This document shows, piece by piece, positions 1 to 64,000 of a stretch of 64,000 nt of DNA. The stretch comes from Bryum argenteum (lineage: Eukaryota > Streptophyta > Bryopsida > Bryales > Bryaceae), in assembly GCA_037043015.1 (NCBI GenBank), contig CM073326.1, positions 8,812,345-8,876,344 of the forward strand, written 5' to 3'. Within the stretch, counting starts at the first letter, position 1; every line of letters starts with the position of its first letter. Under the pieces are notes generated by a model that saw only the letters and a list, made by a program, of their open reading frames with translations, was not told the origin of the DNA and ran no database searches. Position numbers and translations under genes: made by a program.

Positions 1-747
1 CCGACCTGATGCAGCCGGTGGTCTAGAACTCAAACCGTCAAACCGTCACGAACGAAAACATCCGACACGACAACAGCAGCTTCCGCAGAAGAAACGGCGT
101 GCTAGGAGTGTTTGCACTCCGACGGAGAAGCCAGCCAGCTTTTATTGTTGTTGTTTTTTACAGCTTCCTCCTGATCTCTCTCTCCGACTTGCTCTTTCGG
201 AATTTTGTTTTCGCCATCGCGGAGCTCACTTTTGTTGCCTCAAAGGCAAGTTAACGTAAATAATGTATGTTTTTTGTTTCCCGTCTTTTGAGAATGTCTC
301 GCGAGGGTTTGTTTGTGGGTCCTTTTGAGCCGCCGCTGGTGTGATTATCATCTCAATTTCGCCGCCTTTTTTGTTGTTTGGTGAGGAGATCATGGTGATA
401 GTTTTTTTCTGACGGCAGTGTTTCGAATCGTAGCTTTTTTTCATTTTTTGGGTGTTTTGTTTCGGTGTCGCAGGACTCATGTTGAAGTGGCTGCGGAGGA
501 GGAGCAGGAACGAACAGGAGGTCTGTAGGCGGAGTAGCTTTTTGTCAGGTTCACGCGTGTCGGAGAAAGAGAGGTTGCTGTTTCAGGTTGAAGAAGAGAG
601 CTGTAAGTGCCGCGGAGCAAGAAGTTGCGTAGGATCGCTGTATTAGGGTTTCTAATTCCTTTCTGAAGTCGGTTAGATGGAAGTTACTATTCGTAAGAGT
701 ATGTGAGAATGTGCATTTTTGCTTTTCGCAGGTGGCAGGTGGTCGTG
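1..747. other. No clear gene; possible 5' leader of the S40-like ORF
   Basis: No protein of a known family was recognised. The stretch is pyrimidine-rich around 130-210 and 410-450. A short open frame (452-646) has no family resemblance. A TTTCGCAG acceptor-like site lies at about 723-730, just before the S40-like ORF, so a spliced 5' leader is possible. That is inference only. Confidence 0.3.
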
Positions 748-957
748 ATGGCAAGATCGAGCTCCGACAGCCGGTATTCTGAGAGAGGAAGCGGAAGCAG
801 TAGGGCAGGGAAGCTTCTGGGATACTCATCGTCCTCTTACAATGTAGTGCACGACACGGATTCAGTGAGTGAATTGAACGAGGAGGACGTGTGGAACTTA
901 GGGACGGACGGGGACGACTTCCCAAGCAGCAACAGCAGAGCAGAGAGCTCGCCGTAA
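748..957 (+). pseudogene. S40/DUF584 senescence-regulator-like fragment
   Basis: The ORF encodes 69 residues from the ATG at 748. It resembles the N-terminal half of plant S40 (DUF584) proteins, nuclear or cytosolic proteins linked to senescence and stress. A basic Ser-rich start is followed by a GKLLGYSSSSYN stretch and then the acidic SELNEEDVWN motif, matching the family's ELxEEDIWS signature. The usual C-terminal S-A/S-P-V-x-V-P-D-W motif is absent: the frame stops at 957, where a GTAAGA donor-like site overlaps the stop codon. Known S40 proteins are mostly single-exon and 100-200 residues long, so this is either a truncated copy or a first exon. I chose 748 because the Ser-rich start resembles the family; an in-frame start codon further upstream would add residues that do not. 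Confidence 0.45.
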
Positions 958-1352
958 GACACTTCACGAGTCTAGAACACAAAGAAGCTGCCGTTCTGAA
1001 GAAGGTGCCGGCATCTTCCGCTTTCGTTGTGTTCGTGTTGTAGATGTCTTTGTTTTGGACTCTGCTGTTGTGCACAAGCGTAGCGGCTTCGGACGAGAGC
1101 TCGGTGAATGGTAAGGCACTGCATAACCTTTGTAGTTTTAACCAGGGAGATCGGCTTGCACTAGCTTGCTCTTGGACACTAGCTCACCCACTCTCCTTGG
1201 CTCCCTTGGCCACTTCCATCCCACGCCCGCCGTAAGCGCTCTGCCCTCAACAATTGCATGGATCATTGATAGGGCTTTGATTTGACTGGGTTTTTCTTCA
1301 TTTCCTTCAGAAGCGATTGCGAGGTTTTGTTTCTACCAGAAGACAAGTGCAC
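958..1352. other. Intergenic or leader stretch with donor-like sites
   Basis: Two short open pieces each end at a good donor: a signal-peptide-like N-terminus starting at 1044 and ending at GTAAGG near 1111, and a Pro/Ser-rich piece ending at GTAAGC near 1233. Neither shows a recognisable domain. They could be 5' leader exons of the cysteine-synthase-like locus that follows. Nothing further is visible. Confidence 0.25.
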
Positions 1353-2185
1353 ATGGCGAGTAAAGCGTCTGCTCACATTGGGGACCTCGGCGTTCGCCAG
1401 CGTTTTGTCGATTCAGTAAGTCCCCACATCTGGGTTTTATATGTGATTCATGGAATGTTTGTGTGATCGATCTAATGCTGATTTTGATTCTGTGCTTTTT
1501 ATGTTGGAAATACCCTGCTGATTCGCCTTAATGCAGCTTCGCAAGCCACCGGTTGCGAAATTTATGGCAAGGTATCTATACTGAAACCTGGCTATTAGGT
1601 TTTTGCGCTTCCATTATGCTTGAATAGAATCTGGAAGACTACACTATTGGAGAACTAGCAGCAATTCGTTAATGAGCTTCATGTTAGCGGAGGTGTGCTA
1701 TTAATGACGGTCAGGCTTTGCGAATCACTGAAAGAGAGAGAGAAGGGTTTTTTGAGCCATTTTGCGGTCGAAGGTGAAACGAATTTGTGTTAGTGATTGC
1801 TAATTCCAACCGGAATGTTGATTGTTTTCAACACGATGTTATGTCACCTTGGTTCAAACTTCAAACTCAAATTGCCTTGCTCTCTTTTAGTGTGGATTGA
1901 TTTCAAGAGAATTTCATTCATGCTGTGGTGTTCGAGGGTTATGAGCGTATGAAGTTGTATTGCAGGCAGAGTTTCTGAACCCTGGAGGATCAGTGAAGGA
2001 TCGAGCAGCTTTGTACATCATCAAGGCAAGCTCTTGACCATGGAAAGATTGTTATTGTGTGTTTCGGATGAATGAGTTGATTGATTCGTTCTTTTGTACA
2101 GGATGCTGAAGAGAAGGGGTTGTTGGAACCCGGAGGTGTGATTGTTGAAGGGACTGCTGGGAACACCGGCATTGGATTGGCACTC
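1353..2185 (+). pseudogene. Cysteine synthase (PLP fold type II) 5' exons, truncated and splice-damaged
   Basis: Four exon-like pieces match cysteine synthase / O-acetylserine (thiol)lyase, which makes cysteine from O-acetylserine and sulfide. Exon 1 is 1353-1415, with donor GTAAGT. Exon 2 runs from about 1506 to 1571 and reads GNTLLIRLN...ATGCEIYGK. Exon 3 is 1966-2025, FLNPGGSVKDRAALYIIK; its lysine is the expected PLP Schiff base, and it ends at a rare GC donor. Exon 4 is 2102-2185 and carries the PLP-phosphate loop [13 protein letters not shown]. No AG exists in the expected position before exon 2 (TTTTTATG where an acceptor is expected), the family's NTPLIRL reads NTLLIRL, and similarity ends at 2185. 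About two thirds of the enzyme is missing. I infer a dead 5' fragment. Confidence 0.8.
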
Positions 2186-4193
2186 AAAGGATTGGAGGGT
2201 GAAGGAAATACATTTGAGTGGAGTACTTCCCTTTTTTTATACGATATTGAACGTCCTCCAACTTCTACTTTTTTTTATACCTAGGTCCAGATTACTTACA
2301 TGTTTCTTAAATTTTTAATTGACCTTTTTGATGTCCGTGTCCGGAGGACACGGGTAATGACTTGTGATAACATAATAACTTGTGCTTTTGATGATAAACC
2401 ATCTAGTTGTAGCCTTCGAACCGTAAAAGTTTGGAGGTTTGGGTGTTGAGACTCTAACAGAGAATCTTGCTTGCACTAAAATGCATGCCATCAACTTGCG
2501 CCATCTCAATGAGATTTGCAATTTCTACGAGGATTTGAATCAAATTCCAACTAAACAACTTTCATCAAAATAATATTTTTGATTAAGAAGTCATGACTCA
2601 TCAAAGTCTTAACCCTTTAGCCAAAATGAAAAAATTCAACATTTACAACATGTAGAAATTCATTCCTAAACGAGATATGAAAACCCCTATATGTGGTATA
2701 AAATATTTCTTTACAAATTTTTATTTCATGATCATAAGGTGATTATTAACAACTTTCTAGTTGTAATTTTTTTTTGCTATGAATACTTTTGCTATTGGAT
2801 TTGCAATGATGTTTTCTCTATAATAAAAGTAAAAATATGGATGATATTTGAGAAGCTATATCTCCTTCATTCACCGTTGGAATTCAACTTTATTTCTTGG
2901 GATGGCTTTCAATTGTAGTCTAGTTTAAGCGGTAGAAATCCTCACAAGATCGAAGATGTTTGAAGATAAGGCATAAATTTGAGTGCGAAGGATTTAGTTT
3001 TGGACAATTTTTCCTTTGTAAAAATTTAGGCAGTTTTCACATTGTAAGGCTATCATTTGAGACAATGAATGTTTTTGATGATTTTTCTTTGGGCAAAGGT
3101 ACTATTGGGACGAAGGTGAATTTTTTTTTAGTCGGTGATTTTCTGATTGCGATTGGTTTGTTGGTAGGATTTTCACTCGAAAGTGAAAATGACGAAATTC
3201 TCCAATTTGTTTTTAGTACTGATACATTACGATGTTCAAATCTATGAGGCTTCATGACTCAAATTTTGGTTCACAAGATCTAATACAAGTCTATTACAAG
3301 TTTATTACAAGTCTATTACAAGTTTGTTTGGTTGAGATCACAATAGCTTATCTATGATACTTTTCTTGAAAATGTGTTTTTTGACTAAAAATAGGCTGAG
3401 ACGTTTAGGGGTTAGAGCCGGATGTCATTGCAATCCTCTCATTAGTAACCATGTCTTCTTATCCTCACACATCTTAACATTATGAGTTGGTACCAAAGAT
3501 TAACATCTCTTTTTGTACCCATATTGACAACTACCTTCTCAACCATTACAATAAAATCTAATATAATTCTTGTATGAATACACAAGAAATAGCTAAGTCA
3601 CTAGACAAACAAATGTATCAAATTATAAAATACAAACTCAAAAAAATTGTCATGTATAACAAGGCAACAATCTTAGCCTCAAAATCTCACACATTGAAAC
3701 GACAAGACTTTTAGTTAACAATGCTTACTTCCATTACGTTTTCTACACATTTTAGATCACAACATACTACAAGTATGAATTGATTCGTAAAACAAAATTT
3801 CCGATTGGTTCGGTGATGCTCACTTCCGTTCCATCATGTTTTACGCACATTTTGAAATATATCATACTACATGTGGTTTGTAAGTTCAACCTTTTGGTGT
3901 TGGCATAGCGTCCACTATTCACATCTATTGTACTCAACTACGGTGGGGTCTCAAAATCTTATAGAATGAAGACCTTACCATCTAAAGGCTGCTTCACCAT
4001 GAAGAAAGCCACTGGTCACAAATTCAAGGAAAGTTCCTGAATATAATCTTCCAAAGCTGAATATTATAGTTCAACGCGCAGCAGTCAAACGAATTCTCGA
4101 GTATATTTTGACAGCTCTCAACATTCTTGGATGAATGTTGTGTGCACTCAATCCAAGTTCTCCATTCCAACTCCAAAGCTCTAGAGCCTCAAA
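2186..4193. repeat. AT-rich non-coding DNA with a diverged copy of module D
   Basis: No gene is seen. From about 2,560 to 3,960 the sequence is a diverged relative of module D. For example, the stretch at 3,060-3,300 aligns with 20,220-20,460 and 30,930-31,150, including the shared motif for a run of CTATTACAAG repeats (3,288-3,326). An ACGTTTAGGGGTTAGAG motif near 3,391 recurs near 20,860. This looks like an old relic of the repeat family that fills the right part of the window. Confidence 0.6.
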
Positions 4194-4475
4194 ATGGGTC
4201 ATACCAAAAGTTCAACAACTGGAGAAGCAAAAGTATGCGAACTTTCCACCAACGAAGAATCAAGTGATCTTGCAATCGAAAATGATCCTTCTCCACTGAC
4301 CTTAAAACCTGTTCACGAGCCTCGACTGTCCAACATCGTAAGAGTAGCCAGAAGTGTTGAAGACCAGAGCAATCGGAATTGTCCAACCTCTTCGTTGGCG
4401 TCTGAGATTTTAATCCATGGGGGTATAATACAGATTGCTAGCTACAATGTAAATCAATCAACTAGTCAAGTCTAG
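4194..4475 (+). CDS. Uncertain small ORF, 93 codons, convergent with the Cdc14/SIN gene
   Basis: An ATG-started open frame of 93 residues, hydrophilic and Ser/Thr/Glu-rich, with no recognised domain or signal peptide. It runs tail-to-tail with the minus-strand Cdc14/SIN gene and overlaps its last 18 bases. It could be a real small protein, a first exon, or chance openness in the 3' flank of its neighbour. I cannot separate these from sequence alone. Confidence 0.2.
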   Translation: MGHTKSSTTGEAKVCELSTNEESSDLAIENDPSPLTLKPVHEPRLSNIVRVARSVEDQSNRNCPTSSLASEILIHGGIIQIASYNVNQSTSQV

Positions 4476-6768
4476 AAGCTCTCGCGCATAAGCGAGCGTG
4501 ACAGATTGCTGAGTCTCTTGATCGCAGTATTTCTGGCGACCTGCACCAATAATATTGTCTATTACTTCTCTGCTCTCTTCACCTAGAACCTCAACAAGCT
4601 CTTGTTGCGACCACTTGGTCATCCATGCTGTCCTCGAACCCTCCCCTATACCAAAGCCCGTGTTTGTATTCGGAAGAACTTGGCTTATCAAGATAACAAT
4701 GAACTCCGCAATCTTCAATCTGTATGCCAGTAGAGTTAGAAGTCAAGTACCAACGGAAAACGAAAAGGAAAGAGATGGATGCTTCAATGACTCACCGAAT
4801 GTCGGTATCCATATGATCGTTTCTGAACATCTCAGCAATTTTGCGCAGTCCGTGTATCCGTTCAAACTCCTGTAACAGCATACATTCTTATGAGTGTAGC
4901 AAACACGTAAAAGGCACCAATCGAAAGACACGGTCATAGACCTGAATCTATCCGTTCATGGAGCTTATCCTGTTCTCATGTTTGATGGGCCATGCTATGG
5001 CAATGCGTACCTTCTGGTTGGCCGACGAATCTAGCATGACAGCAAGTAAACCATCTAAAGAGGCGCTCTGTACTGCGGGTCTTCCAGCTAAGAAGAAATC
5101 AATGAGTTCCTGTTATCAATGGAACGTAGTAATGAGAAGGTGCATAGAATGTGATGCTGGCAGCTTATACTAAGTAGGGGGCCTCATTGGCGTTTGAAAG
5201 CTGGAGAGGAGATTACCGAAACAGCTGAGTGATCAGTTGCAGTGGCTCGACAACCACTAGAGACAAGACAGCAACCTTCCAACACACGAAGCGCAAGAGT
5301 GACCTCCACAGTAGTAGGAGAACTCTCCATATCGAAGCCAGCTTCTGCTCCCACAAGAACGTCGAGGTTCTTCGCTACTCGCTTCCGTGGTGCCAGTGTG
5401 TAATCAAACAGCACCGGAACGACTGCCAACATCAGCGCATCAATGAGCACATAGCACAAAACTATACACATATTCAACCTTCCAATCCAGGAGGTCAAGT
5501 CTCATTCCTAACGAAATAAATAATCGCAGAGTGATTGCTCCGCAATGCTCGACGAAGAACTCGGTAGAGGATACCTTATTGTAACACCTACCAAATCCGA
5601 AAGCACACAATCTTGCACAATGAATACATGAGAATGTTCAGCATACAGCACAGTGCTAAACACTTTCGATCCAGGAGTTCAAGTCTAAATAGCCCTAACG
5701 AAAGGAAGCATCCCGGAGTAATCTGCTCCGCAATGCTCGACGTAGGATAAGGCAGGGGGAGACCTAATCCGGAATCACACAGTCTTGCACAATGAGTACG
5801 TGGAAGATGTTGAACGCAGCGCAGTTTTAGGTCATTCACCAGTAAAGCTTCAAACCCTTGTAAAACCCTTACTTGCATTTGGTATCCGATACAATGAGTG
5901 GTATCTTTTTCAGCTTTAAAAACCTAACCATTCTTATACGAATGAATACTTTCAGAGCTCAAAGTGTCGTTTACTCTTGGAATTATAGAATACTACACGT
6001 AGAATGTATACGAATCTGCTTTTTTAGGTTTCCTTTGAGCAGGAATGAAGGAGGCTCTATTGGTATTTCATGCCACTTACGTTCTTGCACATTGTGTACA
6101 CGAGATTGTTTAACGCATTTCAGTTTTAGGTCATTCACTTACGAAACCTTGTAAACCCTTACTTGCATTCGGTATCCGATACAATGCATTCTTTGGTAAA
6201 TTGGATTTCTTTTTCGCTAAAAAACCTAGCCATTCTAATTCACTGCAATACGTCCAGAGCTCAAAGTGTTCCTGAATCTTGGAAGCAAAGCGTGAAGAGC
6301 ATAAGCTTGAGCTATCCTGTGAGCTTGCGTGATGGAGGCGGCTCCGTTTCTTTAAGATTTCAAGTACTGCAGGAGATGCGGAATCAAGGACAGAAAGAAT
6401 TAGGCATTACCTTGAAGTTCGCGGTAACTCTGACTATCACGAAACAGCTGCATAGCCTTCTCCGAGCTGGCAGCAGAGTCCAAGAGCTTAGCAAGAGTGT
6501 TCAATCCGCGCACACGAACAAACGAGAATTCCGATCGCGCATCGTGCAGCCCTCGTTTGAGCGACCACACGACTTCCCGGTACACGCGCTGATCCGAGAG
6601 CACTCTGACGAGCTCCATCACGGGCCCAGGCGCACCCGGAGCGGCATCCGCAGCATTCGCAGCCTGATTGTTAGAGGAGGTCCCGGAGAGCAAGTTCTGC
6701 GCCCACTTCGGCTGCACCAAACTCATGGCGCCGCGCTCCACGGCACGCTCTCCACTGCTCCTGCTCAT
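4458..6768 (-). CDS. Cdc14/SIN-component (armadillo-like) protein, five exons, 332 aa
   Basis: I assembled five exons on the minus strand with consistent phases: 6768-6411, 5422-5217, 5109-5011, 4869-4796 and 4719-4458, totalling 999 nt with the stop. All four introns have GT-AG borders. The N-terminus is low-complexity. A helical, armadillo-like body follows, with the signatures expected of the Cdc14 septation-initiation-network component family: AVQSASLDGLLAVMLDSSAN, then FERIHGLRKIAEMF, then RLKIAEFIVILIS. In fission yeast this family binds the Sid1 kinase; the plant role is not established. No stop or frame break was seen, so the gene looks whole. The start is the first in-frame ATG after the leader. 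Its leader and first ~35 codons were copied into several places at 16.6-58.5 kb. An alternative reading is another ARM-repeat family. Confidence 0.75.
5423..6410 (-). repeat. Intron 1 of the Cdc14/SIN gene with internal duplications
   Basis: This 988-bp intron contains partial tandem copies. The segment with TGCTCCGCAATGCTCGACG occurs near 5,540 and again near 5,727. The segment ending CCCTTACTTGCAT..GGTATCCGATACAATG occurs near 5,870 and again near 6,160. Apparent plus-strand reading frames across 5,870-6,800 are by-products of this and of the antisense of exon 1. Confidence 0.65.
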
Positions 6769-7330
6769 ACTCCCCGCTCTCAATCGAATCGACTCAACAC
6801 ATAACAGTAGCTCTTAACTGGCTATGAGTGTAGCTAATTTGGTCACCATTTTGCGATTTTGAATGCAAACTTTTCAATTGGCGGTGGAATGGTAGTCATT
6901 GTGTGATCTTTGAGCTGGTAGGAAGGTCGTTCGTATAGCGAAAGCTTGAGAGCTTGGTGATACAGGGCACCGATGGCGAGGAGGTCGTCTCCCACCTCCA
7001 TTCTGCGAGAGACAGGCGGCGATGCCCTGTTCACACCATTCTCAAATAACCCCTTTTCACACGGCGGTCTTCGGAAGCCGGCGTTATCTATTTGGAGTAG
7101 TGAGTAATATTAGATTTGTTCTTTCACATTGTTAGAGTTTTTGTATACTTGTTAGGGATGGTTTACCCTAAGGTGGAGTGATGAAATGTAGCAGATTTTT
7201 AAAATGTAATTAGATGAAAGTAAATTTCTTAAATAATATGTGGCCTTTTGAAGAGGGAGTTGAGGCTAACATATATCCAAGCAATGGATATTTAAGTGTT
7301 AACTCCTTAAAGCGGTAAGTATCGAGAAAA
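6769..7330 (-). promoter_or_regulatory. Leader and proximal upstream region of the Cdc14/SIN gene, with an upstream ORF
   Basis: An ATG at 7001 opens a 52-codon upstream ORF ending at 6843, about 75 bases before the main start. It reads MEVGDDLLAIGALYHQALK at its beginning. Diverged copies of the whole leader are found at seven other places in the window; most keep this frame open and share the core LLAIAAxxxQALKLL. The upstream sequence to about 7,330 is also shared with the copy at 51.6-51.8 kb. An upstream ORF of this kind could repress translation of the main frame (inference). Confidence 0.55.
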
Positions 7331-9481
7331 ACAAGCTGACATTTTGAAGAGTCATAACTTCTTCATACAATCTCTTTTTTGGACAGTATTAGTTGGGTTC
7401 AATTCCAACAACATTACATCATATGCGGTTGAAACTTTTTGCAAGGTGTGATATTTCTCCTATACCTTTTCAATAACACCATTGATGTTTCATACTTCCT
7501 CATAGTCTAGGAGATATTTGTAGTCCAAGTTTCAAAACAGTATTAGTGGATGCCGAAGTTTGCCCAAAACTGCAACATTTGTGTTAACGGAATATTCGTA
7601 GTATATTCTCTAAGCTAGTTGTGGTTTAGCCTATACCCGGCATGCGATACCCGATAGGGTCGGCATGTCCGCTCTCTTTCGAACATAGTTAGAGTCTTAA
7701 ACTCATTTTGGACATCCAACCTTATGGCCAACTTGGCAATCATGTCGGTTGATTTTTTTCATGAGCTGTATCTGATAGCCAGTCAGACCCAATCGACTAT
7801 ATGTACCCCTTTCTACTATGTGAAAGTTGTTGCTTGTTAATCTATCCTCACTTTGAGAGTAACCTCAATTTTCTGCGTAGTTTTCAATTCTACGTAATTG
7901 TTGTGTATGTTTGAATAGAATAGTCGACTGTGTGTGTAGGAATACAGCTTTGTATGCTAGAGGAAGAGTAATCCGCATGATTACTCTTCCTCTAGCGTTT
8001 AGAAGATCCGATCTCAGTGTTTATAGGAACAATAATCAATTGCTAGTCCGTGGAATAGTTTTTCCCCTCTCTGTTAGAGACTGTTTGCAAATCTGACCTT
8101 GTAGTAAGTAACACGAGAACAAAACTAGACTCGTTAGGGTAGTTTCTTGTGAAAACCCCCTTAACAATATGCTCATATATTCTCCAAATTTGCCCAAAAT
8201 CAATTAAAAACCTATTAATTTAAAAATTCACCTAAAATTGGGATTTTACTTTTTTACAACTTTTGTTTTTGTATATGTAAAAGAGATACTAGGGCTTGAT
8301 CTCAGAGATTGGGTTTGCAATCATATCATTTTACACGTTATTTTGATTATTGAATTTTGTTCTTTGTATTTGAATTTCAGCATACATGCATATGAAAACT
8401 CAAGGATTTCCTTAGGTTTTATAAGTCTTATGAGTGTAAGAATTTTATTAAACATATGCCTCACTCACCTAGGAGTACAAATTTGAAGAGCTTCATGTCA
8501 ACCTTACTTTCAAATTTGGTTATTTTGGCCCCAAGAACCACTTTCCATTTCACAACAAGGAGATTTTCTCTTTAATTTTTCAACTTTGTATATTGCGATC
8601 TCATAAATGGTTTGAAATTAAAATCTGAAATTTGGCATACATATACATGTACATGTACAAGTCAGGTACTAGATCTTACAATTCCATATTTCTAATTATG
8701 CCAAAAAATAAAAAATTGCGCCTTGCATAAAAAGAGGGTAGTCTTGAAGGTTTTTGGGAGTTTTGAGGTCTACGATCGTTACGGGTTAAAAATATAAACT
8801 TATAAATGAAAGAATGAATTTAAGGCATGTATCTTAGTGAAGGCAACTCTAGTTTGGGTTTTCCAAAACATGGGGTATGTTTAAGTATTTCAAGCCAATC
8901 ATGTGAAATCCAAGATTTTTGATGTAATATCATGTAATATTTTTGCCCTAGATTTTTCTCCAGTGCTCCCTATACTACAAGGTGCATGCGGTAAAATTTG
9001 CAAAGCCAAATTCTGATCTTAGAACCTCCGTCTAGAATCTTTGGTTTCAAATACAAAAAGAGCAATTTAATTCAATTTTTCTTTGAATTCAAAAGACTTT
9101 TTTTTTTGCTCATAACGAAATCACTACACAAAAGTTTTTAATTAGTATTACAAACGTTAATAGCGAACCGTAACACTAAACACGTGACCATAGCGTTACA
9201 ACACTAATAGTCAAACCGTGACATCAAATGTGGGAGAATGCAAACTTTCTTGCAAGCAGAAAAGTTTACTTGAAGTGGTCCAATTGGTAGCTTGAAGAAA
9301 AGACAAGGGATATTCATCGCAATGGAAGCAGACACGGAACGGTTATTTCAAAAGAGTTGAGAAATAGTGTAATGGGTAACTTTTGGTGGTGAACACTAAT
9401 CTCCACGTAACACTAATTAACAACTCCTGTGTTAGTACTTTATTTCCAAAGTGATCCAAGTCAAAAAGTTAGAATTGTAAT
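7331..9481. repeat. AT-rich non-coding DNA with a second relic of module D
   Basis: No gene is seen. The region at about 8,100-9,080 is a diverged relative of module D; for example, the GAGGGCAACTCT block near 8,840 matches 19,790 and 52,790. Short plus-strand frames (7,911-8,096 and 8,238-8,486) show no family resemblance. A perfect 18-bp stem at 7,956-7,996 is listed separately. Confidence 0.55.
7956..7996. repeat. Perfect 18-bp inverted repeat with a 5-nt loop
   Basis: The left arm GCTAGAGGAAGAGTAATC (7956-7973) and its exact complement (7979-7996) flank the loop CGCAT. Pairing stops sharply at both ends. No neighbouring gene explains it. Confidence 0.9.
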
Positions 9482-9692
9482 CACTAGTAGGAATAACGTC
9501 AAAAAATGTTGTACGGAATAACTTGTCTCAAATGACATAAGAGATTTATGTTTAGAATGACATGAAGATCTGTCATTATAGACTTTATTATGTTTAAAAT
9601 GACATAGATTTGTGTCATCTGGAGACATAATTTCTTTTGTCATTTCAAACATGTTATTTGAAACAACATTTTTGTCGGAATTCCTACTAATG
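9482..9692. mobile_element. 211-bp foldback MITE with CACTAGTAGGAAT-type ends
   Basis: The left end CACTAGTAGGAAT is mirrored by ATTCCTACTAATG at the right end. Pairing continues inward through the AAAAATGTTG blocks and several AATGACA words, so most of the element can fold on itself. It has no coding capacity. The ends recall CACTA-type elements, but no clear target duplication was found. Confidence 0.6.
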
Positions 9693-9709
9693 AGTTCAAC
9701 ATATAATTC

Positions 9710-11420
9710 CTTACATCTGCTTGATCCTCAAACAGATTACATCTGCAACAGAGGAGTCTTTGAATGAATAAACAAGAATCTTCACATTCGCTTCAAGAGG
9801 CATCCGATTTTGAGTAGATTGATGGGCCCCATGAGAGGCAATCCAAAAAATGAGGTATGCCGGTGAGTGTACCCAGCGCACGGTATTCTTTAGTAAAAGG
9901 CGAAAGAATAGTTCGCTTTGAGCTGGGCACCCGGCTGACTGACCGTTCCGATCCAGAGTGCCGAAGGTTATAGGCATCACTTGTCGGCAAGAGTTGCAAT
10001 TCTTATGGGATCAGATAATCAGTTCAAATCTACTTTGAATCAATCATCGAGTTCTTTCAGCCTCCATCACGAGGCCAATGGTGGAGCCTATTAATCTGAC
10101 TGATGTCTGTCGCGCAATGTTCACGTTCGATATATGCAGTGGTTATACATTCCATGGTTGTGCCATGAGGGGTAGGACATCACATGCCACACACTGAGAG
10201 TGACAAGAATCATCCGGGCACCGCTCACGAAGATGCGATTCCAGTTTCGTGATCAGTATTTTGATCGAGTAAAACTGATCGATCTGTAAGTCTCCTCAAT
10301 GGAACAAGTTCTGTGCAATACAGACATCTAGAATCGGTGTTCGAATAATGAGCTTGAGGTAACTTACAGACAGGGCTGCAACCAATCCTTCGACTTGAAC
10401 CCGTACTGGAAGCCCAGATATTCTTATTCTGGTGACTGGTGACTGCTCTGCATATATTCTCAGTGTTGCAATTGTCATTTGCGGACACAGTATGTGAAAC
10501 TCTGCTCAAGGAAAAACAGGAGTACATCATGATAATACTCGAGACGATGTGAAAATTGACCAGTTGGATTCTCTTCGAGATAAATTTTAATTATCAGAGG
10601 ATCCGAACGTGTATCCGGTTTGGGGAATTAGGGTTGGATGAGGGCCGCGCGAACGCGAGCCCCGCTGCCACAAATAATGACGTGTATGCCTCCCGTGGGA
10701 AGATACTACAGTCACCCGGCCCGGTGTGCAATGGGGCAGGCTTCTGTATGCCATCCTCCTTCTGGATCATGGATTGACCCCGCCCAGGTAAGTGACGGAG
10801 AAGACGCACTCCAAACTAGTTGTACGGCACGGTCAAGCCACCAGCGATCAAGAGCTATGGGACATCTTTGGATATTCCGAATCAGCACGTTTTGAGAGCA
10901 GATTCATTGGAGTACACGAACTTCACTGGGTAGTGCTGCCCAGCACAGATCGAGCGGACTGTTCTTTCGCCTTCTACTAAAGAATACCGTGCGCTCGGCA
11001 CACTTACTGTCATACCCCATTTTAAAAATTGCTCCCCATCAATCTGGGCATATCAGACGCTCTTGAGGCAAATGTAATGAATGATCCTTTTTCACCGATT
11101 CACCGCAATGATGATTATATGGTTGTAATTTATTCATGGATCGCGGAACCAGAGCTTCTTGGTCCCTGTAATGCATGCATGAGAGCTCCTTCGGAGCCGG
11201 AGTAATTTATGCAAAGTGCTCCATAATATGAGCTCCACCGTCGAAGGTTTTCCACAGTGGTCACCTCGTTCGTCGAGCATCAATAAGAAAGACTTTCGAA
11301 TGTTCTGATCGAACCGCATCGCGCAATGTGGCAGTTGGGAGCAGCCCTCATTTCCTGCAGTACATTTTAAAATGATGAGAAGGTACAAATGACTGCCATG
11401 AGTCAATGTCCGGATGCCTG
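9710..11420. pseudogene. Two opposed relics of the LRR-kinase 5' module (M1)
   Basis: The plus-oriented piece at about 9,790-9,990 carries the module's hallmark, CCCAGCGCACGGTATTCTTT followed by an AAAGGCGAAAGAATAGTTCGC-like block. The same hallmark appears in the opposite orientation at about 10,935-11,010. Between them (10,640-10,790) is the block GAGGGCCGCGCGAACGCGAG, shared with 13,740 and 15,005, ending in a CCCGCCCAGGTAAGT-like donor. No long frame survives. The arrangement suggests an inverted duplication of receptor-kinase 5' sequence. Confidence 0.5.
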
Positions 11421-11999
11421 AATCAAGGGCATCAATACTGGATGCTGCCGACTAACTCCACCTACAGTACTCAGTCGGCACCTACAAGCTCTGATAAAGA
11501 GCGTATTGCCGTACTAGACCTCAAAGAAGAGTTCCGCCCTTTGCAGATTCGACGCTGTGCACATGTCTCAAGTTGAGGTTGGTGCTTCTCCATTCGCTGT
11601 CTCGGTAAGGTGCATCAACTCTGTACAATCGCTTCATTCAGTAAATACATGTTTCAATTGGTGTGCAGTGATTCAATACGCAGGTTGCGTGCTATCCTCG
11701 GAAACTAATCTCACACCGACCCTATTCTTGCATCTTTTAATGTGATGATGTGATGTGCTTTGTGGAGTTTTTTGATGTGCGGACACTTCATACTTTAGAT
11801 GCATCCTACAAGATAGAGGCGGTTGATACGGTTGATAGAGGCTTAGGATAGCATATTATTTCACTAAAGTCAAAATTTGTCGATGAATGAGCCTCCCTTG
11901 CACCTCCTTAGTGTTCGCCGCAATTCTCACGCGCTTTTAAGAAGCTGACTTGTCATTTGACCGTAACGAGCGTGCTGATCACAGCTGCAGCCATCCAAG
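11421..11999 (+). promoter_or_regulatory. Upstream region of the ubiquitin-RING gene
   Basis: About 580 bases without a recognisable gene. A TTGACC word (W-box-like) lies near 11,958, about 40 bases before the ATG. I see no convincing TATA box. The function is inferred only from position. Confidence 0.3.
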
Positions 12000-13100
12000 A
12001 TGCAGATCTTTGCTAGGACGTCGAAAGGCAAGAGCCTGACGCTGGAGGTGGAGAGTACCGACACGGTTGACAGCGTGAAATCGAAAATCCAGGACGCACA
12101 AGGGATACGAGTGGACCAACAGAGATTGATGTTCGCTGGCAAGCAATTGAAAAACGGCTACACACTTGCTGATTACAACATCCTCAGCGAGAGTACGTTG
12201 CACCTGCTGCTTCGCTTGCGAGGAGGTGGGGCGAAAGGACCGACGCTGTTCGTGGATTTGGAAAACGCAAGCTCCTTGAAGACCTGGCCCTTGGGCAAGG
12301 GCCCGAAGTGGCGAACGGTTTGCGAAGGCTTGAACGTTCTCGGCATCTGCACTAACATCCACTGCGAGGCGAACGGCAAGGTTGTTCAGTGTCCGAAGGG
12401 CTTCGTCATACTCAACGTCACCGACCACCTGTTTGATAACCAGTGCCCTGCTTGCGGGCTCTTCGTGAAGGCCTTCTCCTGCGGCTTCTACAGGTGTATG
12501 TGGATGTACGAAGGTCGGAAGGCTTCACCTACTGATTTGCCGACTGCTCCGAAACCCCCAAGCTCTTTACGTACTGCAATCGCCAACCTCTTCACGAGTT
12601 GCCTCAAGCCCGAAGAGCCCGAGATCATGCGGTTTGATCCGAGCAAGGATGCAGCGAAGCGGGAGGTTGTGAGTCCATGGTACAAGACAGAGTCTCAATA
12701 TGACTACTTTGACGCCACGGACAATTTAGTGGAATGGGAGAAGTTACTAATAGTTGCCAAGAAACTTCCACACACGCAAATCAACGACAAATTTGTGGCA
12801 GATGAAGCATTGTCTGACGAGGAGAATGGCTCTAAGGGAAATGTGACCCCTGTGCAGAACGGTTGCCCGATCTGTTTCGGCACACTGGGACAAACGACGA
12901 CACACATCACTTCTTGTGGACACTCTTTTCACCAGAAATGTTTGAGTTCGTGGAAGAAAAATGGAGGGACATCTTGTCCCATGTGCAGAGTGCCACTCTG
13001 CTTGCTTTCCGCTAGCCGTCTTCATGAGTCACCTGTACCGTATCGATTGCAAAGGTCAGCTTCCGACACCGTTCGGAAGGGTGTTGTTGGACGATTGTAG
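12000..13100 (+). CDS. Ubiquitin-like / Cys-rich / RING-H2 fusion protein, 366 aa
   Basis: This is a single-exon gene starting directly with the ubiquitin-like [19 protein letters not shown]. Residues 1-76 are a diverged ubiquitin: K11, K27, K29 and K48 are kept, K6 is Arg, K33 is Ala, K63 is Ser, and the Ile44 patch reads S8/M44/L70. It continues past LRLRGG with a third Gly. Residues 100-175 form a Cys-rich domain with Cys at 117, 122, 131, 149, 152, 161 and 166, and the motifs GLNVLGIC and CGFYRC. I recall similar ubiquitin-fused domains from fungi and protists; a zinc site is inferred. Residues 289-329 are a RING-H2 finger (C289, C292, C306, H308, H311, C314, C326, C329), so E3 ubiquitin-ligase activity is likely. 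Cleavage after the ubiquitin part is possible but uncertain given Gly77. The frame is intact with no introns. Confidence 0.85.
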
Positions 13101-13690
13101 TTAAGGCAGGTGGACCGCCTTCCATTCCAATACAAGTTTTCTCTAGAAATTTCAAGAAAAACGTCGTTTCATTCAGATGTGTCGTACTGGTTGTGGCTTT
13201 TTGTGTGGAGTCTCTACCACTCTGTTGCTCACCCTTGCAATAAGCTACGTAGTTCACAATCATTGATCTTCTTTGCTCAATGCGTTCTCTGGTATCATTC
13301 AACTTCCTAAAGACACTTTCAGTACCAACCCGCAATCATATCCCAATCTCAATGTACAGCTTGACCCCCTGAAAAATTAGATTGTTCAATTTCAACCAAG
13401 ATGTCCAACATGAAATGCGGCATTTCTTTCCTCCGGCAACAAATGCTGTAGCTCTTAGAAAGTGACTTTAAAATATCGGTAAAACCAGTTGTACACAGAT
13501 GCTTAGGAAGCAGGAAAAGGATGAAATAAGGCTCCGCAATAAAACAATTCGGAAGGCAGGGTGACGGATGATCTGCTCAAGGAGCCACAAGAGTACAGAT
13601 AGGCACTCATTACAACTGCATCAACTGAGTAGTCTCTAGACAATGGGAGACTTTTGACACTCTACGTTCATTTATGTAAACGCGATGATA
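13101..13690. other. Intergenic, no gene seen
   Basis: This is the 3' flank of the ubiquitin-RING gene. A short open frame at 13,110-13,310 has no family resemblance. No repeats shared with other parts of the window were noticed. Confidence 0.4.
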
Positions 13691-14010
13691 TGCGCAGGAG
13701 ATGTAGATGTGATTCCTAATTTGTGAGTTGGGATTGGGTGAGGGCCGCGCGAACGCGAGCCCCCGCTGCCACAAATTATGACGTGCATACCTCCCGTAGG
13801 AAGATGCTACAGTCACCCGGCCCGAAGTGCAATGGTCCAGGTTCCTGTAGGCCATCCACCTACCGGATCATGGATTGACCCCGCCCAGGTAAGTAACAAC
13901 GCGGTCGTGCTCTGAACTACTTGTATGGCACGGTCAAGCCTCCCACCATCAAGAGGTATGGGAGATTTTCGAAATTCCGAATCAGTACAATTCATTACAC
14001 TCAAAGAGCT
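13691..14010 (+). pseudogene. LRR-kinase 5' module relic (M2)
   Basis: This piece contains the GGGCCGCGCGAACGCGAGCC block (about 13,742), followed by GACGTGCATACCTCCCGTAGG and a CCCGCCCAGGTAAGTAA donor-like end near 13,890. The same order of blocks is found at 10,640 and 15,005, and in altered form in the later modules at 28.9, 36.5, 44.9 and 58.9 kb. No continuous frame survives. Confidence 0.5.
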
Positions 14011-14379
14011 TCACTAGTTTTGCGTGAACTTCAAGTCTCTCCACTTGCAAGTCATTTCTCGATCACACAGATATAATATGCAGACGGATTTCGTTTCGTT
14101 GTGGCGGTAACGTACTAGTCCTTGGACGGATTTTGTTTCGTTGTGGCAGTAACTAGTCTTTGGACGGATTTTTCTGTACCTTCTGATGCCAATTGATGTG
14201 CTAAAGTTGTATGAATACAGCATATGTTGAACCTGTGTCGCAATCTTCAGTTCAACTGTTGAAGCACTTTCTTGTGTTTTTTTATACAGTGCTTCACATC
14301 TGCTTCATCACAAGTACAAATATATCGTCAAGTGCAAAAATAAAAGTGGTGTCGTCATTTCAACAAACAGGTATTCGCA

Positions 14380-15290
14380 CATCCGCCTCGAGAGAATCCA
14401 ATCTAGAGTATATTGATGCGCTTCGTGTGAGGCAATCCAAATAATGAGGATCCGGTAAGAGTACCCAGCGCGCTGTAATTTTTGATAGAAGACGACAAAT
14501 CTGTTCGCTTTGAGCTGAGCACCTGGCTGCTTGAAGTACCCAGAAAGAGGGGCGGAAATTATACGCATCAGATGTTAGCATGAGTTGCAATACGGATGCG
14601 GTAAGATAATCCCTCCAAACCCACTCTGAAGCAATCATCGAGTTCTTTCAGCTTCCATGAGGAGGCCGAAATCGAAGCCTACAAGTATAAGTTCTGTCAC
14701 GCAATGTTAACGTACTTTCGATATACACACAGGTTACACAATCCATGGTTGTACCTTGAGGGGTTGGATTTCACGAGCCATACACTCAGAGTGACAAGAA
14801 ATCTCTGGACCACGACCAAGGAGGAGTCCCAGCTTACTTCCCTTCCATGGCACCCACCATCACATGACTGACGAAGCAACTTTCAGAATGAGCTTGAAGG
14901 AAGCGACATATTAGCGATGCTTAACCCCAGTATATCAATCCCAGTATAAGGTGCGGGATGCAAGTGCGAGGTGTGATTCCGGTTTTGTGAGTTGGAATTC
15001 GGTGAGGGCCGCGCGAACGCGAGCCCCGCTGCCACAAATTATGACGTGCATGCCTCCCGTAGGAAGATGCTAGAGTCGTCCGGCCCAGAGTGCAATGGGG
15101 CAAACTCCTCCAGGCCATCCGCCTTCCGGATCATGGAATGACCCCGCCCAGGTAAGTAAGAATTCTGTCGCACTCTGAAGTGCTTGTATGGCACGGTCAG
15201 GCCTAGAGCTATCAAAAAGTATGGGACATCCTTCGATATACCGGATCAGCACAATTGCTTAACCGACAAGTCTCTCTATCTGCTAGCCAT
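14380..15290 (+). pseudogene. LRR-kinase 5' module relic (M3)
   Basis: The stretch near 14,460-14,530 is a diverged form of the block found at 9,865 and 28,560. It is followed by the GAGGGCCGCGCGAACGCGAG block at about 15,003 and a GTAAGTAAG donor-like end near 15,150. The piece leads into the LRR/transmembrane pseudogene that starts near 15,300, so M3 plus that piece may be the remains of one receptor-kinase gene. Confidence 0.5.
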
Positions 15291-15299
15291 TGATCAATC

Positions 15300-15895
15300 A
15301 CAAAGATATAATATAGAGAGGGATTTAGGAGAGCTCCCCAATCTCCACTACCTGACGTTTCAGCTCTACGATTTTCGGGGACGATTCCAAAGGAGATTAC
15401 GATGCTTTCTGGTTTGCGTTACTTGGACATGAGTCAGAATTTTATGCAGGGGAGTGTGACGCCGGAGTTTGATATAATGGCGAGCTTGCGCCTGCTACGC
15501 TTGTCGGGCAATATCCCCGCAGAGCTTGGGATTTGTCGTCGAACTGGTTGGTTGGGCTGGCAGCTGTACATCGGAGACGTGAAGCTCTGCTCAACAACAC
15601 GACCCACTTTTGAGGAATATCCTGGAGAATGCATATCGGACAAGCTCCTGGGCGAAGTTGCCCGCTCTTTGCAGCTAGATGTACTCTACGTCGTCAGACG
15701 ACCAAGGAAGCGATTCGAACGAGAAGAAGGGCATCACGAAGGAAGCGATTCGAACGGGAAGAGGGGCATCACGAAGGCGACGATCATCACGGTCCTCGGC
15801 TGCATGTCGACACTCGCAATGCTGCTCATCGAGACCTTATGCTACTGCTTAGTATCCAATTGGCTCATTCGCGCATGGCCTATATTGGATAAATT
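15300..15895 (+). pseudogene. LRR receptor-like kinase fragment: last LRRs, juxtamembrane and TM segment
   Basis: Frames with shifts between them read leucine-rich repeat text (ELPNLHYLTFQL; LSGLRYLDMSQNFMQGSVTP; SLRLLRLSGNIPAELG). A juxtamembrane region with two tandem Arg/Glu-rich units follows, then a hydrophobic span of about 20 residues near 15,780-15,850 after a Lys-rich stop-transfer-like stretch. The kinase domain is missing. A closely similar copy lies at 49.7-50.45 kb. LRR receptor kinases sense extracellular ligands at the plasma membrane; this copy is broken and truncated. Confidence 0.75.
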
Positions 15896-15924
15896 GATCG
15901 TACATAGCAACCATTTTTGCAGTA

Positions 15925-16130
15925 AATGCTGACGACCATCCTTTCTGACGAAAGTTTGGAGCTTGGAGCCCATGTCGGATCCCAATGCATACGTCCAGAT
16001 TGTCGCCTTGGTCACAGTATTTACTGCATCAATGGTTCGAAACAATGAAACCTGTCCAACCAGCAAAAGCCAAATATGTTCGCCCCATAAAACAAGGACC
16101 TGCATCGATTAGTATATTTCAGGATTACGT
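15925..16130 (+). repeat. Unpaired copy of the sequence that forms the hairpin arms
   Basis: Just after the transmembrane segment comes a block reading GACGACCATCCTTTCTGACG and GGAGCTTGGAGCCCATGTCG. The same text, more diverged, forms the arms of hairpins H1, H2 and H3 elsewhere in the window. Here and at 50.5 kb it is present once and unpaired. This suggests the hairpins arose by inverted duplication of receptor-kinase-linked sequence. Confidence 0.55.
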
Positions 16131-16639
16131 TTAAAACTTCAACCTGTTTTCAAATAATAGGAATCGGTTTCTCAGCAACCCTTCACAAATGACTGTTTCT
16201 CGTTGCTCCAGCCTACTGCATTGAATGGAGTATGTAATGATTTTGCAAGAAATTAAAACAGATGCTCTTGATTGGAATGTTTAGTTGGCTGATAACAAAC
16301 CTCGGTTTCAATCGTCCTTTGACTGAGCTCCAGTCGGTCTGTGAAGGGGAAGTATCCCAGTCCTCACATTCAGGCATATAAGTTTACTCTTCGTATAAAA
16401 CGACTTGTAGGTCACACTTCTGTGCTTAGTTAAGTCTCAAAACTGCGGAGTCCGTGCAGGTTTTTTGAAAACATATTCTGTGTGAGAAATTGTGCCTTCT
16501 TGTAACGTCACATGGAAACATTAGACAGGGAAAATTGAAAAGAAAAATTTCCCGCTACAAGTAGAGAAGCTTTCCACAAAACCTCGACAGAAAAAGTCCA
16601 TACATTCCAAACCTGGAAAATTACAGCTATAGCACTCGC
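16131..16639 (+). pseudogene. LRR-kinase-derived module F, oldest form
   Basis: The block around 16,230-16,370 aligns with 50,790-50,930 and, more loosely, with the F modules at 27.8, 35.4, 43.8 and 58.0 kb. Broken frames recall LRR text (FNGPLTEL near 50,860). No intact frame exists. Confidence 0.45.
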
Positions 16640-17060
16640 AGCCTGCTTGTTCAAGGCCCCGGAGAGGAAGTTCTGCGCCCACTTTGACTCCAACAAACTC
16701 GTGGCGCCGCGCTCCACGGCACTCTCACCACTGCTCCTGTTCATGCTCCCTGCCCTCAATCGAATCAACTTAACACATTACAGTAGCATTTCACTGTCGA
16801 TTGAGGTGATGAGTGTAGCTAATTTGGTCGCCATTTTGCGCTTGAAAGTGCGTAACTTTCCATTAGCAGTGGAATGATACTCATTTTGGGGCATCTGCTG
16901 TGGACGGCGATGTAGTTTATGTAGCAAAAGCTTGAGAGCTTGAGCAGCTATGGCGAGGAGGGACGTCTCGCACCTCTCCATTGTGCGAGGCGATGCCCTG
17001 TTCACATCAACGTCAAATTATCCCTCTTCACACACGGCGGTTTTCGGAAGCCGGCATTCT
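16640..17060 (-). pseudogene. Copy L1: leader and first ~35 codons of the Cdc14/SIN gene
   Basis: On the minus strand the frame reads MNRSSGESAVERGATSLLES then KWAQNFLSGALNKQAA, matching the native gene's start, and then similarity ends. The leader upstream keeps an ATG-started frame from 16,981 to 16,778 (67 codons) that begins MERCETSLLAIAAQALKLLL. Only the 5' end of the gene was copied; exons 2-5 are absent. Confidence 0.75.
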
Positions 17061-18223
17061 CTATCTTGAGTATCGTAGTAGTAAACAGTATTAGATTTGA
17101 TCTTTCACTTAGAGTTATTTGTATGATCAGGGTCAATTTGCATTGGACAAGAGTGTTGTCAAGAAATGTAGGAGAAATTCGAAATGTGATAAGTTGGAAG
17201 TGGAATTCTTGATTAACCCTACACTCGAAATCCCCCAAAATTGCCAAAACTCTTCAAAACCACCCTCTTTCAGTGCAAGATGAAAATTTTTAACTTTTGA
17301 CGTAATCCCAAGTATGTAACTGTAAGATCGTATAAATAACTTGTCCATGTATGTGTGCACCAAAAATTTAGTTTTCAAGTTCCTTACCAAGTGTGAAATC
17401 GTAACATTCAAAGTTGAAAAAAAAAAGTTTTTTCCTTGTTGCAAAATGGGTTTGGAGTAATTTGTGAGTCCAAAAAACCAATTTTGAAAGTAAATTTGAA
17501 CTGTGGCTCCTCACATTCTTGTTCTTGAGTAAGTTAGGAACATGCCTATGAAATGTTTACCCTCATGCCACCCATATAACTTAAAAGAAATGCTTGAATT
17601 TTCACATGGAGGTATGCTGAAATTCAACTTCAAAGGCCCCTCTTTGATAATAGAAATGGCCAGTGAAGAATAATTGGATGAAAGATGCACACGGTGAGAT
17701 CATGCCTTTAAACTATATTTCCAAGTACAAAAAAAAAAAATCTGAAGATAAGTGAAATCTCAATTTTTGGTGAATTTTTGAAGTTCCTTTAATATCTTTA
17801 CTTTTGGGCAGATTTTGAGAAAAAAAAACAAGCAACTACAAGAGGTTAGGAGCTTTTGGGCAAATTTCAAATAGTGTTTTCAAACTTTGACCGTAGATAT
17901 CTCCTAAAGTATGAGGAAGTTTGAAGTAAGAAATGTCACTTTGGAAAAGTATGGAAATAATCTACAATCTACAAAAGGTTTTAATTTTATTCATGCTAAA
18001 TATAGTAAATAAGGGGTTGACTAGACTCCAAACGACCAGTTTTGTGCTCTTTTCAAAAGTAGGGGTTTAGCATGCACCCTTTAAATGAATAGTGTAAATT
18101 GAGCTTTAGAAAAGTTTTACATGAGGAATTCAGGTTAGCAAATCTTCCCCACGTCTCACTCAAAGATACAACCTATGTGATGTTTAAAAACTACTATAAA
18201 GTACATCAAGGATGTTGAGGGGG

Positions 18224-18914
18224 TTAACCCCTAAAGGAGAGAGAGGCCTCAATCGGGTTAATCTGCTTAACCCTTAAGCGCCCACGGTGTCGTTTTTCGA
18301 CATTTTGGATGTGAGGCTCCGTCTTTGGTGCACAACTCCGCTTTCATCCCATCGATTTTTCATCCGCCGTTTTTTTTGCTCAACTCCTCGATGGGTTTAC
18401 TCTACTCCCTCCTTGGATAAATAGTAAAAACCTTGATCCTCAATTTGTGAGAGGGGGCGAAAGAGATTTTTCATGAAAGTTTTGGTGGTGTGATCTTCAC
18501 CCCTTTTTTGCATGGATCTTGAAATCCATACCTCCAAATGGCATGCAACTTGGTGGTCATACTAATTGCCATGCTCCAAAGAAGATCCTACGGTTGGATT
18601 TTCCATTTTCATCTTTTATTTGTTTTTACGCAGTTTTGAAAAAATCAGCAATATTTCCAATTGTTAGGAGCTTTACCCCCCCTTGGGCGTTTAGGGGTTA
18701 AGAAAAGACCACAAAAACTGAAACTTTAAGTAAATGTATCTCAAGATCCGTGTGGTGAAATTTGATAAATTAAAGTTAGTAGGAAAACTATTCAGACCGT
18801 TTAGAACAAGATTCCATGGTTGGATTTCTCAAAATAAATTTCAAAAACAATTTGTTCATGGATTTCAAATATGATCGTATGAAGGTCTTTGTTGAGTTTC
18901 TCCTTTAGGGGTTA
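18224..18914. mobile_element. TTAA-flanked MITE (outer), interrupted by a second MITE
   Basis: The ends are TTAACCCCTAAAGGAGA and its exact complement TCTCCTTTAGGGGTTAA, a perfect 17-bp terminal inverted repeat including the TTAA. The 691-bp span contains a 435-bp MITE at 18,267-18,701, so the outer element is about 256 bp. A related element without the inner insertion lies at about 51,919-52,190 in module D copy 3. TTAA target sites are typical of the piggyBac superfamily. Confidence 0.8.
18267..18701 (+). mobile_element. TTAA-flanked MITE (inner), copy a
   Basis: Ends TTAACCCTTAAGCGCCCA and TGGGCGTTTAGGGGTTAA-type, with TTAA at both sides. The corresponding place in the 51.9-kb copy shows no insertion, only a TTAT/TTAA-like target. 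A 60-codon frame inside it is present in both copies but looks like chance openness of a non-autonomous element. Confidence 0.85.
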
Positions 18915-19096
18915 ACTTCATATTTTTGATACTAGTAAAGAATTTGAGTTTTGGGTTTTGTGAATACATAGGTGCAAATTAGGTTGTATTTTCTAGAACC
19001 ACATTTCTCAAATTTTATTACTTAATTAAATTTATAAAGTGCATAAGAATCTTGAGTGTGTAGTTACGGAACCATTTGGTAATAAGTCTTTCTACC

Positions 19097-19532
19097 TTAA
19101 CCCCTAAACGCCCAAGGGGGGGTAAAGCTCCTAACAATTGGTAATAATGCTGATTTTTTCAAAACTGCGTAAAAACAAATAAAAGATGAAAATGGAAAAT
19201 CCAACCGTAGGATCTTCTTTCGAGCATGGCAATTAGTATGACCACCAAGTTGCATGCCATTTGGAGGTATGGATTTCAAGATTCATGCAAAACAGGGGTG
19301 AACATCACACCACCAAAACTTTCATGAAAAATCTCTTTCGCCAACTCTCACAAATTGAGGATCAAGGTTTTTACTATTTATCCAAGGAGGGAGTAGAGTA
19401 AACCAACCGAGGAGTTGAGCAAAAAAAAACGGCGGATGAAAAATCGATGGGATGAAAGCGGGGTTGTGCACCAAAGACGGAGCCTCACATCCAAAATGTC
19501 GAAAAACGACACCGTGGGCGCTTAAGGGTTAA
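19097..19532 (-). mobile_element. TTAA-flanked MITE, copy b, inverted relative to copy a
   Basis: This is nearly identical to the element at 18,267-18,701 but in the opposite orientation, with TTAA at both ends. Module D copies 2 and 3 lack it at the matching place (30,230 and 52,535, after TTTCTACC). The two copies, 395 bp apart, form a large inverted repeat. The high identity suggests recent activity. Confidence 0.9.
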
Positions 19533-22200
19533 AAGCCTTACATGCATGGATTTAGAACCAGCTTTCATTGATAACCAAATTATGCCAAGAAGTCATATTT
19601 TGACCCCTAAACTTGATGAATGTAGAAAAACTACAATTTGGATGGAAGGCAATAACTTTGAAGAGCCAAAACTTCTTCATCCAAGGTCCTTTTTGGATGA
19701 AATCACTCATGCCACGTTCCATATGAAGCTCCCAAAGTTTGTGTGATAAAAATTACAGACGAGTTCATACAAAGTACAATTTTAGTGAGGGCAACTCTTG
19801 ATTTTGGACTTTTTGAGCATGGGCATGTTTTGATATAGCACTGAGTCAATTATATGAAATCCAACTTAGTTTTTCATATATATTTTTTGGCATAAGTAAG
19901 ATCTTAAGATGAACTCCAACAACTTTGTGGTTGGAGGATTTTTTATTTGAATATTTTAGGTAGTGGATTTGCAATGATATTCCAATAAAAATAAATAAAA
20001 AAATGCATGGTTTTTGAGAAGCAATTTCTCCTTCATCTATTATTAGGTTTCAATTTATTTGTTAAGTTGAAGTCTAATATGAGTCTAGTTATAATAGTAG
20101 AAAGACTAAAGTTGTCTTAGATGTGAGGAAGACATGGCAGGCATTTTAGTGCAAGGGGTTTAGTTTTGAAGTTTATTCCCTTTGTAGGTTTGAGGGAATT
20201 TTTAACACTGTAAGACTATTATTTGAGTCAAAAAATTTTGATGAATTTTTGGACAAAAGTGTCACTCAGATAAAGGTGAACATCTTCCTAGTTGGTAAAC
20301 TTTTCACTGTAATAGGTATATTGGTAGCATTTCCACTTCAAATTGAAAATGATAAAATCTTGAAATTGATTTCAAGCACTAATACATTATTATCTTGGAA
20401 ACTAGACGGCCGCATGACTCAGAATTTGACGCACATGATCTACAATAAGTCTAATACAAGGTTGACATGTGAATAAATTACCATTAATCTCATATATAAC
20501 AAATTTGTTGGTGTATTTTTGGCTAAAATAATAGTAAAAAATTGCATATAAAGCGACATCTATTGTAACTTGTCCCTCATGATGCAAGAGAGCTTGTTTT
20601 ATTGTGCTTCTAAAAACATTAGAAGAATAAACTATTATACTTGCCACTTCTCTATAATTAATTTTTTTTTGGTGTAATGAGCTATACAATTGGCTTCTAA
20701 ATTAGCAAAATTCTAAAGAAAAGTGACAAAGATAAAAAATTTATTTTGATGGCGTTAAAACTTAAAAGCTCAATGTAATCAAACACTCTTTTGTCATTAG
20801 GGACAAGTCCCTACAAACGTTACTTCTCTCCCATTTTCTACTCATGAAATAGGCTCCGACGTTTAGGGATTAGAGTTGAAAAATAATTTTCACATCTTGT
20901 TGGAACAATGTTTAAGTTTTTAGGGCAAGTTTGTTTTTATTGTGATTCAACCTAAACTCTCCATCCAACTAAGAATTCAACCGAATTCCTAGGGCCAAAC
21001 TAGGCACTCATGCCCACTAGGCAACCATGTTGGTAGGAGGAAGGGTTGTGTAAGTTTAACGAATTAGTCCATGAATAATTAGTCCTGGTTATTCATGATT
21101 ACTTTTATTTAGGTTAAGATATCAATAATTTTAGGTATTTTATAATACTAAAATGATCAACCCAAAGTAATGGGGATGTGTGATAATATAAACTTGTACT
21201 TATATAGGCTATTATTTTCTTTAACTCAACTCTTAAGTAATACCCAACAATGATAATTATGAGATCTTAACCTACATGTACGGTCCACTTACCCTACCAT
21301 ATCTATAAGCGAAGTTGTAAACAAACTAAGGCAACATGTTGCACCAAACAATTCAAGAGTGGAATTTCCATTAATCACAATTACATGAACCTTTTACAGA
21401 CACTGTGTATGGAAACTTGTGCCCAAAATCATTGTCTCTTAGTTTAAAATCAAACCTTACAAATAACAAACGATCTCACAAAGTATGGAACTATGAAGTG
21501 CAACAAATTTTCATAAAAAGATGGACTTCAAGTTCATGATGGAAACTAATCCACTCTGCAACAAGCCAACAACCACCTATTGACTAACAATCACCTTTAC
21601 AATGGAGTGACAACCACCCATTGAGTAACAATTACCTTCTCAGTTAAGCACTTGGCATAGACAAGCAAAATATGTACAAAGAAAATTACTTACCAACTTC
21701 TTGATACAAAGTTATTAGCTAAATGAAGCGAGCATGTGAATTAGTAAACGAGCAAACAATAACAAATGGACAGGAGAAATTGGTTTGATAAAATCTGTCC
21801 ACTTAGTAAAGCTTTGTAGCTTGAATCAAATCTCATTAATAAGAATGAAGATATATTTAGAACAATATGAATTTAAAAATTTCAACAAGGTTAAGAAAGT
21901 AGGTAAAGAAAAAAAACATGAATTTAGGGAAGGGGGAAAAGAAAGTGGATAGCGGCAGGAAACAAGAAGGATAGGGAGAAAATTAGAATTTGAAGGAGGA
22001 AACCGAGAGCGGAAGAAGGAAGGAGAAATACAAACAACTTGACGGCACAAATTCATAAAAAACGCAATGGGAACAATTCAAGAATATGGTTGGCATGGCC
22101 GCACAAATTTGCAAGAAAGCCCTCTCCGAGCTACTCTTCCTCCAATATCTTACAAACTATTGCCATGCACGCATTTTGGAGGTCAACCGCCATTTAGCCA

Positions 22201-23010
22201 CACTACTAGAAAGCTGTGACCGAATCAACATAAAATCAATTGATTTTTGTTGTTTGGGGCACTGCATTGACCGAATTCATTGATTTTTGAGCTTTTTGTA
22301 AAAATCAACAGTTTGCAAATATCTTTTGGTGATTTGAGTAGTGTAATGACCGAATCAACAAAATTTCATCACATATACAATCTTTTTGGAATATTTTTGG
22401 AATCTTATGAAATAATTTTGGAATAATTTTGGAATCTTCCAGAATCTTTGGAATCTTTGGGAATCTTTTGAATCTTTTTGTGACATTGATTCAAATGCAA
22501 AATGAAAAACGAAGATGCTTTGGGGCATCCTCACTTCTTCAAAAGAAAAAAATTCAAATTTTTTTGATATTTTTCCTACATGTAGAAAAATACCTGCACA
22601 AAATAGAGGATAAAAAAATCTTGAAAAAAAATAAAGTTTTTGCATCGTGAAAAATATTCAAAGTCTGCTGGGCAGTAAAAAGACGCCTAAGCCTCAAAAA
22701 ATGAAAAAAAAATCAAAAAATTTTGAATTTTTTTCTACATGTAGAAAAATACCTGCATGAAATAGTGCAAAAAAAGATTTTGAAAAAAAAAATTAAAAAA
22801 ATTGCATTGTGAAAAATATTCAAAGTCTGCTGGGCAGAAAAAAGACGCCCCAGCCTCAAAAAAAAAAAAAAAAAATCAAAAAATTTCAATTTTTTTTTTT
22901 TATATGTAGAAAAATATCTGCATGGAATAGAGCATAAAATTTTTTTGAAAAGAAATAATGTTTTACATCGTGAAAAATATTCAAAGTCTGCTGAGCAGTA
23001 AAAAGACGCC
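22201..23010. repeat. Copy-specific insertion: CACTA-like left end plus ~160-bp tandem repeat
   Basis: Module copies at 32.49 and 55.23 kb lack this stretch. It begins CACTACTAGAAAG, like a CACTA transposon end, but the matching right end is not seen. From about 22,540 there are three imperfect ~160-bp tandem units. Each holds CTACATGTAGAAAAATA or a variant, a long A run, and TTCAAAGTCTGCTGRGCAG. Confidence 0.6.
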
Positions 23011-23339
23011 CATTGGAAGAACTGGAAGAATAATGGGCTCAAAACTTGTGCAAAATTTGAGATAGAGGATGTAGACTGGTCTTGGTTACCAATTCAATTT
23101 TTGTGAAAGAACAAAGCTTATGAAAGATCTTTTCAAATGAAACTATAGGTTTGAATTCTTATCAAATAGGTTGATATTTTGAAGATGTAGTCATAAGGGT
23201 GTTTGTTGACTCCAATATGTACACCATACTAAGACTAATTTATGCCAGGTTATCCTAAAATGTTGATTACCTCAAACATGAGTAGGTTTTGATGCAAATC
23301 CATTTCAAGAAAATTTGAACATTTTTTATTCAAGACGCC

Positions 23340-24060
23340 ATAAAGGCCGACCAGACTTGAGTAAAGGTGACGTAAAGCAAGGTTTTCAAGAGACAGGGTA
23401 GGTGGACGTGATGCGAAGATAACGTAAAAGCAAGGTTTTCGAGAGTCTGGGTAGGTGGCGAAGAGAGTTTTGCTGCAAGAGACGACGAGTTGAGAGTTCG
23501 AGAGTCTCGGGTAGGTGGCGAAGAGAGTTTTGGAAGAGACGACGAGTTGAGTGTTCGAAAGTGTGAGTTAGGTGGCGAAGAGAGTTGTACAAGAGACGAC
23601 GAGTTGAGATTTCGAAAGTGCGAGGTAGGTGGTGAAGAGAGTTTTGCAAGAGACGACGAGTTAAGAGTTCGAGAGTGTGGGGTAGGTGGTGAAGAGAGTT
23701 TCGTAAGAGATGACGGGTTGAGAGTTCTGAGGTAGGTGGCGAAGAGAGTTTTGTAAGAGGCGACGAGTTAAGAGTTCGAGAGTTTGGGGTAGGTGGCGAA
23801 GAGAGTTTCGTAAGAGACGAGGAGTTGAGAGTTAGAGAGAGTTTGGGATAGGTGGCGAAGAGAGTTTCGCAAGAGACGACGAGTTTGAGAGTTTGAAAGT
23901 CTGAGGTAGGTGGCGAAGAGAGTTTTGCAAGACACGACGGGTCAAGAGTTCGGGGGTTTGGGGTGGGTGGCGAAGAAAGTTTCGTAAGAGACGAGGAGTT
24001 GAGAGTTCGAGAGTCTGCGGTAGGTGGCAAAGAGAGTTTCACAAGTCCGGTTGAGAGTGA
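23340..24060. repeat. 57-bp minisatellite (module G, copy 1)
   Basis: About eleven imperfect 57-bp units contain GTAGGTGGCGAAGAGAGTTT and GACGACGAGTTGAGAGTTCG. Because the unit is 19 codons long, open frames persist on both strands (plus text GGEESFxRDDELRVRE; a 243-codon frame on minus). I regard these frames as repeat by-products. The parallel regions at 32.8-33.6 and 55.6-56.2 kb have different, shorter repeats. Confidence 0.8.
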
Positions 24061-24993
24061 GGAGTTTTTTAGATATACTAAGGAGAGTCGAAAGGGATTA
24101 TTGAGTAAGAGCAACAACGAAAAGAAAGTAGGTTCTTTAGAAGCGCTGAGAAGGCGAGGTTTCTAAAAATATAGGGGAGACGGGAGGTCATTCAAGCAAC
24201 GACAAATAGACGGAGAAGGAGGCTTTCAAGAGAAGCGGGGACGTGGACAATGAGGTTTCCAAGAGACAGTGAGTAGGCGAAGAAGGAGGCTGTGAAGAGG
24301 TAACAAGTAGTAAGCAGAGATTTGTGAAAGGGGTTGCAATTGACGAAGGTAAGTATCCTCTAACATCTCTGTTGTTGTGTTATTGAGAGATAGATTTTAT
24401 GTGTTTTGTGAGCCATTGTGGCAGCTTTTTGAGTATGACATAGTAAGAGACGGTTCTCGCCTTGCCTATCAAAGATTTATGCAAAAGAGTAGGTGCACTT
24501 TGTTCGGGCTTCCTTTGCACATGTTGTCTTTGATAAGTAGTGTTGTTGATGCTCTCCTCACTAAGGGTTGTTCATATTTGATATTTGAAAATACCACATA
24601 CTGATTTTCAACTCAAAAAACTCAACTTTGTGGTGAACACTTCTTCCACAACTTACCAGCTTCGAGATCTGCATCAGAGAAATTTGGGGCCCAAACCTGT
24701 GTCCGGGGCTGTTCACATGGTGCTTCGAACAGTTCTTCTGTTCGCTTTTCACCGTGAGATGGTGTATCGGCGCTATTGGTGGTGGAGCTACTGAAGAGGC
24801 CACATGACCAGGAGCGACTACGCTGCATGACTAAGGTTGTTCTACAGCCTAACATGTAAGCTTCTCTTTCTCCTTGATGGTGTGCAAAGCTTTGTTCGTA
24901 AGAATGTTGAAATCATAATCACTTCAAGAAAGACCTCACATTACTGACATAAGAACAACATCTAGTTTCTCTAATGTAAAAAAATTTGTGACA
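24061..24993. repeat. Module E, copy 1
   Basis: The stretch holding GTGCACTTTGTTCGGGCTTC, then CTCTCCTCACTAAGGGTTGTTCA, then a GTGTATCGGCGCTATTG block aligns with 33,590-34,140 and 56,180-56,720. Copy 1 has about 75 extra bases near 24,403-24,478. Frames are broken and no family is recognised. Confidence 0.55.
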
Positions 24994-25083
24994 GAGAGTG
25001 TGAGCTAAAAAATCCTCCCACCGTCTTTTGAGGAATTAATAACAACACAACGAGTTGAAAAGATCGACGAAAATAATGTTGGA

Positions 25084-25182
25084 GGATGAAAACAGCGCTG
25101 CTGGATGAAAACAGCGCTGCTGGATGAAAACAACGCTGCTGGATGAAAACGACGCTTGTGGATGAAAACAGCGCTTCTGGAG
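25084..25182 (+). repeat. 20-bp tandem repeat, five units
   Basis: Units of GGATGAAAACAGCGCTGCT with one added base repeat about five times inside the LTR-type insertion. The last two units are diverged. Confidence 0.85.
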
Positions 25183-25864
25183 TTCCTTCTTCGCTGCAAG
25201 CAAATTCGGTGCTACCAAGGAACAAGTCGAACTCAAATACTGGCAGTGGCGTGTGGTACTGCCATCGATCTGATTACTTTGAGTTCTATTTATCTACCTA
25301 TATTACTGTGTAGTACACCACTAGAATGGCTCTGTAACGACCACGATACCATTTTCATCTACTGCTCTGCTTCTTTCTAGATGCCCTACTCTGTCCCGAC
25401 ATCCATCATCTGACGACCGACCTCTGGTATCTATATTAAATAACACTACACTTCAGATTTGTAGTGCAGAATTCATCAGCAAAGTTGCTCCCAGGTGCAG
25501 ACGAGGCAGACGGAGGTGAAGAGGAGGCCGTTGCTGGGAAGATACGAGGATTCGACGACGCTGATGCTGAACTCGAACACAGCAATGTACTCGCCATCAT
25601 TCGCGTTCATCTGTTTGCGAAAGTACGCGCCGGAGGAGCTGCAGAATGTGATGCGCAGTCCGGTGACAAGAAGACACCGTCGACAAGGTTGCCGCAAAGC
25701 TCCTTGAACTTCTACCGATCACAGGAACAGAGAACTAAATGGAAACTAAATTGAAACTACAATTGAAACTAACATGCTAAGAAGGGAGGATTTTCTTCCT
25801 TATATCTTCAAATTTAGAGACCCGGTCACCTCAATCAGTGAGGCGGCCGGCAGAATTATTACAG

Positions 25865-26310
25865 AAGAAGAATCATGGAAATTAGTGCGGTCGCCGGCCC
25901 GTATAGTGTGGGCGGATGTTAAATAGTGTAGCCGGCCCGTATAGTGTGGGCGGAGGTTGAATAGTGTGGCCAGGGATTAGTGTGGGCGGCAGTTAATTAG
26001 TGTAGCCAGAAATTAGTATGGGTTGAGGTTATGAGAAAATGGCTATTAACTAATTACTGCGTTAAGAAATTAGTATGGGCGAATAAACGGAAATGGGCTA
26101 TTAGACTAATTATATGGTTAGAAAATTAGTAGAGGCTATAAAAATGAAATGGTTACTTAACCGAATACTACGATCAAAAAAAATTAGTATGGGAAATTAA
26201 ATTAAAATGGCTTTTACCCAAATAATAAGAGTAGAAAATTAGTATGGGAATTGAATTGAAATGGCTATATAACCAAATACTAAAATTAGAGAATTAGTAT
26301 GGGGAATTAA
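25865..26310 (+). repeat. Degenerate ~55-70-bp tandem repeat
   Basis: Words such as AAATTAGTATGGG and AAATGGCT recur at intervals of roughly 50-65 bases across the right part of the LTR-type insertion. The first units carry GCCGGCCCGTATAGTGTGGG. Confidence 0.65.
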
Positions 26311-26654
26311 ATTAAAATGGAAACTAGGATTAGAATTTAGAGTCGCTTAAATAATCAAATGACATAAGTAAAATGAATTAGAGTTTTTAGAAGTTTTTTA
26401 TAAAACCTTTACTCAAAATTTGCAAAGTTAAGCAAATCTATGTTAATGAGTCATTTAGATGGCTCACAGAGAGAAACGGTTCTCCTTGGTAGAATGGAAT
26501 GATATTTGCATTTCTTTAAGTATGAAAAGTCAACTGATTCCTGGTTTTTTCGGATGACAATTATGCAGGCTCAACAGGTGATGATCGTGGTGTGAGCAGC
26601 CGACATCTTATGATGTCATGCACAGATTACTCTATGACCAAGTACACCATCCAA

Positions 26655-26990
26655 CATGGGCTCCAAGTTTCCGCACTTTCATCCAAAAGAACAACCGCTT
26701 TATCAACTCCAGACTTTGATGGAGACTCTAATGAGCTCATCAGTAAACTCTTCCTTTGGAGCGAGACGGGAAACTCTACATTATGGATGGAACAAAAGTT
26801 GGAGTGATAGTCTTGCACTATACTAAATCAAGATTATCACCCCCTAACTTTTGTTCCCTCCACAATGTAGAGTTTCTCGTCTCGCCCACAAGGAGGAGTT
26901 TGCTTATGTGTTCACAATGGTCCCCAACAACGTCCGGATTGAGTTGATTTAGCATTTGAAAGTTTGTGTTGAAAGTTTAGTGCTTAAGGC
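26655..26990. repeat. Hairpin H1, copy 1: long inverted duplication, MIRNA-like
   Basis: The core arms 26,761-26,815 and 26,829-26,885 pair almost throughout around a 13-nt loop; both carry GGAACAAAAGTT and AAACTCTACATT or their complements. Weaker pairing continues outward on each side to about 26,690 and 26,960. The outer arms derive from the same sequence found unpaired at 15.9 and 50.5 kb. The shape is that expected of a young plant MIRNA or hairpin-siRNA locus. Copies exist at 34.4 and 57.0 kb. No expression evidence is available here. Confidence 0.8.
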
Positions 26991-27144
26991 CATGTTAGAT
27001 TCTGATAAATGTGGAGAGGTTGTCAGCCTAGTCACTATTCGCTGCATCAAGTCTTTGGAAGTTGTAACCATGTTGAACAAGCAATTTAGCAAATGATTTT
27101 GTCCCATGTGATATAGGCTTGCATTGAGATATGACATGGTCTAC

Positions 27145-27460
27145 AAACTCCGAACAAACTCCAAACTTTCAATGGAAAGAACAACCGCTGAATTAACACG
27201 AATCGAGACCTCGATTAAGACTCCAAGCAAGATTGTTTACATGTGGCTAAAGAGGAAGCGCTATATTGTGTAAGGGAACAGAAGTTGAGGCAAGTATCCA
27301 AGAATCTTGCACTCAACTTCTGTTCCCTAACTTCCATGATGGAGAGCATCCCCTCTGACCTCTGACCCCGATTAAACAGTTTGCTCATAGAGTCTTCATC
27401 TATGTCCGAGTTCGAGTTAATTTCACGGAGGTTCTTTCCGTTGAAAGTTTGAACTTTAAA
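27145..27460. repeat. Hairpin H2, copy 1: long inverted duplication, MIRNA-like
   Basis: The core is GGGAACAGAAGTTGAGGCAAG (27,274-27,294), an 11-nt loop, and CTTGCACTCAACTTCTGTTC plus CC (27,306-27,327), with one bulge. Outside the core, 27,145-27,260 is an inverted, diverged duplicate of 27,340-27,460: both contain the ACTTTCAAYGGAAAGAAC-like word or its complement. Copies lie at 34.9 and 57.5 kb, with the core largely preserved. Confidence 0.8.
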
Positions 27461-27624
27461 GCGTAGAGCCCGGAGCATAGGTGCAGATTGTCTGCCTGCC
27501 TGGTTACAATATTCTCCACATCATGGCCTTGAAAATTATGAACCCTCTTTAACCGGCAGAAATCATACATCTACGTGAAGCTCGTAGTATATTGTAATGA
27601 TATCTTTGAAACTTCAACCCATTA

Positions 27625-28017
27625 CCAAATGATAGGAATGAGTTTCTCATCATTTTGCGCTCTTGAGATGATTGTTTCTTGCTCCAGCCTACTGCAGTGA
27701 ACAAGAAGAATTTGTTGGAGAGTAGTCGTGAAAAGAGAAAGATTCCAACTGTGCTTTGTCAAGGATGAACTATTTCGTGATTGCGCAAGAAATCGACATA
27801 AGTGATGTTCAATGGAATTTATGGTGGGCTAATACCAATACTCGGTTCTATTCTATCCTGATACTTGAAGCTCCAATCAGTCTATTTCTCTCTGCAGGTG
27901 AAATATCCCCAGTGGCCTCATCTTCAAAAGAACTTCAATGGCTTGAGCACTTTTATGTATTTTTTTAGAAGTTTCAAAACTTTCTGCATCAATGTCTACA
28001 TATTTAACATTTAACCC
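27625..28017 (+). pseudogene. Module F, copy 1 (LRR-kinase-derived)
   Basis: The plus frame around 27,775-27,970 reads VIAQEIDISDVQWNLWWANT and then SAGEISPVASS. The same text recurs at 35.41, 43.83 and 57.99 kb and is a diverged form of the LRR-like piece at 16.2 and 50.8 kb. It is open over about 70 codons, but no complete domain is present. I regard it as duplicated receptor-kinase debris. Confidence 0.45.
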
Positions 28018-28345
28018 CTGCTCATGCTCCCTGCCCTCAATCAAAGCAGATCAACACATGGTTATAGCAGCATTCAACTGTCGTCGATTGAAGCCATGAT
28101 TGTGTAGCTAATTATGCGCTTGAAAGTGCGAGCTTTCTAATTGGCAGTGGAATGGTAGTCATTGTGGGGTATCTGATATTGAAAGGGAGGTCGTTTGAAT
28201 GGCAAAAGCTTGAAAGCTTGATGATGTAGAGCAGCTATGGCGACCAGGGTCGTCTCGCACCTCTCTGTTGTGCGACCGACAGGCGGCAATGCCCTGTTCA
28301 CAATATACCTCATTTTTCCCTTTTAACATTCCGGTTTTCAGACGC
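28018..28345 (-). pseudogene. Copy L2a of the Cdc14/SIN leader
   Basis: The minus strand repeats the leader with the conserved frame TERCETTLVAIAALHHQAFK. The ATG codon seen in the native leader reads ACA here, so the upstream ORF has lost its start. Only traces of the coding start (GCTCATGCTCCCTGCCCTC on plus) remain. Confidence 0.6.
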
Positions 28346-28399
28346 TGGAGTTATCTATTTTGAGTGGTGACTAATATCAGATTCTTTCTAGACTTATTT

Positions 28400-29349
28400 G
28401 AATATTTCGCGACAATTTATATGAGTAGTGTAACATAAAAGAAGAAGAAGCGGCGCCTCCAACAGAGCTTGTCCTGACAGTGCAATTCCACTCCTGTTTG
28501 ATTGTTGTCATTGGTGGGCCCTGTGAGGGGCAATCCAAAAACTGGGGTATGCTGGTGAGCGTGCCCAGCGCACGGTATTCTTTAGTAAAAGGCGAAAGAA
28601 TACTTCGCTCTGAGCTGAGCACCCAGCTGCTTGATCGTTGTCGTCGAGTCCCCTGGCAATTATGGAGGATAAATGTAAGTGCATCCTGCAACACGTATGG
28701 GATTCAACATAATTATTCAATCTCTACAACATTATACACTGCCAAGCAATGGAAGACGCGCAATACTTTGAATTCTGCACAGCAACGTACTGCAATGGCG
28801 TCTCGTCCTGCAACGGTCGAAGCATTTCATGCGAATTAGGAGTCTCCTATTCCGAGGAATATTCACGAGTTGTATGAGATCCCCGCTGTGAGCGCAAATC
28901 ACGACGAATATGCTTCCCGTAGGAATATAGTAGAATAGCAATGAGGCAGACCTCGAGGCCAGCTTCAGTTCTCGAACGCCAAGGTGAGCACTTTCCTTAA
29001 ATCGCTGTTTTGAGCCGAGCTCTTGATAGTTTGTGCTTTCCAACTGCTGACCGATAAACGAATTCCGCATCTCTCAGAAGTGCTGCCTCGTGGATCGAGC
29101 CAGGACGAAACGATCCTCCATTCTTGGAAGACCAGCAACGATCCTGCATTCTTGGAAGAACAGCACCGCATATCGTAGTGCTAATTGGGTTGAACAGAAT
29201 GGGCGCGGTTCGGACGGCTTCTGTAGCTTGGCAGGTATTGCCTGCGGGGAATGGCAAGGGGAGAATCGATTCACTGCTGTGAATCTTCCTTCTCTGGACC
29301 TCACCGGTCCCCTACCTCCACGAATGTCCGGCCATTCAGATCTCCAGGT
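28400..29349 (+). pseudogene. LRR receptor-like kinase 5' exons (M4)
   Basis: The piece begins with a conserved leader (CAGTGCAATTCCACTCCTGT near 28,478) and the GCGCACGGTATTCTTTAGTA block. It ends with an LRR N-terminal cap reading GFCSLAGIACGEW and LDLTGPLPPRMSGHSDLQ, immediately followed by a CCAGGTACTG donor. Cap motifs of this form precede leucine-rich repeats in plant receptor kinases. The LRRs are absent: antisense Cdc14/SIN sequence follows directly. Confidence 0.65.
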
Positions 29350-29354
29350 ACTGT

Positions 29355-29790
29355 GGCCGGAGAGGAAGTTCTACGCCCTCTTTTACTCCAACAAACTCGT
29401 GGCACCGCCCTCCACGGTATGTCTCCACTGCTCCTGTTCATGCTCCCTGCCCTCAATCGAAGCAACTCAACACATCACAGTAGCATTTCACTGTCGATTG
29501 AGGTGATGAGTGTAGCTAATTTGGTCGCCATGCACTTTGCGGTTGAAAGTGCGTAACTTTCCAATAGCAGTGGAATGATAGTCATTTTGGGGCACCTGAT
29601 GTGGACAGGTATGTTCTTTATGTAGCAAAAGCTCGAGAGCTTGAGCAGCAATGGCGAGGAGGGTTGTCTCGCACCTCTCCATTGTGCGAGAGACAGGCAG
29701 CGATGCCTTGTTCACACTGACGTCAAATTATCCCTCTTCCCACACGGCGGTATTCGGAAGCCGGCGCTCTCTATTATGAGTACCGTATTA
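29355..29790 (-). pseudogene. Copy L2b of the Cdc14/SIN leader and start, antisense to M4
   Basis: The copied gene start is diverged and joins the LRR-cap exon at its splice donor. The upstream ORF keeps its ATG and reads MERCETTLLAIAAQALELLL. Exon 1 coding beyond about 30 codons is missing. Confidence 0.65.
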
Positions 29791-32510
29791 GATTTGATCT
29801 TTTACATATCACATGATATCCAAGTCCAAAAGATGCTCTGATTCAATACTGGGCTGCCGAGATCCGTTTAGCATCATAATTATTTTCAACATTCATGAAG
29901 AATTTGAATTTATGGTTTTGTGAATACATAGGTGCAAAACTGCAAACATCTGAAATAAGGTTGTATTTTCTAGGACTTCATTTCTCAAGATACAAAAGAA
30001 TTGAAATTTTGCAACATGCATTCATTTGAAAGTAAGGAAAATATAGAAAATTTAAGAAATGAGGATCGCCTAGTTTAGAGACTCAAAGAAATTTTGGACA
30101 CGACTACCATAGTACTACCAAATACCAATCACTCTATTCCATGTAAGTTTGACTCAGAATCTAAGTTGATATAATCTATGAAGTACATTAGAATCTTAAC
30201 TGTGTGGTTATCGAAAGGGTTGGTAATAAGTCTTTCTACCTTAGGGGCGTTACATACAATCATTTAGAATCAACATTCAAATAACCAAATCATGCCTAGA
30301 GTTCACATTTTGACCCCTGAACTCGTTGTATGTAGAAATACTAAATTTTGAGTGAAAGGTAATAACTTTGACAAGCCATAACTTCTTCATTCAAGGTCGA
30401 TTTTGGATGAATCACTTCGATTAGGTCCCAAATAAAGCTCGCAAAGTTGTATTGCACACTCATACAATGTACAAACAATTTTAGTGAAGGGAGCTCTTAT
30501 TTTTGGGCTTTTTGAGCATAAGCATGTTCTAACATAGCAAGTGAATTATATGAAAGCCAACTAAGTTTTTCATAAATAATTTCTTGCATAAGTATGATCT
30601 TATTATAAGATGTACGCCAACAACTTTGTGGTTGAAAGATATTTTATATGAATATCTTATATAGTGGATTTCCAATGATATTTCAATTGTAAATCTAAAA
30701 GATGCATGGTCTTTGAGAAGCTATTTTTCCTTCATCTATTATAAGATTTCAATTCTTTTTGTTGATTTGGACTCTAATTTGATTCTAGATATAGTAGTAG
30801 AAACTTTAAAGTCACCTAAGATGTGAGGAGGACATGGCACGACTTTAGTGCAAGGGGTCTAGTTTAGAACTTCATTTCCTTTGTAGGTTTGGGGCAATTT
30901 TTACCCTTGTAAGGCTAATATTTGAGTCAAGAATTGTTTTTGATGAATTGTTTTAGACAAGGTGTCACTCACATGAAGGTGAACATCTTCCTAGCTGATA
31001 AAATTTTCATTGTAATTGGTCTATTGGTGGCATTTTCACCTTGAACTCAAAATTATAAAATTCTGAAATTTTTTTGAGGACCAATACCTCATTATTTTGA
31101 AATCTAGAAGGCCACTTGACTCAAAGCTTGACCAACATGATATACAGTTATTCATATACTAGATTCCACAGTTCACTTGTAAATAAATTACCTTTAATTT
31201 CATATATAGATCTTGTTGAAACAAAATATGACTCTTTCGGGCGAGTTTGTCTTATTGTCATACAACCTAAACTCTCCATTCTACTAAAGTTCAACCAAAT
31301 TTCTAGCGCCCAAATAGGCACTTGGACCTACTAGGCACCCATGTTGGTAGGAAGAAGGTTCAATGAACAAGACCACCAGCAAAATTACTTTCATTCACGA
31401 ATACTTTTATTTGTGTTAAGATATTAATAATACCCAATCGATCAAGCCAAAGTATAAGGCATGTGTCATGATATCTATCTAGACTGAACTTTTTATTTAA
31501 CCAACTTGTAAGTAATACCCAACAATGATAATTATAAGATTTTAACCTACATGTATTTACCCTATTGTATCCATGAGTGAAGTTGTAAACAAACTAAGGT
31601 AACACGTTTTCCATTTGCACCAAACAACTCGAGATTGAATGTTCCAATAATCTCAATTACATGAATCTTTTTTGTATTGCTTATAACTTTATATGGAAAC
31701 TTGTGCTCAAAACCACTGTAACGGAGTAAAAAATCAAACCTTCCAAATGACAAACGATGTCATCAAATATGGAACTATGAAGGACAACAAATTCTATTAA
31801 AAAGATGGACTTCAAGTTCATGATAGGAACTGAAGCACCTACTGACAACCACCCATTATTGAGTAACAATTACCGTTACGATTGTCAATGAGTGACAATT
31901 AGCCATTGAGCAACAATTACTTTCACAATTAAGTATTTGGCATAGGCAAGCTAATATGTACAAAGAATTTACTTATCAACTTCTGACTTCAACTTTAATA
32001 GCTAAATAAAGCGGGCATGTGGATAAGTAAACGTCCAAACAATAACAAATGGACACGTGAAATTGGTTTGATAAAATTGTCTCCCTCTCAGTAAAACTTT
32101 GTCACCCAGATCAAATCTCATAAATAATGAAGATAGCTTTACAACAATTTGAAATTAGAAATTTCAACAAGGTGAAGAGAGTAGATCCAAGGAAACTACA
32201 TAAATTGAGGGAAGGGGGAGAAGAAATCGGAAAGCGGTAGGAAACAAGAAGAGAAGGGAGGAAATGAGAGTCGGAAGGAGGAAACCAAAAGCGGATGCCC
32301 AAAGACGGAATGCAATGGATGTAGCCACACAGATTTATAAAAATTGCAAACAATTTTTATAAATTCGAGAACAATCCGAGAATATGGTTAACGTGGTGAC
32401 ACAAATTTGCAGAGAAGCCCTCTATAGGCTACCCTTCCTCCAATATCTTACAAACTATTGCCATGTAGGCGTTATGGAGGTGAACCGCCATTTTGCCATT
32501 CATCTGGAAG
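29791..32510. repeat. Module D, copy 2
   Basis: This aligns with 18,900-22,200 (without its MITEs) and with 52,200-55,250. It has no coding capacity of known type. It serves as the empty-site reference for the TTAA element at 19,097. Confidence 0.7.
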
Positions 32511-32819
32511 AATAAGGCTTTCAAAACTTGTGCAAAATTTGAGATAGAGGATGTAGATTGGTTGTGGTTACCAATTCAAATTTTATGAAAGGGCAAACCT
32601 TATGAAAGATCTTTTCAAATGAAACTATAGGCTTGAATTCTTATATAGAAGGTTGATATTTTGAAAATGTAAATGTAAGGATGGGTGTTGACTCCAATAT
32701 GTACACCACATGTGCTAACTCCAATTTTTGCCAATATATCCTAAAATGTTGAGTATCTTAAGTATAAGTAGATTTTGGTGCCAATCCTTCTGAACTCTAT
32801 TAGAAGATTTCTTATTGAA

Positions 32820-33590
32820 GACCGCATAGTGGGCGGTCAGAGGTGATGTGAGGGTCACGTACGTACAGGCAAGGTCTTCAAGAGACAAGGGTAGAGGGAC
32901 GTGTTCTCAAAGTAACGTAGAGGCAAGGTTTCAGAGACGGGGGTAGGCGGTGAAGGCAGTTTTCATTGCGAGGGACAACGAGTTGGGAGGAGGAGGTTAT
33001 CTGGAGACAGGGGAGGAGGTTATCTAGAGGCAGTCAGGAGGCTTGAATTGGGGATGGTTTGAGGGATAGCAAGCAGGCGAAAAGGGGATCGTTTGAGAGA
33101 TACAAAGAAGGCGAAAGGAGGATGGTTTGAGAGATACAAAGAAGGCGAAAGGGGGATGGTTTGAGAGATACAAAGAAGGCGAAAGGGGGATTGTTTGAGA
33201 GATACAAAGACGGCAAAAGAGGCAGGTTTTTTAGAGGCCTTCAGTAGGCCAGAAGCGGGTTTTTTAGAGGCCTTCAGAGGAAGGTTGTTTCTCAAAAGAA
33301 AAAGACGACGAGTATCGCACATGCGAGGTTTCTAAAAACATAGAGTAAGCGTAAGAAGGGTTTTTGTTACTTTCGAGAGGGTGAGAGTAAGCGGAGATGG
33401 GAGGTTTTCAAGGAACGACAAAAATGTAGAGAAGAAGGCTGTCAAGAGGAGCGAGCAAACCGACCGAGTGAGGTTTTCAAGAGACAAAGAGTAGGCGAAG
33501 AGCGAGGATTTTAAGAGACATCGTGTAGGCGGACAAAGAGGTCTTAAGAAACATTGAATTGGCGGAGATTTGTGAAGGGGGTTGTAAAAA
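32820..33590. repeat. Module G, copy 2, with a 33-bp tandem array
   Basis: Between about 33,048 and 33,215 a 33-bp unit containing TTTGAGAGATACAAAGAAGG repeats about five times with little divergence. It keeps an 11-residue periodic frame open on the minus strand (SLKRSPFRLL-like). The flanks hold looser repeats of GTTTTCAAGAGACAAAGAGT, shared with 55.6-56.1 kb. Confidence 0.75.
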
Positions 33591-34140
33591 ACGACAATTA
33601 CAACTCGGCGTAGGTAAACATTCTCAAACATCTCAGTTGAACATTGTGTTATTGATATGCAAGGACTGTCTAGGTGCACTTTGTGTGGGCTTCTTTTGTA
33701 ATTGCTTATACATGTTCTGTTTGATAAGTGGTGCTACTACTGCTCTCCTCACTCAGAGTTGTTCATATTTGAAAATACCAAATATTGATTTTCATTGATC
33801 AGATTGCAAGAAAAACTCAACTTTATGTCAAACACTTCTTTACAACTCTCCAGCTTCGAGAGAAATTTGAGGCCCAAAAGTGTATCGGGAGCTCTTCACT
33901 TGGTGCTTCCGTTCGCTTTTCACCTTCAAGATGGTGTATCGGCGCCATTGCTGGTGCAGCTACTAAAAAGGCGGCATCACCAGGACAACTGCGCTCCCTA
34001 ACTTGTAAGCTACTCTTCCTCGTTGATAGTGTTGCTACTTTGTTGCTAAGAATTTTGAAATCATAAATAATGACTTACTGAAAGAACTAACATCAGAACG
34101 GCGTCTAGTATCTCTTATTCGTAAAGAAATTTGTGACGGA
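33591..34140. repeat. Module E, copy 2
   Basis: This aligns with 24,330-24,990 and 56,180-56,720. One plus frame runs about 93 codons but is not conserved in the other copies, so I do not call a gene. Confidence 0.5.
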
Positions 34141-34314
34141 GAATGGTTTTCCTCGGTAGAATAAATGATACTTGCATTCCTTTAAACACAAAAACTCAAA
34201 AAGTAAGTTGATTCTTGGTTTTTTCTTGTGCAGGGTCAAGAGGTGACAATCGTGGACAGGTACCCGCAGACATCTTATAAATCATTACACTGGATGACCA
34301 AGCAGACCATTCAA

Positions 34315-34605
34315 CATGGGCTCCAAGTTCCGAACTTTCATCCGAAAGGACAACCGCTTTATCAACTCCAGACGTTGATGGAGACTCTTCTGAGCTCATG
34401 AGTAGATTGCTTCTTTTGAGCAAGACAAGGAACTCTCCATTGTGGATGGAACAAAAGTTGGAGTGATACTCTTGCACTATACTAAATCAAGATTATCACC
34501 CCTAGCTTTTGTTCCCTCCACTACGTAGAGTTTCTCCTCTCGCCTAGAAGGAGGAGTTTGCTTATGTGTTCTGAATGGTCTCCAATAACGTCCGGTTGAG
34601 TTGAT
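34315..34605. repeat. Hairpin H1, copy 2
   Basis: The core arms lie at about 34,418-34,474 and 34,488-34,544, with the same CACTATACTAAAT loop as copy 1. Arm changes relative to copy 1 leave most pairs intact. The outer arms repeat the duplicated receptor-kinase-linked text. Confidence 0.75.
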
Positions 34606-34799
34606 TTAGCATTTGAAAGTTTGTGTTTCAAATAGTTTAGTGCTTGAGGCCATGTCAGATTCTGATAAATGTGGACAGATTGTCTCCCTAATCACTATTT
34701 GATGCATCAAGTTTTTAGAAACTATAACCTTGTTCAATGAGCAATTTAGCAAATGATTTTGTCCCATGTGACATATGCTTGCATCGAGATATGCCAATG

Positions 34800-35115
34800 T
34801 CATCGTCTACAAACTCCGAACTTTCAAGTGAAAGAACCACTGCTAAATCAACACGAATTCAGCAAGACGTCAATTGAGACTCCAAGCAAGACTGTTTGTA
34901 TGGGGCACAAGAGGAAGCGCAATACTGTGTAAGGGAACAAAAGTTGAGGCAAGTATCCAAAACTCTTGCACTCTACTTCTGTTCCCTTCCATGATGGAGA
35001 GCATCCCCTCTGACCTCTGACCCCGATTAAACAGTCTGCTCATAGAGTCTTCATCTATGTCCGAGTTAATTTCACGGAGGTTCTTTCCGTTGAAAGTTTC
35101 AAGTTTAAAGCGTAA
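34800..35115. repeat. Hairpin H2, copy 2
   Basis: The core is 34,933-34,986 (GGGAACAAAAGTTGAGGCAAG, loop, CTTGCACTCTACTTCTGTTC plus CC). It has two or three more mismatches than copy 1. The outer inverted duplication is still clear. Confidence 0.75.
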
Positions 35116-35261
35116 ATTCCAAAGCATAGGTGCAGATTGTCTACCTGCCTGGTTACAGTATTCTCCGCATCATGTCCTTGAAAATTATGAACCCTCTTTA
35201 ACCGGCAAAAATCATACATCTACGTTTAAGCTCGTAGTATATTGTAATGGTATCTTCGATA

Positions 35262-35652
35262 CCAAATGACAGAAATAAGTTTCTCATCTTTTTGAGCTCT
35301 TGAGATGATCGTTTCTCGCTCAGGCCTACTGCAGTGAACAAGAAGAATTTGTTGGAGAGTAATCGTGGAAATAGAAAGGTTCCAACTGTGCTTAGTCAGG
35401 GAAGAACTATTTAGTGATTGCGCAAGAAATCGAAACAAGCGATGTTCAATGGAATATTTGGTGGGCTAATACCGAAACTCGGTTCTATTTCGTCCTGATA
35501 CTTGAAGCTCCAATCATGAGTATATTACTTTCTGCAGGTGAAATATCCCCAGTGGCCTCATCTTTAGAAGAGCTTCAATGCCTTGAGCAGTTCTATGTAT
35601 TCTTCAGAAGTCTCAAAACTTTCTGCATCTATGTCTACATATTTAACATTTA
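35262..35652 (+). pseudogene. Module F, copy 2
   Basis: The frame VIAQEIETSDVQWNIWWANT continues to SAGEISPVASSLEELQCLEQ and remains open for about 79 codons. It is nearly the same as copies at 27.8, 43.8 and 58.0 kb. The function is not recognised. Confidence 0.45.
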
Positions 35653-36015
35653 ACGCCTGCTCATGCTCCCCGTCCTCACTCAAAGCAGATCAGCACATGA
35701 TTATAGCAGCATTCAACTGTCGTCGACTGAAGCTACGATTGAGTAGCTAATTTGGTAGCCATTTTGCGCTTGAAAGTGCGAAATTTCCAATTGGCAGTGG
35801 AATGGTAGTCATTGTTGGGTATTTGATTTTGATAGGGAGGTCGTTCGAATGGCATAAGCTTGAAAGCTTGATGATCTAGGGCAGCTATGGCGACCACGAT
35901 CGTCTCGCACCTCTCTATTGTGCGGGAGACAGGCAGCGATGCCTTGTCTACACCAATCTCTAATCTTCCCTTTTCACATGGCGGTTTTCAGACGCTGGAG
36001 TGATCTATTTTGAGT
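35653..36015 (-). pseudogene. Copy L3 of the Cdc14/SIN leader
   Basis: The leader frame is open through IERCETIVVAIAALDHQAFK and on to FKRKMATKLATQS, but its ATG reads ATA. The coding start is reduced to traces. Confidence 0.6.
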
Positions 36016-36640
36016 GGTGACTACTATCAGATTCTTGTTCACTCTATTAGACTTATTTGTATATATAGGGACAATTTACATGAGTACTGTTACATGAAAA
36101 AGAACTGGCGCCTTAAACAGAGCATGTCCTGACAGTGCAATTCCACTCCTGTTTGTTTGTTGTCATTGGTGGGCCCTGTGAAGGGCAATCCAAAAATTCG
36201 GGTATGCTGGTATATGTGCCCAGTGCACGGTATTCTTTAGTAAAAGGCGAAAGAATATTTCGCTGTGAGATGAGCACCCAGCTGCAAGATCGGTGTTATC
36301 GAGTTCCCTGGCAGTAATGGAGGATGAATGTAAGTGCGTCCTGCAACAAGTATGGGTTTCGACAGAGTTACTCAATCTCTACAACATTATCGACTGCCGA
36401 GCAATGGAAGATGCCCACTACTTTGATTTCTGCACAGCAGTGTATTGCAGCGACGTATCGTCTTGCAACGGTCGAAGCATTTCATGCGAATAAAGCGTCT
36501 CCTTTTCCGAGGAATATTCACCAGTTATATGAGAGCCCCGCGTGAGCACAAATCAGGACGAAAGTGCTTTCCGAAGGAAGATATGAATACGTCTGGCTCT
36601 GCTTTCCAACTGGTAAACGATACAAGAACTCCGCATCTCT
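36016..36640 (+). pseudogene. LRR receptor-like kinase 5' exons (M5), ending in hairpin H3
   Basis: The same leader and blocks as M4 are present, with a frame reading CVLQQVWVSTELLNLYN and DVSSCNGRSISCE that resembles an LRR N-terminal cap. At about 36,645 (after GCATCTCTC) the gene text stops matching the LRR-cap exon of the 45.1-kb copy, and the H3 hairpin begins. Confidence 0.55.
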
Positions 36641-37060
36641 CTATGTTGCGGTGGAATGAGAAACTGGGGTGAGCATCCCACTCAGTATCATGCGTTCTAG
36701 TAGAGTAGTAGATCAATGATCTATGTATACTACACTAAATAGGTAGATTAGTGTTAGATTTTTATAAGATTTGAAAATGCTATAAGTTTTTACTTTTGGT
36801 ACAAAAAAATGACCAAGAATGTTAATTCCAATACTATGTAAGGATCCCCATCTTGATCAATGTAGAGGGTAAAAATATTTACGAACAGTAAAAACTTATA
36901 ACATGTTTATATAAATTAGTGTATCTAACACTAATCTACCTATTTAGTGTAGTTGAGTGCAAGATATGGCATGCTCACCCCAGTTTCTATTTCCATTAGA
37001 ACGTAGTGTTTCTCAATCGGCCGAAAATGAACACTTTGCTATCAACGTCCAGATTTGAAT
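36641..37060. repeat. Hairpin H3, copy 1, with a MITE in its loop
   Basis: The left arm GAAACTGGGGTGAGCATCCC (from 36,659) pairs with GGCATGCTCACCCCAGTTTC-like sequence at about 36,969-36,987. The uninterrupted form is at 59,082-59,182. A 217-bp foldback element occupies the loop. The right arm continues into the text that is unpaired at 15.9 and 50.5 kb. Confidence 0.75.
36733..36949. mobile_element. 217-bp foldback MITE with TA target duplication
   Basis: The ends CACTAAATAGGTAGATTAGT and complement extend to 27 perfect base pairs. Pairing then continues, with an interruption, into GTAAAAACTTATA. The flanking TA (36,731-36,732 and 36,950-36,951) is single in the empty site at 59.14 kb (TATACTAGTTGAG). 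A TA duplication fits Tc1/mariner-like elements; the CACTA start could instead suggest a CACTA derivative. Confidence 0.9.
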
Positions 37061-37746
37061 TGATATGACGACCATCATTTCTTACGAAAGTTTGGAGCTT
37101 GGAGGTCATGTCAGATCCCAATGCATATGTCTTGCTTGTTGCCTTGGTTACAATATTTACTGCATCAAAGGTTATATGGGACACATTAGAAGTATATAGT
37201 GCACAAATTCTATTGCAAACAGAGTAGGCATTCTTTTGGAGTACGTTATTTAGAGTAGGCATTAGAGTAGGAACCAAGAGCACTCTGCCGTTCCATGTAT
37301 CCATGTGGGAATTGTATTTAATTTGAAGCGAAAACATTCTATAATATGAGTGTTCTATATCATACTGATTGATTCCAATCTTTGAGATACACTAACTTGA
37401 AAAAGGTAAATATTAGGTACTCTACGTCGTCTACCTATCTTTAGGGATCCTATTCAATCTACAAATGGAATGCAAGAAAATCACTGAAAAATAGTTTATA
37501 AATTTTGAGAGAGTGAAATCAATAACTTGATCTGAATTAGATGTAGATATATGTTTTTCAAGAAAATCATTAATATAGACTAACTGATGTAGTGATGTTG
37601 ATATAAAATTTTCAAAATGGAGTGGTATTCTTCACATAAAAAGTTACACTAAAACTTGGAGGATCATATAATGTATGCACTATTTTAATTCTAGGAAATG
37701 TAATAAGATAAGATCAAAAATTTACCAACCAATATCATGTATGCAC
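37061..37746. repeat. Duplicated non-coding stretch between H3 and the PLATZ block
   Basis: This is nearly identical to 59,260-59,971, apart from small indels. A minus-strand frame of 113 codons (37,337-36,996) is interrupted in the other copy. No gene is assigned. Confidence 0.6.
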
Positions 37747-38072
37747 AAGCTCCAGATCCGGTCATCGATGCTAGTGTTGACATTGTCAACGCCATCAACT
37801 TACGGTCCAATGAAGATGCATTTACAGCACTTTAACTAGACAGTATCTTAGACCTCAGAAACTGTTGGCATTGCATAACTCGCCCTGAACTTTCCCTACA
37901 GATCTAGCAGCTCCAAGAACTAAATTAAGGAGTGGTTTGGAGTTCGGACCGGATTCCGCATGCCCATGGTGATCTTATGCATATCTACTAGAACCGGCAA
38001 GTACACACTGCCCGGGTTGAACAACCTGAGTGATTGGTTGGCCAGTGTTCCGATCCAAGCAGTGCCCTAGTG

Positions 38073-38288
38073 GGGTAAGCGTTCGTAGCAGCTACCAAGG
38101 AGGATGGAGGAGGGGTAATGAGCCCCATAAGTTTTTGATGTATAGGCAATAAATGCCAAGGAGTAGACTTCCAAGGGTAACTTGGGGTCGCACACCTCAA
38201 ATTTGAATTCAAAATTATCAAAAACGGCCTTGGGAGGTCTCCACGGATTCTAGGGTGCCTCCTTGGTAGCTGCCACGATCCATTGCCC
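38073..38288. mobile_element. Mutator-like MITE, 216 bp, 9-bp target duplication
   Basis: The terminal inverted repeats are about 31 bp with five mismatches and share GCAGCTACCAAGGAGG. The flanking duplication is GCCCTAGTG at 38,064-38,072 and 38,289-38,297. Copy 2 of the block (about 61,210) shows the empty site. The 9-bp duplication and long ends fit a non-autonomous MULE. Confidence 0.9.
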
Positions 38289-38692
38289 GCCCTAGTGGCA
38301 AATCAAATTGTGGAAAGTAACTGGAGAACAAAACCCCGCAACGGATTGAAGAAAACGTGCTGTCACAGCCTACTCACATTCACTACATTTTCTGATTGCG
38401 CTGTGAAGAACTCTTCATCTATAGCTCTATCATTGCTTGAACAATCGTTCTCGTATCGCTTCGTTGTCGGAGGTCCTACATGCAAGATCCACCAGCAGCA
38501 AACACTCGATAAGAACACACTCAAGATTGCGGAATCCACGTTTCATTTCTGTGAAATGACATTCCATGAATTCTATACGTCTTTCAGACAACCATGGCAC
38601 CACAGCCGAGGGCCTCCAGGCAGCAGTATTGTCGCTCTTCCGCAAGTAGTGCACATACCCGATGCTTGAGTCGATGCACAAGGCTAACACCT

Positions 38693-39487
38693 TCACGGAC
38701 GCGGTATAAGAAACGGATGCGGAGGGGGCACCTGATGCGGAGGCGGAGGGAGCAGTTGAAACTGAGGCGGAGGGGGCAGCTGATGCGGAGGTGGAGGGAG
38801 CAGTTGAAACTGAGGCGGAGGGGGCAGGTGATGCGGAGGTGGAAGGAGCAGTTGAAACTGAGGCGGAGGGGGCAGCTGATGCGGAGGTGGAGGGAGCAGT
38901 TGAAACTGAGGCGGAGGTGGAGGGAGCAGTTGAAACTGAGGCGGTAGGTGCACCATATTTAGATCGTATGCCAGTAGGCATTGAATAGAACACACTTTGG
39001 CTTGCATCACATTCTGTTGTTGTAGTACAGGATGCATCGCATTCCTGAAGTTACGATGACAACCTAGACAAAGAAGCGTAGGGTGCATTATTGTCGGCGG
39101 TCGTGATCGCAAGAAGTACACTGTGTCCCTGCGAAAAGCAAATGCAGCTACTATCGCAGTCTGAACTAGTCCTGGCAGGTCATTCTGTTTTACACAGAAT
39201 TGCCCGACCTTGAGGTAAATCCTCAGACGTGGATGCTGACCGTGAAGACCGTTGTATGGATTAAACCATTCTCTGCAAAGACCGCCTACTCGGCAGGTTT
39301 TATCGAAGAAACAACGACGCCGTCGAACGCTATACGGTTGGTTGCAAACATTTTGAGGTGGGATTTCATGCATATATTGCGCATGAACGCAAGCCGCCAA
39401 CATAGCCCGATCGTCGGGTGAGAGCAGTTAATACACAGGAGCTGCGGGTGGATTCGCAGGCGCCGCTGGTGGAATCAGTGCGGCCAT
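38693..39487 (-). pseudogene. PLATZ-like zinc-finger gene, broken copy
   Basis: This is the paralogue of the gene at 61,616-62,257. Its frame starts at the equivalent ATG (39,487) and hits TAA where the other copy has CAA (Gln20). Relative to the other copy it has lost seven residues, including one Cys of the zinc-binding region, and another Cys reads Ser (QPYSVRRRRCFFDK). The C-terminal Pro/Gln repeat is expanded to about five 16-residue units. A shorter product from an internal Met (39,403) remains possible, but zinc binding would be impaired. Confidence 0.7.
38717..38945 (-). repeat. 48-bp coding minisatellite in the PLATZ-like gene
   Basis: About five units of 48 bp (16 codons, PPPPQFQLLPPPPHQL on the minus strand) occur, against one unit in the copy at 61.64 kb. 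All six frames stay open across it, producing several misleading long frames. This is a clear case of repeat expansion after duplication. Confidence 0.9.
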
Positions 39488-39819
39488 GAAAACTACACTC
39501 CAGAAACAGCTGAAAGAGTGCTGAGCTTTGATGATTCGTCGCGCAGACAGCAACAGCGTGAGTGTGACAGACAGTCACCGGACGATGCGATGATAGTGTC
39601 GCTGCTTCGACCTTGACATGTGCTGGCCGGCTTGTTTCCATAAGCTCGGTAGCGGGTTTGAAACCGCAAAAGGCGGTAACAAAACATCCAGGACAAGTTC
39701 GAATTCCATTTTGGCGGGATTTAACTCCTCTTATCTATTGTTATAATTTTTCGCAGTACAGGGATTTGCTAAAGGCACTCGTGGGTAGATTCATTGTGGA
39801 TTTGTAACAGGTCATAGTT

Positions 39820-40176
39820 AGGGTTGTCTTGTGCGACAAACTCGACACGACATGTCAGAGAGACATCAAACCCTTTGTTTGAGATATACCATATTCCTAG
39901 AATATCCTTAGAATATTCTAAAAAATGCCCACATATTCTTGGATATTCGAGCATATTTCATCCAAATTGTTTAACGTACTACACACCTCACGAACACGAC
40001 GAACACAATCCAAATTGTTTAACGTATCAGACACCTGAGGAACACGACAAATACAATCCAAAGTGTTTAATGTACCAGACACCTGACGAACACAACGAAC
40101 ACAGACGAACACGACGAACACAACAAACACACAACTCGATAGACATTGCCAAAATTGTGTCGAAGAAGACAACCCT
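39820..40176. mobile_element. Mutator-like MITE, ~357 bp, with an internal 48-bp tandem repeat
   Basis: The ends AGGGTTGTCTT and AAGACAACCCT pair, extending with mismatches to about 18 bp. The direct duplication GGTCATAGTT flanks it (39,810-39,819 and 40,177-40,186). Copy 2 at about 62,893 is empty. Inside, 39,961-40,107 holds three 48-bp units with CCAAATTGTTTAACGTA. A 9-10 bp duplication fits a MULE-type element. Confidence 0.85.
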
Positions 40177-40424
40177 GGTCATAGTTAGCCCCTCAAGGCA
40201 CACATAAAGTATGTTTATACTAATCGGTAGCGATGCAAGACGTTGATGTTTTGGAGTTTTTATCCACTTTAAATCCTATAGGGGAGTGGGGACCAAATCG
40301 GTCTGTTGGACTTTGGTTGACCAACCTCTGAATGTCTAATTTTGTCCAGATCCCATGAATTTGAAACCTTATGCGGGTTGTAGAGTTTTTTCATAATTTT
40401 CCTCATACCTTAGGAAATGTTTAA

Positions 40425-40575
40425 AACACGTAATTCGTTATAATGGTACTATTCACTGATTTCGACAAATGTGCGTTTAGGTGGAGTCGAGCTGAATGTA
40501 CCCACAGAGTACATTTGGCTCAACTCAAGCACAATTTGATAATCTGAATATTCCCATTATAACAAATTACGTGTT
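40425..40575. mobile_element. TTAA-flanked MITE, 151 bp
   Basis: The ends are AACACGTAATTCGTTATAAT with two more bases, and the complement, with one mismatch in 22. TTAA is present at both sides (40,421-40,424 and 40,576-40,579) and once in the empty site of copy 2 near 63,140 (ATATTTAAGG). This is a different family from the CCCCTAA-ended elements. Confidence 0.9.
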
Positions 40576-41220
40576 TTAAGGTCAAAGGTTGAAAATAGAA
40601 AACATAATTTGAAATCCGCCCCAAATTTCTCACACTGCAGAATATGCACACTTATTCTTAGCATGTGCTCAAAATCAATTAGATGACGATAACTTCAAAA
40701 TCTCACCAAATATGGAGATTTTACTGTTTTTCAAGATTTGTTTGTTTCACATGTACAAAAGGGAGTAAGACAGTCATGATCTTATTGTTTGGATTTTCAA
40801 TCCAATGATGGCGTTTAACATGCTTTTTAATTGTTGAAATTGGGCCCAGATTTTTTTTTAGAAATCAGTGATTGGAAGATCACTCTTCAGGAGGAATTTC
40901 TTGATCAAAATTTAAGTATTAGAAAGAATCTAAATACTCATGTGCAATACTGGAAGGTCATGAAAAAAAAAGGTCATCCAGAAATAAAAGAATTGTGGCC
41001 AATTATATTCTGTTTTATTATGTTGTAATCTCGTGTATACTTTGTGTCATTTTCAAAAGGGAATTGTATAGTAGCCTCCTAAGTCCGGAGGGATATGGAG
41101 AAAAAACTTGGTTGATTGTGCTATAAAGTGTGCATTAAATTGTAACTTTTATGAAGGTTTCCTCAAAAGAAAATCTAAAAATTATATGCTATTTTGAGTT
41201 AGTTGACAATCTTACCGTTA

Positions 41221-43824
41221 AAGTCCATAAACTAAGTACATCCACATAATTGTGAAGGCGGCCTTCGAGGCTCATATTTGTCCATGAAGGAACCAACATT
41301 GTAAGTGGAAGCAGTGGTATTGTTCCAATTTCCACTTGTCCGGTGGCCATCGGGATATAAGCATTACAAACAGACACTTCATTCATGCCATCCCCTTAGA
41401 AAGGTACCGAAGTTTCTATCTATCTGGAAGCAGTGTGTGGATTGCACTTCCAGTTGTTCTTTATGCACGAATGAGTCGGTGACCAGCTCGGGTGAGGTCC
41501 AACTTTTGCACTGGCAAGTGTGTTATTGCATGCTCTATAATTATTCACTAGATTTTCAGAATATGATCACTTGAGTGGTGATCATAGGCACTTGCTGATA
41601 ATAACTCGTTACAAATGGTAGTAAGTAACTGGAGAACAGAACCAGAAATTGTTACATAACTAGAGAGCAAGCAGATGGTGGGATTAACCCTAGAACGTCG
41701 GAGCCCATAACCGTGGCCTGAACTTTGATATGTCTTACTCTGAATCCTCCATTTCGCCACTTTACCTGAAAGTAAAATATTTTATTTTATTTTTCGTAGA
41801 TGTGATCACATGCTTTTCATATGCTGTAAAAATTTCAGATTTTTTTGGGAAGATTTGAAATTTAAGTGAATTTTCAAAGAAAAACCAAAAATAATTCATA
41901 TCAAATACAAATCACTTTCAAAAAATCTGAAATTTTTAGAATAAGGGGACATTGTAGTGAAGAATAGCATGGTGTAATCCATGGTTTCGTGTCATGCTAT
42001 ATTTGAAAATTGAGAAAGAGACCCTATAGGCATGTAAACTTAAGGTGTCAGTAAATCACTAGATATTAGGAATTTCTTGAAATTCTAGCTTGGAGTAGAA
42101 ACAAGACTTGCTAAGATTCATTTTATGAATTGAGCTTGAACTCAAAAGAGATCATTTAGTTGCCTAAATTTGAGACTTAATAAAAGTAGGAAAAAGTTGC
42201 AGAAATGCACTTTCTGGTGATTTGTTTTTAACCATTCTTTCAACTTTCATACCACATGTGATCTTAGGAAATACCTTAAATGACCTCAAATGAATTCCAT
42301 GATATGCTATTATCATTCATAAATCCAATTACAAAAATCATGAATGAAATTCATCCCGCAATAATAGGTTACAGTGAAAATGTTCTGTTCATCGGACATA
42401 AAATGGCCGCTCCGACGTTCCAGGGTTACCGAGCAAGAATGAAGATTAGTTTAATCCCTCGGCGTGGTGACGTCCAATCGAGAGTTCATCCTAAGAACTA
42501 TGAACATATTGAGCATGGTTTTACACTCATCATACTTATCCTCCAAACATATTGTGAAAGACTCACTTCATGTAAACTTCAAAAAGGGGATATTTGTTAT
42601 TTTGAGACGATTTGCAACCTCAAAATAAACCATGAACCCCATATTCACTTAATTGGGACTATTCTAGAAATTTGGAACTAAATTTTTCTTGAAAGTTGGA
42701 GTACTAGAGTTGGAAAATGTGAATCTCTTAATGTTTATGAAGTACTATGTGGATTTTTTCCTTCAACAATAGAGAGGACTAGATAAGAACACTATGATCT
42801 TGTAGTGAAGGCAATCCACGGTGTTTTGGGTTCTGTAATACTAGGAACCATGTGTGAGTGTGTAAAAGTATTTTGTGCCCATCAGGTACAATACTAAAGT
42901 TCAGCATCAAATCGAAGTGAATATGCATGTTGAAGTTGAATAGTTGAGCCAAATGATGAGCAATTAAGATCATTAGTGATTCTTGTCCATGATTGGGATG
43001 CAAGCGGTTGTAAACTCTTATGGATTGTGCATTATGAAATTTTGAGAATTAGAAGTGCAATTTTTAGAAAGGAGGTGCAACATGAAATTTTATGTGGATC
43101 TTATAGTGGACACATAAGCAGTAATTACCAACCCAATGTGTTCATACAATGTTTACATTCAACAAGAATGTGTACTACGATATATGCGTTCGATTTAGTC
43201 TTGTACGTGAAAAACATGGAGGGACCCAAAGTTGTGCATACATGTCACGACAACCCGTTATATAAATAAATTCTTTGGAATGCAACAACATAGAACATAT
43301 ACTTTGACTCGGGATATGTTAGTACCTCATTTTCTGCATTTCACTTAACCCTATATTCATAAATTATTAAGATAAATGAATCCCAACCTAGTCATAGTCT
43401 TAACTACACGGATCTTTTTTACATATTATTTGCTTTCCAACTGTGTAATCATAAGTTGACATCTTTAGAATATTGCCGCATTTTATATAGTTGTCAAATT
43501 TTTGAGCTGGAACCCAGAGATGTTTCCATCTCCTATACCGTGTCGAATTGGATAAGAATTGAGGTTTGGCATCAGTTGATTCCATGGATTTACATGACAA
43601 CACTAATACACTCATTCATTTCTGTTCACACCATATTGTTGATGAAATGAATTTTTTTTGCACAATGGTCCATGTTGCTTGATCATGTTTCTTTACCTTT
43701 GTGTTCCATTGCAACACGGATTTTGGCTCGTATGAATTCCAAGAATGACATGGATAAAGTTGGATGTAGGCATGGATAAAGTTGAGATTGTGAAATGATT
43801 TCAACCCTTCTATACTTAGAATTC
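41221..43824. other. Spacer not duplicated elsewhere in the window; no gene seen
   Basis: The longest frame (42,280-42,681, 133 codons) has no family resemblance and an amino-acid mix typical of random AT-rich sequence. The spacer separates the first PLATZ block from the next F-M unit. Confidence 0.4.
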
Positions 43825-44072
43825 TTATTGTGGATTTAGTGATTGCTCAAGAAATCGAAACAAGTGATGTTCAATGGAATATTTGGTGGGCTAATACATA
43901 TTGGTTCCATTCCGTCCTGATACTTGAAGCAGCTCCAATCAGTCTATTTCTCTCTGCAGGTGAAATATCCCCAGTGGCCTCATCTTTAAAAGAGCTTCCA
44001 TGCCTTGAGCACTTCTGTGTATACTTCAGCAGTTTCAAAACTTTCTGCATCTATGTCTACATATTTAACCCC
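43825..44072 (+). pseudogene. Module F, copy 3
   Basis: It begins inside the frame (VIAQEIETSDVQWNIWWANT), so the left edge of the duplicated unit is near 43,825. It continues to SAGEISPVASSLKELPCLEH and is followed by the leader copy. Confidence 0.45.
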
Positions 44073-44420
44073 TCGATCCTCATGCTCCCCGCCCTCGATC
44101 AAAGCATATCAACACATGATTGTAGCAGCATTTAACTGTCGTTGATTGAAGCCACGATTGTGTAGCTGATTTTGCGCTCGAAAGTGCGAAATTTCCTATC
44201 GGCAGTGGAATGGTAGTCATTGTGGGGTATCTGATATTGATAGGGAGGTCGTTTGAATGGCATAAGCTTGAAAGCTTGATGATCTAGGGCAGCTATGGCG
44301 ACCAGGGTCGTCGCGCACCTCTCTGCTGTGCCAGAGACAAGCGGCGATGCCCTGTTGACACCTCTCTAATTTTCTTATCTTCCCGTTTAACATGGCGGTT
44401 TTCAGACGCTGGAGTTATCT
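44073..44420 (-). pseudogene. Copy L4a of the Cdc14/SIN leader
   Basis: The leader frame is open (AERCATTLVAIAALDHQAFK), but its ATG is lost. Only traces of the coding start remain. Confidence 0.6.
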
Positions 44421-44499
44421 ATTTTGAGTGGCGACCAATATCAGATTCTTTTTCGACTAATTTGAACATTGAGGGACATTTCATATGAGTAGTGTTACA

Positions 44500-45380
44500 C
44501 AAAAGATGAAGAAGCGGCGCCTGAGACAGAGCTTGTCCTGACAGTGCAATTTCCTTCTGTTTGATTGTTGTCATTGGTGAGGGGCAATCCAAAAATTCGG
44601 GCATGCTGGTGAGCGTGCCCAGCGCACGGTATTCTTTAGTAAAAGGCGAAAGAATAGTTCGCTCTGAACTGAGCACCTAGCTGCTGGATCGATGCCGTCG
44701 AGTTCCCTGGCAGTTATGGAGTATGAATGTCATTGCGTCCTGCAAAACGTATGGGATTCAGCAGAGTTAATCAATCTCTACAACACTGTCTACTGCAAAG
44801 CAATGGAACATGCTCACTACTTTGAATTCTGCACAGCAGCGTATCGCAATGGCGTATCGTCTTGCTATGGTCGAAGCATTTCATGCGAATTAAGAGTCTC
44901 CTTTTCCGACGGAGGAATATTCACTAGTTCTATGAGAGCCCCCGTGAGAGTAAATCACGACGGATATGCTTCCCGTACGTAGGATGATAGTAGGATAGCA
45001 ATGAGGCAGACCTCGAGGCCAGCTTCAGTATACGGACGCCGAGGTGAGCACTTTTCTTAAATCGCTGCTTTGAGCATAGCTCTTGATAGTTTCTGCTTTC
45101 CAACTGCTGACCAATACACGAATTCCGCATCTCTCAGAATTGCTGCCTCGTGGATCGAGCCAGGACGAAACGGTCCTCCATTCTTGGGAGAACAGCCCCG
45201 CATATTGTAGTGCTAATTGGATTGAACAGAATGGGCGCGGTTCGGACGGCGTTTGTAGCTTGCCAGGAATTGCCTGCGGGGAATGGCGAGGGGAGAATCG
45301 AGTCACTGCTGTGATACGTTCTTCTCTGGACCTCACCGGTCCCCTACCTCCTTAAATCTCCGGCCTCTCAGCTCTCCAGG
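44500..45380 (+). pseudogene. LRR receptor-like kinase 5' exons (M6)
   Basis: The first cap-like piece reads CVLQNVWDSAELINLYN and GVSSCYGRSISCELRV. The second reads WENSPAYCSANWIEQN, GVCSLPGIACGEWRGEN and SLDLTGPLPP, a typical LRR N-terminal cap, and ends at a CCAGGTACTG donor (about 45,380). This is the best-preserved 5' part; its downstream LRRs probably continue at 49.09 kb. A stop directly after LPP and frame shifts mark it as broken. Confidence 0.65.
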
Positions 45381-45599
45381 TACTGCTCATATCCCATTGC
45401 GATCGAGTACCTCGCCAATTCAATGAATGTACCTAGCCAATTCATATTAAATATAGGTCGACATTTCTCAAACTTGATACCTAAACTTAGGTAGCAATTG
45501 CCAATAATCCAATTTTGTCAAAATGATGTTATTGTGGTAAAATGGAGTGTTTTGGGGTGCTTAATATGAAAAAACTACATTGGTTTTAATTGATTTTTG

Positions 45600-45900
45600 A
45601 CATTCGAAAGGCAAAAGACAACAATGTTCTTCAACGGTAATTTTAAAATATTTGCCTTTTGAGTTTTGACAACACATTTATGAATGACCATTCATAAATA
45701 TTTACCTTCTAACAAGATATTTGTAAACGGCTCTTCATAGATATTTGCCTTTTGACAAGATATTTATGAACAGCCGTTCAAAATATTTACCTTTTCACAA
45801 GATATTTGCTAACGAATATTAATGAACGGCCATTCAAAAATATTTGCTTTATGAGCGGCCGTTCAATATTTACTCATAAACATATTTATTAACGGTTGAT
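45600..45900. repeat. Degenerate ~55-65-bp repeat with inverted half-units
   Basis: Words such as AATATTTGCCTTTTGACAAG and AACGGCCATTCA recur with their complements over about 300 bases. A shorter set is at 48,930-49,085. Confidence 0.6.
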
Positions 45901-47299
45901 TACAAATATTGTCATTTTACCGCGTTCAAGGGTAAAAAGCATTTTCAAGTGTGACAATATGGAATTTTGTGATATTACAGAAAAAAGGTTGATATTAAAA
46001 AGGACTTGCGTGATATTAAAATTTGCCATTTTACAGGTTTAAATTAAACTAAATCTGAATTCAAATTTTTGCTTGTAAAATTACACATTTTGAATGTGTC
46101 CAAAAAGGCAGATTAGACCTTTAAGAAAAGGGCACAACAAATACCGCCAACTTGCTATAGTTCTTAGCAGCCATTTTCCTGTACATTGAAACGACTTGGG
46201 TTTCTCCACTAAGGAAAAATGAGTAAAGTGGCATTGATGTCACGATGAGACATCTAAGATATTTGATGTTTTGCTTCTAATGCGATATTGACTTTTCATC
46301 TATTCAATAAAACTTGGCAATAACTTTATGTTTCGTAACATTAGACATATTGGTTGAGTTTTGTTTGTGCGGAAACCCAATTTAAAGCCATTCCAACTTT
46401 CTTGAATCATTAGAGGTTAAGAATCTCTTCATACATCAAGTGAGGGTCAAGTTTTCCGATGAGACCTTTGGGCACGGCCAAGGTATGGGTATCACTTTTT
46501 GTCAAGACTAATTAGGTGATTTTTGGTTGAAACATTCAAAGTTCATCATTTTTTTCCATTTTTATCAATTACAAAGAGTACAAAATCATTTTAAAATATC
46601 ATATATGTAATTGGGATCAAGATGCACATTCCTTAAAAAAAAATTATTCAAATTTTTTATTTTTGAATCACTGAACCCTCCACAATAAATTGCATATTGG
46701 TGGGATTTGCGGGCATCATGGTGCAAAAATTATTAATTTTTTATTTGTCAAACTAACTCTTTTATATAATGCACAAGTACATGTAAGTCATATCCAAAAA
46801 TGGTATCAAAATGTGCTCATTTGATGTATCAAATGATTGTTTCTATGGATTTTGTGTAATTGGGACACAACTTACTTTTTCAACTAAAATAGCTAATACA
46901 AACTCTTAATATTCTTCAATGCGAATGACCTTTTTTTTTTGGGTAGGCTATAAGTGCTGTAGATTGAAACCACATTTGGTGTTCTTATACTTGACTTTAT
47001 TTAGAAGATGGACATGTTTGACACACTTGCATGAGCTGAAATTGTACTTGGGACAACTTTTTTGGACACCCTTAGCTTAATTGTGCCCCTTTATTCTTGA
47101 AATAATTCAATTACAACTCTCAAAGTCTAAGTACTATATTTTTGTGTATCCTATCTCTCTCCATATTAAAATGAATTCTCCCCTTCTATCCCCAACACAT
47201 TCAAATGATTGGCCATACGTGCATGTATATTATTCGCTTTCAAACTACAATCGTCTCAATTCCAGTCCACCAAAGATTCGTACGTAAAGTGATCGGCAT

Positions 47300-47405
47300 C
47301 AAATGTGGTAGATTTCAGATTTGGTAGATTCCTGATTTTGTAGATTTCAGAGTTGGTAAATTCATGATTTAGTAGATTCTTGATTTGGGCGATTTCTGAG
47401 ATGCC
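47300..47405 (+). repeat. Short tandem repeat of ~30 bp, three to four units
   Basis: Units resemble TTGGTAGATTTCAGATTTGG with variants. The array is short and imperfect. Confidence 0.6.
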
Positions 47406-48224
47406 TACCTAGTCCTCGCGCGAGGACACGAATACCTGCCGAGCAAAGCAAAGACAAGGGAAGCTTCTTTAGGAGCACACAGGCGATGGCGATCGGTGCA
47501 ACAAGCCTCTCTAGACACGCCTCCATGTGCTACATGTATGAGTGAATGGATGTGTAGGTTAGGTATGTCCCTTTCACACAGCCGCAATGCGCAATACGCG
47601 GGTCAGGTTGGTCCATCCGTAGCTACCTGGTGGGCACAACGCCGTATGACCCGTGATGGACCTTGTCGGTGTGCATTCTTCCCGCACTTTCAAGCTCCAC
47701 TCCACCCTCACGCTCCTATGCAACTTTGTATTAATCCCGCAGCTCCCCTATAGCAAACTCCACAATTTAAGAAGACAACTCCAGTAACGCTTCCTCCTCC
47801 TCCTCCTTCCAGGTACGCAGATCGAACCTCATCACATTTCTATGCACTCGATTTCATGTACTTTCATCAGATTTTCATGTTGTTCTAGACAAATGCTCAG
47901 TTGTATATATACTAGTGGGACCCGTGCCGTTGAGCACATTCAACTTGGATTGCCTAAAACTATAAAACAGGTTTTGACCGTTGGAATCCCTTTACTCTTT
48001 GTAAAAGGGTATTATAACGTCTCGACGACGGATTCCAGCGCGGAACCGTCGTGTGAGACAAAGCCTCCTGTATTGTAATATAGATTCTTGATTTGACTTC
48101 TTTTTTCCGGGAGATTTTGTTTCTTGTAATTGTGGCATCACTTGATTATGGTTTCAAGTTGATAGAATCAATGAACACATTTTATATTTATGACATCACA
48201 TGGGCTCGCTTGTAATTTTTTCTC

Positions 48225-48600
48225 AGCTTTCCTTATTACGATTTCTTGTTGATTGCCTTGAAACCTTTCAGCTATTGTGTTTCTTATCGTGAGCTCCAAT
48301 GGGTTGTGGCAAAACTTCTAAGTATTGGATTCTTCTTGAGATATCTCATTTATTGCCTTGAAACCTCCTGGCTATCTTGTTCCTTATTGAAAGTGTGTGT
48401 TGTTATGAGTTCTCATTGAATGCCTCGAAAGCACCTCGCTATTGCGTTCTGTCATGTGAGTTGTCATTGATTACCTTCAGTGAAAACTCTATTGTGTTTG
48501 TGTTTCTCATTTATTGCCTTAAAACCTCTGATATGTCCTTTCCTTATTGTGACTTCTTATTGATTGCCCTTTGTTGTGTTCTTTCCTTATTGCGATCAAG
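48225..48600 (+). repeat. Degenerate ~60-70-bp tandem repeat, about six units
   Basis: The words TTATTGCCTTGAAACCTCC, GGCTATCTTGTTCCTTATTG and variants recur in fixed order. The repeat is non-coding. Confidence 0.65.
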
Positions 48601-49088
48601 CTAGGAGTCGGAATGTAGGTTATTTTCATATAGTTATGTTTCAAGCCTTCCGATAGTGTGATGTGGCTTTGATTTTGTAGCTTTAATCTATTAGACATCC
48701 TTAGAATCCATGAACATTGTAGACATTAACAAGTTGAGGATTTATTTGAGCATTTGCTAAGTAGTTGTTTTCATATATGCCACATTTGTGAACTAGCTTA
48801 CACTATGTTTTTGCACGTTTTTGTTGAAATGTTGCTTCTTAAACTACATTGTAGCAAAAACATGCAAAAACATAGTTTATGTGACTAAGATTAGTTTTTA
48901 TCGATTTTTGACATTCAAAAGGTATAAGACAAAAATATTTCTAAACGGCCATTCAAAAATGTTTGCCTTTTGACAAATCATTTATGAACTTTTGTTCAAA
49001 AAGACAAAAGTTCCTTAACAACGGTTCATAAAAATTGTTCTTTAAGGGCGGTTCATAATCATTGTTTCTTAACGGCGGTTCAAAAACC

Positions 49089-50445
49089 GTTTCACAGGAT
49101 CGATTCCAGATACTCTTCTCACAAACTGTCAAAGTCTTGGACGTTGCTTGGAATCAGCTCTTGGAGGGCTTCCGCCTCGGCATGGCAACTGCGGAAACTT
49201 CGAGTTGCTGATTATGCAAGGGAACTATTTCCCGGCTCAATTCCAATCGAGTTCGGCAGGCTCAAGAAGCTGATAGCCTGGGCACACCGGCCCTCCAACA
49301 GCCCCAATAGGGCCAAAACCCCAGCCCTGCTTTTGGGGCGGGGGGTAGGGGCCTCCAGATCCCCTGCTGAGACTGCTGGAGCTGTTGGTGGCAAGGCAGG
49401 GCCTTACCTCTAGCAGGGGGCCTCCCTGCCCGGCTGGAGCCTTCGCCGACAGCGCGGGCACTGCTTTTTTTTTTTTAATTTTTTTTTTTTAAATTTTTTT
49501 TTTATTTTTTTCAAAATTTTTTAATTCGCCATGAGGTATTTTTTGAAATTTTTTTTAAAAAAAAATTGAAATTTTTTAAAGGGGGCCGGCTGCCCCCTTT
49601 TATCCCCTCACCCTGCTGGACCGACCTGCTGGACGCAGGGTCACACCGGCCCAGCAGGGGTGCCAGCCCACCAGCAATGCTGGCTGGACTGGCTGGGCTG
49701 GTGCACCTTGGTGTGCCCAGGCCATGAAAGTGGTAAGCCTAGGACTAGGACTCAGCAACCTGACAGAGACGATACCCGAGGATTTGCGCAATTGCACGTC
49801 ACTGGTGCTTCTGGATGTTAAGAATAACGACCTCTTGGGTCCATCTCCACCTTGGCTTGGGGAGCTCCCGAATCTCCTGTACCTGACGTTTCAGCTCGAG
49901 CGAGATTTTCGGGGACGATTCCAAAGGAGATTACGATGCTTTCTGGTTTGCGTTACTTGGAGATACGTGAGAATTTTATGCAGGGGAGTGTGACGCCGGA
50001 GTTTGATATAGTGGCGAGCTTGCGGCTGCTACGCTTGTCGGGCAATATTCCCGCAGAGCTTGGGATTCTTCGTCGAACTGGTTGGTTGGGCTGGCAGCCG
50101 TACATCGGAGACGTGAATCTCTGCTCAACAACACGACCCACTTTTGAGGAACTTCGTGGAGAATGCATATCGGACAAGCTCCTGGGCGAAGTTGCCCACT
50201 CTTCGGAGCTAGATGTATACTACCTCGTCAGACGACCAAGAAGAGAACGAGAAGAGGGGCATTACGAACGAGAAGAGGAGCATTACGAAGGAAGCGATTC
50301 GAACGGGAAGAGGGGCATCACGAAGGCGACGATCATCACGGTCCTCGGCTGCATGTCGACACTCGCAATGCTGCTCATCGTGACTTTATGCTACTGCTTA
50401 GTATCCAAATTGGCTCATTCGTGCATGGCCTATATCAGATAAATT
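49089..50445 (+). pseudogene. LRR receptor-like kinase fragment with TM segment, interrupted by a GC-rich element
   Basis: Shifted frames read GNCGNFELLIMQGNYF and GSIPIEFGRLKKL, then after the inserted element NLTETIPEDLRNCTSLVLLD, GPSPPWLGELPNLLYL and SGLRYLEIRENFMQGSVTP. An Arg/Glu-rich juxtamembrane region with tandem units and a hydrophobic span near 50,325-50,400 follow. The kinase domain is absent. This is the paralogue of 15.3-15.9 kb and probably the continuation of the exons at 44.5-45.4 kb. Confidence 0.75.
49276..49722. mobile_element. 447-bp GC-rich insertion with poly-T core
   Basis: The perfect 13-bp terminal inverted repeat GCCTGGGCACACC / GGTGTGCCCAGGC bounds GC-rich arms full of CAGCAGG and GCTGG words around a T/A-only core (about 49,463-49,600). 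It splits leucine-rich repeats, so it is an insertion. No clear target duplication was identified and the superfamily is unknown. Confidence 0.7.
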
Positions 50446-51190
50446 GATCGTACATGGCAACCATTTATGCAGTAAATATTGACGACCATCCTTTCTGACG
50501 AAAGTTTGGAGCTTGGAGCCGATGTCGGATCCCAATGCATACGTCCAAATTGTCGATTTGGTCACAGTATTAAATTACTGCATCAATGGTTCGAAACTAT
50601 GAAACCTGTCCAACCAGCAAAAGCCAAATATGTTCGCCTCATAAAACAAGGACCTGCATCGATTAGAACATTTCAGGGTTACGATTGAAACCTCGACCTG
50701 TTTTCAAATGATAGAAACGAGTTTCTCAGCAACCCTTTAAAAATGACTGATTCTCGTTGCTCCAGCCTTCTGCAGTGAATGGAGTATGTAATGATTGTGC
50801 AAGAAATCAAAACAGATGCTCTTGATTGGAATGTTTAGTTGGCTGTTATCAAACCTCGGTTTCAATGGTCCTTTGACTGAGCTCCAGTCGGTCTGTGAAG
50901 AGGAAGTATCCCAGTCCTCACATTCATGGCTGCATATAATTTTACTAGTCGTAATAAACGACTTGTGGGTCACACTTCTTTGCTTAATTAAGTCTCAAAA
51001 CTGCAGAGTCCGTGTAGGTTTTTTGAAAACATATTCTGTGGGAGGATGCCTTCTTGTAACGTCAAACGGAAACATGAGACACGGACAATTGAAGAGATAA
51101 ATTTCACGCTACAAGTAAGGAAGCTTTCCACAAAACTCTTGAAAGAATAAGTACGTACATCCTTTGCCTGGAATGTTACATTCGTAACAT
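50446..51190 (+). pseudogene. Unpaired hairpin-parent text plus LRR-derived module F, old form
   Basis: The block at 50,480-50,690 is the partner of 15,925-16,130: one copy of the sequence that elsewhere forms hairpin arms, with a plus frame reading TTILSDESLELGADVGSQC. The stretch from 50,780 to 50,940 matches 16,220-16,380 and contains LRR-like NLGFNGPLTELQ. Confidence 0.5.
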
Positions 51191-51194
51191 TCGC

Positions 51195-51640
51195 AGCGTG
51201 CTTGTTCAAGGCCCCGGAGAGGAAGTTCTGCGCCCACTTTGACTCCAACAAACTCGTGGCACCGCGCTCCACGGCACTCTCTCCACTGCTCCTGCTCATG
51301 CTCCCTGCCCGCAATCGAATCGACTCCACAGTAGCATTTCACTGTCGATTTAAGTGATGAGTGTTGCTAACTTGGTCGCCATTGTGCGCTTGAAAGTGCG
51401 TAAGTTTCCATTAGCAGTGGAATGATAGTCATTTTGTAGCATCTGCTGTGGACAGGGATGTTCTTCAGGTAACAAAAGCTTGAGAGCTTGAGCAGCTATG
51501 GCTAGGAGGGTCGTCTCGCACCTCTCCATTGTGCGAGAGACAGGCAGCGATGCCTTGTTCACACTGATGTCAAATTATCCCAATTCCCACACGGCGGTAT
51601 TCGGAAGCTGGCGTTCTCTATTATGAGTACCGTATTAGAT
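51195..51640 (-). pseudogene. Copy L4b of the Cdc14/SIN leader and start
   Basis: The minus frame reads MSRSSGESAVERGATSLLES, then KWAQNFLSGALNKHAA, then diverges. The upstream ORF keeps its ATG (MERCETTLLAIAAQALKLLL). Similarity to the native gene continues into the upstream region to about 51,780. Exons 2-5 are absent. Confidence 0.75.
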
Positions 51641-54600
51641 TTGATCTTTCACATCGTTAGAGTTAATGGTATGTACTTGGGGTCAGTTTGCATTGAAAAA
51701 GAGTATTGTCAATGTCTATGTAGGAGAATTTTGAAAAATGATTAGTTGGAAGTAAAATTCTTGAGTAACATGCAGCCTTTTGATGCATAGTGTAAATTAA
51801 TCTTTATGAAAGTTTTACACAAGGAATTGGAGGTTAGCAAATCTTCCTCACGTTTCACCCAAAGTTTCAATCTATATGACGTTTATAGACTATATAGTAA
51901 ACTAAGGATGTTGAAGGGGTTAGCCCTTGAAAGAGAGAGAGGCTTCCGTCGAGTTGATTTGCTTATTAAAAAAAGTATCACACAAATGTATCATCAAACT
52001 TCAACTCAATGTATCTCAAGATCCGTTTGGTGAAATTATTTGATAAAATTCTGTGAGTAATCTAATGAGACCGTTGTGAACAAAATTTCATGGTTGGATT
52101 TCCCAAGATAAATTTCAAAAAAACTTTGTTTGCGGATTTCAAATATGGTCGTACGGAGGTCATTGTTGAGTTTCTCCTTCACGGGTTAGCATTATATGTT
52201 CAATATTCATGAAGAATTTGAATTTAGGGTTATGTGAGCACATGGGTGCACAACTCCAAATTAGGTTGTATTTTCTAGAACTTCATTTCTCAAGATACAA
52301 AAGAATCGAAAATTTGCAACATGCATTGAAAGTAAGGAAAATATAGAAAATTTAACAAATGAGGATCTTCTAGTTTAGGGACTCAAAGAAAATTTGGACA
52401 GGAGTACCATAATACTACCAAAATACCAATCACTCTATTCCATGTAAACTTGACTCAGAATCTAAGTTGATATAATCTATGAAGTACATTAGAATCTCAA
52501 GTGTGTGGTTGACGAACCGGTTGGTAATAAGTTTTTCTACCTTAGGGGTGTACATACATTCATTTGGAATCAGCATTCACCGATAACCAAATCATGCCTA
52601 GAGTTCATATTTTGTCCCCTAAACTCGTTGTATGTTGAAAATAAACATTTCGGGTGGAAGGTAATAACTTCGACATGGCATAACTTCTTCAATCAAGGTC
52701 GATTTTGGATGAAATCACACGGAGTAGGTCCCAAATGAAGCTCCCAAAGTTGTATTGCACACTCACACAATACATGTAAGTACAATTTTAGTGAAGGCAA
52801 CTCTTATTTTTGGACTTTTTGAGCATGGGCATGTTTGAACATAGCAAGTGAATTATCTCAAATCCAACTACGCTTTCCATAAATAATTTTTTGCATAAGT
52901 ATGATCTTATTATAAGATGTACGCCGACAACTTTGTGGTTGAAAGATTTTTATACGAATATCTTATATAGTGGATTTCCATTTTCCAATGATATTTCAAT
53001 TGTAAATCTAAAAAATGCATGGTTTTTGAGAAGCTATTTTCCTTCATCTATTATTAGATTTCAATTCTTTTTGTTGATTTGGACTCTAATTTGATTCTAG
53101 ATATAGTAGTAGAAACTTCAAAGTCACCTAAGATGTGAGGAAGACATGGCACGACTTTAGTGCAAGGGGTCTAGTTTAGAACTTCTTTCCCTATGTAGGT
53201 TTGGGGCAATTTTTACCCTTGTAAGGCTGATATTTGAGTCAAGAACTTTTTTGATGAATTTTTTTAGACAAGGTGTCACTCACATAAAGGTGAACATGTG
53301 CCTTGTTGATAAAATTTTCAGTGTAATAGGTATACGGGTGGCATTTCCACCTTGAACTCAAAATGATACAATTTTGGAATTTTTTTGAGGACCAATACAA
53401 TATTACATTTTGAAATCTAAAAGGCCTCTTGACTCAAATTTTGACCCACATGATCTACAGTAAGTCTACTACTAGATTTCACGGTTGACTTGTAAATAAG
53501 TTACCATTAGTTTCATATATAATTTCATATATAGATTTTGTTGAAACAAAGTATGACTCTTTACGGCGAGTTTGTCTTATTGTGATACAACCTAAACTCT
53601 CCATTTTACTAAAATCCAATCAAATTCCTAGCGCCCAAATAGGCACTTGGACCTTCTAGGCACCCCTAAATCTCCTTGGTGTTTTTTGGAAGCTTGAAAC
53701 CTCTGCGATTCTCTACCTCTAAGCACTCGTGGGGGTGTGAACCAATTTCTTTTCTTTTTTTGAGACTTCCAACCGTAAGATCTTGTACCTAAGAATATGC
53801 TTGATTGCCGTTCAAAATTGACCGTTGGATGTTTACCATTTGAGAGATTATAACATCCAAAGTTTGTCTCCCAAGTTTTTTTTGGATATTGCGAAGATTG
53901 GTTTTGAAATTTTTGGAGGCTGCCCTTGTAAATCTGGTAAAATTTTTGACTTGAGTCACTTTGAAATCTGAGTACTGATTTCGTAATGAACATCTTTGAG
54001 AATTTTTTTTTTAAAAAGTTACTTTTTTAAGCTGCCCCATCTCGGCTCGCAACCCAAGGATCGTCCTAGAAGACTCAAAAATTGGAATTTGACTTTGCAA
54101 ATTCTACCACATACATTTTGCAGTATAAGGAGGGCCCAGTAAAAATCTTAGTCAAAAATATTACTTCTAACCCCTTCATCTAGGCTGCCCCGAATTGCAG
54201 AAACCCATTTTGGGCTTCAAGGAGAGTTAGGGGTTAATAATACTCAATCAATTAAGCCAAAGTATTATAGATGTGTGATGATATCTATCTAGGCTATATT
54301 TTTTATTTCACCCAACTTGTAAGTAATACCCAACAATGATAATTATAAGATTTTATCCTACATGTAGGATCCATTTGTATTCATAAGTGAAGTTGTAAAA
54401 AAACTAAGGTAAATCGTTTCCCATTTGCACCAAAGTATTCGCGATTGGATGTTCCATTGATCTCAATTACATGAAACTTTTCTCTACAACTTATAACTTT
54501 ATATGGAAACTTGTGCTCAATACTTGAGTTAAAATTCAAACCTTACAAATGACAAACAATCTCATCAAATATGGAACTATGAAGGACAACAAATTCTAAT

Positions 54601-55250
54601 AAAAAGATGGACTTCAAGTTCATGATAGGATCAGAATTATTCACAACCACCATTGAGTAACAATTACCTCAACAATTGTCAATGAGTGACAATTAGCCAT
54701 TGAGCGACAATTACCTTTACAATTCAGTATTTGGCATAGGCAAGCTAATATGTACAAAGAAATTTACTTATCAACTTCTGACTACAACTTTAATAGCTAA
54801 ATAAAGCGAGCATGACTGTGGATTAGTAAACGACCAAACAATAACAAATGCACACGTGAAATTGGTTTGAGAAAATAAAGATAGCTTCACAACAATATGA
54901 AATTAAATATTTTAACATGGTGAAAAAAGTAGATTTAAGGAAAAGACATAAATCCTGGAAAGCGGGAAAAAGAAATCGGAAAGTGGCAGGAAACAAGAAG
55001 AGAAGGGAGGAAATGAGAATTGGAAGGAGGAAACCAAAAGCAAAAGAAGGAAGAGGGAATGCAATGGATTTGGCTACACAAATTTATAAAAATTGCAAAC
55101 AATTTTTATAAATCCAAAAACAATCCGAGAGTGTGGTCGACGTGGCGGCACAAATTTGCAGAGAAGCCCTCTATAGGCTACTCTTACTCCAATATCTTAC
55201 AAACTATTGCCATGTAGGCATTGGAGGTCAACCACCATTTAGTCATTGGA
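51641..55250. repeat. Module D, copy 3
   Basis: This is the longest uninterrupted-looking copy of the non-coding module. It includes an old, diverged TTAA-type element at about 51,919-52,190 (the empty-site partner of the nested pair at 18.2 kb) and a 571-bp element at 53,663-54,233. Confidence 0.7.
53663..54233. mobile_element. CCCCTAA-ended MITE, 571 bp, TTAA on the right
   Basis: The ends CCCCTAAATCTCCTTGG and TCAAGGAGAGTTAGGGG pair over about 16 bp, with TTAA at 54,234-54,237. The left TTAA is missing: compared with 31.34-31.43 kb, the flank there is deleted. It belongs to the same end-type as the elements at 18.2 and 60.1 kb. Confidence 0.7.
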
Positions 55251-55559
55251 AGAATAAGGATTTCAAAACTTGTGCAAAATTTGACATAGGGGATGTAGAT
55301 TGGTTGTGATTACCAATTCAAATTTTATTAAAGGGCAAATCTTATGAAAGATCTTTTTAAATGAAACTAAAGGTTTGAATTCTTATCAAAAAGGTTGATA
55401 TTTTGAAGATTGAATGTAAGGATGTGGGTTAACTCCAATATGTATACCACATGTGCTAATAATTTTTTTTGCGAATATATCCTAGATTGTTGAGTATCTC
55501 AGGTATGAGTAGATTTTGGTGCCAATCCTTTTCAAGGCTATTTGAACATTTCTTATTGA

Positions 55560-56180
55560 AGACCGCATAGTGGCCAGCCAGAGGTGATGTGAAGGTGGCG
55601 TAAAAGAAAGGTTTTCAAGAGATAGGGGTAGAGGGACGTGTGGTGAAGGTAACGTAAAAGTAAAGGTAGGGTTTTCCAGACAGATACAGAGGGAGATGGA
55701 GGGAGATGGTGAAGGCAGTTTTGCAAGGAACAACGAGTTGAGGAAAGGAGGTTATTTAGAGACAGTGAGGAGGCTCGAAAAGGGGATCGTTTGAGAGATA
55801 GCAAGAAGACAAAGGAGGTAGGTTTGTTAGAGGCCTTGAGTAGGCGGAGGAAGGTTGTTTTTCAAAAGAAAAAGACGATGAGTAGATCGCATTGGCAAGG
55901 TTTACAGAAACATGGAGTAAGCGATGAGGGTTTGTTACTTTTGAGAGGGTGAGAGTAAGCGAAGACGAGAGGTCTTTCAAGCAACGACAAGAATGTAGCT
56001 CAAAGAAGGCTTTCAAGAGAATTGAGCACGCCGAGAGTGGGGTTTTCAAGAGAAGCGAGCATGCGGAGAGTGAGGTTTTCAAGAGACAAAGAGTAGGCGA
56101 AGAACGAGGATTTCAAGAGACAGCGTGTAGGCAGACAAAGAGTTCTTAATAAATATTAAATTAACAGAGATCCTTGAAGG
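55560..56180. repeat. Module G, copy 3
   Basis: This holds loose repeats of AGAGACAAAGAGTAGGCGAA and GTTTTCAAGAGA. It lacks the ordered 57-bp array of copy 1 and the 33-bp array of copy 2, so each copy has amplified a different unit. Confidence 0.6.
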
Positions 56181-56720
56181 GGTTTGTAAGAGACGACTGT
56201 AACAACTCGGCGTAGGTAAACATTCTCAAACCTCTCTTGTTGTGTTATTGATATGCAAGGACTAGATGCACTTTGTTGGGGCTTCTTTTGTAATTGCTTA
56301 TACATGTTGTTTTTGATAAGTAGTGCTACGAATGCTCTCCTCACTCAGAGTTGTGCATATATGAAAATACCAGATATTGATTGCAAGAACAACTCAACTT
56401 TGTGTCAAACACTTCTTTCACAACTCTCTGGCTTTGTGCACGAGAGAAATCTGAGGCAAAAATGTGTATACAGAGCTCTTCACTTGGTGCTTTGGTCTAC
56501 TAACATGTTTGCTTTTCACCTTCACATGGTGTATCTGCTACTGAAGAGGTGGCATCACCAAGACTGACCGTGCTGCCTAACTTGTAAGCTACCCTTCCTC
56601 CTTATAGTGTCAACTACTTTGTTGCTAAGAATGTTGAAATCATAATGATTCCTTGAAAGAACTGACATAAGAACGACGTCTAGTTTCTCTAATTTGTAAG
56701 GTAATTTGTGACGTAGAACA
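56181..56720. repeat. Module E, copy 3
   Basis: This aligns with 33,590-34,140. Frames are broken. Confidence 0.5.
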
Positions 56721-56869
56721 GTTCTCTTTGGTAAAATAAATGATACTTGCATCCCTTAAAGTACGAAAAGTTGGTTCATATTTTTACAGTTTGTGCAGGG
56801 TCAAGAGGTGACGATCGTGGTGTCCGCAGCTGACATCTTATAAACATACCAAGGAGAACATTCAACATG

Positions 56870-57165
56870 GGCTCCATGTTCTGGACAAACTTCCATCCAA
56901 AAGGACAACGGCTTTATCAACTCCAGACGTTAATGGAGACTCTTCTGAGCTCATGAGTAGATTGCTTCTTTTGAGCAAGACAAGGAACTCTCCATTGTGG
57001 ATGGAACAAAAGTTGGAGTGATATTCTTGCACTATACTAAATCAAGATTATTACCCCTAGTTTTGTTCCCTCCACTACGTAGAGTTTCTCGTCTCGCCCA
57101 GAAGGAGGAGTTTGCTTATGTGTTCTGAATGGTCTCCAATAACATCCGGATTGAGTTGATTAAGC
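56870..57165. repeat. Hairpin H1, copy 3
   Basis: The core arms lie at about 56,974-57,030 and 57,043-57,098, with the same loop sequence as the other copies. Pairing is kept through GGAACAAAAGTTGGAG and its partner with a few extra mismatches. Confidence 0.75.
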
Positions 57166-57354
57166 ATTTGAAAGTTTGGGTTGAAAGTTTAGTGCTTGGG
57201 GCCACGTTAGATTCTCATAAATGTAGACATATTGTGTGCAAGCCTAATTAGTATTCGGTGCATCAAATCTTTGGAAAATATTAACATGTTCAGTGAGCAA
57301 TTTAGCAAATGATTTTGTCTCATGTAACATAGGCTTGCATTGAGATATGACATC

Positions 57355-57640
57355 GTTTACAAACTCTGAACTTTCAACCGAGAGAACAACCGTTAAATGA
57401 ACACGAATCGAGACGTTGATTGAGGCTCCATGCAAGAATGTTTATATGGGGCCAAAGAGTAAACTCTCCACTCTGCAAGGGAACAGAAGTTGAGGCAAGT
57501 ATCCAAGAATCTTGCACTCTAATTCTGTTCTCTTCAATGATGGAGAGCATCCCCTCTGACCCCGAATAACCACTCTGCTCATAGAGTCTTCATCAACGTC
57601 CGACTTCGAGTTAATTTCACGGAGGTTCTTTCCGTTGAAA
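57355..57640. repeat. Hairpin H2, copy 3
   Basis: The core is 57,479-57,532. The left arm is identical to copy 1 and the right arm has a few changes. The outer duplication is still visible around 57,370 and 57,630. Confidence 0.75.
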
Positions 57641-57799
57641 GTTTCAAGTTTAAAGCGTACATCCCGAAGCATACGTCCAAACTGCCTGCCTGCCTGGTTA
57701 TATTATTCTCCGCATCATGTCGTTGGAAATTATGAACCCTCTTCAACCGGGAAAAATCATACATCTACGTGAAGCTCGTAGTATATTGTAATGATATCT

Positions 57800-58203
57800 T
57801 TGAAACTTCAACCTCTAACCAAATGGTAGAACTGAGTTTCTCATCTTTTTGAGCTTTTAAAATGACTGTTTCTCGCTCAGGCCTACTGCAGTGAACTAGA
57901 AGAATTTGTTGGAGAGTAATCGTGAAAAAAGAAAGGTTCCAACTGTGCTTTGTGAAGGATGTTTCATTGCGCAAGAAATCCAAACGAATGATTGCGCAAG
58001 AAATCCAAACAAGTGATGTTCAATGGAATATTTGGTGGGCTGATACCAAAACTCGGTTCCTGATACTTAGCTCCAATCAGTCTATTTCTCTCTGCAGATG
58101 AAATATACCCAGTGGCCTCATCTTTGAAAGAACTTCAATGCCTTGAGCACTTCTATGTTTACTTCAGAAGTTTCAAATCTTTCTGCATCAATGTCTCCAT
58201 GTT
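57800..58203 (+). pseudogene. Module F, copy 4
   Basis: This is the same text as copies 1-3, with a small tandem duplication of GATTGCGCAAGAAATCCAAA near 57,965-58,010. The frame is less well kept. Confidence 0.4.
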
Positions 58204-58465
58204 AACCCCTGCTCATGCTCCCCGCCCTCTATCAAAGCATATCAACACATAATTTGGTCGCCATTTAGCGCTCGAAAGTGCGAAATTTTCAATTGGCAGT
58301 GGAATGGCAAAAGCTTGAAAGCTTGATGATCTAGGGCAGCTATGGCGACCACGGTCGTCTCGCACCTCTCTATTGTGCGAGAGACAGGCAGCGATGCCCT
58401 GTTCTCACCAATCTCTAATCTTCCCTTTTCACATGGCGGTTTTCAGACGTTGGAGCTATCTGTAT
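58204..58465 (-). pseudogene. Copy L5 of the Cdc14/SIN leader, internally deleted
   Basis: The leader frame IERCETTVVAIAALDHQAFK is open but without its ATG, and a deletion near 58,310 joins it out of register to the end. This is the most eroded copy. Confidence 0.55.
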
Positions 58466-59080
58466 TGAGTGGTGACGTTTATATATTTAGGGACATTTTA
58501 CATGTACTTTTACATGAAAAAGAAGAAGTGGCGCCTCAAACAGAGCTTATCCTGACAGTGCAATTCCACTCCTGTTTGATCGTTGTCATTGGTGGGCCCT
58601 GTGAGGGGCAATCCAAAAATTAGGGTATGCTGGTGGGCGTGCCCTGCACACGGTATTCTTTAGTAAAAGGCGAAAGAATAGTTTGCTCTGAGCTGAGCAC
58701 CCAGCTGCTTAATCGGTGTCACCGAGTTCCCTGGAACTTATGGAGGAAAGATGTAAGTGCGTCCTGCAACACATATGGGATTCAACAAAGTTACTCAATC
58801 ACTACAACATTATCAACTGCTAAGCAATGGAAGATGCGCACTACTTTGAATTCTGCACAGCAGCCTATTGCAATGGCGTATCGTCTTGCTACGGTCGAAG
58901 CATATCATGCGAATTAAGAGTCTCCTCTTCCGAGGAATATTCACCAGTTATATGAGAGCCCCGCGTGAGCACAAATCACCACTAATGTGCTTCCCGAAGG
59001 AAGATAAGAATAAGTCTGGCTCTGCTTTCCAACTGGTAACCGATACTAGAACTCCGCATCTCTCTATGTTGTGGTGGAAT
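58466..59080 (+). pseudogene. LRR receptor-like kinase 5' exons (M7), fused to hairpin H3
   Basis: This is the paralogue of M5, with the same leader and GGTATTCTTTAGTAAAAGGC block and the same point where gene text gives way to the hairpin. Long open frames over 58,342-59,407 differ between copies and look like chance. Confidence 0.55.
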
Positions 59081-59260
59081 AAGAAACTTGGGGTAAGCAT
59101 CCCAGTATCATGCACTCTAGTAGATCATGATCTATGTATACTAGTTGAGTGCAAGATATGGGATGCTCACCCGAGTTTCTATTTCCATAAGAACGTAGTG
59201 TTTCTTAATCGGTCGGCCGAAAATAAACACTTTGCTATCAACGTCTCCAACAACGTCCGG
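59081..59260. repeat. Hairpin H3, copy 2 (uninterrupted)
   Basis: The arms GAAACTTGGGGTAAGCATCC (59,090 onward) and its near-complement ending about 59,182 enclose a loop containing GATCATGATC. Weaker pairing extends about 20 bp further. The transcript of the LRR-kinase 5' piece, if made, would run straight into this stem (inference). Confidence 0.8.
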
Positions 59261-59971
59261 ATTCAAATTGATATGACGACCATCATTTCTTACAAAAGTT
59301 TGGAGCTTGGAGCTCATGTCGGATCCCAATGCATATGTCTAGCTTGTCGCCTTGGTTACAATATTTACTACATCAAAGGTTATATGGGACACATTAGAAG
59401 TATATAGTGCACAAATTCTATTGCAAACAGAGTAGGCATTCTTTTGGAGTACGTTATTTAGAGTAGGCATTAGAGTAGGAACCAACAGCACTCTCCCGTT
59501 CCATGTATCCATGTGGGAATTGTATTTAATTTGAAGCGAAAACATTCTATAATATGAGTGTTCTATATCATACTGATTGATTCCAATCTTTGAGATACAC
59601 TAACTTGAAAAAGGTAAATATTAGGTACTCTACAGAAAATCGTCTAGCTATCTTTAGGGATCCTATTCAATCCACAAATGGAATGCAAGAAAATCACTGA
59701 AAAATAGTTTATAGATTTTGAGAGAGTGAAATCAATAACTTGATTTGAATAGATGTAGATATTAGTTTTTTCAAGAAAATCATTAATATAGACTAACTAA
59801 TGTTGATATAAAAGTTTCGAAATTGGGTGGTATTCTTCACATTAAAACTACACTAAGTTACACTAAAACTTGTAGGATCATATAATGTGATCAAACATAA
59901 GAGATTCAGTTTAATTATAGGAAATGTAATAAGGGAAGATCGATAATTTACCAACCAATATCATGTATGCA
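59261..59971. repeat. Duplicate of 37,061-37,746
   Basis: Nearly identical to its partner apart from small indels. No gene is seen. Confidence 0.65.
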
Positions 59972-60897
59972 TAAGTCTTCTCACACTCCAAACACATGTA
60001 AAGGACTAGAAGAAAGTTTGAATTCAACATCATGCAATGTATAATTTTCCTCTAAGTGCTTAACCCCTAAATTTCCTTGTTGCAAAACGGTCTCAGTCAC
60101 AGATTTTGACCTTCCTTTAGATTAAGCTCAATGAATCTCAATCTAAGCATTATCTAAAAGTTTAAGCCATAAGATCTCAAAGTTCACTTGACATTCTTCT
60201 CACATACCAAATTTGAACACTTCATTCTTCTTCATTTGTGAGATTATAATGGTCAAAGTTGGCTGAGGGAGCAAACCTCCGAAACCCGATTCGGGTTTGA
60301 AGGAAAGTTAGGGGTTAATGTAATAAGGCAACATCAATAACACAATTCAAAGTTTAGTGTTTTAAGAAATATCTCACATAATATCAAATGATTCTTAACA
60401 ATGTTGTTATGTTTTGAGTTGTTCCATTAAATCCTGTAACTGCCCATAGTCTCCCCAGAAGGCCAGAACAGAGCTATCCAGAGCAGAGAAATCCCTCTGA
60501 TTACATAAACAATCTGCACTAAGAAACCTTTCAAGTGCTACTGGCCATGTTCTATGAAATGGCTCAACATGAAAACGTCGGCAGCGCTTCAGTACAAGAC
60601 ATGACTGTGCGCTCTTCATGAAAATAGATCATGCCTGGAAAGATCGTTGAAGTAATCGCTCATGCATTTAAACATCCCAGAACATGCGAAGCTCGAGAAT
60701 ACACAGGTGTACTGAATACACGCTCTATTAGCTTCATCACTGGTTGCCATTTACGTGAAGTGAAAATTCATAAAACACATACTGGAATTCTAAATAATCG
60801 GCACTCATACGTTCACATACATCCACCGTAAATAATCACAGTCATACCAATCCACATTAAATGCACGAATACCACAACGCTCAAATCAGAACATCCC
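59972..60897. other. Stretch missing from block copy 1; possible exon remnant on minus
   Basis: Copy 1 jumps from the equivalent of 59,971 to 60,898, so these ~926 bases were deleted there or inserted here. A minus-strand frame at 60,407-60,619 (70 codons, starting MKSAQSCLVLKRCRRFHVEP) has a protein-like composition but no recognised family. Confidence 0.4.
60060..60318. mobile_element. TTAA-flanked MITE, 259 bp
   Basis: The ends TTAACCCCTAAATTTCCTT and AAGGAAAGTTAGGGGTTAA pair over 19 bp with one mismatch. Subterminal sequence includes AACCCGATTCGGGTT, a short palindrome. Same end-type as 18,224 and 53,663. Confidence 0.85.
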
Positions 60898-61112
60898 ACA
60901 AGCTCCAGATCCGGTCATCGATGCTAGTGTTGACATTGTCAACGCCATCAACTTACGGTCCAATGAAGATGCATATACAGCACTTTAACTAGACAGTATC
61001 TTAGACCTCAGAAACTGTTGGCATTGCATAACTAGCCCTGAACTTTCCCTACAAATCTAGTAGCTCCAAGAACTAAATTAAGGAGTGGTTTGGAGTTCGG
61101 ACCGGATTCCGC

Positions 61113-61615
61113 ATGCCCCTGGTGATTTTATGCATATCTACTAGAACCGGCAAGTATACACTGCTCGGGTTAAACAACCTGAGTGATTGGTTGGCCAGTG
61201 ATCCAAGCAGTGCCCTAGTGGCAAATCTAATTGTGGAAAGTAACTGGACAACAAAACCCCGCAACGGATTGAAGAAAACGTACTGTCACAGCCTACTCAC
61301 ATTCGCTACATTTTCTGAATGCGCTGTGAAGAACTCTTCATCTAGAGCTCTATCATTGCTTAAACAATCGTTCTCGTATCGCTTCGTTGTCGGAGATCCT
61401 ACATGCAAGATCCACCAGCAGCAAACACTCGATAAGAACACACTCAAGATTGCGGAATCCACGTTTCATTTCTGTGAAATGACATTCCATGAATTCGATA
61501 CGTCTTTCTGACAACCATAGCACCACAGCCGAGGGCCTCCAGGCAGCAGTATTGTCGCTCTTCCGCAAGTAGTGCACATACCCGATGCTTGAGTCGATGC
61601 ACAAGGCTAACACCT
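61113..61615. other. Region downstream of the PLATZ-like gene, open on both strands
   Basis: A plus frame (61,113-61,511, 132 codons) and a minus frame (61,353-61,619, 88 codons, KVLALCIDSSIGYVHYLRKS) overlap. Both are largely kept in copy 1. The minus frame follows the PLATZ-like stop and might be a further exon in a different phase. No family was recognised, so neither is called as a gene. Confidence 0.3.
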
Positions 61616-62257
61616 TCACGGACGCGGTATAAGAAACGGATGCGGAGGGGGCAGCTGATGCGGAGGTGGAGGGAGCAGTTGAAACTGAGGCGGTGGGTGA
61701 CCCATAATGTTATCGTATGCCAGTAGGCATTGAATGGAACACACTTTGGCTTGCATCACATTCTGCTGTTGTAGTACAGGATGCATCGCATTTTCGAAGT
61801 CACGATGACAACCTGGACAAAAAAGCGTAGGGTGCATTATTGTCGGCGGTCCTGATCGCAAGTAGTACACTGTGTCCCCGCGAAAAGCAAATGCAGCTAC
61901 TATCGCAGTCTGAACTAGTCCTGGCAGGTCATTCTGTTTTACACAGAATTGCCCGTCCTTGAGGTAAATCCTTAGACGTGGATGCTGACCGTGAAGACCG
62001 TTGTAAGGAATAAACCATTCTCTGCAAACACCGCCCACTCGGCAGGTTTTGTCGAAGAAACAACGACTGCAGTAAGGCTCTGCTCGCCGCCGTCGAACGC
62101 AATACGGTTGGTTGCAAACATTTTGAGGTGGGATTTCATGCATGTATTGCGCCTGAACGCAAGCCGCCAACATAGCCCGATCGTCAGGTGAGAGCAGTTG
62201 ATACACAGGAGCTGCGGGTGGATTCGCAGGCGCCGCTGGTGGATTCGGTGCGGCCAT
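61616..62257 (-). CDS. PLATZ-like zinc-finger protein, 213 aa
   Basis: The start at 62,257 gives MAAPNPPAAPANPPAAP, a Pro/Ala-rich tail. Zinc-ligand candidates follow in PLATZ order: C48, C53, C63, C66, C72, C78, H89 and H92, then the RLRIYLKDGQFCVKQNDL and GDTVYYLRSGPP segments that match the family's VRRYVYHDVVR..DIQ and KVVFLNxRP regions, then FCPGCHR (C147, C150) and KVCSIQCLL (C173, C177). The C-terminus is Pro/Gln-rich. PLATZ proteins are plant AT-rich-DNA-binding regulators, and some act on RNA polymerase III. The copy is diverged from typical members but its frame is whole. Upstream frames without a clear start continue to 62,458. Confidence 0.6.
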   Translation of the reverse strand: MAAPNPPAAPANPPAAPVYQLLSPDDRAMLAACVQAQYMHEIPPQNVCNQPYCVRRRRAEPYCSRCFFDKTCRVGGVCREWFIPYNGLHGQHPRLRIYLKDGQFCVKQNDLPGLVQTAIVAAFAFRGDTVYYLRSGPPTIMHPTLFCPGCHRDFENAMHPVLQQQNVMQAKVCSIQCLLAYDNIMGHPPPQFQLLPPPPHQLPPPHPFLIPRP

Positions 62258-62500
62258 GAAGACTACACTCCAGAAACAGCTGAAAGAGTGCTGAGCTTTG
62301 ATCATTCGCGCGCAGACAGCAACAGCGTGAGTGTGACAGACAGTCACCGGACGATGCGAATGATAGGGTCGCTGCTTCGATCTTGACATGTGCTGGCCGG
62401 CGTGTTTCCATAAGCTCGGTAGCGGGTTTGAAATCCACAAAAGGCGGTAACAAAACATCCAGGACTAGTTCGAATTCCATTTTGGCGGGATTTAACTCCT

Positions 62501-62691
62501 CGTTGAATGCACCGGAGGTTGATTTGGGACGTTTCCCAGGCACATTGAAATGTCCAAATCGGTCTTCAGTGCTAATTTTGCCTCGTTGGTGCCGATTCTG
62601 CCTCAGAATCTCCATTAAGAGTGCTAAACACTAAGAAACATGGAGATGGGGTCTATTATTTGTACAAAAATCAGCCCCGGTGCATTCAACG
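62501..62691. repeat. 15-bp inverted repeat enclosing 161 bp
   Basis: CGTTGAATGCACCGG (62,501-62,515) is the exact complement of CCGGTGCATTCAACG (62,677-62,691). The stretch is absent from block copy 1. It could be the ends of a small element, but no target duplication is evident, and a deletion in copy 1 is equally possible. Confidence 0.7.
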
Positions 62692-62694
62692 CTT

Positions 62695-62807
62695 GAGAAC
62701 AGGTCGGGTGCGGAAGATTCCGCACCGTTCGCGGTCATAGGACTCGCCCTCCGGGCTCACCCAAAGACCGCTTACGGTGCGGAATCTTCCGCACCCGGCC
62801 CGTTCTC
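62695..62807. repeat. Strong GC-rich palindrome with 42-nt arms
   Basis: The arms 62,695-62,736 and 62,766-62,807 pair almost fully around a 29-nt loop. Each arm also contains a shorter palindrome, GTGCGGAAKMTTCCGCAC, so the whole can form a branched structure. It lies about 440 bp upstream of the PLATZ-like start on that gene's strand and is absent from copy 1. Confidence 0.9.
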
Positions 62808-63780
62808 TAGTACTTATCTATTGTTATGATTTTTCTCAATACAGTGATTTGCTAAAGGCACTTGTGGGTAGATTCATTGTGGGTTTGTAACTGGTCATAG
62901 TTAGCCCCTCAAGGCACACATGAAGTATGTTTATACTAATTGGTAGCAATGCAAGAAGTTTGTATTTTGGAAGTTTTGTTTTTTATCCATTTTGAATCCT
63001 ATAGGGGAGTGGGGACCAAATCAGTCTAGAAGTTGGACTTTGGTCAACCTCTCAATGTCTAATTTTGGATCCCATGAATTTGAAACCATATGCGGGTTGT
63101 AGAGTTTTTTCATAATTTTCCTCATACCTTAGGAAATATTTAAGGTCAAAGGTTGAAAACATAATTTGAAATCCGCCCCAAATTTCTCACAATACAAAAT
63201 ATACGCACTTATTCTTAGCATGTGCTCAACATCAATTAGATGGCAATAACTTCAAAAATTCAGCAGATATGGAGATTTTACTATTTTTCAAGATTTGTTT
63301 GTTTCACATGTACAAAAGGGAGTAAGACATGATCTTATTGTTTGGATTTTCAATCCAATGATGGCGTTTACATGCCTTTATAATTGTTGAAATTGGGCCC
63401 AGATTTTTTTTAGAAATCAATGATTGGAAGATCACTCTAAGGAATTTCTTGATCAAAATTTAAGTATCAGAAAGTATCTAAATATCATCATGTGCAATAC
63501 TGGAAGGTCATGAATAAAAAGGGCATCCGGAAATCAAAGAATTGCGGCCAATTATATCCTGTTTTTTTATGTTGTAATCTCGTGTATACTTTGTGTCATT
63601 TTCAAAAGGGAATTGTATAGTATCCTCCTAAGGCCGGAGGGATATGGAGAAAAAACTTGGTTGATTGTGCTATAAAGTGTGCATTAAATTGTAACTTTTA
63701 TGAAGGTTTCCTCAAAAGAAAATCTAAAATTGTATGCTATTTTGAGTTAGTTGACAATCTTATCGTTAAAGTCCATAAAT

Positions 63781-64000
63781 AACTACATGGTGGAAGGGAA
63801 AGTGTATTGAAGAATATTTTGTTGGAGGAAAAATATTTTTCCAGGCCATTAATAAACAACAATGTTTTTGAATAGCACTTCAAGAATATTGTTCTTCAAG
63901 GTTGACAAAAACTTACCTCATTTTTTTTAAACATGCCATTTTAGGAGAATATTGCGATTTTAACACAGTTCAAGTTCTTACCACTACTACATCCACATAC
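63781..64000. other. Window edge, AT-rich; no gene seen
   Basis: Words such as AATATTTTGTT and AACAATGTTTTTGAATAGC loosely recall the repeat at 45.6-45.9 kb. Nothing else can be supported. Confidence 0.3.

Follow-up and report, generated by a model that had tools for sequence, protein, structure and literature searches.

Paralogous fold-back hairpins in a duplicated Bryum argenteum locus keep their pairing beyond chance, possibly through DNA-level copying

A long hairpin that shows compensatory changes is commonly read as a small-RNA gene. For plants, the birth of MIRNA genes by inverted duplication has been reviewed (Models 1 and 3, PMC10004981), and the genes treated under these models combine an inverted duplication, a long imperfect fold-back and tandem paralogues. 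Hairpins that are made and mended by template switching have also been described (PMC8794818). In the cases presented there, among them mammalian microRNA loci and rRNA genes, reverse-complement copying builds or repairs the stems, such that compensation arises without two independent mutations. MITEs are a further class of short palindromic DNA of similar size.

In this study, we have analyzed a 64-kb stretch of the Bryum argenteum genome (the window, taken at its full length) that carries three types of hairpin, H1, H2 and H3, in tandemly duplicated units. All three features named for the inverted-duplication MIRNA genes are present in this locus, yet it differs from the genes described under those models in that no founder or target gene was found, the rate of change is nearly neutral and H1 and H2 are symmetric with respect to strand. 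The repair of stems by reverse-complement copying would be shared with the template-switch hairpins of PMC8794818; here, however, the stems are long and lie in tandem plant units, and no clean single switch could be isolated. With H1 and H2 each present three times and H3 in addition, pairing restored above chance, and a rate and mismatch strand bias that look near neutral, the locus is a compact test case for the question whether hairpins can be kept perfect by DNA-level copying alone, a matter of relevance to the origin of microRNA genes.

The units that carry the hairpins are listed in Table 1. Unit 1 aligns with unit 2 at 84.7% identity (26475-28929 to 34142-36583) and with unit 3 at 79.7% (26475-28937 to 56717-59012), and the tandem segmental duplications reach far past the hairpins (e.g., 33180-36732 with 55776-59143, in addition to blocks on either side). 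The hairpins do recur near 34.3-35.1 and 56.9-57.7 kb, as the original prediction held, and since their copies lie within these longer matches, the recurrence is explained by ordinary duplication, with no need for renewed birth or transposition.

Table 1. Position of the hairpins, their duplicated units and other features in the window.
Feature	Position	Strand	Remark
Duplicated unit 1 with H1 and H2	26475-28937	+	
Duplicated unit 2 with H1 and H2	34142-36583	+	
Duplicated unit 3 with H1 and H2	56717-59012	+	
Hairpin H1, unit 1	26703-26942	.	Palindrome; loop about 26816-26828
Hairpin H2, unit 1	27156-27457	.	Palindrome; 20-bp core 27270-27289/27312-27331, 95% complementary
Hairpin H1, unit 2	34361-34605	.	
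Hairpin H2, unit 2	34809-35107	.	Weakest fold, z -7.2
Hairpin H1, unit 3	56887-57190	.	
Hairpin H2, unit 3	57361-57651	.	
Hairpin H3, unit 2	36652-36995	.	Loop split by MITE-like insert 36733-36949, TA on both sides
Hairpin H3, unit 3	59064-59198	.	Third paralogous fold-back, judged by alignment
Sequence related to the hairpin unit (tip of outer arm, right flank)	15939-16082	+	By LRR-TM ORF ending 15932; the predicted parent text
Second copy of text related to the hairpin unit	50488-50636	+	46 nt beyond the end (50442) of another LRR-TM ORF
U1 snRNA matches	13738-13896, 15002-15159, 10638-10795		Above Rfam gathering score
U5 snRNA matches	9824-9936, 36171-36283, 28516-28628, 58594-58706, 44567-44682, 10930-11051		Above Rfam gathering score

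H1 and H2 are inverted duplications, in agreement with what had been proposed. In unit 1, the self-inverted alignment of H1 (26703-26942) spans 243 columns at 76.5% identity and that of H2 (27156-27457) 321 columns at 70%, and their folds lie far beyond those of 100 dinucleotide shuffles (z -17 and -152.2 kcal/mol for H1; z -12 and -130.7 kcal/mol for H2). All six H1/H2 copies fold strongly, with z between -7.2 and -18.9. When the whole window was scanned with 20 shuffles per segment, z fell below -6 in 14 of 456 segments; eight of these lie on H1, H2 or H3 and the remaining six are other palindromes or repeats of the window. Near-perfect cores had been claimed for both hairpins. The H2 core is 95% complementary over 20 bp, and the H1 core (26708-26800/26846-26938) is 80% complementary. 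The very long H1 core is a peculiarity of the unit-1 copy: of the 103 pairs predicted from this copy itself, all are kept in unit 1 and 91 in each of units 2 and 3.

The distinction of two kinds of hairpin was correct as far as H1 and H2 are concerned, but a third kind, H3, also exists. A profile built from the three H1-H2 regions and used to find relatives in the window also matches 59061-59375, in reverse 59324-59039, and the partner of this region in unit 2, 36975-37172; the same search found no H3 in unit 1. In unit 3, the core stretch of H3 folds with z -9.1; with more sequence included, z is -5.4. The arms of H1, H2 and H3 align with one another, most clearly around the cores, and judged from these alignments the three hairpins are paralogous fold-backs. 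The insert in the H3 loop of unit 2 is a palindrome with the terminal repeat CACTAAATAGG, located between two TA, and its site is uninterrupted in unit 3. Another palindromic insert (40425-40575) has a TTAA target-site duplication and an empty site in unit 3 near 63140. A separate segment of unit 3 (62502-62812), which includes a 119-bp palindrome (62692-62810) and an apparent second terminal-repeat pair, is missing from unit 2.

Pairing in H1 and H2 is, in part, maintained beyond chance, and the earlier view that it is kept across copies was supported, with compensatory substitutions among the changes. In the RNAalifold consensus structure of the six aligned H1/H2 copies (75 pairs), both sides have changed in 17 pairs against a shuffled mean of 11.7 (2 of 500 shuffles reach 17). 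Counted as cells, 32 have changed on both sides in H1 and H2 together against a mean of 15.3 (0/500), and the covariation score is 0.269 versus 0.173 (0/500), with controls that favor the structure in that it is derived from the same alignment, whose rows form two related groups. Sliding the structure along the alignment left at most four cells changed on both sides; for further pair types, in contrast, the alignment (37) does not exceed the shuffles (36.2; 225/500). The excess of pair-restoring changes also emerges when substitutions are polarized, those of H1 by H2 as outgroup and the reverse, with five of the six outgroup rows agreeing and with a parsimony that is rough at such divergence. 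For Watson-Crick pairs, H1 has 11 gains and 13 losses against 3.1 and 20.7 under the null model (gains reached in 0/2000), and H2 has 7 gains (P 0.028) and 14 losses (P 0.0005) against 3.2 and 22.1. If G.U is taken as paired, H1 has 4 gains (P 0.024) and 10 losses against 1.2 and 16.5 under the null model, and H2 has 6 gains (P 0.077) and 12 losses against 3.2 and 16.0. The P-values of the gains range from 0/2000 to 0.14 when four or all six outgroup rows are required to agree.

The divergence within and between units does not fit the young array that had been proposed. In best local alignments the H1/H2 arms are 74-80% identical and thus differ by 20-26%, with 61-70% identity in their outer part, whereas outside the hairpins the divergence between units is 11-14%, leaving gaps aside. 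If the arms began identical, the inversion therefore predates the unit duplications. Apart from H1 of units 2 and 3, the palindromes as a whole change about as fast as their flanks. Between units 1 and 2, H1 differs at 27 of 238 sites (11.3%) compared to 12.5% in the rest of the unit, and between units 1 and 3 the values are 11.8 and 13.7%. H2 differs by 8.9-13.1% across the three comparisons, against 11.3-13.6% in the rest; the values for units 1 and 2 are 8.9% in H2 and 12.9% elsewhere in the unit (P 0.058). For H1 of units 2 and 3, only 6 of 237 sites differ compared to 12.5% outside (P 2.4e-7, with the palindrome itself as the test window), and the tract of low divergence runs from about 26697 to about 26949 in unit-1 coordinates, roughly the length of the palindrome.

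Within H1, the core and loop differ at 5/88 sites between units 1 and 2 (P 0.048), 6/87 between units 1 and 3 (P 0.077) and 2/87 in the third comparison (P 0.003); the corresponding counts for the H2 core are 5/71, 8/71 and 9/71 (P 0.2, 0.72, and 0.71). Eight of the 89 columns of the H1 core and loop are variable compared to 25.6% overall, and 46 of 2374 stretches of this length are equally low, a constancy that is partly due to the homogenization of units 2 and 3. As a benchmark, the U5 snRNA match in the hairpin unit, which may be an RNA gene, is slower in only one of three comparisons (P 0.46, 0.016, and 1), so that the power of the rate test is low.

Under selection at the RNA level, a structure is expected to tolerate G.U over A.C mismatches on the transcribed strand. 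H1 and H2 have no such bias: columns with G.U on the plus strand and columns with A.C on the plus strand stand at 22:16 in H1 (P 0.21) and 23:23 in H2. H3 leans to G.U on the plus strand (3:1 and 5:1), and the sum over all eight hairpins, whose copies are not independent, is 61:46. The H3 counts and the U5 benchmark weaken a neutral interpretation. The near-flank rate, the symmetry of G.U and A.C and the near-identity of H1 in units 2 and 3 together favor copying of DNA over selection on RNA. The low-divergence tract of units 2 and 3 is as expected for conversion between copies. Its length, close to that of H1, would also suggest that the palindrome itself attracts conversion.

Possible traces of copying between arms are found in H1 of unit 1. 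Of the 12 changes at 26746-26783 that are specific to this copy, eight agree with the hairpin's own opposite arm, compared to 0 of 7 elsewhere in the arm. The patch is suggestive of a single template switch but not a clean one, and we did not accept it as such, since the other 4 of the 12 changes run against pairing and an equally dense or denser cluster of changes (about 28295-28339) is located away from all hairpins. With H2 as outgroup, some changes of the patch fall in the lineage of units 2 and 3. Sites that group the arms by hairpin number 13, 8, and 11 per unit, those that group them by arm 1, 3, and 3, and cross-grouping sites 2, 3, and 0; the excess of the first class could alternatively result from independent inverted duplications.

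We propose that H1, H2, and H3 are old fold-back DNA held palindromic by copying from arm to arm and by conversion between copies, an explanation to which we assign about an even chance of being right. The fold-backs would have arisen before the tandem segmental duplications that now carry them. The arms would remain complementary mainly through occasional copying of one arm from the other in replication or repair, by short template switches or arm conversion, and through conversion between copies in different units. Template switching would be the molecular step, with no RNA product under selection. If transcribed, such hairpins would be substrates of Dicer-like enzymes and thus raw material for small-RNA genes. 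Maintenance of the palindromes by DNA mechanics alone, with template switching within copies and conversion between copies over tracts of about palindrome length, is a tentative extension that we consider rather doubtful. If it were true, compensatory changes in fold-backs would be no evidence for RNA function, and long hairpins could survive neutrally as a standing supply of proto-MIRNAs.

The main alternative is that (proto-)MIRNA or hairpin-RNA genes of recent origin are clustered here; their transcripts would be cut by Dicer-like enzymes, and the small RNAs would act on genes elsewhere. We regard this as possible, if on the doubtful side. The hairpins have the extensive arm pairing of the stem-loop of a plant MIRNA gene and fold strongly, and few 89-nt stretches of the unit vary as little as the H1 core and loop. 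These features, the compensatory changes in H1 and H2 and the leaning of H3 to G.U are all in line with this alternative. In addition, a 16-nt core pattern derived from these same hairpins, GGAACARAAGTTGRRG, is exact in all six 5' arms of H1 and H2; five of the six opposite arms carry it with one or two mismatches and the sixth has no match. The identity as MIRNA genes put forward in the original prediction is nevertheless not supported by the rate of the whole palindromes, which is about that of the flanks, by the G.U and A.C counts of H1 and H2, or by the searches. No Rfam family reached its gathering score on the hairpins in the whole 64-kb window. When unit 1, unit 2 and the H3 copy of unit 3 were searched laxly against Rfam, all matches were weak. 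The nearest family for H1 was MIR2275 (30.4 bits on the plus and 29.3 on the minus strand, and 24.1 in unit 2, against a gathering score of 60.5), which we judge to be similarity in hairpin shape; the best matches for H3, mir-9243 (26.2 versus 83) and MIR828 (24.7 versus 69), were rejected. Six candidate 21-22-mers, each in one register, have no complementary site with a penalty of at most 5.5 in the 64-kb window outside the hairpins. Six core strings in RNA letters had no match in the literature and six in DNA letters retrieved unrelated papers only, and an exact 20-mer of the H1 core is absent from viral and genome contig collections, neither of which includes plants. Since young MIRNA genes may change neutrally, the hairpins may have a small-RNA role all the same.

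Two further origins were weighed against arm-to-arm copying of old fold-backs. Insertion of MITE-like fold-back elements that were subsequently duplicated would account for the palindromic form, and MITE-like inserts of similar size do occur in the window. These inserts, at 36733-36949 (TA) and 40425-40575 (TTAA), show an empty site and a target-site duplication, whereas all copies of H1 and H2 share both flanks, so that neither of the two can be seen there; within the window the hairpins are copied only by segmental duplication, and none of six further palindromes matches H1-H3. We consider this origin improbable. Less credible still is the idea that an LRR receptor-kinase gene underwent inverted duplication and left hairpins that now silence its family. 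It was suggested by the match of the unit to two texts that start just beyond the stops of LRR-TM ORFs (profile positions 796-939 with 15939-16082, E 7.7e-15; 795-939 with 50488-50636, E 1.1e-12), which also match the profile at about 23-66 in reverse. In unit 1, the forward match corresponds to about 27432-27575, i.e., 26 nt of H2 arm end and 118 nt of flank, and the reversed match to 26649-26692, the outermost left side of H1. The shared text thus consists of arm tips and flank; in the profile alignment the hairpin cores have no match at these loci, and for the cores the predicted kinase parentage is not supported. Both LRR-TM ORFs have LRR matches that miss the Pfam cut-off, and a Pfam scan of 30 ORFs, which are part of those in the window, revealed no kinase domain. 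Because the flank of the unit keeps matching the LRR locus further outward (28017-28365 with 16736-17071, 72.8%), the LRR piece looks as if it had been joined to a hairpin unit that is itself truncated. As a candidate for a coding parent, a 131-aa ORF on the minus strand of unit 2 (36999-37391) spans arms and flank read outside-in and belongs to no Pfam family; its substitutions per codon position are 1, 6, and 9 compared to unit 3, and 14, 18, 20 and 16, 18, 22 compared to the two LRR-locus copies.

Besides the hairpins, the window contains matches to U1 and U5 snRNAs (Table 1). With up to two mismatches allowed, the usual plant snRNA-type upstream element was not found within about 100 bases before the nine matches, hence some of them may be pseudogenes. 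One occurrence of the element left of H1 (26649-26659, two mismatches) was discarded, as the 24 hits in the window are not above chance (18.9 expected). An inverted pair of 437 bp (18267-18702 and 19096-19532) has 97% identity, above most repeats of the window. One ORF at 12000-13100 combines an N-terminal ubiquitin domain with a C-terminal RING finger. Two duplicated minus-strand ORFs have proline-rich repeat tails of unequal length; in Pfam, the one at 38696-39427 has no match and the one at 61619-62464 has a single match with E 0.17.
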